Below are positions 1-64,000 of a DNA stretch of 64,000 nucleotides, one piece after another. The position numbers and the translations under genes were made by a program. The notes below the pieces were generated by a model. The model saw only the letters and a list, made by a program, of their open reading frames with translations. It had not been told where the DNA came from and did no database searches. How positions within the stretch are numbered: position 1 is the first letter of the stretch; the number at the start of each line of letters is the position of its first letter. This stretch comes from Pseudovirgaria hyperparasitica (Eukaryota; Ascomycota; Dothideomycetes; Acrospermales; Acrospermaceae). The stretch spans positions 119,818-183,817 of the forward strand of contig NW_022985570.1 in NCBI RefSeq assembly GCF_010093815.1. The letters run 5' to 3'.

Positions 1-1285
1 AAGAATCAGGACAAATTCGCTTCATTGTCTCACTCAGATTATCTTGATCTAAGCCTTTCTCACCAACCGATTGAACTCTAATGCCACCTCTTCTATGGCG
101 ACTATTTCCAGGACTGCTTATGTAATCGGGAGAATCTGTGGACATGTCCAGGCTTTCATGTGAAGCAAGCATATCCGACCGTAAATGCGGAGTAGGTGGA
201 GGTATCACCGCATAGCCTTTCCCTTGACTGGATGGTGGTTCAAGTGCAGCAAACGTCTCTGACAGCGTGGACAGATCCTGGTCGATTGAGCGCTCATTTG
301 TATAAGGACTGTCATCCAGGTCCATTGTCAGCGCAGGTGCTGCGGAGGGGGGCGTGTTCAAATAATTCTGTGCCGTTTTCGGCTTGTAAAGAGGAGCATC
401 TTCGGGAGTTTCAAAACTATAGCGGGAGTCTAGCATATATGATGGACTTTTCATATACACGGCATTGCTTGTATCGCGTTTCTTCCCTCTTCCCAGAGAT
501 ACGACCACGTCGATGACGCCAAACTTTTGCCCGCCGGCTCTTTGTGAATTTGCGAATACGCCTGGCATTGGAATCGCAGCCAAGCACTGAAGATAATCGC
601 CAAGAGGTTGTCTCTCGCCATGCTCGTTGTATCCATATCTTGCAGACTCTCTTGCAATCTCAGCTGAGATCTCAGTCCAGCGATCCTCTGCACTCAACAT
701 GCCAGACTTTCTCCGCTTTAGAGGTCGCATGGATCCATCGGGTTCTTGTCCGTCAGGAATTATGACCCAGGGGCGTTCCAACATGAACGTAAAGCGACAA
801 CCAGAGAAGCACTGCATCAGCTCTTCCGGTCTGTTTGCGGATCTCGCCGGGATATATTTCGAGTTACACTGATTTCCATTGAAGAACACTGATATCATGA
901 GATCTTGTGCGGCGCGCCCACCTGCTGGCATTGATGTGCTGCTCTTGAGGTCCTTAAGAAAGGTCCCTTTACTGGGTGTGACCTGTACGGCGAGGGCATG
1001 GGGCGAGAGTTCGTGGTCTGAGGTGTCGCGTACAGCATCGTAGACCACGCCGCGGAGGAAGAAGGGCACATTGAGGCTCTGTCCGAGAAAACTTATGTGA
1101 TCGCTCGGATGGTCAGAAAGGGCTCTCTCGCGCAAGATTGACCCACCCAAAAGGGCTGCTGCAGCTCTGTCGCTGGCCTCGGTGGCATTTTGCCCTTTCT
1201 TCTTCTCTGGATTGGTAGTTGTTGAGTGTCTGAGTGAAGCTGTACGGAGGTAGACCGAAGTGCCTGCGCTACGATACGTTGGCAT
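1..1285 (-). CDS. Conserved fungal protein of unknown function, C-terminus cut by window edge
   Basis: One uninterrupted minus-strand frame runs from about 1,420 to base 1, so the C-terminus lies outside the window. About 428 codons are visible if translation begins at the ATG at 1,283-1,285 (MPTYRSAGTSVY). The frame stays open to about 1,420, where it meets an in-frame TGA. Plausible acceptors (tgcag, accag) near 1,385-1,410 mean an upstream exon could replace this start. The middle is well ordered, with runs such as FFLRGVVYDAVRDTSDHELS, NRPEELMQCFSGCRFTFMLE and KFGVIDVVVSLGRGKKR, plus a basic KRRK patch. The last 130 residues are Pro/Ser-rich and probably disordered. I see no signal peptide or membrane segment. 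I do not recognise the family. Coding status is secure from the long open frame and its protein-like composition; the 5' structure is not. Confidence 0.72.
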   Translation of the reverse strand, partial: MPTYRSAGTSVYLRTASLRHSTTTNPEKKKGQNATEASDRAAAALLGGSILRERALSDHPSDHISFLGQSLNVPFFLRGVVYDAVRDTSDHELSPHALAVQVTPSKGTFLKDLKSSTSMPAGGRAAQDLMISVFFNGNQCNSKYIPARSANRPEELMQCFSGCRFTFMLERPWVIIPDGQEPDGSMRPLKRRKSGMLSAEDRWTEISAEIARESARYGYNEHGERQPLGDYLQCLAAIPMPGVFANSQRAGGQKFGVIDVVVSLGRGKKRDTSNAVYMKSPSYMLDSRYSFETPEDAPLYKPKTAQNYLNTPPSAAPALTMDLDDSPYTNERSIDQDLSTLSETFAALEPPSSQGKGYAVIPPPTPHLRSDMLASHESLDMSTDSPDYISSPGNSRHRRGGIRVQSVGEKGLDQDNLSETMKRICPDS

Positions 1286-1659
1286 GATGGGCAGACTTGC
1301 ATATGAGTTTGGAAAAACGGTGTGGAGCTGGTTGACGGAAGACAATTGGCACACAGGAAGGCCGCGGTGAATAGAGAAATTCTGGTGACGCGCCCACGGA
1401 AAGCTGCAGTTCGCGGCTCAATTTCACCGCCGGGCCACAACAAACATTGTGCAACGCAAATTCACAAGAGAGGACATCAGCTGTCTTAGAAAAGAGACAG
1501 AACACAATTGGGATAAAAATAACAAAACGCAGACGATATTGAAGTTCAAATGCACATGCGTCCCAGCGAACCGCACAATGTGCTGAAAAAAGTGACACTT
1601 ACTTTTGAAAACCCACCATTGTTGGCGACAACCACCCAAATGTAAACAGCACTGGTTGG

Positions 1660-2493
1660 TCAATCAACTATGATACCAATCGGAGGACCACCTATTGTAT
1701 CTCCTAGTTCTACCACAGTTCTGTCGTATACCTTTGCTGTTTCCATTTCCCAAGAAACATGTTCGGCGCCTATACTATCCAGGTCCACATCGGGGTTCTC
1801 AGCATCAGATGGGTCATACACATCTTCAGACATATCTATAGCTTCTTGATCATCCTCTTCAATCTCACCATTAGACATGACATCAACGACCGCCACTCGT
1901 GTGCGTTGAACGATTCCTTTCAGTCGAACTTTCTGTGTATCTGACACAGTTCTACCGCCCTCAGAGCCGGGAAGAGATTCCCCAGTATCAATGTCTTGTC
2001 CCTGGAGCAATGAGGCGAAGGCTACATCTAACTTGTGGAGTAGTCGAAACATAGTCCGTGGGGAGACTGGGAGACCTGAAATGCAGTCTACTGCTAGGAG
2101 CGATAGAGATAAGAGGTATGGCACTTGTAGACTAGCTATTCGCGGAATGTCATTCGAAGGTTTCCAAAGGGAATCTATTCACTCACGGGTACCAGATACC
2201 CAAACGACATCTACGAGCTTCTCAATGTCGTTACCTGCTTCTTTGAACCTTGTGTAACCCCCAAGGTGGTCTACGTCAGCTGCATTACCGCTCCGTTGAG
2301 CGAAGTGTCGCTGAATCTGCAGTATCCCATCATCAATATGCCTGATGACAGCAGATTCTTTAGAGCCTCCAAGCCGCAGAGGCTTAGACCTTGGGCGCGG
2401 AAGGGCATAGGGTGCTTGAGAAGAATGTACCGATGAAGCTGGCGGAGACAAGATCTGAGTCTTGAAAAATCCACCCTCAATAGGGGACGACAT
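1660..2493 (-). CDS. Small conserved ascomycete protein (259 aa), two exons
   Basis: Exon 1 is 2,187-2,493 and exon 2 is 1,660-2,135, joined over a 51-nt intron (2,136-2,186, donor GTGAGT, acceptor aatag). The splice restores a continuous frame reading VVWVSGT-PSLQVPYLLSLS. The start is the ATG at 2,493 (MSSPIEGGFF). Residues about 1-50 are Pro/Ser-rich. The middle looks helical (IRHIDDGILQIQRHFAQR, FKEAGNDIEKLVDVVW). The end is strongly acidic (EIEEDDQEAIDMSEDVYD). As far as I recall, fungal homologues of this architecture are often auto-labelled 'meiotic recombination protein DMC1'. No RecA-fold Walker motif is visible here, so I would not transfer that function. It lies upstream of the preceding gene on the same strand, about 370 bp from that gene's first ATG. 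The gene model is good; the function is unknown. Confidence 0.75.
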
Positions 2494-4152
2494 GTCGCGG
2501 TCTCAACTGTTTTGCGTATTCCAATTGGTATGAAAGAGTCCTAGCAGTGGTGCTATGTATAAGAACCAGAGAACCTACCATAATTCACAGGTAACTGGTG
2601 AAGCGCATGTGGTGAGGTCAGAGCTGCTCCAAGAAGCGCTTAATTTGCTGCCTCAGGTACAAACTTTTGCTGCCTAACGCAGTTGAGCACTCTTGGCTTC
2701 TCTACCACGGCATGAGTGATTATCCCCAAACTCAGATGAGACGAGAAAGGTGCTGATCATTATAGCCCTTATCAATTTCTAAATCTCGCCATGCAGATCC
2801 TCCAGCTTTTCCAGTCGTCACCGCATTCAAAATGCCATCAACTACGAAGAAGGCGTTTGGCGGTGAACCCTGGTCACAATATTTAATATGCATCTACTTC
2901 GCTTTACGTGAAACTGAAGCTTAGTAGAACCTGGTCTCGAAATACATTGATTGACTGATTACAGCATTCTTTGCAGTGTCTCTCATCAACAGGGAAACAT
3001 GTCGTCATCTTTGGTGGCGTGGTCAGACCTTGTGAGCCGGTAGACAATCAGATTGATGTTGTCGAATTCGACTTGGCTGAATTAAGTCAAACACCATACT
3101 ACACACGAGCTCAACAGTATAGTTGACATCCTAGTAGATTCCAGGGTTCAGACCAGGCGCGCCAAGTGTGAATCCCAAGCCGCAGGTTCCGCATCGACTG
3201 CCCTTGGCCGTGGCACATACATCCCTGGTCCAGAGGTTTTTACTATGACACTGATAGTGCGACATGGTAGCTAACGACCGATTTGGAGTCGTTCTCACTT
3301 ATGTTCCCAGCGAATACACCAGAGCCACACCGACTTTACTGATCGGAGTGACCACGCTCTGACATCGAACGGCGACTCGTATGTGTATGTCCATCGGGTT
3401 TCCTGGAGTTTGGACGCTCATCCGATCCATGGTCATTCAATTTCCAATCGCGAAAGACAAAGAGACCTGGTGTCAGCCCTTGGACTCCTCGCTCCTTCAA
3501 TTGCGATCTCTAGTGGCAAGCTTTACCTCATAAATAGTTCTGATTGCAAACGTAAACAAAATAAGGCAATCAACATGGACGGTTCAGTACGGAACTCATG
3601 ATAAAGCTGAATGTTTACTGCGGACAACACTTCAAGACGGAGTGTGAGGATTGTAGGTGCTCCGGTGCCTATTGTTCGGAACAACAAACAGTATTCGTTA
3701 ACGGTTTTCGGCGAGCAGGACCAAACCTCTCTTGGCCACGCCGATGCTGGCAAATGATAAGTGATGTTTGGGCTTGGAGCTTGAGTTCTAGAAGTGAAAT
3801 TAGGTCTATTCATAAGACAGTGTTGGGGGTGGAAGCACCAAAGTTTTTTACTGCGGTCGTTATGAACAAGGATACTGTGATAAGGTCCGATGGGCTTGCA
3901 GATGGCAAAAATTGTTGTACGACATGTGGGTCCTCAAGGCTATCTCAGTACCTTGCCATACGAATGGTTGTTGATTGTGAACAAACCATATTTGCAGTTT
4001 CTTCCCGAAAGTACACGTCACTCTGCATATACATGCGAAGCCCAGTGTACTTTATGTACTCACCTCTTCTCTCTCTGTTTTTTCCACTCACACGTTTCGA
4101 TTTCCATTACGACTTTGTCCCACACATCTGAACCCCTTGACACTATCGCACT
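2494..4152. other. Intergenic region without a convincing gene
   Basis: The 1.66 kb between the small minus-strand gene and the dynamin-like gene holds only short frames with unlikely composition. The last 90 bases before the dynamin ATG are pyrimidine-rich (about 4,065-4,105, runs of tctctctctg and tttttccact), which is typical of a fungal core promoter or leader. I see no repeat longer than chance and no RNA gene. Confidence 0.5.
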
Positions 4153-6622
4153 ATGGAGACTGACGCCAGCAAATATTTACAGTCTAACGACACTCGCAGC
4201 TTGCTCGATGTGGTAGACAAGCTTCGATCACAAGGTATCAGCAAGTATGTAGACTTGCCAGAAATCGTTGTCTGCGGTGAACAGTCGGCTGGCAAAAGTT
4301 CAGTCCTCGAAGCGTTGTCAGGCATGACATTCCCCAGCAAGGACAATCTCTGCACTCGATTCGCAACTGAGCTCATACTTCGAAGAGCCCTGGATGAGAG
4401 CACTGATATCAGTATTGTTCCAGGTGTAGACCCAGAACGCTGTCAGGCGCAGACAGATATGCTACATGCGTTCAAAGTTTCTGACTCGGACGGGCCACTC
4501 GACTTGGGTGATGTCATTGAGCGGGCTAAAGAGTGCATGGGTATCACTGAGTTCGGGAAGGTTTTCAGCTCAGATATTCTGCGCATCGAGTTATCTGGTC
4601 CGCATCAGCCACACCTGACTCTGGTCGATCTTCCAGGCCTCTTTCAGGCAGGTAGCACTACGCAGTCTGATGAAGATTGTGAGATTGTCAAGACGATGGT
4701 ACGAAAGTATATGCAAAGCCCGAGGAGCATAATCTTGGCCGTTGTGTCAGCTAAGAACGATTTCAACAACCAGATCATCACCAGGTACGCCCGCGAGATC
4801 GATCCCCAGGGAGAGCGTACTCTCGGGCTCATCACGAAGCCTGACACACTACACGCCGGTTCTGACAGCGAGCGCTTTTATGTGGACCTTGCACAGAACA
4901 AGGACGTCAATTTCAGACTAGGATGGCATCTGCTCCGAAACCGCGACTATCCCGCACGTAACACATCCCTGGAAGAGCGCAATAAAGTCGAGGAAGACTT
5001 TTTCTCGAAAGGGATTTGGACTTCTCTCCGACCAACACAGCTTGGAGTGGCTGCCTTGAAGCCGCGGCTAAGTAAAGTCTTGAGGGATCAGATCTTGCTA
5101 CAGTTGCCTCATGTATTGTCCCAAATTGAGGAAGGTATTACAGATTGTACAGGACGACTTGACCGTCTTGGGGCATCGCGGGCTACGCTTTCCCAGCAGC
5201 GACGTCACCTTTTGCAGGCCAGCGAGCAATTTACCGCCCTGGTACAAAATGCTATCGACGGTTCATATTCCAACCCATTCTTCGGAAAAGCATCCACCAC
5301 ATCAGGCAGACAGAAGCGACTGAGAGCAGTTGTACAGAATACCTTGGCCGAGTTCGAGCACTCTATGCGTGTTGACGGTCATGCGCTCGAAATCGTGGAA
5401 GTCAAAGATGTAAAGCAAAAGAAGCAGATATCTCGCCAGTCTTACATTAAGAACGTCAAGGAGCTCCTGCAACACAGCCGAGGTCGTGAGTTGGCTGGAC
5501 TGTTTGACCCTTTGATCGTTGGTGAACTCTTCGGTGACCAATGCCAGCCCTGGAACAACATTGTGGACACATACGTGGACAAGATTGTTGATGCCGCTTA
5601 TTATCTCGTTCAGACGGCTCTGAGTCACGTTTGTGACCAACCGACCGCGGAAGGAATTCTTAATCATATTGTGTACTCAAGCATGGAGAATTTTAAGGCT
5701 GAGTTGCACGAGAAGGTCACAGAAATCATGAGACCTCATTACGAGGGTCATCCTATCACCTTCAACCACTATCTCACAGATAATGTCCAGAAAGCTCAAG
5801 CTGAGCGTCGTAGGAAAGAACTTGAGAAGTCTATTTCGGGATTCTTTGGGGACGAGTTTGACAGTGGAGACATGAACAGAGTTTCGTTCAATATGAGTTC
5901 GCTTCTGAACCTGCTGAACAAGCAGACTGAGACTGATATGAACAATTATGCTAGCTCTACCGCCACTGACTTCATGCAAGCGTATTATAAAGTGGGTCTC
6001 GATTCGGAACATTTATACTCAACAACGTTAACAAACTCCTCAGGTTGCATTGAAGAAGGTTGTTGACGACATCAGTGTCTTGGCAATTGAGGCATGTCTT
6101 GTTCAAAGACTGCCCGAGCTTTTTGCCCCAGCTACGGTTTTTGACATTGACGATACTACAGTCAGAACTATTGCATCTGAAAATGAAGAATCTGTCACGG
6201 AGCGGGTCCGCTGCTCAGAGAAGCTCAATATACTTGAGGAAGGCATGGTTGAACTCAAGAAGCTTCGGAAGTTTCAGCCAATCCATTCAGACTGTGAGTG
6301 ACTGTTCAGCCTGGATTCAGCCTACTTACGGAATGTAGCAAATAGCGATAAGGACATCTTCATTGCTGATGACAAGTATCTCGAGGCAGAAACTCGGATA
6401 GAAGAGGGTGACCAGGTTCATGACCAGGTCATTATGGCGACGTCGAGAAGTTCAAGCTTGCATGTTGAACCTGTCAGTGAAAAATATCCTATTGACAAAC
6501 TTGATGACACCAGCTGGGGTGTTCCAGATAAGAAGAAAGGAAAGAAAGTAAAAAGAGCAGTCTGCTGGGAAGAACATAAACCAGAGCTGTTCGCGAAAGA
6601 TGACGACTTCAGTTTCAAGTAG
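4153..6622 (+). CDS. Dynamin-like large GTPase, three exons (790 aa)
   Basis: Exons are 4,153-5,991, 6,044-6,293 and 6,339-6,622, with introns of 52 nt (GTGGGT...CAG) and 45 nt (GTGAGT...TAG). The spliced length is 2,373 nt. The N-terminal GTPase domain has all signatures: P-loop GEQSAGKSS (residues 42-50), switch threonine in CTRFATE (about 68), DLPG (159-162) and TKPD (228-231). A helical middle/stalk follows. Exon 2 completes a GTPase effector domain (from YYK across the splice to DDISVLAIEACL and ERVRCSEKLNILEEG). Exon 3 adds about 95 charged residues, including a lysine-rich patch (KKKGKKVKR). There is no PH or proline-rich domain, so it resembles the fungal Mx/DRP-type proteins rather than classical dynamin. 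It probably hydrolyses GTP to remodel a membrane; which membrane cannot be told. Stopping at either intron would truncate the effector domain or the tail. Confidence 0.9.
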
Positions 6623-7241
6623 TCTCCACGAAGTGCTCCAACAATATGCCCCTTATGATTATCAATTTTGATCGACATCATTGTCTTTCGGAACCTAGAA
6701 CCAAGTCTTTAGGTAGTGGACCTGATGCTCCTGTGGGCCTAGACCCACAGAAAAATAGCTAGAACAGTGTCATACAATTCTCTCAAGCTACTGGCTCGTC
6801 AGTAGACTTCTCTAGACACAATTAAGATATCACATGGCCCTAATGTCTGTCTTACGTCTCAGCATGGTGATTGCATCAACTTACCCTGGTGCCGCTTAAT
6901 GAATGGTCTGGGGCAAATTTTCGGCACGTTTTCTGTGATCGATGGTCTCTCGCAGCTCAAACTGTTGCATTTACACATACTGGAAGTTGATTTCAGACAA
7001 ATGCGAACTATGCAAGTTTAGGTATGATTACTGAGCCATGGCCAAGGGCATGACAAACAATGTTGAGTGTATTAATTCCAGTTTGGTGCCGATAGTTAGG
7101 ACATATCTTCATATTTCATAAACTAGTTACACACTCATTTCATAGCCTGAGGCTACAGTACTGGCAGTATTGTACCGATACACTTCTTCCATACGTACAA
7201 GTAGCACAGAGATCACAAGAACGCAGAATCTCGAAATGCAA
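6623..7241. other. Intergenic, convergent 3' ends
   Basis: These 620 bases separate the 3' ends of the dynamin-like gene (plus) and the membrane-protein gene (minus). Only AT-leaning non-coding sequence is seen. There is no obvious repeat and no frame worth calling. Confidence 0.5.
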
Positions 7242-8396
7242 TCACGGCTCCTGCTCTCCCAAACGACTAGCATCCGAAGTCCTCGGCACACTCTCCGATC
7301 CATTCTTTGCATACACCGGTGCCTCCAACTCCACGATCGTGGATGTATGTCGCGAATGACCGTAAATAGAACCGTCCTCGGCGTCATGATATCCCATAGC
7401 CTCGACGGGTACCATGGGAAGCGGCGTCATATCCATCGGCTGTTTAGCTTGGGGAGGAGATTGCGTCGGATACACCGCAGGAGCTAAAAGGCCTGCAGTT
7501 TCTGCCTTCCGTCGCTTGCGGTACCGGAGTATGCCAGCAATACTACATATTCCGACCATGAGGGCGGCAGTTGGACCAACCACGGCGCCTGCTATCCATG
7601 CCTTGCTGCGCGGGTGATATTGTGGCTGTAAGAGTATTGGATAACTGGTATCGGGTCTAGCGCCTGGGTTGTTGTGTTCCGTCGCTACAGTCGGAAATGT
7701 CGTCTCAAGCGCGGAAGCGGCTGTTGAGCCTCCGGGAACTGTGAGTGGGACGTCTGCACCTGCAATTTGTTCAGCCATACACTAAGGTAGTGTAAGAGTA
7801 GGTACAGACCTCTAGTGAGGTATACGTCTCCCGGCACGAGCGTCTTAACCACGGTGATGGTAGACTCTTCTGTGTAGCAGTCATACGATGTGGTAGAAGC
7901 CGTGGACTCGCCCTCATGTTCCAAGAATGACCAAGTCATACACCCCGTGAAGCTCTTCCCCAGTGAAGTAGTTCTTCCGAATAAAGTGCTGGTGGAACTG
8001 CATGTTTTTAGCTTCTCTCCCGAGTGAATTGCCTATGCGACCATACCATGCCACCCGATGGCCGTTCGCGTAAGTGTAGGTGCCTTTCTGGCAATCGACA
8101 ACCATTTCTGTTGTTGGTTCCGCCGTGGGCCCCATACATTGACCGTAACTGACATAATATCTGAACTCCAGTCCAGTAGCGCACCATAACTCCTTATCTA
8201 GTCGCAACAGAATTATTGTGGTCAGTTCTCATTACAACTTTGATCTCGAGTAGGTGCGACACAACTTACAGTAGTTATCTCTGACCTCTGAGAAGGCTAT
8301 ATGACCAGTCGTGGAACTGTATTCCTGTCCGGATACCCATTGTACGATAAAAGTCAAGAGAAAAAAGTGCCATGATATTAGACCAGATGCATCCAT
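7242..8396 (-). CDS. Signal peptide / Cys-rich ectodomain / single-TM protein, four exons (327 aa)
   Basis: Exons on the minus strand are 8,270-8,396, 8,047-8,197, 7,810-7,997 and 7,242-7,759. Introns are 72, 49 and 50 nt with GTAAGT, GTATGG and GTCTGT donors. The spliced length is 984 nt and the frame is continuous. It starts with a secretion signal (MDASGLISWHFFLLTFIVQWVSG). An ectodomain with several cysteines follows (WCATG, GQCMG, VDCQKG, GCMTW, YDCYTEE). Then comes a Thr/Pro/Ser stretch, one membrane span (about residues 195-217, AGAVVGPTAALMVGICSIAGIL) and a stop-transfer RYRKRRK. The cytoplasmic tail is about 105 residues, Pro-rich then acidic. This is the typical layout of fungal plasma-membrane proteins annotated as hypothetical; a sensor or wall-anchor role would be a guess. 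The 49-nt intron is inferred because it alone joins the frames of exons 2 and 3. Confidence 0.78.
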
Positions 8397-11300
8397 GGCT
8401 GGTGAATCCGTGAATAGAGTCGAGTCCGTATTACAGACCCTTAAGAACAGAAGACGATTGGAAATGAATTGAATTCTGCAGAACGATCGCGTGAAATTAG
8501 ATCTAATGTTTACTGTGCCGTCCATCTTAATCTACATAGTCTTTCGGCATCCTGGGCACGAGCTACTAAAAGTAGTGAGGCGTAGGCGTGTATCCGCAGT
8601 CTCGCGTTGATCTACACCAATCAAAGTAAACAATCTTTAGCTAAACGCGTCAATGTGGATACCGTGCCGCAGGAGAGCCCTTCAAATCAGAAGAAGCTTA
8701 ATACTTTTCATATGACCGTCCATTCCAGTCAACAGCGAGTGTGATGTGCAGTGGGGCTGAGCTCGTAATTTGTCCGACACACGATGTAGACATGAAAGCC
8801 GAGTCTCAAAGGATAGTCGAAGAATGGGCGCGAGCACCCTTGCTCTATCTTCGCCTGCGACTAAGGATACCTTGTGTTCGCGACCGGGATGCGGTGCCGA
8901 CAGATTTAACACCAAGGTTCTGGGTGATTCGTCGTTGATTCTGGCTGCAACTCGGTTCAGACTTTTCCAGTGATACGTATAATGAACTTGTCAGTGGTAG
9001 CAGGACCTTTACCAGACTTACAATCTCAGGCGCCAGTACTCACTGACTTGCAGAAGACATCCCCGCCTTGCCGCAAGTAGTACTCGTCGACAATGATATA
9101 GCTTGATATCTGAGTTCCTGACTTACTCAGTGACCAGCATTGACCCATAGTGCGCTAGCATTAACGTTGACCCCTGGGGTGGATACATTGTTTACCACTT
9201 TTATTCGTCCGGTACCTCCTCTTCATTCGGGTTCTTACACACCTCCCATTATCGCGGTATCCGCGAGTGAGTTTACGCCTATTGATGGAACGTCGTCCCG
9301 TATACATTGCCGTGTCGATAAAGTATAGTTCAATGGAGTTGCTATCGGAGCTCACAATCGTTGTCAAGACCTGGGGTTAAGAATGTGACTGTTCCCACGA
9401 GACTTGTGTTGTGTATGTTCATGGCGGACGAGCCGTATACGCGTAAAACAATTTGAAGCCAGGGAAAGATGACAGTGTCATGATCGGTCTCGCACTCGGT
9501 AGAACTGAATATTAGATGTTCGGCTGTAGATGAGACCAATGAAGTTGCTATCGGAGTTCACAACAGTTGTCAAATGACCGCTGTGGTCTCGGATGTAGAT
9601 CCTGCTTTAACTCTGAGGAGTCCCCGTATGCCTGAGATATCAGCACTACCTGGCATTCCATCGAACACCCAACATCTTTCGAACTGACTGTGGCCTGCTG
9701 AACAGGAACTCCACTCTCGACAATGCTCGTACGAAAAAGAAAATCCGCAAAATCAGAGACTCTCGTGCCATTGCCCGCCATCTCGCTTACCACAACGCGC
9801 TTGGCGAATGTCTCGTGGAGATTGCATGAAGTCAGTCAGGTACAAGGTACAATGTCTCATACAAAAGTTCCATGAATGAGAATGAGCGATGGGCTTTACA
9901 CGATAACAAAATTGTAGATGTCAGAATATGCGAGCTTGCTCTGTTGGCTAATCCCAGGCTCAGACCGCGCAGACTCGGTGATTGCTTGGAGTATGCCTTG
10001 AGATCGTCGAAAGTCGGAACGTTCCCTTGAAGACATACAGACCTGAGAGGTCTACAACGTACGCAGACAGTCTGTAGTTTTGAGACTGGCCTAAAAATAG
10101 CCCACTCCCAACAACCGACATCCCGCGTTGAAATTTCCGCTTGCGAACAACAAATATGATCTTGAATGCTAGAGTATCTTGAAAGGATGGTGCAGTACCT
10201 CGAGAGACTCTACATCAAGCCAGACTCTCCTATTGTGCACTCACGATGGCTCCGCGCACGATCATTATGGTGTCCGAACTAAACAGCCCCTTTCATGATA
10301 CGGCTCGCCCCTATAGGTCAGCACCATTGTCGGCACGTCACCGCACCCTGAATGTCTCATCCAGCAACCAGCATTCCGGGAGAGTGGCTGACAGCCAATA
10401 TCCAAAACTGCATGGCATTCGAGCGATACCCTTGTTCTGCCTTGGGTGACTACCTGCATTTAGCGAGGGAAAGATGTCACCAAATCAATCCCAGCACCTG
10501 AAATAGCAGCAATATCGTGGATTGCTACATTGCCAGTCAGAATGAGCTGCATCTCGACGTTGAGTCACCCCGGATATCCGGTGCTCACCGCAACAGACGT
10601 GGCGTATATTGCAGCTTGAGGCACTATTGATGCTCAGCCTCGTTGTCCGTCTAGTCTGTTTACATCCGCGAAACCCGTGGTCGGTGCTCGGGCTTTGCGT
10701 TGCGGACCGGCTGTTCGCAACAGACCCAGACAGTGCTCCCCCGAAAAGACCGAATATACTGTGTAGGCAATAGTGCTTACCTACAGCAAGTGTTGGTACT
10801 GGACAAATCCTGCGATGCACAAGCAGCGTTGTGAGCAGTTTTCGTGGCTCGTGTACACACTCCACCAATTGCAGTATCCCCATGCTGCTGATGCACCCAC
10901 GGGCCTGAACGAGGTTTGTGTGGGTTTCTTTTGCAGCCTCCTCCGCAGCAGAAGATCATCCGAGCATTATGAAACGACGAAGACGGTCAACAAGGTCCGC
11001 AGGCCCCCGGTCCTGGGCACGATCATCTATCGAAGTTTCTACGTGCATATTCGTGAGACAAGAATGTCAGCCTGAGCGTGTGTTGTGCCACAGCATCCCT
11101 CTGCCACGCCCCAGGGGGTTGTTCTACTTCCAACGACACGGTCGAAACGCCCGCGCCAACACGAGCCCGAAACGAGACTCTGCTGCAAAAGGGGAGAAGG
11201 AAAAACTTTCGTCGCCAAAACTTTCATCGCCAAAGACGACCCAAAACATTAAATCGCTCGTTTTATCCCCACCCGTGTGCGCTGCCACGGACAGGATGGC

Positions 11301-12179
11301 GGCTTGTTCCACCAACACCATCAACGATGTCACAGGCTGTGTGAACTTGTGTAGTCAGATAGCTATCGACACGCCCGCCCCGGTAGTCAGTCCTGCCAAG
11401 GACAGAGATTCCGATTCTGCGTCGTCCATGCATTTATTGTTCTTACTCGCAAGCATTGATTCCCAACAGCCCATCCAACAGCTTATTCGTAATGCGCGGT
11501 GTCTGAGAGGATGGACTTCCCGTTTGTAGGCAGCCGCAGGAATTATAAGCTTTGCGCCACCAGGTCTGACTGTCAGCTAGCGCGCGGCACCGATCCGGCT
11601 CGCCTATCGCCAATACTCACTTGCGGTAGCAATACTGTACTGACAACATGACTCTGCCCAGCAAGCCTCTCGTAGACGTGTCGCGGTTGCTGGCCTGATC
11701 CCGACAAGGCGTCTATTATGGTGGGTCCTACTGGCCTTCTTGCTGGGCTTGCTGGCTGTTGGTCAGCGAATGCACGTGCGGTGGGTGATGTTGCATGTTG
11801 CATTGCACCCGAACACCGAACAAACCGACGCTGGACGGTCGCTGAAGCACGCCAAAGCCATATTGGTTTAGGGAGGCGGCATTGAAACCTGCTCGCAAAG
11901 GATTGGGCAAATACGGTATCGATTGCCTGCACGAAGATGGCGCCACGAGGAATCCTGGCCAGGAATGTGAGTTGTGTATAAGACGGGGCGACGATCTCGG
12001 TTTGTGAAAGAAACAAAGCAGCAGCAGCATCAGAAACGACACTAATTCCAAAGACTTCTACGTTCGTTCTCTGCATCGTTCTTCAGTCTATCGTAATCAG
12101 TCTTCTACTATTCAACTGCTATAATAGTCAGTCGTTTCTATCCTATCCGACACACTTGATCTGCAGAAATAGCTGGATC
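8397..12179. other. 3.8 kb stretch with no confident gene
   Basis: No long frame with protein-like composition was found on either strand. The longest frame (10,918-11,529 plus, 203 codons) is Ser/Arg/Pro-rich, lacks recognisable motifs and includes a short direct repeat (actttcgtcgccaaa / actttcatcgccaaag, about 11,204-11,235). A pair of related minus-strand segments at 9,342-9,793 is listed separately. Base composition is similar to the flanking genes, so this is not RIP-type DNA. The last 200 bases should contain the peroxidase promoter. Confidence 0.45.
9331..9576 (-). repeat. Diverged 39-bp direct repeat resembling duplicated exon ends
   Basis: Two copies of a motif containing gttgctatcggag[ct]tcacaa lie at about 9,331-9,370 and 9,537-9,577, with spacing 206 bp. 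On the minus strand each copy reads GACAAC..TT followed by gtga[ga]ctccgatagc, which looks like an exon end followed by a GTGAGC/GTGAAC donor. The frames leading into them end in similar residues (DNDCELR and DNCCELR before stops). This may mark a tandemly duplicated exon in a multi-exon gene that I cannot assemble, or a chance-preserved duplication in non-coding DNA. Confidence 0.4.
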
Positions 12180-13331
12180 ATGTACGCCCACGCCCTAATC
12201 ACATTCCTGGCACTGTCTACGCCATGCCTCGCCCATCCGGGCATGGCAAAAGCATTCAACGAAATCAAAGCTCGGGCGTCGCTGGAACCTCGACAGAACA
12301 GCCTTCTTCTGGGCGATCTGAAAAAGGCCATCACCACGCCCATCGGCCAAGAGATTGCGGACATCCTGACGGGCAAGGCAGAGGCCCAGGTCAACGCCAT
12401 TCCGGTTGTGCGCCGTCAGACGTGCGATGCGGCCACCAACGTCTGCTGTGTCTGTATGTATTTTCCGTGCCCACACTGTTTGCAAGACAAGACTGACATC
12501 ATGCCAGGGAACGATGTATCCGCGACCCTGACGGAGAAGTTCCTCGGCCCAACCGGCCGCTGCAACGACAACGCACGCGCCGCCGTCCGGCTCGGATTCC
12601 ACGACGCCGGATCATGGTCGCAGAAGCTCGCCGACGCAGGGCAGAACTTTGGCGGCGCGGACGGATCGCTGCTCATGGACTTTGGCGAGCAGGACCGCGA
12701 CGCCAACAACGGCCTGCAGGAGATCCGGCTGCTGCTGCGCGACGTGCAGGCCAAGCACGGCGTGGGCTTCGCGGACCTGGCGCAGTTTGCGCACAACCAC
12801 GCGACGGTGACGTGCCCGCTGGGCCCGCGGATCAAGACGTACGTCGGGCGGCCGGACGCGACCAAGGCGGCGCCGGACGGGCTGCTGCCGAGCACGTTTG
12901 ACACGGCGGATAACCTGCTTGCGCTGTTTGCGGACAAGACGTTTACGGCGGCGGAGCTGGCGGCGCTGCTGGGCGCGCACACGACGGCGAGGCAGTTCCA
13001 CAGCATTGCCGGGCAGGAGGGCGACGCGCAGGACTCGACGCCGGGCGTGTGGGACGTGGCCTTTTACAACGAGACGCTGCAGACGAGCAACGACACGCGG
13101 CTGACGATCCTGCCGTCGGACCTGGCGCTCGCGAAGAGTTCGCAGATGAGCGCGGCGTTTAGCGGGTTCATTGGACGGCAGGGGTTCTGGAATGCGCGGT
13201 ACTCGACGGCGTATGTGAGGATGAGCATGCTGGGCGTGCCGAACATCAACGACCTGAAGGAGTGTACCGATTCGCTGCCGGCGGCGCGGCCTACCTTTGA
13301 CTTTAAAGAGGGGGAGTTTATCAACGAGTGA
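12180..13331 (+). CDS. Secreted class II-type heme peroxidase (365 aa)
   Basis: Exons 12,180-12,453 and 12,508-13,331 are joined across a 54-nt intron (GTATGT...CCAG), restoring CCVWNDVSATLTEKF. The start is the ATG at 12,180: it is the first ATG of the frame and begins a signal peptide (MYAHALITFLALSTPCLA). A propeptide-like segment ends in a dibasic VVRR (about residues 76-79) just before the first cysteine. The distal haem pocket is RLGFHDAGSW (Arg119, His123). The proximal histidine is in LLGAHTTAR (His249). The family is the fungal class II (lignin/Mn/versatile-like) peroxidases, which oxidise substrates with H2O2 outside the cell. Ascomycete members are usually not proven ligninases, so the substrate is left open. 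The second exon is GC-rich. Confidence 0.9.
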   Translation: MYAHALITFLALSTPCLAHPGMAKAFNEIKARASLEPRQNSLLLGDLKKAITTPIGQEIADILTGKAEAQVNAIPVVRRQTCDAATNVCCVCMYFPCPHCLQDKTDIMPGNDVSATLTEKFLGPTGRCNDNARAAVRLGFHDAGSWSQKLADAGQNFGGADGSLLMDFGEQDRDANNGLQEIRLLLRDVQAKHGVGFADLAQFAHNHATVTCPLGPRIKTYVGRPDATKAAPDGLLPSTFDTADNLLALFADKTFTAAELAALLGAHTTARQFHSIAGQEGDAQDSTPGVWDVAFYNETLQTSNDTRLTILPSDLALAKSSQMSAAFSGFIGRQGFWNARYSTAYVRMSMLGVPNINDLKECTDSLPAARPTFDFKEGEFINE

Positions 13332-13461
13332 CGGCGTGGGCTTAATGACGGTGCTGCAGAGACATTGGAGCGGCGTTGAGGGTCTAAGACAGGTTCTGTC
13401 AAGGGTGTTTAGAGTCAGTTTTGAGTAATGAATAGACGACGATTTACGTGAAGCATGCTGC

Positions 13462-13534
13462 ATGACCTACATGAATATGATATCAACCAAGCTGTATGCC
13501 GGATGACCTACATGAATAGTAAGCTGTATGCCGG
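13462..13534. repeat. Two-copy tandem repeat after the peroxidase gene
   Basis: The unit atgacctacatgaata...aagctgtatgccgg occurs at 13,462-13,502 and again at 13,503-13,534. The second copy lacks about 9 bases in the middle. It sits 130 bp after the peroxidase stop, in the probable 3' UTR or downstream spacer. Confidence 0.75.
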
Positions 13535-13872
13535 ATGAGCAGTACCACCAGTCCGCGAAAACCTACCTGACCATGAGTCCCAACATACCAGACCTACGCC
13601 CAATCAGACTGTAAACGTGTAATTTACGACGTAACATGATAAACACTTCCCTCCGCGTACGCCTTGCAAGTGACACGGACGAGGCATTCAATCTATCTAT
13701 CCCATATCCCGACAATCACCCGCGCCAAACCAACGCCAAGCCCCAAGCTCCCCCGAAGCTCTCAAACTTCACCTCCGACATCGAACATCGAACATCGAAC
13801 GACACCACACAACGACTCAAACCCCCAACCACAACCACAACCACAACCACAACAACCCACAAACCTCAATCA

Positions 13873-14468
13873 ATGGCCACAACCTCCACCTCCTCCACCA
13901 CCTCACCCTCCCAACCCACACCACAACCCCCCCCAAAACCAACCCGCCCCCTCCCCCTCTCCGCCGCCCAAGAACAACAAGTCCGCGACACATACTACCG
14001 CAACGTCCGCGCCAAATGCGCCGACGAAATCCGCGGTTCGTCTCCCCTCCCCACCCCCATCCCCAATAACCCAAACTAACCCAACCCAAAACAGCATTCG
14101 CAACCTGCGCCCACACCCTAACAATAACCGCCACCTGGCGCTGCCGCACACCGCGGACCCTCATGAACACCTGCATGCTCGCGCACGCGACGCCCGAAAA
14201 CATGGATGCCGCGCGGACAGAGTGGTTCGGAGCGCTCGAGGAGAGGAAGGCGGCGCGGGAGGAGCGGCGGCGGAAGTTGGTGGAGAGTGAGCGGTTTCAT
14301 CGGGAGTATTGGGGGGTTGGTGATGATACTGAGGGGACTGAGGGGGGGAAAATGGGGGGGAAGAAAGGGGAAGGGGAAGGGGGGAGGGGGAGGAGGGATC
14401 CGGGGGATAGGGAGCATGCTAGGGTTTTGAGGGAGAGGGAGAGGGAGCTTTTGAGGTTGGGGGTTGAG
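13873..14468 (+). CDS. CMC1: Twin CX9C mitochondrial protein, CMC1 type; 3' end in assembly gap
   Basis: Exon 1 is 13,873-14,035. A 59-nt intron (GTTCGT donor, aactaac branch, acag acceptor) leads to exon 2 from 14,095, which runs into the N gap at 14,469. The protein starts with a Thr/Ser/Pro-rich leader, then QVRDTYYRNVRAKCADEIR. The splice creates two clean CX9C motifs: CADEIRAFATC and CRTPRTLMNTC. These are the helix-coiled-helix signature of CMC1-family proteins, imported by Mia40 and used in cytochrome c oxidase copper/assembly pathways. After the motif (ATPENMDAARTEWF) the sequence becomes very rich in Glu, Arg and Gly, encoded by a purine-only stretch up to the gap. That tail is unusually long for the family. 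It converges with TAF9. The symbol is assigned at family level. Confidence 0.82.
14340..14468 (+). repeat. Purine-rich, G-run tract bordering the assembly gap
   Basis: The plus strand is almost all G and A, with many runs of four or more G (gaggggactgaggggggg, ggggggagggggaggag). The sequence just after the gap (15,169-15,240) is correspondingly C-rich on the same strand. Such tracts can form quadruplexes and block sequencing, which probably explains the gap. Confidence 0.7.
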
Positions 14469-15168
14469 NNNNNNNNNNNNNNNNNNNNNNNNNNNNNNNN
14501 NNNNNNNNNNNNNNNNNNNNNNNNNNNNNNNNNNNNNNNNNNNNNNNNNNNNNNNNNNNNNNNNNNNNNNNNNNNNNNNNNNNNNNNNNNNNNNNNNNNN
14601 NNNNNNNNNNNNNNNNNNNNNNNNNNNNNNNNNNNNNNNNNNNNNNNNNNNNNNNNNNNNNNNNNNNNNNNNNNNNNNNNNNNNNNNNNNNNNNNNNNNN
14701 NNNNNNNNNNNNNNNNNNNNNNNNNNNNNNNNNNNNNNNNNNNNNNNNNNNNNNNNNNNNNNNNNNNNNNNNNNNNNNNNNNNNNNNNNNNNNNNNNNNN
14801 NNNNNNNNNNNNNNNNNNNNNNNNNNNNNNNNNNNNNNNNNNNNNNNNNNNNNNNNNNNNNNNNNNNNNNNNNNNNNNNNNNNNNNNNNNNNNNNNNNNN
14901 NNNNNNNNNNNNNNNNNNNNNNNNNNNNNNNNNNNNNNNNNNNNNNNNNNNNNNNNNNNNNNNNNNNNNNNNNNNNNNNNNNNNNNNNNNNNNNNNNNNN
15001 NNNNNNNNNNNNNNNNNNNNNNNNNNNNNNNNNNNNNNNNNNNNNNNNNNNNNNNNNNNNNNNNNNNNNNNNNNNNNNNNNNNNNNNNNNNNNNNNNNNN
15101 NNNNNNNNNNNNNNNNNNNNNNNNNNNNNNNNNNNNNNNNNNNNNNNNNNNNNNNNNNNNNNNNNNNN
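14469..15168. other. Assembly gap of 700 N
   Basis: Exactly 700 unknown bases. It hides the 3' ends of both the CMC1-type gene (plus) and TAF9 (minus), which converge here. Confidence 0.99.
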
Positions 15169-15888
15169 CCCCTCCCCATCCCCATCAACCTCCTCCTCAC
15201 TCTCCCACCCCACCCTCAACCCCCACCCCGTCCCAGTCAAACAAAACTTCTCCGCCGGCAACCTAACCCCAAACTCCCTCTCCACCCTCGGCAAAACAGT
15301 CCTATTCCTCTCCATGCCCAACTCCAGCAAAAACTCCTTCGGCAACCCAGCGCAAAACTGATGCGCCACCCGACTCCCAATCGCCTGCCTGATGGCAGCG
15401 GCCTTGACGACCGGCTCGGCAGGTTGCTGGGCGGCCTTTTTGCTGCCTGGCTCGTGGGCGGCGGTCAGGTGGTTGTCGGGTGAGAGGGCGAGCGCGTCGG
15501 CGAGGATGCCGACTTGGTAGCGGTAGGCAAAGTCTTGGAGCATGAGGGGGACGCGCTCTTCGTAGGCGTGTACGCCCATGCTTGCTAGGACGAGGTGGAG
15601 GATGCGTTGGTCGCGTGGGCGTTTGGTTGTGCCGGGGTCGGTGGTGGATGTTGGGGCGTGGGTGGGGATGGGGGGTTGGGATTGCGGTTGGGGTGGTGGT
15701 GCTTGTTGTGGTTGTGGTGGTGCTGGGTGGGTGGAGGGTGTGTTTTGCGCGGTGAGGGTCGAGGGCGAGCTTGCTGCTGCTGGGCCTGCTGCTGGGCCTG
15801 CGGTGCGCGCGGCGGTCGTGGGTCCGGTGGTGGGTGGAGGTGTGGATATGCCGTTTGGAGCGACGGCGGCGTCGCTTGGGGATGCCAT
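15169..15888 (-). CDS. TAF9: TAF9, TFIID/SAGA histone-fold subunit; C-terminus in gap
   Basis: The frame starts at the ATG at 15,888 (MASPSDAAVAPNG) and is open for 240 codons to the edge of the N gap. The first 90 residues are Pro/Ala/Gln-rich and low complexity. The histone fold follows: DQRILHLVLASMGVHAYEER, then RVPLMLQDFAYRYQVGILAD and ALALSPDN. This is the TAF9 (TAFII31) signature, pairing with TAF6 in TFIID and SAGA. A conserved downstream region continues (QAIGSRVAHQF, LPKEFLLELG). Nucleus; general transcription and co-activation. An insertion rich in Lys/Ala/Gln (about 150-165) is seen after the fold. The C-terminus and any late introns are hidden by the gap. Confidence 0.88.
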
Positions 15889-16194
15889 TGTTTGTGTGTA
15901 GATGGCGTCTTCAGTGCGGGCGTAGAAGTTTTTGGAGGTGAGGTTTGAGGTGAGGTTGACCTACGCGAACGGGGTTGTGTGAGGCTTGGCACGCGCGCGG
16001 GAGTTCCGTAGGGCTGAACCTGTGGAGCTAATTACACTACCTAGCCCTGACGCCGTGCCGCGACTCAAGGGCATGCCGAGGCACAATGGACGAAATCACT
16101 GCATGGATGAATTGCTCCTCACTTGCTCATTCACTTGCTCACCCACCCACTCCAACCCACACCCCTCTACCCACCCATCCACCACACCCCCAAA
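15889..16194. promoter_or_regulatory. Bidirectional promoter region between TAF9 and the dehydrogenase
   Basis: Start codons of TAF9 (minus) and the dehydrogenase (plus) are 306 bp apart and divergent, so this interval must hold both promoters. The dehydrogenase side ends in a pyrimidine/CA-rich leader (cacccacccactccaaccca, about 16,139-16,190) with an AAAATGC start context. No specific operator is recognised. Confidence 0.6.
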
Positions 16195-17128
16195 ATGCAC
16201 CTCCAAAACCGCACCTTCATAATATCAGGCGGCTCCTCCGGCCTCGCCCTCGCAACAGCCCGCCTCCTGCACTCACACGGCGCCTACATCTCCCTGCTCG
16301 ACATGAACGCCGAAGCCGGCGACGCAATCATATCCGAGCTCGGCTCCGTCCGCGCACGATTCCACGAGGTCGACGTCACGGACACGGACTCGATTGCTGC
16401 GGCTGTACAGGGGACGGTGGAGTGGGTTCAGACGACGGGCGCGGCGTTGGGCGGGGTGGTTGCTGGGGCCGGGGTTGGGAATCCGGGATTGGTGAGTTTT
16501 TTTTTTTGCGCATTGTGTGCTTGCTGGGGAGTTGGGGAGTTGAGAAGGGGGACGATGGGGAAAGGGGGAACAAGGGGCATGGATGTGGAGAGAGTAGAAA
16601 GTAGATGAAGCTAATTTGTATTCTGTCTTCAAGATTATCGACAAGAACAACGAACCCCTGCCCCTCGCAGCCTTCGACTTCGTCATCAACGTGAACCTGC
16701 GCGGCACCATCGACCTGATCCGCCAGACGCTGCCGTACCTGACGCAAAACGAGCCGCTGGGCGCAGACGGCGAGCGCGGCGTGCTGCTGATGTTTGCCTC
16801 GTCGGCTGCATTCGACGGGCAGATGGGCCAGGTGGCGTATGCGGCGTCCAAGGGCGGGCTGGCGAGTCTGACGCTGCCGCTTGCGCGGGATCTGTCGCGG
16901 TTCGGGATCCGGGCGGTGACGATTGCGCCGAGTCTGTTTGAGAGCGGGATGACGGCGATGATGGGCGCAAAGGTGCGGCAGAGCCTGGAGAGGGTGATGG
17001 AGTGGCCGAAGAGGGCGGGCAAGCCGGACGAGTTTGCGCGGGTGGCGAGGGAGTGTATTGAGAATCCGATGCTGAATGGGACGGTCATTCGGCTGGATGG
17101 CGCGATGAGGATGCCGAGTAAATTGTAG
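16195..17128 (+). CDS. Short-chain dehydrogenase, HSD10-like 3-hydroxyacyl-CoA dehydrogenase (263 aa)
   Basis: Exons 16,195-16,491 and 16,634-17,128 are joined over a 142-nt intron (GTGAGT followed by a poly-T run, acceptor TTCAAG). Spliced length is 792 nt. The start ATG at 16,195 begins MHLQNRTFII. The Rossmann loop is SGGSSGLA (residues 11-17), a variant of TGxxxGxG in which the last Gly is Ala. The catalytic set is Ser155, Tyr168 and Lys172 (FASSAAF and YAASK, spaced as in HSD10). The substrate/cofactor region IAPSLFESGM and the ending GTVIRLDGAMRMPSKL are typical of type II 3-hydroxyacyl-CoA dehydrogenases. The likely reaction is NAD-dependent oxidation of 3-hydroxyacyl-CoA in fatty acid or branched-chain amino acid breakdown. 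The mitochondrial location is family knowledge; no clear presequence is seen. Confidence 0.88.
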
Positions 17129-17178
17129 GATTGTATTCTTGTCGCATTGTAAATGATGTGGATGTGCGCTTGCTTCCT

Positions 17179-18094
17179 TCACCGCCGACGCTGGCCGATC
17201 TTGAACTTGACGCCCTTCTTGTTGACGCCGCCAATCTGGTGATTTGCCCTCGCGCGCTGGAGCTCCAACTCCTGGTCTGCCGTCACCAGGTCTTCCTCTT
17301 TCTGCTTGACGGCTTCGAGCTTCCTCAGCTGCTGGTCTTGCCACTTCGCCTTTCGTCTCTGCCACACAGCCTCGTCCTTGGCATTTTGCGCCTCCGCGTC
17401 TTGCACTTTCTGCGACTTCTTCCTCTTCATCCCACCACCACCATCCCCATCCTCAACATCCTCAAGCACCTCCTTCTCCTCAGCAGCCACACCCGTCGAC
17501 CCCTTCCTCCTCCGATTCCAAACCCTACCCATCATCCCATCCCCCTCCTCCACACCGAACCACTCCCCCGCATCAAACGCCCTCTGCTCCTCCACCCCAT
17601 CCACAAAAACCATATGCCCCCCCTGCTTCAGCCCCGCACTCTTCAACGCCCCAACCCCATCCACCCCCAACACCAACCCCTCCTCCAACTCCCGCCGCTC
17701 ATTCCGCACACTCTGCAGCATCGTCCGCAAATACCCCTGATCCTGCGTCTTCAACAACTTGACCACCTCATGACTCATACTCCGATTCCCGCGATCCGCC
17801 TGCTTGACCCCGCCCTTTGACCGCGCATTCACCATCCCAAACGAGAACTCGTCCGGGTTGCGCGCGCCCGCCTTTTCGCGCAGCAGGCGGATGTGCGCCT
17901 TTTTCTTGGCAAAGTCTTTGGCGCGGAGGCTGTAGTCCTGGGAGATTGTGTTGTTAGGTACATGTAGGAGAGAAGCGGGGCAGACGGAAAGTCCTTACTT
18001 TGTGCTTCTCGAGCAGGCCCCATTTCTTGCGTTCTTCGGGCTGGGCGCGCTCCTTGTGGTTGCGGCGCTGGACGGCGTTGCGCATGGACGACAT
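17179..18094 (-). CDS. UTP11: UTP11, U3 snoRNP / SSU processome protein (284 aa)
   Basis: Exon 1 is 17,999-18,094 (MSSMRNAVQRRNHKERAQPE) and exon 2 is 17,179-17,937. The 61-nt intron (GTAAGG, acceptor CCCAG) leaves KHK joined to DYSLRAKDF; spliced length is 855 nt. Family landmarks in order: RRNHKERAQPEERKKWGLLE, DYSLRAKDFAKKKAHIRLLR, ARNPDEFSFGM, an acidic-basic middle and a basic C-terminus (KKGVKFKIGQRRR). UTP11 acts in the nucleolus in 18S rRNA processing as part of the small-subunit processome. Its 3' end is only 50 bp from the 3' end of the dehydrogenase. The short first exon and intron placement were chosen because they rebuild the conserved N-terminus. Confidence 0.9.
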
Positions 18095-18834
18095 GCTGGG
18101 CGAGCTGTTCGGGCGTGCAAGTTGAGGATATGAAGGAAGGCTCAGCCTGGGTTGTGCGTGGTGTTTGTGTGATGTGGTAGAGGACGGCTAGTAAACTAAG
18201 AGAAATTATTCGACGTGAGGTTGTACGTGCCTGTTTCGCCGAAGAGCGGCCGTCCCGCATTACCCGTGCTGACATGTTCGCGTATGCTGGGACCCGGAGA
18301 CCGCAAGGGATGATACTCAGGTCAACTTAGACCGTCAGAGGGCTATGAGGTTCATTATATTCCACGACAAGGCCAGTCTCGAAGAAAGCATCACTCACAC
18401 ACACACACACACACACACACATCATAGATCAGCATATCAAGCACACCATAACAATGTCCAAGATCGCGCCTCGAACAAAGCATAAGAATTCCAAAAAAAC
18501 AGCAGAGTAATCTGTCTAAGCTGGGGTGGTATCCAAAATAAACCAAAAGACAGTTTGCCTCCCAGTAAAAAAAAAAGTCCGAAAAGATAATCTGGCGCGA
18601 GCCTTGAGCCCCTTTCTTTGCCATCTATAAATGAACGCCACCGGCGCTATTGCCCCGGGTAAATGATATCAGATCGCCGACCGGAGAAATTGTGTCGTGT
18701 TGGTGGTCCGTCACTCCGTTAACCTCGAATGAAACTGGAGAGAAGCGGCACATAGGCGCACTGCTCCAAACGCCCCCGGTAAGGTATCCGTTGACATGGA
18801 ACTGCTCAGCGTGACGAGATATCGGCCTGCCCCG
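18095..18834. other. Intergenic spacer with CA microsatellite
   Basis: This interval lies between the UTP11 start and the 3' end of the SNF2 gene. It contains a (CA)13 run and short A-runs. No gene is seen. Confidence 0.5.
18396..18421. repeat. (CA)13 microsatellite
   Basis: An uninterrupted CA dinucleotide run of 26 bases in the spacer upstream of UTP11. Confidence 0.95.
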
Positions 18835-21800
18835 CTACAGCGCATTGAGACCAAAGAGATACCCGAATTCACGCACGCCCAAGCGAGCAATATTCTTACC
18901 GGCCGTCTCGTCCATGGCCGCCTCAATCAGCATCTTCTTCTTGTCCTGCAGAGCCACAATCCGGTCCTCGACCGTCTCGGTAGTCAGGACGCGATGCACA
19001 TGCACCTGCCTCTGCTGGGGAAACCTGTGGGCGCGATCAATGGCCTGCTCCTCCGTGTACGGGTTCCAAAAGGGGTCCAGCATGATGACCTGCGAGGCCT
19101 GGTGCAGGTTGAGGCCCGCATTACCGGCCTTGAGCGAGGTGAGGAGGATTGTGCAGCGGGGGGACTCGGTGAATTCGTCAATGGCTTCGGTGCGCTCGGC
19201 GGGTTTCATGCTGCCGTCGTAGCGTTGGCAGCCCCAGCCTTCCTTGTTGATGGGCACCTCGAGCAGGTCGAGCAGGGAGGTCCACTGGCTGAAGATGATT
19301 GTCTTTTCGGTCGGGTCGTTCTCACGGATGGAGCGTAATAGCTCCATGGTCTTCTCGAGCTTTGCACTGTTTTCCCATTGCTTCTGGAGTCGTTTCAGAT
19401 AAGCGAGCCGCGCTGCTTTGCTCCGTCGAGAGTCTAGCTTCAATTGAGCAAGTGTCTTTTTCGGGGGCTTCTTAGCAAAAGGATTGCGTTTCGCAGGCCG
19501 CTTGCCCTTTCCCTTTGTTTTCGCTGCCGTCGTGCTACTCTGTCCGTTTGTAGGTACAAGACTCTTTGACTTGGATTCTTCATCAACTTCGTCATCTTCG
19601 TCTAGGATAGCCTTTGTCTTTGGACGTCGTGCCGAGGATCCGGGGGCGGAGTCCAAGGCACTGTCGGGCTCCGTATCGCTAGACTCGAGCTTGGCTTTCC
19701 CTTTGCCATTCGATACTGCTTTCCCTTTGTGTCTGGCTTTGGCTGCTTTCTGCTTTCCGGGCACTTGATCCTCGTCTTCTTCCTCTGCTTCCTCTGCTTC
19801 CTCTTCATCATCTGTCCGCACGATAAAGCCATCGAGGGTTTCGTCCTCGAGGGAGTCTTCTTCCTCGTCGTCATCCTCAGTCTCGTCGTCATCGGAGTCG
19901 GATTCGTCATCTGGCGTCTGGCCGGTTTCGGGGAACTTGCCGGGTATGTGCACGCTGCAGAATGAGCGATAGTCGACGACCTGGTTCGCGTCAAGCCGCT
20001 CACGGCATGACGGACACTTGGGTCGCGTGTCGCCGTCATCACCCTGGGCTACGTTTGCTGGATCCGTGACTTTGGCAAAGCACTCGAGACAGAGGACATG
20101 TCCGCAGGGAAAGGAGAGCGAAGGGTTCTCCGTCGCATCAAAGCACACGGGGCATTGAAAGGCATCCTCTTGGTCCTTGATACGAGCGACGACGTCGTCG
20201 GCGAATTGCGCGGCCAAAGTCTTCATGCCGTCCAGCGTCATATTACCAGGCCCTTCGATGCCCAAGTCGTTGATCAGGTGAGGATGGCAGCAGGCCTGCC
20301 GAAGTCGCAGCAGCAAGACGAGCATGTTTGCGTAGTTGTTCAGCACCTTGTTGGCCTTGAGATATCTATTGAACTTGACCTGGGTCTGTGTCTCCAGGGC
20401 AGAGTAGAGCGCTTTCTGGTCGTCGTCGAACTGAACGTGGACCGATTCTACGACCTTGGGCGGGATGACGATGATGGGTTTGCCGTTGATCTGGGAGTCC
20501 TTCCGCCTCCGCAAGGCTATGGCCTTCCAGAGCACGCGAAGCTTTTCCATGGCCGGTTCGTTGTTGCCCGACCATTTGGTGATGGGACCACCAATGTCCT
20601 GTCTGAATGAGTTCCAGAAGCAGTAGGGCTTGATGCCCAAGAACCGTATCAGCGAGTACAGCTCGTTGACGTTGTTCATCATCGGGGTTCCGGTCATGCA
20701 GATGCGGGTGCAGGCTTTCAGTTCTCCGGCTGCCTTTGAGGTCAGCGCATCCTTGTTCTTGATATTCTGGGCTTCGTCCAGGATGACACGGTACCACTTC
20801 GTGCTGTTGTCAAGAAGTGGAAAGCGATCCTTGTTGCCAATCCGGGCCGTCGGATTCTCCGCCCATATCTTGTCCCACTTTTCCTTTCTCTTGCGCTCGG
20901 TCGCGAGAGTTCCGTACGTGGTCAGCACGCAGTCAAAGTTGCGGAGATAGTCAAAGCTCTGCTTTCGGTTGGGGCCGTGGTAGATGTAGACGGAGAGGCG
21001 GTGGCGCGGCTTGACTTTGGTCTTGATCTCCTTCTCCCACTGCCGCATGAGTGCCAGTGGGGCGACGATCAGGGTGGTCTTGTATCTCTTTTCGGGCGAA
21101 GGTCGGGCGATGATCAGGGCTAGAGCTTGGACGGTCTTGCCAAGACCCATGTCGTCGGCGAGTATTCCTCCCTTGTTGGTGCCTTCTTCCATCTTCCGCA
21201 GCCAGGCCAAGCCGATCTTCTGATGGTCCTTGAGCTCGATGCTGAGCTGGACGGGAGTCTCTTCTCGGTCTTCGTCGGCATTGATGTTCTCGAGCAGCTT
21301 GTGCAGTTGGTCTTTGGTCTCCTGTGGGGTGACGTTCCATCTGTCGTCGTAACGGTCGAGGGGGTCATTGCCGACTTCCCATGGTAGCCGGGACGACCTC
21401 CGGGAGCTGCTCTCGGCGCCATATCCCGTCAGTTCCCCGAATGCATTGCCAACGCCCCGAGCTAGAGTCTGAGCGGTAGAGTACATGTTGGAGGCGAGGG
21501 AGCCCAGGCCGGACATTTGCTGCTTGTAATTTGACATGGTAGTGTTTGCTGAGCTTAGTGGGTTGGCCGCGTAGTGGCTGGGTGGATAATATCGCTCGAG
21601 GTCAGCGGCAAACGGATCGGCCGGGCCGTATTGGCGCTGGGAAGCGGCGATGAAGTGTGGACGATTGACGGCGCGAACGTCTGTGATTGTTGCTTCATCT
21701 TCATCGCTTGAGCCGGTCAGGTCAATGAAGGTAGACTGGCCTGAAGCATGAGGGGCGCTCCTCTCTTGTCCACCAAAGGCAAATTTGTTCTCTGACGACG

Positions 21801-22698
21801 TTTGCGGTTCGAACTTGAGATTCGAGGGAGGCGGGAGCTGGGAGTAGCCCCTCCTCGTGCTAGCAGGATTGGAAGAAGCCAGGGTATCGTAGCCAGTGTT
21901 GATATTCCGGCCATTGACAGTCATGGGAGGGGTGTTGTATGGTGATGGTAAGGGTGGGAGAAAGGGTCTCTGAGTGTTGTGGGAATGGAGAGGGGGTTGT
22001 TGACTTGCAAGCCTGCTGGGCAGTGACAGCTCCGTGGGATGAGCGGCAGATCGATCTCCGAATGCATGGTCTTGTCCGATGGGGTGATGTCTCTGATTCT
22101 GCTGGCTTTCTGCTTTGCCCATGCCACGAAAGTCGGGCCACGAGGCGTTTTGGGTGGCATTCTCCAGTAGCGAGGCGCCCGGAGCGTCTCCTGTATGGGG
22201 TGTGTTGCGGCCGCTGAGTGAAGGACTGGGTGTGTATCGAGGGAATTTAGGACCAGCACGTAGTGGCGAGGAGAGGGTATGTTCGTGGGCGCGCTTCCGT
22301 TGGAGCTGAGGTTCGAGAGCGAGATCTGGCAGAGAGGCAGAGGAAGAGGACTGTGGAGTATGGTTCAGGGCGGGATAGTGGATTTGATCGTTGGTCGAGT
22401 CGCGTGAAGGAGTGTGGTTTCCCTGACGCGCGTGTTGGACGTCCTCCATGACCGCAGTCCGACCTCCCAGATGCCCATCTCGAGCGTCCACAGTCACAGC
22501 AGCAGGACTACTCCCATCCCGCGCCTCAGCAGCACAGTACCCCAGCTCTTGCAGCCGACGCTCCAGCGTGAGAATATTCTGCTCGTAGTTGATCCTGTCC
22601 TCGTCGTAATCCTCGGCCTCGCGGTCCAGGCTGTCCAGCAGGATCTGCTCGATCTCGAGCTGGCTTTTGATGGCAGAGATGTCGGTGCTGTACTCCAT
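18835..22698 (-). CDS. SNF2-family ATPase with internal RING finger (ULS1/RIS1-like), 1,287 aa
   Basis: A single intronless frame from the ATG at 22,698 (MEYSTDISAIKSQLEIEQIL). The N-terminal 430 residues are polar and probably disordered, with an acidic SIM-like patch (FIDLTGSSDEDE, about 325-336) of the kind that binds SUMO. The SNF2 ATPase follows: ILADDMGLGKTVQAL (about 515-525), DEAQ box in RVILDEAQNIKNK (about 640) and TGTPMMNN. A C3HC4 RING is inserted (CPVC...CGHVLCLEC...CPSC, about 847-900), followed by a long acidic/basic linker. The helicase C-terminal half then has RYDGSMKPAER, LTSLKAGNAGLNL and EEQAIDRAHR. This order matches yeast Uls1/Ris1 and fission-yeast Rrp1/Rrp2: SUMO-targeted, DNA-stimulated translocases acting in chromatin and repair. 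Paralogues exist, so only the family is named. Confidence 0.92.
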   Translation of the reverse strand: MEYSTDISAIKSQLEIEQILLDSLDREAEDYDEDRINYEQNILTLERRLQELGYCAAEARDGSSPAAVTVDARDGHLGGRTAVMEDVQHARQGNHTPSRDSTNDQIHYPALNHTPQSSSSASLPDLALEPQLQRKRAHEHTLSSPLRAGPKFPRYTPSPSLSGRNTPHTGDAPGASLLENATQNASWPDFRGMGKAESQQNQRHHPIGQDHAFGDRSAAHPTELSLPSRLASQQPPLHSHNTQRPFLPPLPSPYNTPPMTVNGRNINTGYDTLASSNPASTRRGYSQLPPPSNLKFEPQTSSENKFAFGGQERSAPHASGQSTFIDLTGSSDEDEATITDVRAVNRPHFIAASQRQYGPADPFAADLERYYPPSHYAANPLSSANTTMSNYKQQMSGLGSLASNMYSTAQTLARGVGNAFGELTGYGAESSSRRSSRLPWEVGNDPLDRYDDRWNVTPQETKDQLHKLLENINADEDREETPVQLSIELKDHQKIGLAWLRKMEEGTNKGGILADDMGLGKTVQALALIIARPSPEKRYKTTLIVAPLALMRQWEKEIKTKVKPRHRLSVYIYHGPNRKQSFDYLRNFDCVLTTYGTLATERKRKEKWDKIWAENPTARIGNKDRFPLLDNSTKWYRVILDEAQNIKNKDALTSKAAGELKACTRICMTGTPMMNNVNELYSLIRFLGIKPYCFWNSFRQDIGGPITKWSGNNEPAMEKLRVLWKAIALRRRKDSQINGKPIIVIPPKVVESVHVQFDDDQKALYSALETQTQVKFNRYLKANKVLNNYANMLVLLLRLRQACCHPHLINDLGIEGPGNMTLDGMKTLAAQFADDVVARIKDQEDAFQCPVCFDATENPSLSFPCGHVLCLECFAKVTDPANVAQGDDGDTRPKCPSCRERLDANQVVDYRSFCSVHIPGKFPETGQTPDDESDSDDDETEDDDEEEDSLEDETLDGFIVRTDDEEEAEEAEEEDEDQVPGKQKAAKARHKGKAVSNGKGKAKLESSDTEPDSALDSAPGSSARRPKTKAILDEDDEVDEESKSKSLVPTNGQSSTTAAKTKGKGKRPAKRNPFAKKPPKKTLAQLKLDSRRSKAARLAYLKRLQKQWENSAKLEKTMELLRSIRENDPTEKTIIFSQWTSLLDLLEVPINKEGWGCQRYDGSMKPAERTEAIDEFTESPRCTILLTSLKAGNAGLNLHQASQVIMLDPFWNPYTEEQAIDRAHRFPQQRQVHVHRVLTTETVEDRIVALQDKKKMLIEAAMDETAGKNIARLGVREFGYLFGLNAL

Positions 22699-23817
22699 TA
22701 TTCGGTGCGACTACCTACTACGAAGAACGATGATGACGATGTTTGCCGGGCGGCGGCGGCGGCGGCGCGACAACGACGTGCCGGGGAAGAATGCAAGACA
22801 TCGACCCGCTCGGGGGGGGGCTGGCTGGCTGGCTTGTATGTACTGGAGAGGCGCGACACACGGGAAGTCGAGGAGGAGTATTCAAGTTTGTTTGTCAGGT
22901 AGAGTCGCAGTTTTGGCGACTGGCTGCGAGTGAGGCGCAATATCATCAAGTTGACCGGGGGGAAGTGGAGAGTTCTGGCGCAAGCGGTGGTCGGAGTTGC
23001 CTGCCCCAGGCCACCACGAACGCACGCACGCACAAAACACGTCGCGTACTATAACTTCAGGCAGCACTTGACGCGTCGATGCACCCAGTAATTACACGGT
23101 CATGTTGATTTAGCAATTGTAGTGTTTTATTTGAAAGACTTTCATTGACGCTAATAAGCTACTTCTACTTCTGCTTCTACTTCTCGTGCAGGTCTCAGCG
23201 AGACTGCGAACGTGGACAAGAGGTGAGTGTGTATGTGTGTGTGCGTATAGCTAGCTAGCCTCTCATTTGCTGTCTGAAGCCTGCTCAAAGGCTGGCTGGT
23301 ATCATAGTGTTGTTGTACACTGAAGAGCGGTATGGCCCGTCTCTGCACCGTGGACCTGCAAACCAACTGCAAATCAAACAATCGTACAAGAACGCCGGTT
23401 CCTCTTCCTCCTGTCGACGCCTGGGTGGAGCCGAGGCCATTTTCTCTCGCAAAAAGCGGCAGTTGTCCTCAGCTCCAAACTACTCGTGATGTGTATCCGA
23501 GCGGAATGTGGATTGTAAAAGTAAGAGCGCATGTGCAGCGACATGGCTGATTTAGTGTTGTTATGGTAGTAGATTACAGAGAAGCGAATGGGGAGAAGAT
23601 GGAATGCAGGGCTGGGCCTTGAAAGGCGGCCGAGATGAGAGAGGCCAAATAGTGGGATGATGGAGCGCAACCAACGCGCATCGCTATGCAAGGACGGATG
23701 GAACATCTTCTTCGACTGCGGTGAGAAGAAGCGTGGTGGATGATGATGATGATGATTGGATAGAGTCGAGTGGGAGTGAGTGAATTGGATGGAATGGAAT
23801 CACAAGAGTCAATGGCA
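22699..23817. other. Intergenic region upstream of the SNF2 gene
   Basis: It holds the SNF2 promoter (minus strand) and the 3' side of the SCOC-type gene. Short low-complexity runs are visible: ggcggcggcggcggcg (22,752-22,767), ggggggggctggctggctgg (about 22,813) and a gtgtgtatgtgtgtgtg stretch (about 23,226). No convincing gene. Confidence 0.5.
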
Positions 23818-24463
23818 TCAGCCTCGCGACTTGGCTTTGCCCTTCATTTTCGAGGCACCGGCAGCAATCAGCTTGCTGGTTTGCATGAGTTCGCCGATAT
23901 ATCTGGAATGGGGATTAGCGCGCGTCCAAATGAGAGAGTGAGAGAGAGGTAGTAGGGCAACATACGACTGCAGGAAGCGGTTCCCGCCCTCGAGTTTCTC
24001 ATGCTCGGCTCGCACCGACTCGACGCGCTCAACAATCTCGAGCAGACTGGCCTGGAGTTGTTTTGATTGTCTGTGCAGGGGTTAGTTCAATGTGAAGGGC
24101 AATAGTATCACGCAGGGCAGCATACTCAAGCAGAGCATCCTTTGCGCCTTCACCCAGCCGGTCAATCTCCTCGCTGCTTCTCCTCGGGCTCATGGTTCGT
24201 GCATCGGTCTCGTCGTAGTCTTCATCCTTGAGTTCGACGTGCGGGCTGTCGCGTGGGATGATGATGGTGCCACTGCTTTTCCTGCTGCCCAGCTTCGGGC
24301 GCTGCAGTCTTGAGCCGTCGGAGCAGTCGTCGCTGGCGGATGAAGAAGCGGACGAGTGATGATCTTCCATGTCGGAGTGCGAGGGACCGTCGGCAGTGTG
24401 TTCGGTGACGGTAAGGATGGGCGAAGTGATGGCGGCAGGTTGTGGTTGTGGTTGCGAAGACAT
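23818..24463 (-). CDS. Short coiled-coil (SCOC-type) protein, three exons (175 aa)
   Basis: Minus-strand exons are 24,126-24,463, 23,966-24,070 and 23,818-23,902, with introns of 55 nt (GTATGC, branch gaactaac, acceptor CACAG) and 63 nt (GTATGT, TTCCAG). Spliced length is 528 nt. The start at 24,463 gives MSSQPQPQPAAI. The first 100 residues are Ser/Asp-rich. The splices build the conserved helix DALLEQSKQLQASLLEIVER, then EHEKLEGGNRFLQSYIGELM and a basic tail. This matches fungal SCOC-family proteins, short coiled coils linked in animals to ARL1/Golgi and autophagy regulation. A Golgi role here is by analogy. Without both introns the coiled coil is broken by stops. Confidence 0.85.
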
Positions 24464-24965
24464 GTTGGCCGTTGTGGTGGTGGTGGTAGTGGTGATAGTG
24501 GCGGATATGGGTGGTAGTGGTGACGGGGTAAGGGAGGGAGCGATGGCGGAGAGAAGATGCTGGGATGGACGACAAGTGGAGTGGAGGTGGTGGCAGGGAG
24601 TAGGCAGAATGGCGGTGGGGGTGATTTAAGGTATGTAAGGTAATAGAGTACAGTAGTATAGTATGTATGTGATGTGAGGAAGTTTAGCGGGTGGATGGGC
24701 AGGGAGCGGCACAAACACCAGCAGACGGATCAGTTGGGTTTGTGGATTAGAAGGAGGAGGAGAAGGAGGAAAAGAGGATATGATGCAGACGATCGGCTAA
24801 TAAGGGGGCAAAGCGAAAGGCTTATTCGCTCTGGACGAGGCGGTCAGGCGAGGGGTTTGTGAGAGGGTTTAGGCGCCAAGGGAGATCAGCAAGCGCGTGG
24901 ATTGATTGTGTGTGGGTGTGGATGATGAGTGCGGCAAAGTCGATGGATGGCGGCGCGCAGAGAGA

Positions 24966-25017
24966 GGAAGTAGTAGATGTAGTAGATGTAGATGTAGTGG
25001 TAGTAGTAGTAGTAGTA
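24966..25017. repeat. GTA/GAT triplet microsatellite
   Basis: Interrupted run of gta, gat and gtg triplets, including five consecutive agt units near 25,000-25,015, in the SCOC-type 5' region. Confidence 0.85.
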
Positions 25018-26671
25018 AGAGTAGGAGTAGAGGAGCAGCAGAGTAGAGATTTGACAAAGTGACGCGATTCGAGGACAGCCCGGGGGGGGGCAGGGGGGAG
25101 AGGGGCTTCGGGACAGGAGAAAATCAAAAGAATGAGTTTTGGCTCCTTTGGGAGGGGGCCGTGTCGCGGTGCGTGAAGAAGTCGACGGTACTGTATGTAT
25201 GTGTGTGTGTGAGAGAGTGAGAGAGAATGACGAGCAGCGGCTCCACCTGTTGTGTGTTTTTTTTTAAAAGTGGGTGGGCGGCAGTTGAGTGATTGAGTGA
25301 TGATGATTGAGCGAGTGAGCCGGGCGTGGGTTGAGAGAGATGAGATGAAAGGAATGTTGTGATTTAATTATTATTAGCATTACAATCAAAAGGCCTCTCT
25401 AATTCTCGACTGTCTTTCTCTCTCTCCCTCTCCTGGCGATTAACATGACGATTGACGGGATGGAGGAGGGGGCTAGGCTACAAGACTGCTGGCACCTGAT
25501 TGGCTGGGCGGATGGCAGGCAGTCAGGAGAGCAGGACAGGCACAGCCAGCCTCACACACACAGACAGACACACATACACACATGGGCGTGTCACCAGTAA
25601 CAGTCTGTCTACTTACTACCTACTTACCCAGACAGTCAATGCAAGGCCCTGTCCGTAACACAACGATGAATTGCCAGGGTGGATGCTGGCGCGAGAATGA
25701 CGTTGTGCCGACCGTTAACAAGCCCCTGCGTTTCGTGTGGATGCATGGATGGGTTGATACAGCTCGCCGCTTGTCTGCTGCTTTCTTCTTCCACCGTTCG
25801 CCACGCCTGCACCACTCACCACTCACCACTCATCATTCGCACTCGTATACTTTTGCTGGTGTGTGTTGTTGTGTCGCTGTGCATGCCATGGCTGGCCAAT
25901 ATCAATAGTTTGGTTACTGTCAATACTCACACACTCAGCCATCGGGCAACCTACCACTTGTCTACCTCCTACTTACCTACCTAGTATTGAGCGTTGTCCG
26001 CGCCGACGTCTGCCCGACCCTGTGAACTGTGAACCCTGAATTACGTCACTGCCCGACATCGTCCGCGCACAGCCAGGGTCCGTGCGCTCGCGATCCGGCC
26101 TTACTTCGCTCTCACCCTCACAATCTTCACTCTTCTCTCTCTACCTTAATACTCTCTCTATACCAACAGCATCATCTTCATTCATCGCAACAATAAATAA
26201 TCCCTCCTGCCTCCCCACCGTCTCCGCCTCCGTCTCACCATCTGCTCCGGTTCATGTGTCAACACAAACGCTGATCCTTTTGTCTGCTGGGAATGCCTGG
26301 CTTGTCACCTTTGCTGTCCTGCGTCCTGTGTCCTTGTCCTGTGTGTCCTGTGCATTCACCACTAATTAGCCCTTCCCTGACCTGCAAACTACTACTACTC
26401 TAGCTAATTACTCTCTACTGACTCTACTCCCACCTGTCGTGTCCCCGTCATTACTGATCTCTTCACCTTCTTTCATACCTGACGAACCGGCCCGACCTAC
26501 CTCACCTTCACGACTCGAGCATTCTTCTTATTATGGAGCTTGGAGGCCCACTGCAATGCGGACGGACTGTCTGTTCATGACCCTCACTCTCGACTCACTA
26601 ATACTTACTGCCGCAACCCTCCGGCCTTTTTTCTTCATCTCGTCTCCACTCTCTCACTTCCTCAATGCTGC

Positions 26672-26696
26672 CTGCTGCTGCTGCTGCTGCTGCTGC
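26672..26696. repeat. (CTG)8 microsatellite
   Basis: Eight consecutive CTG/TGC triplets in the spacer upstream of the kelch gene. Confidence 0.92.
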
Positions 26697-27296
26697 TTAA
26701 ACTCCCGCGCAGATGATTCCATCCCGCGCCGCCACCATGCCTGTCATGGATGCTTCCACGTGCTGATATCTGCCCTTTGAGCTCACCTGCCACTTCTGCT
26801 CCATCACCGGCCATCTTCATTTCCAGTCTCGTGCTGCATCGTCGATTGATTGATTGTTTCAATCTATCGACAAGTAGTACGACGCGCTGATCTTTGTTAT
26901 CAAAAAAAGAAAAGAAAATGCCTTGACCGCCCATTCTCTCCTCGTTGACTACTGCACTCATCTAGCTCGCACCTGTACCCGAGACATCCATATTACCATG
27001 CACTATCCACATTTCACTCCCATCAACGGAAGGTCCGGTGCAGTGGTGTGTTGAGTACTACCGTTCGATCCCATCGTCTGTTTCAGAACACGACACATGC
27101 CCCTGAGCATGTTGTCTGTAGCTGAAGCCTGAGGCTCAGGCTCAGGCTCGCGTTCTGCAAATGACGTCATACCTCAACTCCTCGCACCACGCCTAGCTTG
27201 CGTCCAGGAGGCAAGACAATCCACCGTGTTTCACATACTTCCGCCATACCCTCACACTACTCTATCCCACACTTCCAGGCCTGTCCCCGCCTCCCC

Positions 27297-28619
27297 ATGG
27301 ATCCCATCGCTGCAACCGCACTGGCCTACACCGCCGAGACTGTCGTTGAAGGTGCTGTCGGTGCTTATTTTGTCACGAAACCCACTCTACCGTTGAAAGT
27401 ACACCTCGAGCATGTCGCGACCGGCAAGAATGTTGAGCGCGCCCATCACTCCCTCAATGTCATTGGCACACAGGCCTTCGTCTTCGGTGGGAGGACCTCC
27501 TTAGACAGCTCGTCCGCCCTCGCCTCCAACGAAGTCACTGTCCTGAACCTCAACACCACCGAACAGACCACGGCTAGTGTAGAAAGAGTCCCATGTCACA
27601 CAGCAGAGAAAGAGCAAGGCGCGCCGGCAGCCAGGGCCCGGCACACTTCGGTCAGTGCGAGGAACAAGATGTTCATATTCGGCGGCGAGGACGGGCAAGG
27701 CAAGCCAGTTGACGAACAAGGCAGACTGTGGGTATATGATCCTGCCACCACCAGCTGGCTCTTCCTAGACCCGCCGCCAGATACGAAATTTCCAAGTCCA
27801 CGGGCGGGCCACGCAAGCACTGCGAGCGACGACGGTAACGTCATCTTCATTCACGGCGGGAGAGACGCGGATGGGAAGCTCCTGGATGACACCTGGGCTT
27901 TTCCGCTCGATCACGGCAAGTGGACGAGGCTGTCCACCGCACACGAAGCTGCCAGGTCCAGTCCGAGCTTAGCATATGCCCAGAACAAACTCTGGCGGTT
28001 CGGCGGCGTGACCACATCTGGAGGCGAGAACCCCCAGGACGTCTTGCAGTGCTTGACCTTACCGCAGCTTGAGCCGTTCGTGCAGGCGGGCTTGGAGCCT
28101 CAGCAAGAGCATGAGACGTCTGGCTGGGAGTCGGTATCAGCTGGGGAAGGAGCTACAACGGGTCAAGGAGAAGACAGCAGCAGCAGGCCGCTATATCCAG
28201 CAAATCGCAGCATGACTGCATTACATCACATCTCGACCGGTCAAGGCCGCGAGTACCTCCTTGTGGCGCTCGGCGAAGACGAAGCCCGCGAAGTGACGGG
28301 CGCAAGATATCTGCACGACATGTGGGCCTATCAGCTCCCAGCCGCCATGCTGTCCGGCGCCGGAGTGAAGGATGCAATCAGGGAGAATATCCCCAAGGTA
28401 GACAGCTTCAAGGGGCAGTGGGCGCCCGTCGAGATTACCAGCGTAGACATTGGAGACGAGGAGAGGAAAGGCGGTAGCTGGACGGGCAGAGGTGCCTTTG
28501 CAAGCGCCATGACGGGCACAAGGCAATTTATGATCTGGGGCGGTATCGACGAAAAGGGCGACGTGCTCGGCGACGGATGGATCGTCAAGATCGCTACCGA
28601 CATCCTGCCTGGCTCCTGA
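27297..28619 (+). CDS. Kelch-repeat / galactose-oxidase-like beta-propeller protein (440 aa)
   Basis: An intronless frame, open to 28,619. I start at the ATG at 27,297 (MDPIAATALAYTAETVVEGA), the first ATG of the frame. The frame is open another 99 bases upstream but only with a TTG. At least five kelch-type blades are visible, each ending in a paired glycine: NVIGTQAFVFGGR, RHTSVSARNKMFIFGGE, GHASTASDDGNVIFIHGGRD, SLAYAQNKLWRFGG and MTGTRQFMIWGG. There is no signal peptide and no F-box, BTB or catalytic domain. It is probably a cytosolic propeller acting as a protein-interaction scaffold; fungal Tea1/Rng-like kelch proteins are distant comparisons only. It is the last intact gene before the AT-rich block. 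Confidence 0.85.
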   Translation: MDPIAATALAYTAETVVEGAVGAYFVTKPTLPLKVHLEHVATGKNVERAHHSLNVIGTQAFVFGGRTSLDSSSALASNEVTVLNLNTTEQTTASVERVPCHTAEKEQGAPAARARHTSVSARNKMFIFGGEDGQGKPVDEQGRLWVYDPATTSWLFLDPPPDTKFPSPRAGHASTASDDGNVIFIHGGRDADGKLLDDTWAFPLDHGKWTRLSTAHEAARSSPSLAYAQNKLWRFGGVTTSGGENPQDVLQCLTLPQLEPFVQAGLEPQQEHETSGWESVSAGEGATTGQGEDSSSRPLYPANRSMTALHHISTGQGREYLLVALGEDEAREVTGARYLHDMWAYQLPAAMLSGAGVKDAIRENIPKVDSFKGQWAPVEITSVDIGDEERKGGSWTGRGAFASAMTGTRQFMIWGGIDEKGDVLGDGWIVKIATDILPGS

Positions 28620-29100
28620 ATCGATTCCTGGTTCCTGAGTGTGAGCGGAGCAGATAGATACCCCAGAATTTGATAGTCAAGACCACAACGAGACCTCAAT
28701 CTCGCATCCGGTCAATGCAGATCTCCCGGTGTGGCAGCGTGAAGATGATACATCTATTTGCGAGCTCGCTTGTCCGGGCATCCCGTCCGGCTCTAGCACT
28801 GCCTGCTGTTGTATGAACAACGACCGCCGAACCGCGGTACACTTTGCATACCGGCCAGACACACCAATAGATGTCCTCGACATGCTGGATATAAGGTATT
28901 CGGACGTTAGGAACCACTAGCCCTGCCGTTGGCCTTCCGTCTGTCAGCACACTCCCCGCCCCACGCTCATTCGTCGGAAACAGCCCGGCCCCACATCCAC
29001 AAAGCACACATCCCATCCGCCTCTATAATTAACGTCGGAAATAAACCTCACCTCGTGACTTCCAAACCGCAAAATTGTAGGCACTTTGGTAAATTAGACG
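28620..29100. other. Transition zone to AT-rich block
   Basis: Normal-composition sequence after the kelch gene with no called gene. Composition switches near 29,090-29,110 from balanced to TA-dominated within a few tens of bases. Confidence 0.6.
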
Positions 29101-30153
29101 TGGCAAAATTAATTAATATATCTACTAAGTCTATCTATATACTATATATACGTGCCTAACACTAAATAAGTTCTAAGTAATAAGGATTATCTAATAGAAA
29201 TTCTATATCTTTCCTCTTCTAATTATATAAGCTTCTATAAGACTATTAAAGATAACTAATAGAGTTAGAATATATAATATAGAAAGATAGATATATAAAA
29301 TCTCTTTAGTACTAGGCCGTGTTAGTAATATATTATATAAGAGTAGTAGTCTAAGCTTATTTTAATACTAAATAGTTACCTTTACTATTCTTATATTCTA
29401 CTATCTTTTAATATTATATTTCTTAACTAATTTAATCTTTTTCTTAGCTTTTCTAATACTAAATTCCTTTAATAATATCTAATAATATAGCTAGAACTTC
29501 TATAAGCTTAGAAATTACTCTAATTAATATTATAATTTTATATATATAAACTTTAACTTTATCTTTTCCTTTCTAACTTAATCTTCTTATAGTAGATATA
29601 GTTATAAATAAAGATCTTTATTATACTTTTATAGATTATCTATATAGAACTTCTAAGAGTAAGTTACTTAATACTATATTAGTAGTAAATATAGGTTCTC
29701 TAGATAGTAGATTAAGTTACTTTATTTCTTAAGTATAGATTAATCTATATAGTTTATAAGAGTTACTTAAAGATAGTCTATAGTTATCTATATCTAAATA
29801 GACCTTAGGGTTTACTATTCTTCTAAGATTCTAACTTAGAAGATAAGACTTTAGCTTAGTTAATTAAAGAGAGCGGTTAGAGCTCTAAAGTTAGGGCCCT
29901 AGCCTTATAAGAGTTAGTAATTACTATTAATAAGTCTCTTCTTAAGATAGAAGGTAAATTTAGTTAATATATTCTTCTATAGAATCTTACTAACCTATAT
30001 AGATCTTTCTAATAAAGTTATAGATCTAGAGTATATATTAATTACTCTTAATAAGCCTTTTAAAGTCTCTATAAAAGCTAGTTACTTTATAAATCTATTA
30101 GAAGACTCTAATAATATTTTCTAATCTAAAAAGAAGAATAAGAAGAGCTCTAG
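29101..30153. other. RIP-degraded sequence left of the gypsy LTR, unidentified
   Basis: About 1 kb of TA-rich sequence between the compartment edge and the first LTR. No homology to other parts of the window and no motif was recognised. It is presumably an older element fragment. Confidence 0.4.
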
Positions 30154-30492
30154 TATTAGAACTTAGCCTTAGATATAACCCGATCTATATATACCTTAGC
30201 TAACCTAGTTAGAAGATAGCGTGAAGGGTAGTAAATAGTTATATACTAGATAGATTAGTATCCCTTTATATATATACTCTTAGATTTCTACTAAAAGGGT
30301 TTAGTAGTAATTTATTCTATAATAGAATATACCCTATTATTCTATCTAACTATACTACTATCTAATAACCCTATTCTTATATTTAAATTACTCTCTATAT
30401 AGTACTATAGTTAAGATAGTCTAACTAGAACTAAGAAGATTAATATAATCTACTATAGAGATAAGTAATACTATATTAAATAATAGAGATCC
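30154..30492 (+). repeat. Left LTR of the gypsy element
   Basis: Aligns base for base, with scattered transitions, to 35,970-36,308, for example through ctactaaaagggtttagtagtaattt and actatctaataaccctattct. The exact right edge is uncertain because both copies are followed by the same internal sequence. Confidence 0.85.
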
Positions 30493-33400
30493 TCTATAAT
30501 TAGTATTAATTCTAGCTATTCCTAACTAAGAAGTAGAGATATTAAACTAAATTATAGAACTTTCAAATAAAGAAATAGTAGATATACTAAGTAATTTCTA
30601 ATAATATAAAGCTAGATAATAAGTTATAGCGGAGCTATATAAGGTATTATAATAAACTATTACTAAACTTTAGAAATATATTATAAATTAGGCTTAAGAG
30701 ATTTAAACCCTTAAAGAGTAGATAGAATATATAAAACTTCTTATAAAGAGATAAGAACTTAAGGAGTCTCTTAAAGAACTACGCTAAATAATAATAGATA
30801 GATAACTTTCTATACTAATTTAGACGGAATTAGTTTACCTACTACTAGAGTTATAATAATCTACTATATACCTAGCCGCTTTATTACTAATTTACTCTAT
30901 TCCTTCTCTAGATATACTAAAATCTAAAGACTCTACTATATTTATAGAGAAGAACTAAAAGAAGTAGAAAGACTAGAAGAGAGACTATAAAAAGTACTTT
31001 CTTAATAACCCTCTACTCTTTTCTACTAAAGTATAATATATTTTATTTAGAGAATAATACCTAGACTTATAATTCTATAATTAATAGAATAGATAGAAGG
31101 AAGCGTAGCTCCTATCTACGATAACCTAGGAATATTTAGCTATATTTATACTAAATACCTATGATAAATTACTAGCTAGAGCCATAGAAGAATACGTAGA
31201 CTCTAGTATAAGTAGTATAAGAGATAGTATAGTACGTAGAAGAGGTACCTATAATATAATAGGTGGCTTTAGATAATAACCTAAGGCTAAGATAGATACC
31301 TATAGGGAGAGCTAATTATAGATACTTAGAATAGATCTTCTAAGTAGCCTACTAGATAATTAGAAATAGAATATCGGTATTCTAAGTAATATACTAAATA
31401 CTTAGAATAAGTATTCTAATTAGAGGACCTTAGTAGAACTATATAGACCCTTTAGATCTAACCTCTAGAGATAGTTCTATAGTAATTAATTTTAACTTAT
31501 ACTAATATAATTACTACTTCACTCGCCTACTAGCTAGTTACTATTTATACTCTATTAATACTTACTATAAACCTACTTATATCTCTTAGAGCCTTCTAAG
31601 TACCTTTACCTTTAGAAAAGCCGGGATACTCTATAGAATAGACTACTTTAGAGATAAGCTATACCCTTATCTAGAAAGGTTTATTATAGTTTAATTACTC
31701 TACTTAGACTCTAAAGTAAGTATTTATACTATCTATTTAAATATAAAATAGTAAATAATAGATAGTCCTTATCTTTATAAACTATTCTATAAGTACTAAC
31801 TATAGAATAAGTTAGATATCTTATTATAGAATTAGGGGAGTAAGTTACGGAGCTCCGAAGGGAAAATATTAAACTTAGAAAAGCTAAAGAGGGTTTTAAA
31901 AGAAAAATCCTAGAACCTTTTAAAGGTAAGTAAAGTAAACTCTAAGGATTTCTAATATAGATTAGAATATACCTCTAGGCCTATTAAATTTAGAACCTAG
32001 AAGAATAAGTTATATTCGCTACTAGACTACTAAAGGGAGATATACTTATATAGTTTAAGCTCTACTTAAGGAACTTTATAGAAAATAATCTATAGAATTA
32101 ATAGAATAATACTACTAAGGTCTTTAAACGCTTCGAAGAATTTAAGGAATATATTAAGATAACTTTTAGAGATATAGATAAATAAAGAATAGCTAAGAGA
32201 TAGATCTAGTAAATAGTCTAGATAAAATCTACGTCTAACTACGTCTTAAAGTTCTAATAAATCTCTAGTTAGTTAGGATAGAATAATAAACCCCTAATCC
32301 TCTAGTTCTATACTAGATTATATAATAATATTAAGGACGAAATCTCTAGAGAGAGAGACCGTTCTACTAACCTCTAGAAATATATTAAGCTTATAGTCTA
32401 GATTAATAACTAACTATATAAAAGACGCTATAAGAAGAGAGGGAAAAAGATCTTTTAATCTATACTTAAATAAGATATAAGGAAGGGCTACGTTAATAGA
32501 GCCCTAAACTATCTATATAAGAGATTCTATAATAGATCCGCATCTATAGAACTTAGCGCCTTATAGATAAAATATCTATCTAATAAAGAAAGGGAGTAAC
32601 TAAAGAAGAAAGGTAAGTATCTCTACTATAAGGAAAAGAGATACTACGCCCGTAAATACCCGAAAAACAAGAATAAGAAAAATTAGATTAAAGACCTAGT
32701 ACTAAGATAAGAAAACTTTACTATAGAAAAAGAAGAAGTACCTTATATAGCTATATTATAGACTAGTTATACTAATAATCTCTATTTTATATATAAGTTA
32801 GAAAAAGATAGTATAGATTAGTATCTAAAGAAAAGAAATATTTTAATAGCTAGTAAATAACCCCTATTACTTTATAAAAAAGTAGAACTATAGAAATACT
32901 TAGAAGTAATAAGAAGATCTAAACTAACTAAAGAAACGGTATCTAAAGAAGTAATAATTAAAGAAAGTACTATAGAAGAGGATAGTAAGGAAGAAACCCT
33001 TACTATAGAGAAATTATATAATATATTAATAATAAAACGAGACCCTATTACTTACTATATTATCTATAGCTATAGAAAGTATATAAGTAAGGATAATAGA
33101 GACCTATCTAGAAGAGATATAGAAATCTAATTAGAAGATAACTAACTTATTTTACTCTACTACAAGGAACACGGCGAGACTTTCTAGATTACTTATATCT
33201 ATAATAACTATCTTCGCTACCTCTATAAGAAGTAAACCTAGAAATAGTTTCTATAGTAGTATTAAAATCAAGTAATTCTAAAAGCCTTTAGAGATAAAGA
33301 TATATAATAGTATAAAATAATTACTAAGGAAGCTAATAAAAACTACTTTATATTAAAACAGGTAGAAAATAAGATTTATCTAGAGAACTAATATACCTAA

Positions 33401-33639
33401 TACCTGGATATTATATACTAAACTTATCTAATATCTAAAGTTATTATATAGTATAACCTTTAAGTAGACTTAGGTAAAATTAAGAAGTAAGTTTAATCTA
33501 TAACCTAACTTATATAAGAAATAGAATAGAAACTTAGTAAGCTATAAAAAAACTAGGAAGGCTAGATATACTAAGAGAAATAGCTAAGCTAAAAAGAAAA
33601 TCTCTTATATCTATTAGTAGCTTAGACGATAAAATATAA

Positions 33640-35965
33640 ATATTCCTTAAAATTTAGCTCTATTAAAAATACTCTATTAAGGTACTAATTAATAGTAGAG
33701 TATAGTCTAACTTTATCTCTCTAACTATAGTAGATAAACTAAAAATACCCTATAATAGTAAAGAAGAACTATATAAGCTATCCACGTTCGAAGGACTTAA
33801 TATAGAATATACTAATAGAATAGTATACTTAGAAATAGAACCTCTAGATTTAGTCTTAATAGTAGAATACTAATAATTATAACTAGATATAGCGGAACTA
33901 GAATAATATAATTTAATTCTAGGAATACTATAGCTCGAAGAAGTTAACTCTATAATTAACTAGAAAACTAAGGAAATTATACCCTAGGGAATATTAAGAC
34001 CCTTAGAAACTATTAGAGAAGAAGTAGAGATTAATAAACCCGTAAAGGCGCTAATAACTAGAAAGTCTATCTATTATATTTAGAAGCTTAATAATAAGTA
34101 AGATAATATAAAGGGCGGACCCTTATATAAGAAATATATAGTATAATAAGGCACGCCTACGGATAAATAGATTTAAAAAATAAATAATATACTCGTACTA
34201 AAGGAATACTACTAATATTATATTATCTTTAAAGAAGAACTTAAGACGGGACTACTAGAGTGTAGCCTATATAATTATATAATAATATTCTAACTAGGAA
34301 TAGTACCTACGTTTAAAAGTATATACTAACTTACTAAGAAATAACTAGAGATAATATAATAATATATTAAGAAAATAGAAGTAAAGGGATATATCCGACC
34401 CTCTAAATTACCTATAGAATATCCGATACTCTTTATACTAAAGAAAGATAGAAGTAAACGACTCTATATAGACTATTAATACTTAAATAATATTACTATT
34501 AAAAATAGATACTCTCTACGCCGAATTAATAAATTATAGAACTAACTTATAGAGACTTAGTACTTTACTATAATAGACTTATAAGAAGTCTATAACCTAG
34601 TATATATAGTAGAAGAGGATAAATAGAAAATAGCCTTTTAGACTCGATACGGCTACTATAAATACCTAGTAATACTATTTAGGCTAACTAATATACTAGC
34701 TATATTCTAAGTACTAATTAACGATATACTAAGAGAATACCTTAACTACTTTATAATAGTCTACCTAGATAATATATTAATTTACTTAAGAAACCTATAA
34801 GAGTATAGAGAATATATATATAAGATACTTTAGAAATTATAGATAGTAAATCTACTAGTAGAATTAAAGAAGAGTATCTTCTATATATAGAAAGTTATAT
34901 TTTTAGAATTTAAGATTATACCTAGAGAAATATAAATAGATCTAAAGAAAATTAAGGCTATTAAAAACTAGAAATAATCTAAGATAGTTAAAGAAATCTA
35001 AGGATTTACTAGATTTACAAACTTTTATAGAAAATTTATATATAACTATTCTATAAAAACGGCCCTACTACACGAGCTTATAAAGAAAAATATAATATTT
35101 AAATAGAGACTAAAGTAAGAATAAGTATTTTAATAATTAAAAGAGTCTATTATAACTAAACCTATATTAAAGATATATTAAATAGAAAAACCCTATAAAG
35201 TCGAGATAGATATATTAGAATTTACTATTAGAGGGTAGCTAACCTAGATAGATAAATAAGGGAAAAGATATTCTATAGTATTCTACTCCCGAAAATTCTA
35301 AGAATTAGAAATAAATTAGCTAATCTATAAAAAAGAACTCTATACTATAATTAAGTATCTTAAGGAATAGAGAAGCTATCTCTATAGATTAGACTATATA
35401 GTAAAGGTATATACTAACTATAAAAACCTAACTATCTTTACTATAATAAAGGAACTCTAAAAGAAATAAATTAGTTAGTATAAGCTTCTTATAGAATTTA
35501 ATATCTAAATTATATACTATAAAGGATCCGAAAATAGAAGAGCTAACGCCCTTAGCCGGTAAGCGGAATATAAGTAAAAAGAACCTACTATAGAATAGAC
35601 TATATTAGAGATTACTAAAGATAGAAACCTTAGACTAATATAATATATTATAGTAATATAAAAAGAATTTATACTTAAAGATCCTAAGGGAAGAAGTATA
35701 ATCCCTAGAGATAAGGCCTACTATTTTATTAAAGAATTCTATAAAGATCTAATATACGGATATTAAGAAAAAATAAAAACTTATAAAAGATTTAAGAGAT
35801 ACTATATAACTTATAAGGAAAGATAAGTTATTAAAGAAGTAATATAAGACTATATTCTATATAGTAAAAGCCGATCTAATAGATATAAACTATATAGAGA
35901 ACTTTAACTAATTTCTCTACTATTATATACTTAGAAAATAATCTCTATAGACTTTATAATAGATC
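33640..35965 (+). pseudogene. gypsy pol remnant (protease, RT, RNase H, partial integrase)
   Basis: Plus-strand frame with dozens of stops at former Gln/Trp codons. The protease triad region reads NSR where D-S/T-G is expected. The RT catalytic box reads YLDNILIY near 34,760-34,790, the second Asp being changed to Asn. RNase H-like segments (EIDILEFTIRG) and the FTRFTNFYRKFI tether precede the integrase remnant. Chromovirus versus other gypsy clade cannot be decided because the C-terminus is missing. Confidence 0.82.
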
Positions 35966-35969
35966 TACT

Positions 35970-36308
35970 TATTAGGACCTAGCCTTAGGTATAACCCGAT
36001 TCGTACGTACCTTAGCTAATAGGGTTAGAAGGTAGTGTAAAGGGTAGTAAATAGTTACGTACTAGATAGATTAGCGTCCCTTTATATATATACTCTTAGA
36101 TTTCTACTAAAAGGGTTTAGTAGTAATTTATTCTATAATAGAATATACTATATTATTCTATCTAATTATACTACTATCTAATAACCCTATTCTTATATTC
36201 GAATTACTATCTATATAGTACTATAGTTAAGATAGTCTAACTAGAACTAAGAAGGTTAACGCGATCTACTATAGGGATAAGTAATACTATATTAAATAAT
36301 AGGGATCC
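35970..36308 (+). repeat. Right LTR of gypsy element, shared with a second internal copy
   Basis: Second LTR copy. Once the 601-bp insertion is skipped, the sequence after it (36,910 onward) matches the internal region that follows the left LTR. This LTR therefore serves as the left LTR of a second, partial element (LTR-internal-LTR-internal order). Confidence 0.85.
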
Positions 36309-36460
36309 TATAAGGAGGCGGGCTCCACGCACCAACCAACTATACTAAAAGAACCGAATCTTAAAGCTACTGCTTCAAGGGTGGAGTACACTACTTATAT
36401 ACGACTACTACATACATGTATAATTAACTAGTAGGCCACGTGCTCCTCACGTGCCTAATA
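36309..36460. repeat. Left 152-bp terminal direct repeat of the TRIM-like element
   Basis: Differs from the right copy by a few substitutions, nearly all transitions. Confidence 0.9.
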
Positions 36461-36757
36461 TTATCCCCCTTTTCAAAGGCGCGTGTCCTTACGCGTCGTG
36501 GGCATACTACCTTATAAAAGATGAACTAAACTAGCCGCAACGGGCCTAGTATAAACCATGTACACACATAACCAATACTCGCAATGCCGCCTCTAGCACT
36601 AGACACGCTAACTCACCGTAGTAACGTTACTACCATGTCATCTATCACGTATATAAAGTATACGTAACGTGGTAAGCTAAACGGAATCGTGCAAAATTTA
36701 ATAATAGTTAACTAGACCGAGAGTTAAACCCGTGACCCCGTAGTAGCTTTAAGATTA

Positions 36758-36909
36758 TGTAAGAAGGCGGGCTCCACGTACTAACTAACTATACTAAAAG
36801 GACCGAATCTTAAAGCTACTACTTCAAGGGTGGAGCATACTACTTATATACGACTACTACACACATGTATAATTAACTGGCAGGCCACGTGCTCCTTACG
36901 TGCCTAATA
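36758..36909. repeat. Right 152-bp terminal direct repeat of the TRIM-like element
   Basis: Retains an intact TG at its start (tgtaagaagg), where the left copy shows TA. Confidence 0.9.
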
Positions 36910-37575
36910 GATCCTCTATAATTAGTATTAATTCTAGCCGCTTCTAACTAAGAAGTAGAGATATTAGACTAAATTATAGAGCTTTTAGATAAAGAAATAG
37001 TAGAGACGCTAAGTAACTTCTAATAATATAAAGTAGAATAATAAGTCGTGGCGGAGCCATATAAGGTATTATAATAAACTATTACTAAACTTTAGAAATA
37101 TATCGCGAATTAGACTTAAGAGATTTAAACTCTTAAAGAATAGATAGAACGCGCGAAACTCCTCGTAAAGAGATAAGAACTTAAGGAGTCTCTTAAAGAA
37201 CTACGCCGAACGATAGTAGATAGATAACTTTCTATACTAATTTAGGCGGAATTAGTTTACCTACTATTAGAGTTATAATAATCTACTATATATCTAGCCG
37301 CTTCGTTACTAAGTTACTCTACTTCTTCTCTAGATATACTAAAATCTAAAGATCTAACTATATTTATAGAGAAGAACTAAAAGGAGTAGAAAGACTAGAA
37401 GAGAGACTACGAAAAGTACTTTCTTAATAACCCTCTACTCTTTTCTACTAAAGTATAATATATTTTATTCGGAGAACGATACCTAGACTTATAATTCTAT
37501 AATTAATAGAATAGATAGAAGGAATTATAGCTACTATCTATAATAACCTAGGAATATTTAGCTATATTTATACTA
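36910..37575 (+). mobile_element. Second partial copy of the gypsy 5' internal region
   Basis: Matches 30,488-31,155 over about 665 bp (for example ttaaagaactacgc, ctagatatactaaaatctaaag, aataacctaggaatatttagctat). It carries fewer RIP changes than the first copy: CpGs are retained, such as gaacgcgcgaaactcctcg. Homology stops abruptly at about 37,575, where unrelated sequence begins. Confidence 0.85.
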
Positions 37576-39290
37576 AATACTCTCGGAACAGATAGAGAAT
37601 ATAAAAGAAAGGTACTATCTAAGTTAAGAAGCGTAGTATAATAACCGAACTAGATACCTACTTAACTACTATAATATCTCTAAAACCTACAGAATAATAT
37701 TCCTATACTATAGAAAAATATTTATATATTCTAGTTTTATAAAGTACTACTTCCGTTAATCCATAAAAGACTAGAAATAGTATTATTAAGTTTTAACTAT
37801 CTATATAAATTAGAGGAGAAAGCTAATAAATACTACTATATTCTTAAGGAACGCGGCTCTCTAGGTAAAACTAATAAACCCTATATAGATTAGAAACGAG
37901 GTTAATTAAATACATTTAATTAAGAGTAACCTTACTATAATTAGTACTAGAAGAGCGTAAATTAGGGTAGAAACGTATTAAGAGGATACTAAAATAATTA
38001 AGGCGGTGCTTCTTAACGTGAAAAAGAATAAGATATAGACTTAAATATAATATCTATTATAAAATAGTAGGATTATAGCGTACTTTATTACTATAAGTAT
38101 AGAGAAATAGAATATATATTATCTAACGATAAGAATCTAAAAAAAGAGTAGACTAGTATATAAGATCTAACCACGTTCTTAGCTAAATTATATATACTTA
38201 GAAGGAGCTATAGCGCCTTCCGGCGAGTAAAGACCTAATATTACTAAAAGTATTATTATCTATAGTAAATAGTAATAAAACTATATAGGCCCTTATAGAT
38301 ACTAGTATAGAAGATAACTATATTTTATTAATTCTTATAAAGAAGTATAGATTATTATATAATCTTAGTAAAGTTAGCCGAACTATTATAGTTAATAGAT
38401 ATAAAGTTAGAGCTTTAGATAAAGCTATAATAAATTACAAAGTTTATAACTTAAAGATAATAAAATAGTAGATATCTAATAAATTTATCGTAGCTAATAT
38501 TAGCTAATAGAATATAATTCTAGGGATGCCTTAGCTTAGACGCCTAAACCCTATCCTTAATTTTTAGAAGAAGATATTAACGTTCTAATAATACTATAGT
38601 AAATTATACTAGTAAGTTATAACTATTAGTAAGGAGGTATAGAACCTTACTATATAGACCTAATTATTACTAATCTATCTTATATCCTTATTAATTATTA
38701 ATAAAGATAAGGATAATAGTAATAATTAGGGCGAAGATATACTATCTAATATATATTTATAGTATATAGATGTATTTTCGGTAGAAGATACGTTACTTCT
38801 CTCTAATTATAGACTATATAAGCTAAAGATTAAGCTCGAAGAGAGAGTAGACGTCCCTTATAGTCTACTTTATCTACTTTTAAGACTAGAACTCGAAGTT
38901 CTTTATAAATATATTAAAGAATACCTTAGAAGAGACTAGATACGTTATAGTACGTTATCGGCTAGTATATCTATTCTCTTTATAAAGAAGAAAGATAGAA
39001 GTTTATATCTATATATTAACTATTAGATACTAAATATAGTAACTAAGAAGAATTATTATCTATTACCGCTAGTTAGTAAATCTTTAGACTAATTAATAAA
39101 GGTAAAGTACTTTATAAAGCTAGATTTATAAGATATATATTACTAGCTTTAAATTTATCGTAGAGATAAGTAGAAAACTATATTTCGGACTAGATATAGT
39201 TATTTTAAGTATACTATTATACTATTCAGGCTAATAAATACACTAGAAGCGTTTTAAGAATATATTAATACTATACTTATAGAATTAAAA
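37576..39290 (+). mobile_element. Fragment of a different Ty3/gypsy element
   Basis: Plus-strand remnants of protease (ALIDTSIEDNYILL at about 38,295-38,335) and RT (VDVPYSLLYLLL near 38,850; FIKKKDRSLYLYINY near 38,980; FIKLDL and FRTRYSYFKYTIILF near 39,110-39,230). Sequence differs from the first gypsy element, so it is a separate family. It breaks off at about 39,290 inside RT, where LINE-type sequence starts. Confidence 0.75.
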
Positions 39291-39522
39291 AACTTCTCAC
39301 ACCCTAACGGACCAAACTAGTCAATTCGGGGTAAAATAGCGATTTACATATATTAAACAATAGAGTATACCAAGTATAACAACCTCCGACATACGTGCGT
39401 ACGTATAGCGTATAATACGCGACGATACTAACGTATAGAGATACTATATATATACACTCGAAGACTCTTCGATAACATGAGTATAGACTATATCTAATAA
39501 ACGCTAACACGCCGACCCCCTT

Positions 39523-39553
39523 TTATTAGTTAAGGGCTACCCTTAACTAATAA
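39523..39553. repeat. Perfect 14-bp-arm hairpin near LINE 5' end
   Basis: ttattagttaaggg / cccttaactaataa, perfect inverted arms with a 3-base loop (cta). The same hairpin recurs at 44,300-44,330. Confidence 0.9.
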
Positions 39554-42500
39554 CTATGGCGGCCTTAGGTATCGTAATACCCCGGTATACGCCGGATATA
39601 CCCCCACTAGTATAGTAGAAACGGCTATATAGCGAAATTAATATAGATAGCTAGATACCTATCTAAAATATAGGAACTAACTAAGGGTGTAAAGTACTAT
39701 AGATAATCTAGACTAAGGGGACCCCGAGAGGGGAGACCCTCCTAGATAAAATTAAATACTAGGTAATACGTGTAGAGAGGGACGCCGAGGAGGGAAAGAA
39801 GACCCTCCTTTATATATTCCGGGACCTTATCCGGAACCTAAGAGGAATTATAGAGGAAGAAAGGAAGTCGCTATAAGAGGAACCTAGTAGTAGGCTCGAC
39901 TAAATAGAAGCCAGCCTACGGAGAATCTAGGAAGAGCTATCCTAAGGTAAGCGCCCTAATATATAGGCTTAGATTATAGTAACACCCGGAGCCACCGTAC
40001 TAAGGACTACTAGGACCATAGATAGAGTATATAGTATATATATTATAATCTAGGATAAGGACACGCTGGCGTAGGTCTAATAGGCATCCCTAAAGGAAAT
40101 TATAAATAAGATTAATAAATAGAAAGGAATGTGGTTAAGCGTTATAGCTATAAAAGTTATACTAGGTGGAGTAGTACTTACTACTATAATGAATACTACG
40201 TAGTAAAACATCTCGCGAGATCCGAACGCGATAGGTAGTATCTTTCCCGGCGCGTCTATTAGAGTAGCTATATACCTAATTATAATATATATAGTACCTG
40301 TGTAGGGATAGGCTATCGGAGCGAAGGATATTACATGTATAGAATAATCTAACGCGCGAAAATACCCAGGGATTAAGATCGCGAAAGCGTGGTAGAAGAA
40401 CCTATAGGCGATTAAGACGACGGCGAAAAAATACTCTACTATAATTATAGAGCTCTAAGACCCCGCCCTCGTATAATATATTATATAGAAGGGATTCCTA
40501 ATAGAAGGAGAGCTTCTTATAGCCGAGCCATGGGATAGAGTATAGGTAATAATATAGTGCTTTAACTATTAAGGGTATAGATATACTATATAAAGGTACT
40601 TATAGAAGACTAAGTACGGATAGTACCATAGGGACCACACTATCTAGAAGTGCCCTTATAAACCGTAAAGAGACGGACTAAGAAATAGGGATATAGTATA
40701 GTATTTAAACTACGACTAGAAATACCCGTTATGGTCGTTAACGTGTATAAAACATAAATAGATTATAGAATATATTCGTACGATAAAAGTAAGAGGCGTA
40801 AGATAGTTATAGAATATAATACCTACTACGAGCCCTTCCTTTATAATACCTCTAACCTCCCCTCCGGAAGGTAGTTAGGCGGGATAGTAGACTATCCCGA
40901 AGACGATAGGACAACTAAAAGGTATAATTAAAGCCGCTACCGCGTGAGGATAGTCGCGCCTCCGAGAAATAAGTATATAGGTATATATACTCTCTAGTAT
41001 CTAATAAGGGACTAGAATATACTCCGAATTATATAGGTAAACGTATAATATAAAAGAGAGAACTAGGCGACGCTCCTCGAAGAGACCGGGGCTATAATAC
41101 TCGCTATCTAGGAACCCTATAAATACTACTAGACGAGTAAACCAACCATACACCCCGGATACTATACTATATACCCTCTAGGACTAGAAAGACGAGTCCT
41201 CTTCTACATTTATAGGTTAATACTACTCTTATTATAGTCGTATACCGAGCGCGATAACCTTAGGATAATACTATACCTATAAATAGATATAGGCCCCCTA
41301 TATATATATAACATATATAACTAATAATATATACTTATACTAGACGAGATACTCGAGGGTACTATAGAACTAGGGTAACATATCCTCCTAGAAGACTTTA
41401 ACCTCTACCACTAATAGTAGGGAGGCCTAGCTATGGTTAGGGAAGAACTTAGAGTAAGGGAACTACGTACCCGCTACCACGACTTCCTATACCTACTTAC
41501 ACCTATAGAATAAGTTATATAGAAAAAATATAAATAGGACGAAGACGGGTCTACGCTTAACCTTACCTTCGCTACGGAGTATATTAGTTACCGGATCTAA
41601 TACTACCGCCTAGGCTAGGTATAGACGGATTCCGACTATAAATATATAGAAACCGTAATAAACGTATATACCCCGAATAAATAACGGGGACAATAGATAT
41701 AGAAGGACACTAACTAGGAAAAGTACCTAAAGGACCTAGAATCGGCGATCCTAGATCCCTCTATAGTCGATGTATCTAACGACCTAGCCATAGACCAGGC
41801 CGTATAGATACTCCTATAAATATACTAGAATGCGAGAAATAAACACGTACTATACCGAATATACCGGCCCCCGGAAGTAAAGGGGATTCCTTAAGTATAG
41901 GAAAGTAGATAAGACGCCCGAAGGCTATATAGACGCGTATACTATATAAGAATACCCGAGTCGTAGGAAGAATAGAAGGAAGCGATATAATAACGCGATA
42001 AAGTCCTCCGTAACGAAAGGCGTAAATAGTAGCGTATAATTACTAGTTAATAGATATAATACGTAATAGGGCTATGGCGTATAGCGAAATAGGCTAAGGG
42101 CGTAGATACTCCGACACCTCTACCACTTATACCTCCCCTAATACATTAGGGGAGAATATACTCTACGGGCCTTAAGAAAACTAAGGCCCTACGGGAGGCT
42201 ATATTCCCTCTCCCGGAACTAGTAGACCTATTAGACGTTCACGGCGCCGAATATCTATACACGGTAGATATCCCTAAAGAAGTTATAGAGGAGAATATAC
42301 TTAATATTATTAAGATACTTCTAAATAATAAAGTACCTAGACTAGATGGAATTCTAAATCAATGCCTAAAAAGCACTATAAAAGCGACTCTACCGCTTAT
42401 TACTCGTATATTCTAAGTATGCGTCACGTAGGGGTACCACCCCTAGAGCTTCCGAGTCGCCTATACTATTATACTCCCGAAACTAGGAAAGAGCCCTAAC

Positions 42501-44299
42501 TCCCTAAAGGGATAGAGACTAATTACCCTTCTCTCCTATCTAGGTAAGATACTAGAGGCCATGATAGCGAAGAAGATAAGTACCGCGGTATAGGAATATA
42601 ATCTCCTCCCTCTAAACCAGAAGGTAAAGATAGATAGCTCCCTAATAATAGCTATCTAATATATTATCGAAGTCGTCTAGGCCGTATAGAAATAGGGACG
42701 GGTAGTATCGCTCCTCTCCCTCGATATAGCCGGAGCGTTTAATAAGGTAAACTATATAAGACTTATTTATAACCTCTAGATGAGACGAATACTAGAATAG
42801 ATTATACGCTTTATATAGTTATTTCTTATAGGAAGAATAACTTAGATATATATCTCTAGGTACTAGAGCGAATATAAAGAGACGGTATACGGCATCCTAT
42901 AAGGGAGCACCATCTCTCCGATTCTATTCCTCTTCTTTACGGTAGACCTTCTTTAAGGAATAAAGTATATAGAGGTAGTCGGATACGCCGATAATATATA
43001 CCTCCTAGCTATTAATAATAATACTAACCGAACGTGTAGACGACTAGAATAGAACTATAAGAGGTGCCTCTAGTAGGTAAAACGCTATAGAGTAAAGTTC
43101 GCCCCGGAGAAATACCAGCTCATACACTTTATTAATTATTAAGGGAAATAGGTAACTAGGGAAGGCGAACGACGCCCCTAAATCGACGTATTTAATAAAC
43201 TACTAGTATAAAGCATGCGCACGCTCGGAGTTATACTAGATAGCAAGCTTAAATAGGGACTATAAGTGGTATACACCGTCTCTAGGGCCCTCTAGGTAGA
43301 AGCCGCTATATAATAGATTATAGCCTCCACATAGGGAACCGCCTAGGATAAGGCACGCTAGCTATATATATCTATAGTACGACCCGCCTTCATGTACGGA
43401 CACGAGTACTAGTATACGGCCCTTATATAGACTAGGCGAATGAAGCTCGAATCCATATAGAATCGTATACTCCGTCTTATATTAGGCGTATATAAAGCTA
43501 CTAACACGGTACTACTACGACGCGAGATAGACGTTATAAGTATATATAACTTCTACTAGATATAGAGGGTAGTATACTTTACTAAATAATAAGCATAGGA
43601 ATGTATAGAAAACGTAGAATATACTTTCGCCGCGCTACGCGTATAAATCAGCATATATTACCGTGTACTCCTATATATAGGCCGGAATCGAATATAGTAT
43701 AGGTGCTTAATAGAAGCCGACTCTAGCTAAGTAGTATAAGAAGTCCGAGATAACCCGGACGCTCTTCTAGACTAGTAGAGCCTTTAAGAACTCGTGAAAA
43801 ACATACGGTCGTGGACTTAAGATAAGTAGAAAGAGGTACTCCGTGCCCACTAGACCTTCTAGTAGAATAGGTACCTAGAGTAGATTCGAGGGCTATAGAA
43901 GGAACCGAGTAAATAGATATATAAAGGCCTAACGAAAGCCTAAGTATCTATACTTATCTAAGCCCGAACGGGCGCCATAGGACTCCTATACTATATCTAT
44001 AAGAGAGGCGTTCCTAATACCTCCCTATAGTATAAGACGTGCGGCCGGAGAGGTATAATACACTACTATCTAGCTATATACCCTAACCTCTATATATAAC
44101 GGTAATAGCTTATCTATATCACGAAGACTTTAGATATTATATAATAGCTTAATAAGTACTCTAAGGACGTCTCCTAATAGATACTTATATATCTACTACT
44201 TCTCTAGTACTAGTAGACCCGGAAATATATACCGGAAGAGACCTAGTATACGCCGGTAGTAACCCGATATATACCGGAAGAACCCTAGGAGAACCCCGA

Positions 44300-44330
44300 T
44301 TATTAGTTAAGGGCAGCCCTTAACTAATAA
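44300..44330. repeat. Perfect 15-bp-arm hairpin near LINE 3' end
   Basis: ttattagttaagggc and its exact inverted complement with a single-base loop. It matches the hairpin at 39,523 in sequence and orientation, and the preceding bases are also similar (gaccccc / gaacccc). Confidence 0.92.
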
Positions 44331-44551
44331 CCTCCGTATCTACACGTGCTACCTAAGGGTAAAATAATGGTAATATAGGCTATAGGCTAATAGGCGTACT
44401 CTATAGCTATATACTTAAGATAAAATAGAGGTTTAACGAGATATAGTTATAGATATAAGGAAGTTTTTCTCTATAGGGTTTCTTCTTATATAGTGGCTTA
44501 GACTAGAGGAGGCATAGGCCTATAGAGTACTACTCTACCTAGTTATACAAT

Positions 44552-44572
44552 ATTATTATTATTATTATTATT
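44552..44572 (+). repeat. (ATT)7 tail at LINE 3' end
   Basis: Triplet run directly following the LINE 3' region and directly preceding the SNF2-type pseudogene. Confidence 0.85.
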
Positions 44573-46130
44573 ATAGTTTTATTCTATAGGCTCTCGAATA
44601 CCCTTTTAGTAGTATTATTATCAACGTAGTCGGGTAACTTATCTAGAGTATCTACCTCGATAGCCGCTAGAATATCTACTAGACTATTCGAGAGGGGCGT
44701 TACACTAACCCATATACTAAATATAAGGGTATTATATATCGTATATTTATACTATTTTATATCGGGGTTCTTTATAGAATAGAACTCGTCTACTATTAAT
44801 ATACCGAGGAATGCTACTTCGCGAGTTTAAGTGTTTTTAGTACCGAATTATTTCGCCCTCTTTACTCTTATAACTATATATCCCTTAAAAGATTTAAGAT
44901 ATTAGGGTTCCATACTCTAGACGGTACTATAGATTATATAGTTCTTTGCGTATCGCGACGGAAATTCGGTAGTAGCGGTCCTATTAATGGGAATTAACTA
45001 TACCCTAATAATACACTCCTCGTCGGTCTTGAATTTAGTAGTATTACTAATATCGACGCTATATTCCCATTCGGGGTATAGGCATCTCTTAGCTAAGTAT
45101 TATCGGTCTATATATGAGAATTATCGGATACTAGGGGCGTCGGTAAGGGTTTTCGAGTACGCTAGCCGTACTATTATCTTTATCGGGTTCCGTTTATTAA
45201 TTTAATCGGTGAACATGCTATCCGTATTATTATATATCTATTTAAAGCGCTACGGCTAATATACTATTAGAAGGGAACTTAGGTAGCATAGTATAAATGG
45301 TCCTTAAAGGCGGGGTATATAGACGAAATTATCGGTCTAGCTACACGGACATTTAATCGGATATAGAGATTATATCGGGCACTTCCTATCCATGCCCGAG
45401 TCTTAAGTCGGTTATAGGTAATTTCCTAGATTAAGTTCTATATTATCGCGTAGAAAGTCCTAATAAAACGCGAGGCGGATGAACGTTATAAGCACGATTA
45501 TCTTCCCTAGCCCTAGGCTATCTACTAAGATCTAGTACTTCTACGGACCCGCCTACTACTTAAATATAGTAACTACCGCGAGTAACTAGCCGGCCCATGG
45601 CCTATATAACCTACTTATACTAAAGGCTAGATATAGAGTAGGTATATAGCCGAACTTCTTTATTAGGTTATCTAGTATAAGTCTAAATATACTTATAGTA
45701 AGTAACCATATCTCTTCCGTATAATAAGAGATAGCTTAGACTACTTTATTAGAGTTATTAACGGCGAATATTCTATAGGTATATTAGTATAGTAGTATAT
45801 ATTCCTACTTACTTCTTAGTATAACTTACGCTTTCTATAGTTTTATACTAACATCGTTATCTACCGGAATTAAGTCCTCTATATCTAGCTTTACTTTATC
45901 TCTATTAGAGTTATTATCTATAGAAAGAATTTTAAAGTTAAGGCCGTTCGCTAATATACTATCTAATATATATCTACTATATAAATTATCTACTAACCCG
46001 AATAGTTCCTAGTTTTTACGTGTCTACCGGTCGACATCTAGTAGTATAATATATTCTAGTTTTGGGCGTTTTAGAGAATCGACTAGGTTTACTATATTAT
46101 CCGAGAGTATCCTCTTTATTTCTAGTAGCC

Positions 46131-46820
46131 GTAGATAAGTCTCGCTAGTATCTAGAGGCACGACGGCATTCGTGGGGGAATTATCTATATTAGTAATTAT
46201 AGGCGCATCTATCTTCGATACTACTCTAATATTAGTATCTAGGACTATATATATATATATATATCTAAGTATACTAGCTGCGTCGTCTTCTATTTTAGTA
46301 TCTTCTACGTTCTCTTTCTCCGTATGTTCCGACGGTAACTATAACTATATCTCTATGGCTAGTATATTTACGCGTAGATAAGCCTCGCTAGGCATAACGA
46401 CATTCATAGATGGATTATCTATATCGGTGGTTATAGCCGCACCTATCTTCGATACTACTCTAATATTAGTATCTAGGACCATGTATATATATATGTATCT
46501 AAGTATACTAGCTACGTCGTCTTCTATTTTAGTATCTTCCACGTTCTCTTTCTCTATATATTCTAGCGGTAACTATAACTATATCTCTATGGCTAGTATA
46601 TTTACGCGTAGATAAGCTTCGCTAGGCACGACGATATTTATAGGTAGATTATCTATGTCGGTAGTTATAGCCGTATCTATCTTCGACACTACTCTAATGT
46701 TAGTATCTAGGACTATATATATATATATATATCTAAGTATACTAGCTACGTCGTCTTCCATTTTAGTATCTTCTATATTATCTTTCTCCTTATGTTCTAG
46801 CGGTAACTATATCTACGTAC
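46131..46820 (-). repeat. Three tandem copies of a 234-243 bp coding repeat
   Basis: Units start at 46,131, 46,374 and 46,608. Periods are 243 and 234 bp, both multiples of three (78 codons plus 3 in the first). Minus-strand translation of each unit gives an acidic segment (VEDTKIEDDVASILRY), then VLDTNIRVVSKI and SEAYLRVNILAIEI. Copies differ mainly by transitions. Plus-strand frames here are shadows. Confidence 0.88.
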
Positions 46821-47405
46821 CTATACCTATAGTATCTATATCTAGTTTAGCCTCTATTATATCTATAGTTATAACCGTTGGTACTAACTTACTATTTATA
46901 GCCGCGATATGCTAATTAAATTCTCTAGTAACGGTTTCCTTAACTATTCTATAGAGTGTAGTAGTATCTATACCACTAGTTTTAAGCTCTATTACTACTT
47001 CTTTACTTACTATCTTAATAACAGTAGCCCTATATATATCATGACTTATTTCGGGTATTAGATATAGGCCTTAGAGGTACTAGATATAAGGTAGAAGGGC
47101 GCTAACGCTTAAGGCCTCCGCACGTCATATATACGTGTTACGGTTAGCCATTCTATAGCCGGTAGTTAAACTAGGATAGTCGTGACTCTTATTATACCTA
47201 TCTATTCCTATATATAACTTAGGCCATAGGTAGTAAGACGGCGTTAATGGCAATAAGATATGAAAACTAGATTTAGGCGGTAGGAGTTAAGTCGCTGCGT
47301 TTAGCGATTATAACGTAATTTCGATAAGTGCGGAGGAAGTAAAGTATATAAGTAAATATTTAATTATTAGAGTAGATCTTATACGATTATAGTCGTAGTA
47401 ATAAT

Positions 47406-47595
47406 ATAGCTAGTAGGACCGGGCGTATCCCGACGTGAACTAGGTAGACGCCGGCTTATACTAGTATCGTAACGTCTTAACCAAATATATACGCTATAGT
47501 TATATAGCTAGTAGAATCGGGTATATACCGATATATAGTAGGTAGAAGCCGTCTTACGTCGGATCGTATCGCCTTAGCCAAGTATATACGCCACT
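47406..47595. repeat. Diverged 98-bp tandem duplication
   Basis: atagctagtag[ga]a[ct]cggg...tatatacgc units begin at 47,406 and 47,504. They share the order of motifs gtaggtag.cgcc / gtcgta / cgcctta / ccaa.tatatacgc with many substitutions. Confidence 0.65.
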
Positions 47596-49444
47596 CTCAC
47601 TACCTCTAGCACCCTTTTTATTATTCTATTAGTCTTTAAAAGCGATATCCATATTCTCTATATCTAAGGTGCTTTTAAGGCTTTTAAAGTTACTATCTTT
47701 AGAGCTTATAGGTCGGTCTTACGACTTCCCGGGTGCCGATAGTAGTATATATAGTATTACTAGAGGAAGGGTTAAGTCGTTTAGGTGATACTATCCACTA
47801 CCTATAATACTATCTCTATAGGTATCTCTACCGTCATAGACGGTAGCTTTCTATTACTATTATTATACTAATTATAGCGAGTATGGCATTAGGGATAGAG
47901 GGGCGGATTTATTCGAGCGTAACCTATATATAGCCGTCTATACTATTATATATTAGTCGCTGGTTTATATTTTATTTTACTTCGGGTATACTATCTATAT
48001 CCTATCTAAGGCCGAGGAGTATTATACTATTACTATATTCTAGGACACATTCGATTACTAACTATAGGAGCCATCTAATATCTACCTCTAGTTCCGTTTT
48101 ACTTATTATATACTTAACTACTAGCACGATAGAATATATAGTAGTATAGCTCTAGTTAAGTGCCCTCCTAGTCTTCGTTGCGTATTAGACCCTAATTTAC
48201 TATATAAATACTACCGAATTAATACACGAAGCGTCGCTGTGGTCTTTCTACTAGTTAGACGTAGGTACTAGTATTTCGAGGAATGTATTATCGTCGAACC
48301 TAATTATAAATTTGATTTTTCTCGTAGTATATACGTTAGTAGGCTGTGGGACTACTACGAGTATAGGCTATAAGGTCGTGGTATACGAGAGCTATAAGGT
48401 CGTGATAGACAGGGGTTATAAGGTTATAGAATATAGGGCTATAATTACGCGCCTCTTCTTATACTCGGAGATAGTTTTTCTATAATATACGGTTTTCTAT
48501 ACTATAGTGCGTACCTAGTCGTAGATATAGTATAGCGCCTTTATCTCTATGTACTCTACTACTCTTTCCTATACTACTAGAAATTCGCCCGCTACCTTAT
48601 TAATAATCTTACGTACTCTTTTTACGCCGAGCTCGTTCTTAGTTCGACGCCCATAGTCTACGAGTAGAGTAGCCGTATATACTTCTATGTATAGCTGCCT
48701 TATACACGCCTCCATAGCTTCACGCTTTACTTATATATCTAGGCTTAAGATGCGAAGTAGTACTATGGTAATTACTATATTCGGATAGTTACTTTATTAT
48801 AGAATCGGATTCGATATGTTAATCGTATATAGTTAACATGTGTAGTTAATATAGTATTTATAATTTACGGACTAATTATATAGTATATATATAGTATATC
48901 GTAGGCGTAAGGAAGACGGAGGTATAGGTCGGACGATAGAGGTAGAAGCCGGAATAACGAGGTACCTACTAGGTGAACCTCGTTTATATCCTTATTATTC
49001 CTCGAACATACGTTTATAACACGTACGTAACTTAGCGTGGCGTGGTCGGGCGTATAGTTATTTACTTCATGTTGTCTAATACCCTTAATAGAATTAGATA
49101 GCCATGATTCTTATCTCGCAATATTATATCGTAGGCGACTACGTCTAGAACGGCATATGGCCACGTATATATAAGGTACCGCGTTAGTCTTATCCCATTT
49201 TATATTTATATACTTATCCCTAGGTACTCTCCGAGTATCGTAAGCCTATATTTTATTATATTCGAGTATCGTATCCTTCCATGCTTTTAAAGTACGCGAT
49301 ATTTAGGTTTACTATATCCTATATATATCATAGTTAAAGTCTAAAGGTGGAGGCTTTAATTAGGGCGTATGTTTTTTTATATTTTCTCTTTAGATAGTAA
49401 TATCTCCTAATATAAAGGCTAGAAGTAGTTTTAAAAGTATAAAG

Positions 49445-49462
49445 GGGATAACTAAAGGAAGC
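49445..49462. repeat. 18-bp motif shared with 54,490-54,507
   Basis: gggataactaaaggaagc is identical at both places and is preceded by a related A/T-rich stretch (agaagt..tttt). It lies just upstream of the SNF2-type pseudogene on the minus strand. The second copy lies upstream of the UPF1-type pseudogene. Confidence 0.7.
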
Positions 49463-49830
49463 CTACGTTATTAGGCCGGGGCTCACGGTAGATATAGAAT
49501 CGTGTTTATTTCTTAATTAGTGGGTACTAGTTAACGTGCCTAGTAGCGCCGTATTATCTAATAGCGCGTCCATACTAGAGTAGACGTAATAGAAATACCC
49601 TTAATAGGTCTTTAATAGAGCTAAACTATCTACCTAGTAGGATATCGTAACTATATCTAAAATAGATATAGAGGTGTACTTACTAAGAAGCCGTGACTAA
49701 GTAGCCCTAACACGTGAGTCTAATCGTATACTATTACTAATTAACTTCTATATCTTTATATATCGTAACACCGCCGTCTCGGTCGGTATCCTCGTAGTCT
49801 CTATCGTCCTAGCCGCTAGTAGTTACTTCA

Positions 49831-49920
49831 TTAGTAGTATTAGCTCTAGTAGTATTAGTTCTAGTAGTATTAGTTCTAGTAGTATTAGCTCTAGTAGTAT
49901 TAGCTCTAGTAGTATTAACT
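49831..49920 (-). repeat. Six-copy 15-bp tandem repeat (5 codons)
   Basis: agtagtattag[ct]tct repeated six times. On the minus strand in the zinc-knuckle frame it encodes a Thr/Asn/Arg pentapeptide array (ANTTR/TNTTR). Confidence 0.88.
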
Positions 49921-49999
49921 AGATTATTACTATTTATACGTGCTAGTAATTTAGTACGGCTAGAATAATAACGCCGAGTATAACCGGTAGTCCTATAAT

Positions 50000-50135
50000 T
50001 ATAGTAAAACGTACCTATAAGCGTCTTAGGTTTAGAGTAAATATTAGCTTTATAGCCGATGTTCTAATAGTTATTATATATAAGCGTCGACCCTCTTAGA
50101 CACTTAATAGACTTATATCCTTTAACATTATATTT
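50000..50135 (-). pseudogene. Three tandem CCHC zinc-knuckle relics
   Basis: In the helicase frame three segments have exact CX2CX4HX4C spacing, with most Cys/His codons converted to Tyr codons (YRKYNVKGYKSIKC is the first). Knuckles of this kind bind single-stranded nucleic acid. Confidence 0.72.
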
Positions 50136-53100
50136 ACGGTAGACTAGCGGCTTACGGGGCTTAGTACTATTAGTAGTTTATTAATCGCTTCGTTCTCCCC
50201 TCTCTCTAATACTAAGTATAGGGCGACCATATTAGAGATTAGGCATATTAGAGAGTAGAGGGAGGCCATCTAGGTCGGGGGTCGTGCACGTGTATATCGC
50301 ATGAATCTTAGAGTACTTATTCTATATCTCGCCGAGTACGCCGTCTAGGACTTTCTACCTCTTAAGAGATACGAAGTTAGTAATAATAACTATTATCTAT
50401 TTAGCGCGCGTAATAGTAACGATGTTACGGTTTACTTCCGAGAGGAAGCCGAAGCGATTAGTTTAGACCGGGTCGATAAGGACTATATCATTATTATGAC
50501 CCTAAGAACCGTCCTATGAACGCCATTAGATAAGCTTCTATACCGGCTTAGGTAGGGCATTAAATCGAGCTTTATCCGCTACGGTAAGTATAGTTAGAAG
50601 CGAGTTCCTAACCATCCCTTTAAATAGATCACGTTAGGCGGCGTATATAGAAATATAGAGCACGTAATTAAGTGCGACGCCATGACGGAAGAGCTCGGTA
50701 ATAATCCACTAAGTGAAACGCAATAAGTCTATATTATATATTAAGTTATTTACCGTGTACGCGTGATCCTAGTTAACGTTAGCGTATATAACGTGTTAAT
50801 AGCCGTAGATTCTAAATATTTATCGAACGGTCTCTACGAGTAGTATATCGATATTATTTATTATGCGGGGTGAGGTTATTAGCTCGCCCGAGTAAGTAAT
50901 TAGCGATATAATATTTATTATTCTAGAAACTAAGCGTTCTAACTCGGTAAGGCGAGTGGTCGGGAAACTATATTATATCTAGCGCTTCATGAAGGAGATC
51001 CTCTAGTTCACGGCCTATATATTAGTACTATCACGCTAGTAGGTGTCGAGCTAGCGTAGGTCGCCGACGTAAATAAATGTCGGTTACCATTCTATAGTAG
51101 TGTAATTAACGATAATCCCGAGTATATTACTTTTAAGAATACACGTAGCCTCTTCTATTACAACTAAAATCGGATATATATTACGGGCTACCTTGGCGAT
51201 ATTTATAATATATAGGGTCTCTATATAAATCTAGGCGTAGATAGTAACTAGGTCCTAGGTAGCGAGGTATAGCTCGTTCATCCTATTATACTCCTCCTTA
51301 GGCATGTCCTTATTACGAGTATAACATTTATAGATAGCGTATAATAGCTAAGCCGTTTCTTTCTCGAAATTCTTAGGAATCCATTTATATTAGTATCGAG
51401 ATTTAATAAGTCCGACGACCTCAAGCGTAATATAACCGGTATATAGTTTCTATAGACGAGCACGGGGATCCGTGCTATATTCTAATAGTCGTTTACTATA
51501 GTCGGCCTAGGCTTACGCGAGGATAGTACCGCCTATTATATTATTCTAGGTTGGCCCGATAAGAGGGTCGCCGCGACGAGATAGTCTAGCTATAGTAAAG
51601 AAAACCTCTTAATTAACGGCTTCGGGGTATCTTCGAAGAACGACCGGTATCTTTAGAGACTTATAGCGAGTAAATATATTACTTATATATTTATATGCTT
51701 TTCTTATAGCGTCGTCGTAGGTTTCGTTAGTTAGACCGATAATAACATATATATATATTCTATATATTTAGGTGGAACCTAGCGTAGGGAGGTGCGCTGT
51801 CACATCGCTAGATGGGATGACTACCTTAGTAGTATAAGCGATAATAGGAGTACCGTTTATTTCGTTAATTAGAAGTATAGCTAGTAGTAGATAAAGCTAT
51901 AAATGGCTCTTCCTAGCTCCTCTATAGCCGTAAAGTAGAAACTAAGCCCTAAGTACGTCCGTCGCCTATATATAGACATACTATTATTAGGGAGATAGTT
52001 CCGAACGTATAATATCCTAGAGATCATAGAATCTTTTATAATCTTTAACGTAGCGGTTATAGTTAACGGGTTAAAGATTTAGGTAGTTATTACTAAGTAT
52101 TAGATCCTATACGGAGGGTAGTAAAGGGGATAGAATACTAGAGTAGACTTTAGATAATATTAGGAGTGTGTATATATCGACGACGGGGCTAGTAATAGAA
52201 CCTTCGTCGCTAATAATATCGTAACTATATTCTATATTCGTGTCCTTATTATTATCTAGGGATATAGATAATTTAGAAAGAGTAATGAGGGTATCCTAAG
52301 GCTCTATACTATAATCTAGAATCTCGTTATTAGGGTTAGGGGACCTATATATTAGAGATATAGACACCGAGTCCATGATAACATTAAGGACTATCGTATT
52401 AAACGCATCCTAAGCGGCGTGGTCGTCTACGCCGCCGTCTCTAGGAGCTTACACGGTATAGTAGGTTAGTTTCTAGCACGTATTAATACGTTACTTAGTA
52501 AGCTTATCGTAGGTTTATACGCTAACTAAAGCCGGAACGTCCGTAAACCCTATAAGCGTGGTAAGGGACGACCCGATTATACTTAAACTAGTATTACTAG
52601 TCCGAATAAAATATTTAGGACGAGCTCGAGTTATATTAGTAACCGTATCTATTAATATAATCGGTACCTTAGATACTTTAGAAGGACGCCTAACCTTATT
52701 AAAGACTTTTAGAGCGAGGTATTTAAATAGAAGGACGCCTAGGCGAAATCGAAGGACTTTAAAGTGGTACGCGTCGTCATTATAATCCTTTAAATCCACT
52801 TTAAGGTACCCACGACTACCTAGTTCTATATAATGGAATCCTTTCGCATCGATAGGACAGACGATAGCTAAGAGCGCCCGAGTAACACCTAAGAGCTAGA
52901 TATACCCGATAGTAACGTCTTAGAATTAGGATAATAGAAGATCCGCCTATTCGTCTTATAAGATACTTATAGCGATATATATTAGGTAGTTAAATTTCTT
53001 ATTAAATGACTCGCGGTAGGGAATAGAGATCTAGGGCCAAGTGTCCGGCCTACTTATTATACCGTATTATATATAGGGAGTAGTAACTTCTATATACCAT

Positions 53101-53909
53101 GAATTAATTAGATCGCTCTCTAGTTTAAGCTTATTATTAAAGCCGGTAAGATCTATAGGGTTATGTAGCGGTAGCAAGATATAAACTATAGTATAAGCAT
53201 CTAGATCTTCGAAGAATTACTTTACTCGTTCGTATATTATATTAGGTCCGACATACGACGGGATAGTAAAACCTATACTAAGAAGCTCGCTAGCTATAAG
53301 TTTAATAATCTAAAAGTCGCAAGGGTCTTCGTAGAGGCCGGTGTTAATATATAGTATATTAGCTTTATCCGCTTCGCTTATAATAAGATTAGGAAGTTTA
53401 GAAAAATACTCGATAAAGTCATCTACTTACTTAACCTTAAAGATCTATACCATAGAGTAGTCGGACGATAGAAGGATGTTAGTACGATTAAAGCGGAGTA
53501 AGCTTATTAAGGATACTAATTTCCCTTTATTAATCTATTGGAAGTAAGTATATAACTTAATCTAAGAGCGGTACTTAGAGAATTCAAGGAATCTATATAT
53601 ATAACTAATTAACTCTTCGAAGCCGTGACCTTTACTATAAGCCTTAAATACTACTAGCTTAAGCTCGGCTTGAGTTTTCGCTTATTCCTACTTAAGTCTA
53701 TCTATTTCTCTACTAATACCATAGACATTCCTAAAGGTTAACTATAGATCGCCCTATATAAGAGAGATCTAATAGATGGCGTAAGTAGAAACGGGAGCCT
53801 TACTACTTTAGACCTTCTTAAGTTTATACTCGTTATTAGAACGGTAGTTACCGGTAAGTATACTAAAGACGAGTGGTTTATTATCGGTCGAGACGGTAGT
53901 CGTATCGTA

Positions 53910-54241
53910 AGCTTCGACTTAAGTATAAGGCTCGGCTTAAATATAAGGCTCGGCTTAAACGTAAGGCTCGGCTTAAATATAAGGATCGGCTTAAACGTAA
54001 GGATTAGCTTAAACGTAAGGCTCGACTTAAACGTGAGGATCGGCTTAAACGTAAGGCTCGGCTTAAATATAAGGATTGGCTTAAGCGTAAGGCTCGGCTT
54101 AAACGTAAGGATCGGCTTAAGCGTAAGGCTTAACTTAAACGTAAGGCTCGGCTTAAACGTAAGGCTCGACTTAAGTATAAGGCTCGACTTAAACGTAAGG
54201 CTTAACTTAAACATGAGACTCGGCTTGAACGTAAGGCTCAA
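53910..54241 (-). repeat. 18-bp tandem repeat, about 18 copies (6 codons)
   Basis: The unit aaggctcggcttaaacgt is repeated without phase loss. In the minus-strand helicase frame it encodes V-Q/stop-A/V-E/K-P-Y units, where TAA replaces CAA. A continuous open frame also exists in another minus phase (Thr-Phe-Lys-Pro-Ser-Leu), but only because the repeat length is a multiple of three. Confidence 0.92.
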
Positions 54242-54489
54242 TTACGTCGAGCGTAGACTAGTTCTAAATATCGCCGAATATAACGAGTTCTTAATCCATA
54301 TTATAAACTATAAATATAACCTCGTTAACTATTATATAGAATAGACCTTAAGAGTTAATAGAGTCGAGTTCGACGTAGCGTTTATATATAGTTATAATTA
54401 ACACGGAATAAAGTACAGAAGATAAGATTTAGGTTTAAAAACCAAGATAAGTAGAGGAAAGGTTTATAGAAGTTTTCTTTTATAACATA

Positions 54490-54507
54490 GGGATAACTAA
54501 AGGAAGC
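54490..54507. repeat. 18-bp motif shared with 49,445-49,462
   Basis: Identical gggataactaaaggaagc, located just upstream of the UPF1-type pseudogene on the minus strand. Confidence 0.7.
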
Positions 54508-54509
54508 TA

Positions 54510-57500
54510 AGATTAACGTAGGCTAAAGTAATAGTAGCCTAAGTAGTGTATAAAGTGGGGTAGTATACTACTATTATATGAGTCTAGTAGCTCGCCGACC
54601 GAGTATATAGTACGTTATAGAAGGCTATCGAATTAGGGCTTAGATAAATATAGGTATAAATGGATAGTATTATATGAAAGTTTAACCGTCCGATATACTA
54701 ACGCCATAGACGCCGAGTCTATCTTCTAAATTCTACGGTAACTATCTCTTCTAGATAGTAAGATATTACTAGCCATGCCTTACCTATTCTATTCATAGTA
54801 GAGACACTATATGTCCGTTAGTATACTAGCGCACGTATCTAACTACCGCTTAAATATAACTTGCCTTATACTATAATACGTACTATTACGCTAATATTAT
54901 ACTAATATTCATGGGTTCGTGTCTATAAACTCCTCTCCCGTAATATTAAAACCGGTAACATTATCTAGCGATAGGACTATATAAGAAGGAGGCGGACTTA
55001 GTATGTCTAGTTATATATAGACTTCTACTATCGCCTTAATAACCACTACGCCGGTAGGCGCTTCCTCCCCGGCCCTAAATGGTATATAATATTAGACTTT
55101 TATACGTTCGCTCGAACTCTCGAGTGTACCGGTATTATATATTAATTCGTAAGGCGATTAGGTTATAATCGCTAGCATATTAATATTAACGGGTAGAGTA
55201 GGCGGGACGGTAGCGCTCGACTCTCCTAATATAACGTTAGCTAGCTAATAATATAATGGGTAAATATACTAGTCGCGTCGTTATTAACATCTATCGTTTA
55301 AGTAGGTAAAGCGTTAACTACGCCTATATTAAGTGGACTAGGGCGTACCTATATACTATTAATAAAAGACCTAAATCTAGTAAGGTATCCGCCGTATATA
55401 TAATACTATACGTAACTAATAACCGAAAACCTAAGATATATAAATAGTATTATATCCACGGAAGAGCGACGGTATTATACCGGTATATACTAGATATACC
55501 GGCATACATCGGTATACACTACTTAGTAGTCGTAATATATTGATATATGCCGATATCTATCGGCGTATATATATCTTAAGCTTACCTACGCGCGCTAGAC
55601 GGATAAATCCCGCTACTATACTCATAGCGCGACGTTCCTATATAGTTAGATTATAGTTAACACGTTATAGTAGGCTTCTAAATATACCGTTTATATCGCC
55701 TACGCGGAAAACCACCCAATCTAGTCCTAAGCCTAGTGCCTATTTAATAGCCTACTATAATACCTAGTCTAAACTATCCTTACGAAGGATTATATTACTC
55801 GACTTACTCGGTAGAATCGGGTACTCTAGGTAGACGCGACCATGCCTATAACCGTCTACGTCCCCTAGTATATCTATAGACGAGCTAATAAATTCTAATA
55901 GTTTATTTATACTAAGACCTACTATATCGCGTATTTTTATAGCCTTAATATTTAACGGCGTTATACTATTCTATATAGCCGTTATTAGTACTAGGGTAAC
56001 CCGAGTACGATCGCGGATAAGGACTATAGATATACGTATATAACACGGCGGCACGGCTACCTTAGAAGATGTAGATACTAGTAGTCCGACGGTCGAATAA
56101 CTAGGTTAGCTAGATATATTAGGCGGGTTCGTAGGGTATATATAATATTATAATAGCTTATCTAGCCCGGGGCATCGTTTTAACATATATAATGGTATTT
56201 AGCTAACCGCCGCTAGTTACGCGTAAATACTAAGAATATAGTATTAAGTTAATATATAGCATCTACCCGTGAAATAGTATAACTACCGTTAATAAATATA
56301 CATTTATCCGCGACCGTCTATAGGCAACGCTCTCGTTTTATATGGTGGTCCTTTACTTCCTTACTACGTAGGTTTAGTAATAGGCTAGTAAATTCCTCCT
56401 AAATTAACTCTTCCATGTGTACCCGAAGTTTCTACCTGTTAGACGCTCTAAATATATAAAGTAGGTCGAGACTCGCTTCTACTCGGCTATTTATTCGCGG
56501 CTAGCCGGACGTAGCTATAGATAGACGGAATAGAGAATAGTATATATTACTAGGGTGATGGAGAGACGAGATATATATACTATATAATAGGTATAGATAT
56601 AACACGTACGTTACGGCTACATTAACGCGAGTAGTCTATATAGTTATCGGTAATAACTCGTTAATTTAATAGAGGCGGGGAAACATACGGCCGGCATCCG
56701 ATCCCGCACTAATATAGGGCACGTGAAATAACGACGTTAAATATATAATACTCTATACACAACGTTAAGTTTACCGGGCGATAGCCCTACTCCGGTAATA
56801 CCGTCTATATACGATAAAAGAGTAGTATAGTATATAGGTATAATAGGATAGTAGGCCGTCTTTACGACTACATGGATCTACCGCTAAAGAGAAATACTAT
56901 AAGATCTAGTATATACTATTATAAACATACTATTATCTATTATATTTAGGCATGCTAACTCGGCGTACGCGAAATATAGATAACCGCTAACCCGTCGTGG
57001 TTCGCTATTATTCGAAGCCTAACGAGTAGAACCGAGGAATAAATAGTAGAAATAGTTAGATATAAGAGTTTTTAGCGATTAGGGGATGGTCTAGGTAGCT
57101 CGAGGGAAGGATAGAGGACCTCCGCAAAGCATGTGCTTATGTAATATTAATATGCGAATATTTAAGAGAAGTATGTAATGCTAACTATTATCTCTATAAT
57201 AGGTCGTTATCGATTAGTACTATTATTAAGAAGAGATAGACGAGCGTAATGATAAATAATCGTAGTAGCGAACCCTTATATTAAACACGAATAATACAAC
57301 GCATTAGTATGGTATATTTATCTATTATAAGAACGTACATCTAGTTACCGTAGTTTCTAACGGTCTATATAAGAACGTATATATTAATAATATAGTAATA
57401 TAAGTCTAACTATACTTATAAGGCCAGGGAAAGAATAAAGGAAGAGGAGGAGAAACATTAGGAGGAGGAGATACTTAAGGAAGACGTTTCCCTAGTAAGA

Positions 57501-58200
57501 GCGTTATATACCCGGTATATACTTATTTATACTTATTTACATAGACTCGTTATATACCCGGCACTTATTCATTAATAGACTCGTTACGTACCTAATACTT
57601 ACTTAACCATAGACTCGTTATATGCCCGGCATCTAACGAGATATAAACGCGAATAATAAAAACATTAGAATCGGGTACGAGCTAGGTCTAGTAGGCCTAG
57701 AGATATAGTTCGGATTTTAGGGTATTAATATATATAATCTATCTATATTAGGTTAAGACTATCCGTATCTAGTTCTACCCGTGAACGAGGATCCTTTAAG
57801 TTCTATATGCCCCTTTTAGAGGCGTGGAGTTTTTATACTAGCTAGTAATTATTAGATAATAAGGAGGTGCATCCCTAGATACTCCTTAGCTAAAATTATA
57901 GATAGTTATTAAATATAAGCCTTTTATAGAACTAATCGTAATAAACCACGATTATTCCTTAGAGATATCCTAGTATAGGATATAACTATCGAGTGCTACT
58001 ATGTATAAACCATAACTTCCGGTATATACTAGTATATACCGGCATACTACGGTAGACGGCGGTAGATAGTGATAGACTTACGACACGCGCCCGTGTTTTA
58101 ACACTACGGTTACGTTTCGTCTATTTATAGCCTAGAAGTCTAGATTATATACCTCGTTATAGATCCCCTAATTACTATACGTGTTTAACTAGAATAAACT
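54510..58200. other. RIP-degraded sequence of unknown identity with short repeats
   Basis: Minus-strand frames near 55,600-55,900 give protein-like stretches (for example LGLGLDWVVFR, 55,710-55,742) but no family was recognised. Palindrome-rich segments containing ccggtatatacta and tataccggcata occur at about 55,478-55,512 and 58,019-58,054. A purine-rich patch is at 57,437-57,475. A 34-bp minisatellite is listed separately. Confidence 0.45.
57504..57640. repeat. 34-bp minisatellite, three to four copies
   Basis: atagactcgttatatacccggcacttattcatta-type units start at 57,541, 57,575 and 57,609 (period 34). A weaker upstream copy (gcgttatatacccggtatatactt) starts near 57,508. Confidence 0.8.
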
Positions 58201-61200
58201 ATCTATAACTAACTAATATAATATAATCTATATAGGGCGTAGGACATGCTCTAGCTCGTAGACACGGAACCTATCCATTATACGAGTCTTATTACTAGAC
58301 CTTTAACCCGCTATACGTAATAGTATAAGGCTACTAATAGTATTAACATTACCTCTACCTAAGTTATTAAGTAGTTTAACTAACGCATCTAGGAATCGCG
58401 CCGCTATACTACTAGTTATATTAATACTCTCTATATTATATACCTCTAGAAACATACGGACTTTACTAACCCGCTTCCCATTAAGGTGGTTACTACCCTT
58501 ATTAAACTCCTATACTATTATATAATCCTCCCTAGCCTTACTACTCTTTTACTAGTTACGGGCATACCTTACCCGAATTAGATTAAAGGCCTCTATAGAT
58601 ATATCTCTATCTAGTTATATCGGTACGTATATAGTCTTATATATATAGATAGGAAGGACCCGTGCCTACGAAGGGTCCTTTTTAATACGTTCGATATTCG
58701 TACCTTTTAATATATTATCCCCGATAAGCCGATTACGATAGTTACGTATAAAGGGTATAACCGTATTAAGTAATATAAAACTACTACTATACACGTTATA
58801 GAGGTCGCCGACGGTAGTCTAGTAGGACGTAGATAGTCCATGGCTCTATAAGACGTAGAGTGTATATTCACTCCGGCGTGGCTCCTTTAGAATACACCGC
58901 TAGCCGACTAGCTTACGTGTATTATCGAGCTACTCTAGGCTAGGGGCTACTAATATACTAGTACTAGCCGCCACCTCTATACTACTAGAGATTTTAGTAT
59001 TTATCGTACGTATATCTACTACTAGTATCTACTATAGAAACGTCTCCCTCTTATTTAAACCTTAATATAATTCCTTTACTACGATATAAGATCGCTCTAG
59101 TAGCTCTACTAATATTAGATATAACGAACTATGGTATTTAATAGCATTAACTAGGTACGATAATGCATGGAACTTCGGAAAGTTAAAATGATTATCCTCC
59201 GATTTATCTCTATAATATAGTATAAACTAGTATTTCAGGTCGTCTAAGCGTAATATAGCCTCTTCTAAGTATACTAGTGTCTACGTATTATGCGTATAGT
59301 ACGCCGCTAACATATATATATTAATAACCGCCCGTACTACGCTTAGGAAGTATTAATTATAACATAGGAGCGGTTTAAAGGCGACTATAAACACTACTAG
59401 TATACGCTTAAATATCGCCCCCGTCTATTATATTACTAAAGTTATACACGTGAGTGGGTTATAACGACCGAATGCCCTAATAGACGCGAATCGCTTATCG
59501 ATCACCTTCTTTACTCGTTCTATAGGGGGTATACCGGTAAATATACCCTTTAACTTATATCCTATACACTCTTAATTAATAACATACGAGACTATCCAAT
59601 TAAACGTATGTTCTAATATACCCTTATATAGTTAATATAGAATATCCGGAGCGACCGCGCGGTATATATTAACTCTAGTAAGTAACTAGGCAAAATTATC
59701 TAATGGCTCTATCCATCTACTAGAATACCGACTCTTAACCGATTAGCGAATATAATAGCCCTATGCTACTAGCGCGAAAGACGTTAACGAAAACGATAAG
59801 ATACTAGGTATACTCGTCCTATTATCTATCTTACTACTAGTATACTCGCTACTGTAGCTATTAGTTATTAACTCGCGACGTACACGGTAAACCTATTTCT
59901 ATAATAACGAGTGTATACGGAACTCCTATATACTAGTAATAGCTTCTCGTAGATACTATCGTCTGTTACTAGGGACTATATATATTAGACATGTATACTA
60001 ATGGGATACACCCGTGATAAGCACCTACTCCGGAAAATCTATAATATATAAAGCTAAACGCGGATAGTACTTACGCAAGCCGCCATCGGCATATAATACT
60101 AATACTCTAGTACTCTATATAGCCTATAACACTATATAATAATTAGTATAGTTAACGACTCTATCATGGGCGGATATACGGGCTAGAACTTTACTTATAA
60201 CCTAATAGAATATAAAGCGATTCGCTACCGTTTCTAGCTTAACTACTAGTAATAGAGTAAGTAGTAGAAATAATAGTAGACTCCTAGATAAGCGGACGTT
60301 TAGTGGCAGATTATAAATAGATAGGTAGACTAGCTATACTACTCTATTACTACTATGGTTAGTAAGGTTTATCTTATCCGAAGATAAAATAATAGGGATA
60401 ATAACGGTACTATCCGGAATAGTAGCGTGTATATCCTACTAACCATCTACTATATAGACTTTACTATATACCCGGTCGCCTAAACTAGTAAATTATCGTA
60501 CTAGCTTAAACACGAGCTTACTAGTAAACGGTCGGTATCTAAGGAGGAATTCCACTAACGTAAGCGGATCTCTATACTAGTATTTAACTATAGTAGTACT
60601 AAATATATTATAGCTACGCTACTAACTTTTATACGGTATCCCTTTAGGGTAGTATAATAACTACTTACGTACGATATTAGATTTTAGTATAAAAAGGTCG
60701 GGGGGTATAGCGGAAGTCTATTTAAGGATAGTAGTTAATTCATCGTATACTATATTCGAAATACCGAACCGATTCATCTATATTATAAGGCGCTCTATAA
60801 ACTTACTATTGAATTAACCGAATCGGGCCTACTAAATTAGTTACTACTATAAACCTAGACTATATACACTCACGTCGGACGGATTATCACGTCTACTCTA
60901 GTCCACTATAATATATATACCACTCTCCTCTTCGAACGTTTTTATTAAATATATAGTACTAGACGCCCTCGTCGCCATGGATATAGCATTTCTACTATAT
61001 ATATTAGACTAATATACTAAATCGGCACCATGGCTACTAGTAACGCCGTCTATAGATTCCAGGTCTAAAATAGAATTAGAGAAAATAGTAGTATCTTTAC
61101 ATAGGGTAATATTAGTAGTAGAAGTACCCAATTCTATAGGCTCGGACTCCTAATTAACGCTTGACGGCTAAACACTAATAGAGCGAACTAAAGAGTTCTA

Positions 61201-61450
61201 TCGACTAATATAACTACGAGTACTAAAGCCGCGCCGTAACCCGGTCGATGGTAGTAGCCACGGGCCTAATGGTTATAATAATAATAGCGATACGGCAAGC
61301 CGTGCTCGTCTATACGGTTCCAAGTTATAGTACCTACAGATTATATAGTATATACTACTAATCTTTCTACTATAGTATTAGTAAGAGACTACGGCCCGTA
61401 GCATCTCGAGGTATAGTTACTATAAAGGAAAAATACCATAGTATAATTAT
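58200..61450 (-). pseudogene. RIP-inactivated Plavaka-like (CACTA-related) DNA transposase
   Basis: Minus-strand frame with RIP stops matches the fungal Plavaka transposase layout. At about 60,900-61,000 there is a segment around TFEEESGIYIIVD. At about 60,340-60,420 is the hallmark IPIILSSDKINLT followed by an [WQ]-L-V-Y-L-S-I-[GY]-N-L-P-L stretch (SDKT-S...WPVYLTIGN-type). At about 60,245-60,300 is NVRLSRSLLLFLLLTLL. Further C-terminal at about 59,100-59,300 is NFPKFHALSY, and at about 58,840-58,900 the ILKEPRRSEYTLYVL block. Both ends are estimates and I did not find terminal inverted repeats. The element moves by cut-and-paste in its active form. Confidence 0.72.
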
Positions 61451-64000
61451 TAGTAGATAGTAATGATATAGTATACGGTGGATATTCTAGGCGTATACTA
61501 GAAGAAGTTAGGTGTAAGCCCGTCGAAAGCCCGATATATATCTACTAACCCCCGACTTCTACCTAGCTCTTAGCCCCTTAATTTCTATACACGCTTACTT
61601 AAAATTATTAATAATAACGCGTAAGCATCACGCGTCTATAAAAACACTATATTAGTCTACGCCTAAACCTTTATCGTGTCTACTAGCTAGTTATTATCCC
61701 GCTATCTAATATTATTACCTAGTAGGTTACCGACCCATTACTAATGAAAATATCTACTAATCTCTTATATATCTTCTCTATAGGACCTCTAATACAGAAG
61801 ACGGTTAAGGGACTATCTAGCTACCGTGGCGGTAACACTAATAGAAGATAATCTAGTAACTATAGTAAACTAAACGGGATAGGTAAACGAAGATGCGATA
61901 TAACGTAGACACGTGTTAGCATTAATAATAGGGACTTATATAATAGCTATCGACATAAAAAACGTATATATATACACCTAGCTTATCTCGACGCGTTCGT
62001 TTATCTACTAATAACCTAGTAGTCTAGGTATACCGGCAGCGAATATGGTAGTAACGCCCTATATAGCTTAGACGTCACGGTAACATCCTACCGTAATAGT
62101 AACCGGGGATACAACGGCCTTACGTCCTCTCCTCCACTATATTAGCTATCTAGCTTAATAGAAGAAGGTAGAGAAATAGTAGTAGAGAGGGAACCAACTA
62201 TCCGTGAAAAGAGGCGGTCCTATAGAGATAGTCTCTAGCCTTACGAACGAGACTAGTACCTTACGATAATAGAGATTTTAATTACTATAACGTTTTTAGG
62301 CCGGTTACTACCGGTATTTAATCGCCTTAATATATGGCTAGATAGTAGCCTAGATAGTTTTAGGATACTAGTATAATCGGCCTAGACAGCCGCCGGAGAT
62401 ATTAATCTTAGTAGCTACTATCTTAATTATAATTTATAAAACACACCTCCCGCCTATATTATTACGCTAGTAAAGGAAGATATAATAGACTTCCGTTACT
62501 AACTCCTCTCTAGAGTTAGATAGATAGTATCCGAATACTAGGACTAGGAGATAGCCGAGAAGAGAAAAGCTAGTATAAGTAACCTAATACGTAATAACGC
62601 GTATATAGGAGTAAAGGTATATTACTTACGTCGTATTAGACGTGTTACTAATTATTAGTATAATACTAGCGTAACTCGGAAAATGTTTATAGGGCTAGTA
62701 GTAATTAAGGCTCTAAAGTTAGTTCTACTATAGTCCCTAAGATTTCTTAGATTAAAGGAGCACTATAGTAGTATATTCCGACCGATCCCACCATCCACGA
62801 TTACCATTATATATATTATAATAAGGCATGCCCTTAACGAATATAGTAGCGGGCGGGCGCCGAACTCGTCCTTCGGTCGCTATAGATTCGCACGCTCTCT
62901 ACTAATACTAGGTATATATATATACCTTTATCTAATTGCGTGCTAAATTATATAGAGGAATAGCGAGCGCTAAGCCTAACATAGTCGAACTAGGCGCCCT
63001 ACCGCATCAACTACATTTAAAAATCGCTAATAGTATTAGTATTTATAGTACTAACACTAATTAACCCGGATACTATATATATAAACCCATATAAAGATAA
63101 CCTAGATAACTTCTCTAAAGTAGATGTAGATAACTTAGACGAGAGTGAGGAGTCTAAGCTATCGGGTAATATAAGTATATACTAAAGTTATAGAGGCTAT
63201 ATAGATACTAACTACTACGAAAAGAATAAGTCGGATACTCTAAACCAGTTGGATAAGTACCTCGAATTATCTCATGCGCCATTAGATATAGGTAAGAGTT
63301 CTATACCACTAGTAGTGGCTACGGATAAGATTATACCATCTCGGGTATTAAGTATAGACCCACTCTAAGTAACCGCGGAAATAGTAAATGATAGTATATA
63401 TACGTATAGTATAAATAAGTCTATTACTAACTTATTATCCCTAGTTATAGCTACCTTAACTAGTAGTCTATCTACCCCGACCGATACTTAAATTAAAATG
63501 AAGTTAGATGGTGGCGGACGTTTAAGTCGGGTCTTTAACCTATATATAAAGAGTATATACTTTTAAGAGAAGTCGGATATTAGTATATAGCTAGGGAACT
63601 ATATAGACTACCACGAGGCCGAATAGATAATATAAGAGAGAATAAAAATAGTAACTAGAAATATAGAGGGAAGTGTCTAGTGGGAGAAAAGGTTATTAAA
63701 GGTAGTTCTAGATAAGGACACCTTTTAATAGATAAAGGACACCACCTAAAGGTAGAAGAAAGGAAGGTCTACTATATTTCATTATAGCTATATAGTCAGA
63801 GAGAGCTTAGAATAGTACCATTTAATTTAAGTTCCTAGTCTAATTAATTTTTAACCTCTACTCTCTATTATATACTATCTTTCTAGTATTAAATTTAAAG
63901 ACTATAATTAAATATACTAAAGATATAATTTAGAATAATAAGATATATAGAGTTATAGAGATACTTTAGATAAAGATATTACTTTAGAAAAGAGACTTCT
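61450..64000. other. RIP-degraded sequence, plus-strand coding relics of unknown family
   Basis: Around 62,480-63,020 the plus strand gives a nearly open, basic reading frame (for example EIAEKRKASISNLIRNNAYI, 62,556-62,615). From about 63,060 to 63,860 an acidic, Ser/Asp-rich plus-strand frame is followed by KRLLKVVLDKDTF and STIFHYSYIVRESLE. They may be the 5' part of another element continuing past the window. No family recognised. Confidence 0.45.

What the first reader, a model, noticed from the sequence alone, without database searches (positions are those of the whole stretch)
44576..54507. Head-to-tail pair of giant RIP-killed helicase genes sharing an upstream motif: candidate undescribed element
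Seen: two minus-strand decayed genes, one SNF2-type and one UPF1/NAM7-type with CCHC knuckles, lie head to tail. Each has the identical 18-bp gggataactaaaggaagc just upstream and both carry in-frame coding repeats. Known: RIP acts on duplicated DNA, so these were multicopy. Inference: they could be partner genes of one large mobile or subtelomeric unit not matching LTR, LINE, Helitron or Starship layouts.
Basis: partly seen in the sequence, partly recalled or inferred. Interest (0 to 1): 0.85.

Follow-up and report, generated by a model that had tools for sequence, protein, structure and literature searches.

The report
RIP-killed 22-kb Plavaka transposon with helicases
The two ruined helicase genes are part of a 22-kilobase cut-and-paste jumping gene of a known fungal kind (Plavaka) that spread through this genome and was then mutated to death; carrying two large helicase genes is the unusual part.

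Summary
Two decayed minus-strand genes lie head to tail and recur together: 25 seamless SNF2/UPF1 junctions in this genome. They belong to one mobile unit that reaches beyond the given coordinates. Two copies with both ends read span 22,112 and 22,108 bp (the second includes a 440-bp N run). They have 26-bp terminal inverted repeats and 2-bp target duplications in 3 of 3 copies tested (TA, CG, TA). The joined flanks of one copy match a dispersed repeat across the junction in 39 of 40 listed rows: an empty site. The transposase core (59,962-60,597, outside the finding) is Plavaka (PF18759, E 2e-26). Ends CAT[T/C]A..T[A/G]ATG with 2-bp duplications fit published PlavakaB (PMC12730594, passages read). 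So it is a known transposon kind with unusual contents: a UPF1/NAM7-type helicase (AAA_12, E 7e-10) with RIP-masked CCHC knuckles, a SNF2-type protein (motif evidence only) and a DUF6532 protein; no TET/JBP was found. All 22 transposase loci found carry stops. The exact 18-mer at both sites is not conserved across copies. The window copy stops at ~44,571 against a LINE. What the helicases do is inferred, not shown.

The parts
44556..64000 (-). Window's copy of the 22-kb Plavaka-type transposon (gene strand minus); about 2 kb of its 3' side is missing and the outer ~0.49 kb of its 5' side lies past the window end in an N stretch
   Evidence: Collinear matches; ends located
59962..60597 (-). Plavaka transposase core (PF18759). 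By eye the same frame looks coding from about 61.6 to 58.2 kb
   Evidence: (E 2e-26); frame printed (wider range by eye, motifs recalled)
62446..62874 (+). DUF6532 (PF20149) protein fragment, facing the 5' end of the element
   Evidence: E 5e-7, above Pfam cut-off
49944..54488 (-). UPF1/NAM7-type SF1 helicase gene in one frame; AAA_12 at 50990-50376
   Evidence: outer limits by eye
49955..50153 (-). Three CCHC-type zinc knuckles masked by RIP (C and H read as Y)
   Evidence: inference from C/H residues that survive in some copies
53906..54241 (-). 18-bp (6-residue) tandem repeats in the UPF1 frame, number varies between copies
44556..49443 (-). SNF2-type gene, first part; motif I near 45516, motif II near 44790; L025 and L026 continue, with a motif-VI-like stretch about 1 kb further in L026
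   Evidence: Pfam not significant
46130..46815 (-). In-frame ~234-243-bp repeats in the SNF2-type gene
49445..49462 (+). 18-mer upstream of the SNF2-type gene
54490..54507 (+). 18-mer upstream of the UPF1-type gene; not exact in the 13 other copies aligned
44168..44577 (+). Not part of the element: 3' end of a LINE with an (ATT)n tail, against which the window copy stops

Best explanation
The two helicase genes are internal genes of a ~22.1-kb cut-and-paste DNA transposon of the Plavaka kind (the clade that holds CACTA/EnSpm, Mirage, Chapaev and Transib). A Plavaka transposase would bind the 26-bp inverted ends, excise the whole unit and insert it with a 2-bp stagger; insertion as one unit is shown by the ends, the duplications and an empty site, the enzyme step is inferred from the family. 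The element spread as near-identical copies and RIP then mutated every copy found. The UPF1-type and SNF2-type helicases, which share an upstream motif, most likely act as accessory factors that help the element work in, or escape, silent chromatin or RNA-based silencing. That last step is inference.
For: Whole unit: copies with both ends read span 22,112 bp (C26), 22,108 bp (C14, with a 440-bp N run) and 29,963 bp (C11, with an ~8-kb interruption in the UPF1 block); inverted ends 25/26 identical in C26 and C11, 24/26 in C14; 2-bp duplications in 3 of 3 copies; empty site in 39 of 40 listed rows, all of equal length to the query. Transposase: PF18759 E 2e-26; 22 loci in the genome, 21 over the cut-off. 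Linkage: 20 of 22 transposase loci have the UPF1 block downstream in the same orientation within 30 kb and 19 of 22 the SNF2 block within 45 kb; 25 seamless SNF2/UPF1 junctions (all 45 rows and 51 of the 63 rows used, the 12 short rows left out). Copies nearly identical but for transitions: 11 of 1310 variable columns are transversions over 49.4-56 kb, 4 of 564 over 46.9-49.4 kb. Ends and duplication length agree with published PlavakaB.
Against: No intact copy was found, so catalytic residues and gene ends could not be read off a working gene. The SNF2 call rests on motifs. No tree was made, so PlavakaA, PlavakaB and EnSpm were told apart by ends and Pfam only. The accessory role has no direct test. 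The more diverged copies turned out not to be an older subfamily, so there is no evidence of long selection on the helicases. Two of 22 transposase loci lack the UPF1 block and three the SNF2 block. In 44.6-46.1 kb the alignment shows 204 transversions in 583 variable columns; some rows there run into other sequence, but this was not sorted out.
Confidence: 0.9

Rival explanations
1. The helicases are captured passengers with no role in the element's life; the Plavaka transposase moves whatever lies between the ends.
For: No functional test. All copies could stem from one recent founder, since they differ almost only by transitions. The few transversions show no codon-position bias (5, 7, 7; too few to judge).
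Against: Both genes sit in the same place and orientation relative to the transposase at most loci, share an upstream motif, and length differences in the UPF1 gene keep the frame in the less changed copies.
Confidence: 0.35
2. A duplicated host gene cluster, as described for the X3X3R8 repeat of Stagonospora nodorum (Rad5/SNF2-like helicases plus a ubiquitin-conjugating enzyme, RIP-degraded), and not a transposon.
For: Similar flavour: RIP-degraded multicopy SNF2-like helicase repeats (PMC3017866, passages read).
Against: Inverted ends, 2-bp duplications, empty site and a transposase. No ubiquitin-conjugating domain at E up to 1 in the frames scanned.
Confidence: 0.03
3. Two separate elements lying side by side by chance or nested.
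For: Each gene has its own upstream motif.
Against: 25 seamless junctions and common outer ends.
Confidence: 0.02
4. A Starship or other giant element with a tyrosine recombinase.
For: Size and extra genes.
Against: 26-bp inverted ends, a Plavaka transposase, and no other recombinase domain at E up to 1 in six frames of 44.6-64 kb; heavy RIP could hide one.
Confidence: 0.02

Closest known systems
PlavakaB DNA transposons (Kojima 2025, PMC12730594; first part and passages read)
   Same: Plavaka transposase domain; ends 5'-CATCA..TGATG-3' (here CATTA/CATCA..TAATG/TGATG, the T being what RIP makes of CA); 2-bp target duplications
   Different: Here 22 kb with two helicases and DUF6532, no TET/JBP found, in a genome with heavy RIP; the passages read describe Plavaka families reconstructed from Agaricomycotina
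Plavaka elements of Agaricus, Marasmius and Rhizophagus (PMC7473861, PMC8290104, PMC11075540; passages read)
   Same: Same transposase domain; placed with CACTA/CMC/EnSpm in the Rhizophagus paper
   Different: No helicase gene inside a Plavaka element is mentioned in the passages seen
KDZ (Kyakuja-Dileera-Zisupton) and other TET+ fungal transposons
   Same: Fungal DNA transposons with an accessory gene thought to counter silencing
   Different: Unrelated transposase; Zisupton makes 8-bp duplications
X3X3R8 repeat of Stagonospora nodorum (PMC3017866, passages read)
   Same: RIP-degraded multicopy repeat with SNF2/Rad5-like helicases
   Different: Described there as an endogenous gene cluster with a Rad6-like enzyme; no UPF1-type gene or transposase in the passages seen
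AcademH / KolobokH (named in PMC10799480 passages; the original paper is not held)
   Same: DNA transposons that carry a helicase
   Different: Other superfamilies; helicase domains there are DEAD and Helicase_C

Membership tests
Plavaka / PlavakaB | Plavaka transposase domain | tested here: met
   PF18759 E 2e-26 in the window; 22 loci in the genome, 21 over the cut-off. The 14 control genomes with 0 hits are prokaryotes and say little
Plavaka / PlavakaB | Ends 5'-CATCA..TGATG-3' | tested here: met
Plavaka / PlavakaB | 2- or 3-bp target duplication | tested here: met
   2 bp in 3 of 3 copies and by the empty site of one copy
Plavaka / PlavakaB | Transposase falls in the PlavakaB clade of a tree | not tested
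   No reference sequences at hand; all copies broken
CMC/CMCT clade | C(2)C and H(3-4)H between second D and E | tested here: inconclusive
   Stretches YTCLIYI and HALSY in the window frame look like RIP-changed forms by eye; copy L055 is changed too
TET+ Plavaka | TET/JBP dioxygenase gene | tested here: not met
   No such Pfam domain at E up to 1 in six frames of 44.6-64 kb; the outermost ~2.5 kb was not scanned in full and RIP could hide one
Helitron | No target duplication and no inverted ends (recalled) | tested here: not met
   Inverted ends and duplications present
Starship | DUF3435 tyrosine-recombinase captain (recalled) | tested here: not met
   Not seen at E up to 1; only the window copy was scanned
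SNF2 family | SNF2 profile match | tested here: inconclusive
   Pfam E 0.063 in L026, none in the window or L025; motif chain in L026 only of two copies run, 0 of 2000 random
UPF1-type SF1 helicase | AAA_12 helicase domain | tested here: met
   E 7e-10, above the curated cut-off

The most novel reading that the evidence does not exclude
The element carries a dedicated two-helicase counter-silencing module: a chromatin remodeller (SNF2) and a ZNFX1/NAM7-like helicase with zinc knuckles, under a shared upstream signal. It would fill the place that the TET/JBP dioxygenase holds in other Plavaka and KDZ elements.
Probability: 0.18. Interest if true: 0.75.

Novelty: new variant of a known kind. Interest (0 to 1): 0.52.

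Why it matters
The papers I saw describe Plavaka elements from mushrooms and from an arbuscular mycorrhizal fungus. A 22-kb version that multiplied in a RIP-active genome and carries two large helicases widens what these transposons encode, and gives exact ends and an empty site for finding intact relatives. It also suggests that accessory genes other than TET/JBP may help transposons deal with fungal silencing.

Tried and rejected
Rejected: the low boundary at 44,571 as an element end (other copies continue at least 1.5 kb further: 20 rows, the query's own included, cover nearly all of that stretch; the (ATT)n tail belongs to a LINE); an older subfamily with conserved helicases (copies L020-L023 differ from the main group by 4-6 transversions each in 3.7 kb); stop-pattern mapping of frames (stops saturated in all copies); a profile search for the SNF2 C-terminal part (no hit at E up to 0.1); a comparison with the intact SNF2-family ORF of the window (too weak to say); a plus-strand scan of 44.6-54.5 kb (one hit, DNAJC11, E 0.041, below its cut-off, taken as chance); a paper that describes a SNF2+UPF1 transposon (none noticed in the listings; only listings and the passages named were seen).

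Full report
The window lies in an unnamed 35-Mb genome (G000:C22:119818-183817) with no relatives held. RIP indices show that about 29-64 kb is heavily RIP-mutated, which points to a filamentous ascomycete; the species was not determined.

The region of the finding is a repeat. Queries with its two halves gave 45 and 63 matching pieces (the tool calls such counts lower bounds). Twenty-five pairs of pieces join seamlessly at the SNF2/UPF1 junction (using all 45 and 51 of 63 rows). The adjoining 9.6 kb (54.4-64 kb) gave 17 rows; besides the window itself, 6 of 16 cover the whole query from its first base to at least base 9542. The helicase pair is thus part of a longer unit.

High end. Twelve loci were fetched for this end. 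L042 is nearly all N; of the other 11, seven (L040, L041, L043, L044, L048, L049, L051) show a shared terminus ending ...GCGC[T/C]GTATCTTTCCTAATG, with RIP-type single-base changes in some, after which the flanks differ; L045, L046 and L047 run into N and L050 did not hold it. Low end. The window copy stops at about 44,571. A query of 1,664 bp from the C9 copy, which starts in the known part and runs 1.5 kb past it, is covered all or nearly all in 20 rows, its own included; five of them are only 76-77% identical. L052, L053 and L054 show the same terminus inverted. The inverted repeats are 26 bp with one difference in C26 and C11 and two in C14.

Target duplications and empty site. For the three copies with both ends read, the two bases outside the ends are TA/TA, CG/CG and TA/TA. 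The flanks of the C26 copy, joined with one TA, match a dispersed repeat: 39 of 40 listed rows cross the junction and all 40 have the same length as the matched query, so no net gap; the fortieth is the occupied site itself (40 of 123 candidates were scored). The 22.1-kb unit therefore inserted as a whole. Only this one copy was tested in this way.

Genes. With X at stops, Pfam gives Plavaka (E 2e-26), DUF6532 (E 5e-7) and AAA_12 (E 7e-10). SNF2 is not significant by Pfam. Its motifs I-II-III are in order in L026 but not in L025, and in 0 of 2000 random sequences. The one solved-structure match below E 1 is CHD1 at E 0.95, aligned over those motifs. The best solved-structure match of the UPF1-type protein is ZNFX1, E 0.006. 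No other Pfam family reached E 1 in 54.4-64 kb. On the plus strand of 44.6-54.5 kb one family was seen, DNAJC11 at E 0.041, below its cut-off.

Linkage. One search lists 25 Plavaka rows; three are second pieces of other rows, which leaves 22 loci (21 over the cut-off). Twenty of 22 have the UPF1 block downstream within 30 kb in the same orientation and 19 of 22 the SNF2 block within 45 kb. All 25 rows contain stop codons. In the AAA_12 search, 10 of 10 rows in element copies contain stops, and 13 of the 14 other rows contain none.

The 18-mer. All 16 exact sites in the genome lie in element copies, 14 at the SNF2 site and 2 at the UPF1 site. In the copies aligned, 0 of 13 others have the exact 18-mer at the UPF1 site and 10 of 13 at the SNF2 site. 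Both sites share at least 16 of 18 bases; whether they were identical before RIP cannot be told. A role as promoter or 5' UTR element is a guess.

History. Among 9 copies over 49.4-56 kb, 1299 of 1310 variable columns are transitions; over 46.9-49.4 kb, 560 of 564 in 12 copies. Four more changed copies (L020-L023) differ from the main group by only 4-6 transversions in 3.7 kb. Over 44.6-46.1 kb 204 of 583 variable columns are transversions; some rows leave the element there, but I did not separate them. Most of the evidence says that the copies were almost identical before RIP: a burst followed by mutation. It also means that I have no evidence of long-term selection on the helicases.

Known kinds. 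In Kojima 2025 (PMC12730594; first part and found passages read) PlavakaB families make 2- or 3-bp duplications and end in CATCA..TGATG, and Plavaka belongs with EnSpm in the CMCT clade. The element fits. That paper also reports Puccinia EnSpm families whose transposases resemble Plavaka, with CAC..GTG ends and 3-bp duplications, which are not the ends here. A Ganoderma paper lists PF18759 and PF20149 (DUF6532) in one row of extra domains (PMC8955403, one passage), which fits their presence together here. Eleven papers in the library hold the word Plavaka (10 listed). I saw passages of five of them and no account there of helicase genes inside such an element; the helicases in the Agaricus paper are subtelomeric RecQ and DEAH genes.

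Verdict: a new, large, helicase-bearing variant of a known transposon kind, with every copy found broken by RIP. How the transposase works follows from its family; the role of the helicases is open.

Noticed in passing
window 39000-44577: RIP-mutated LINE on the plus strand (RVT_1 at 42504-43145, E 3e-17) with an (ATT)n tail; its last 410 bp also lie in another element copy (L016), with about 16 bp of the element duplicated.
   Followed up: partly
window 39261-41327; L039 6546-8614: A ~2.07-kb repeat with about 40 matches of 92-93% identity scored (417 candidates in the first look).
   Followed up: no
L040 299-488: 18-bp tandem array (GTATAAACGGGACGTTCG) just inside the element's 5' end; several copies have N runs at or near it.
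   Followed up: partly
L048 372-626: The element's 5' terminal sequence occurs twice in a row in this locus.
   Followed up: no
G000 C7:1633427, C34:77917, C17:38751, C9:1464758, C30:110113: The 3' flank of the SNF2-type gene is only 76-77% identical in these five rows, against 86-95% in the other near-full ones.
   Followed up: no
window 18835-22698, minus: Intact 1287-residue SNF2-family ORF with a RING-like stretch, in the normal-GC part of the window; not shown to be related to the element's gene.
   Followed up: partly
G000:C4:1060362-1072392 and C15:836212-839224: Distant matches (65-76%) to the UPF1-type block, possibly an older related element or gene.
   Followed up: no
G000:C26:65301-65408 and 87520-87565: The repeat into which the C26 copy inserted is itself present at 39 or more other places.
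   Followed up: no
window 4153-6066 and 12156-13331: ORFs that by eye look like a dynamin-type GTPase and a fungal peroxidase (recognised from memory, not searched).
   Followed up: no
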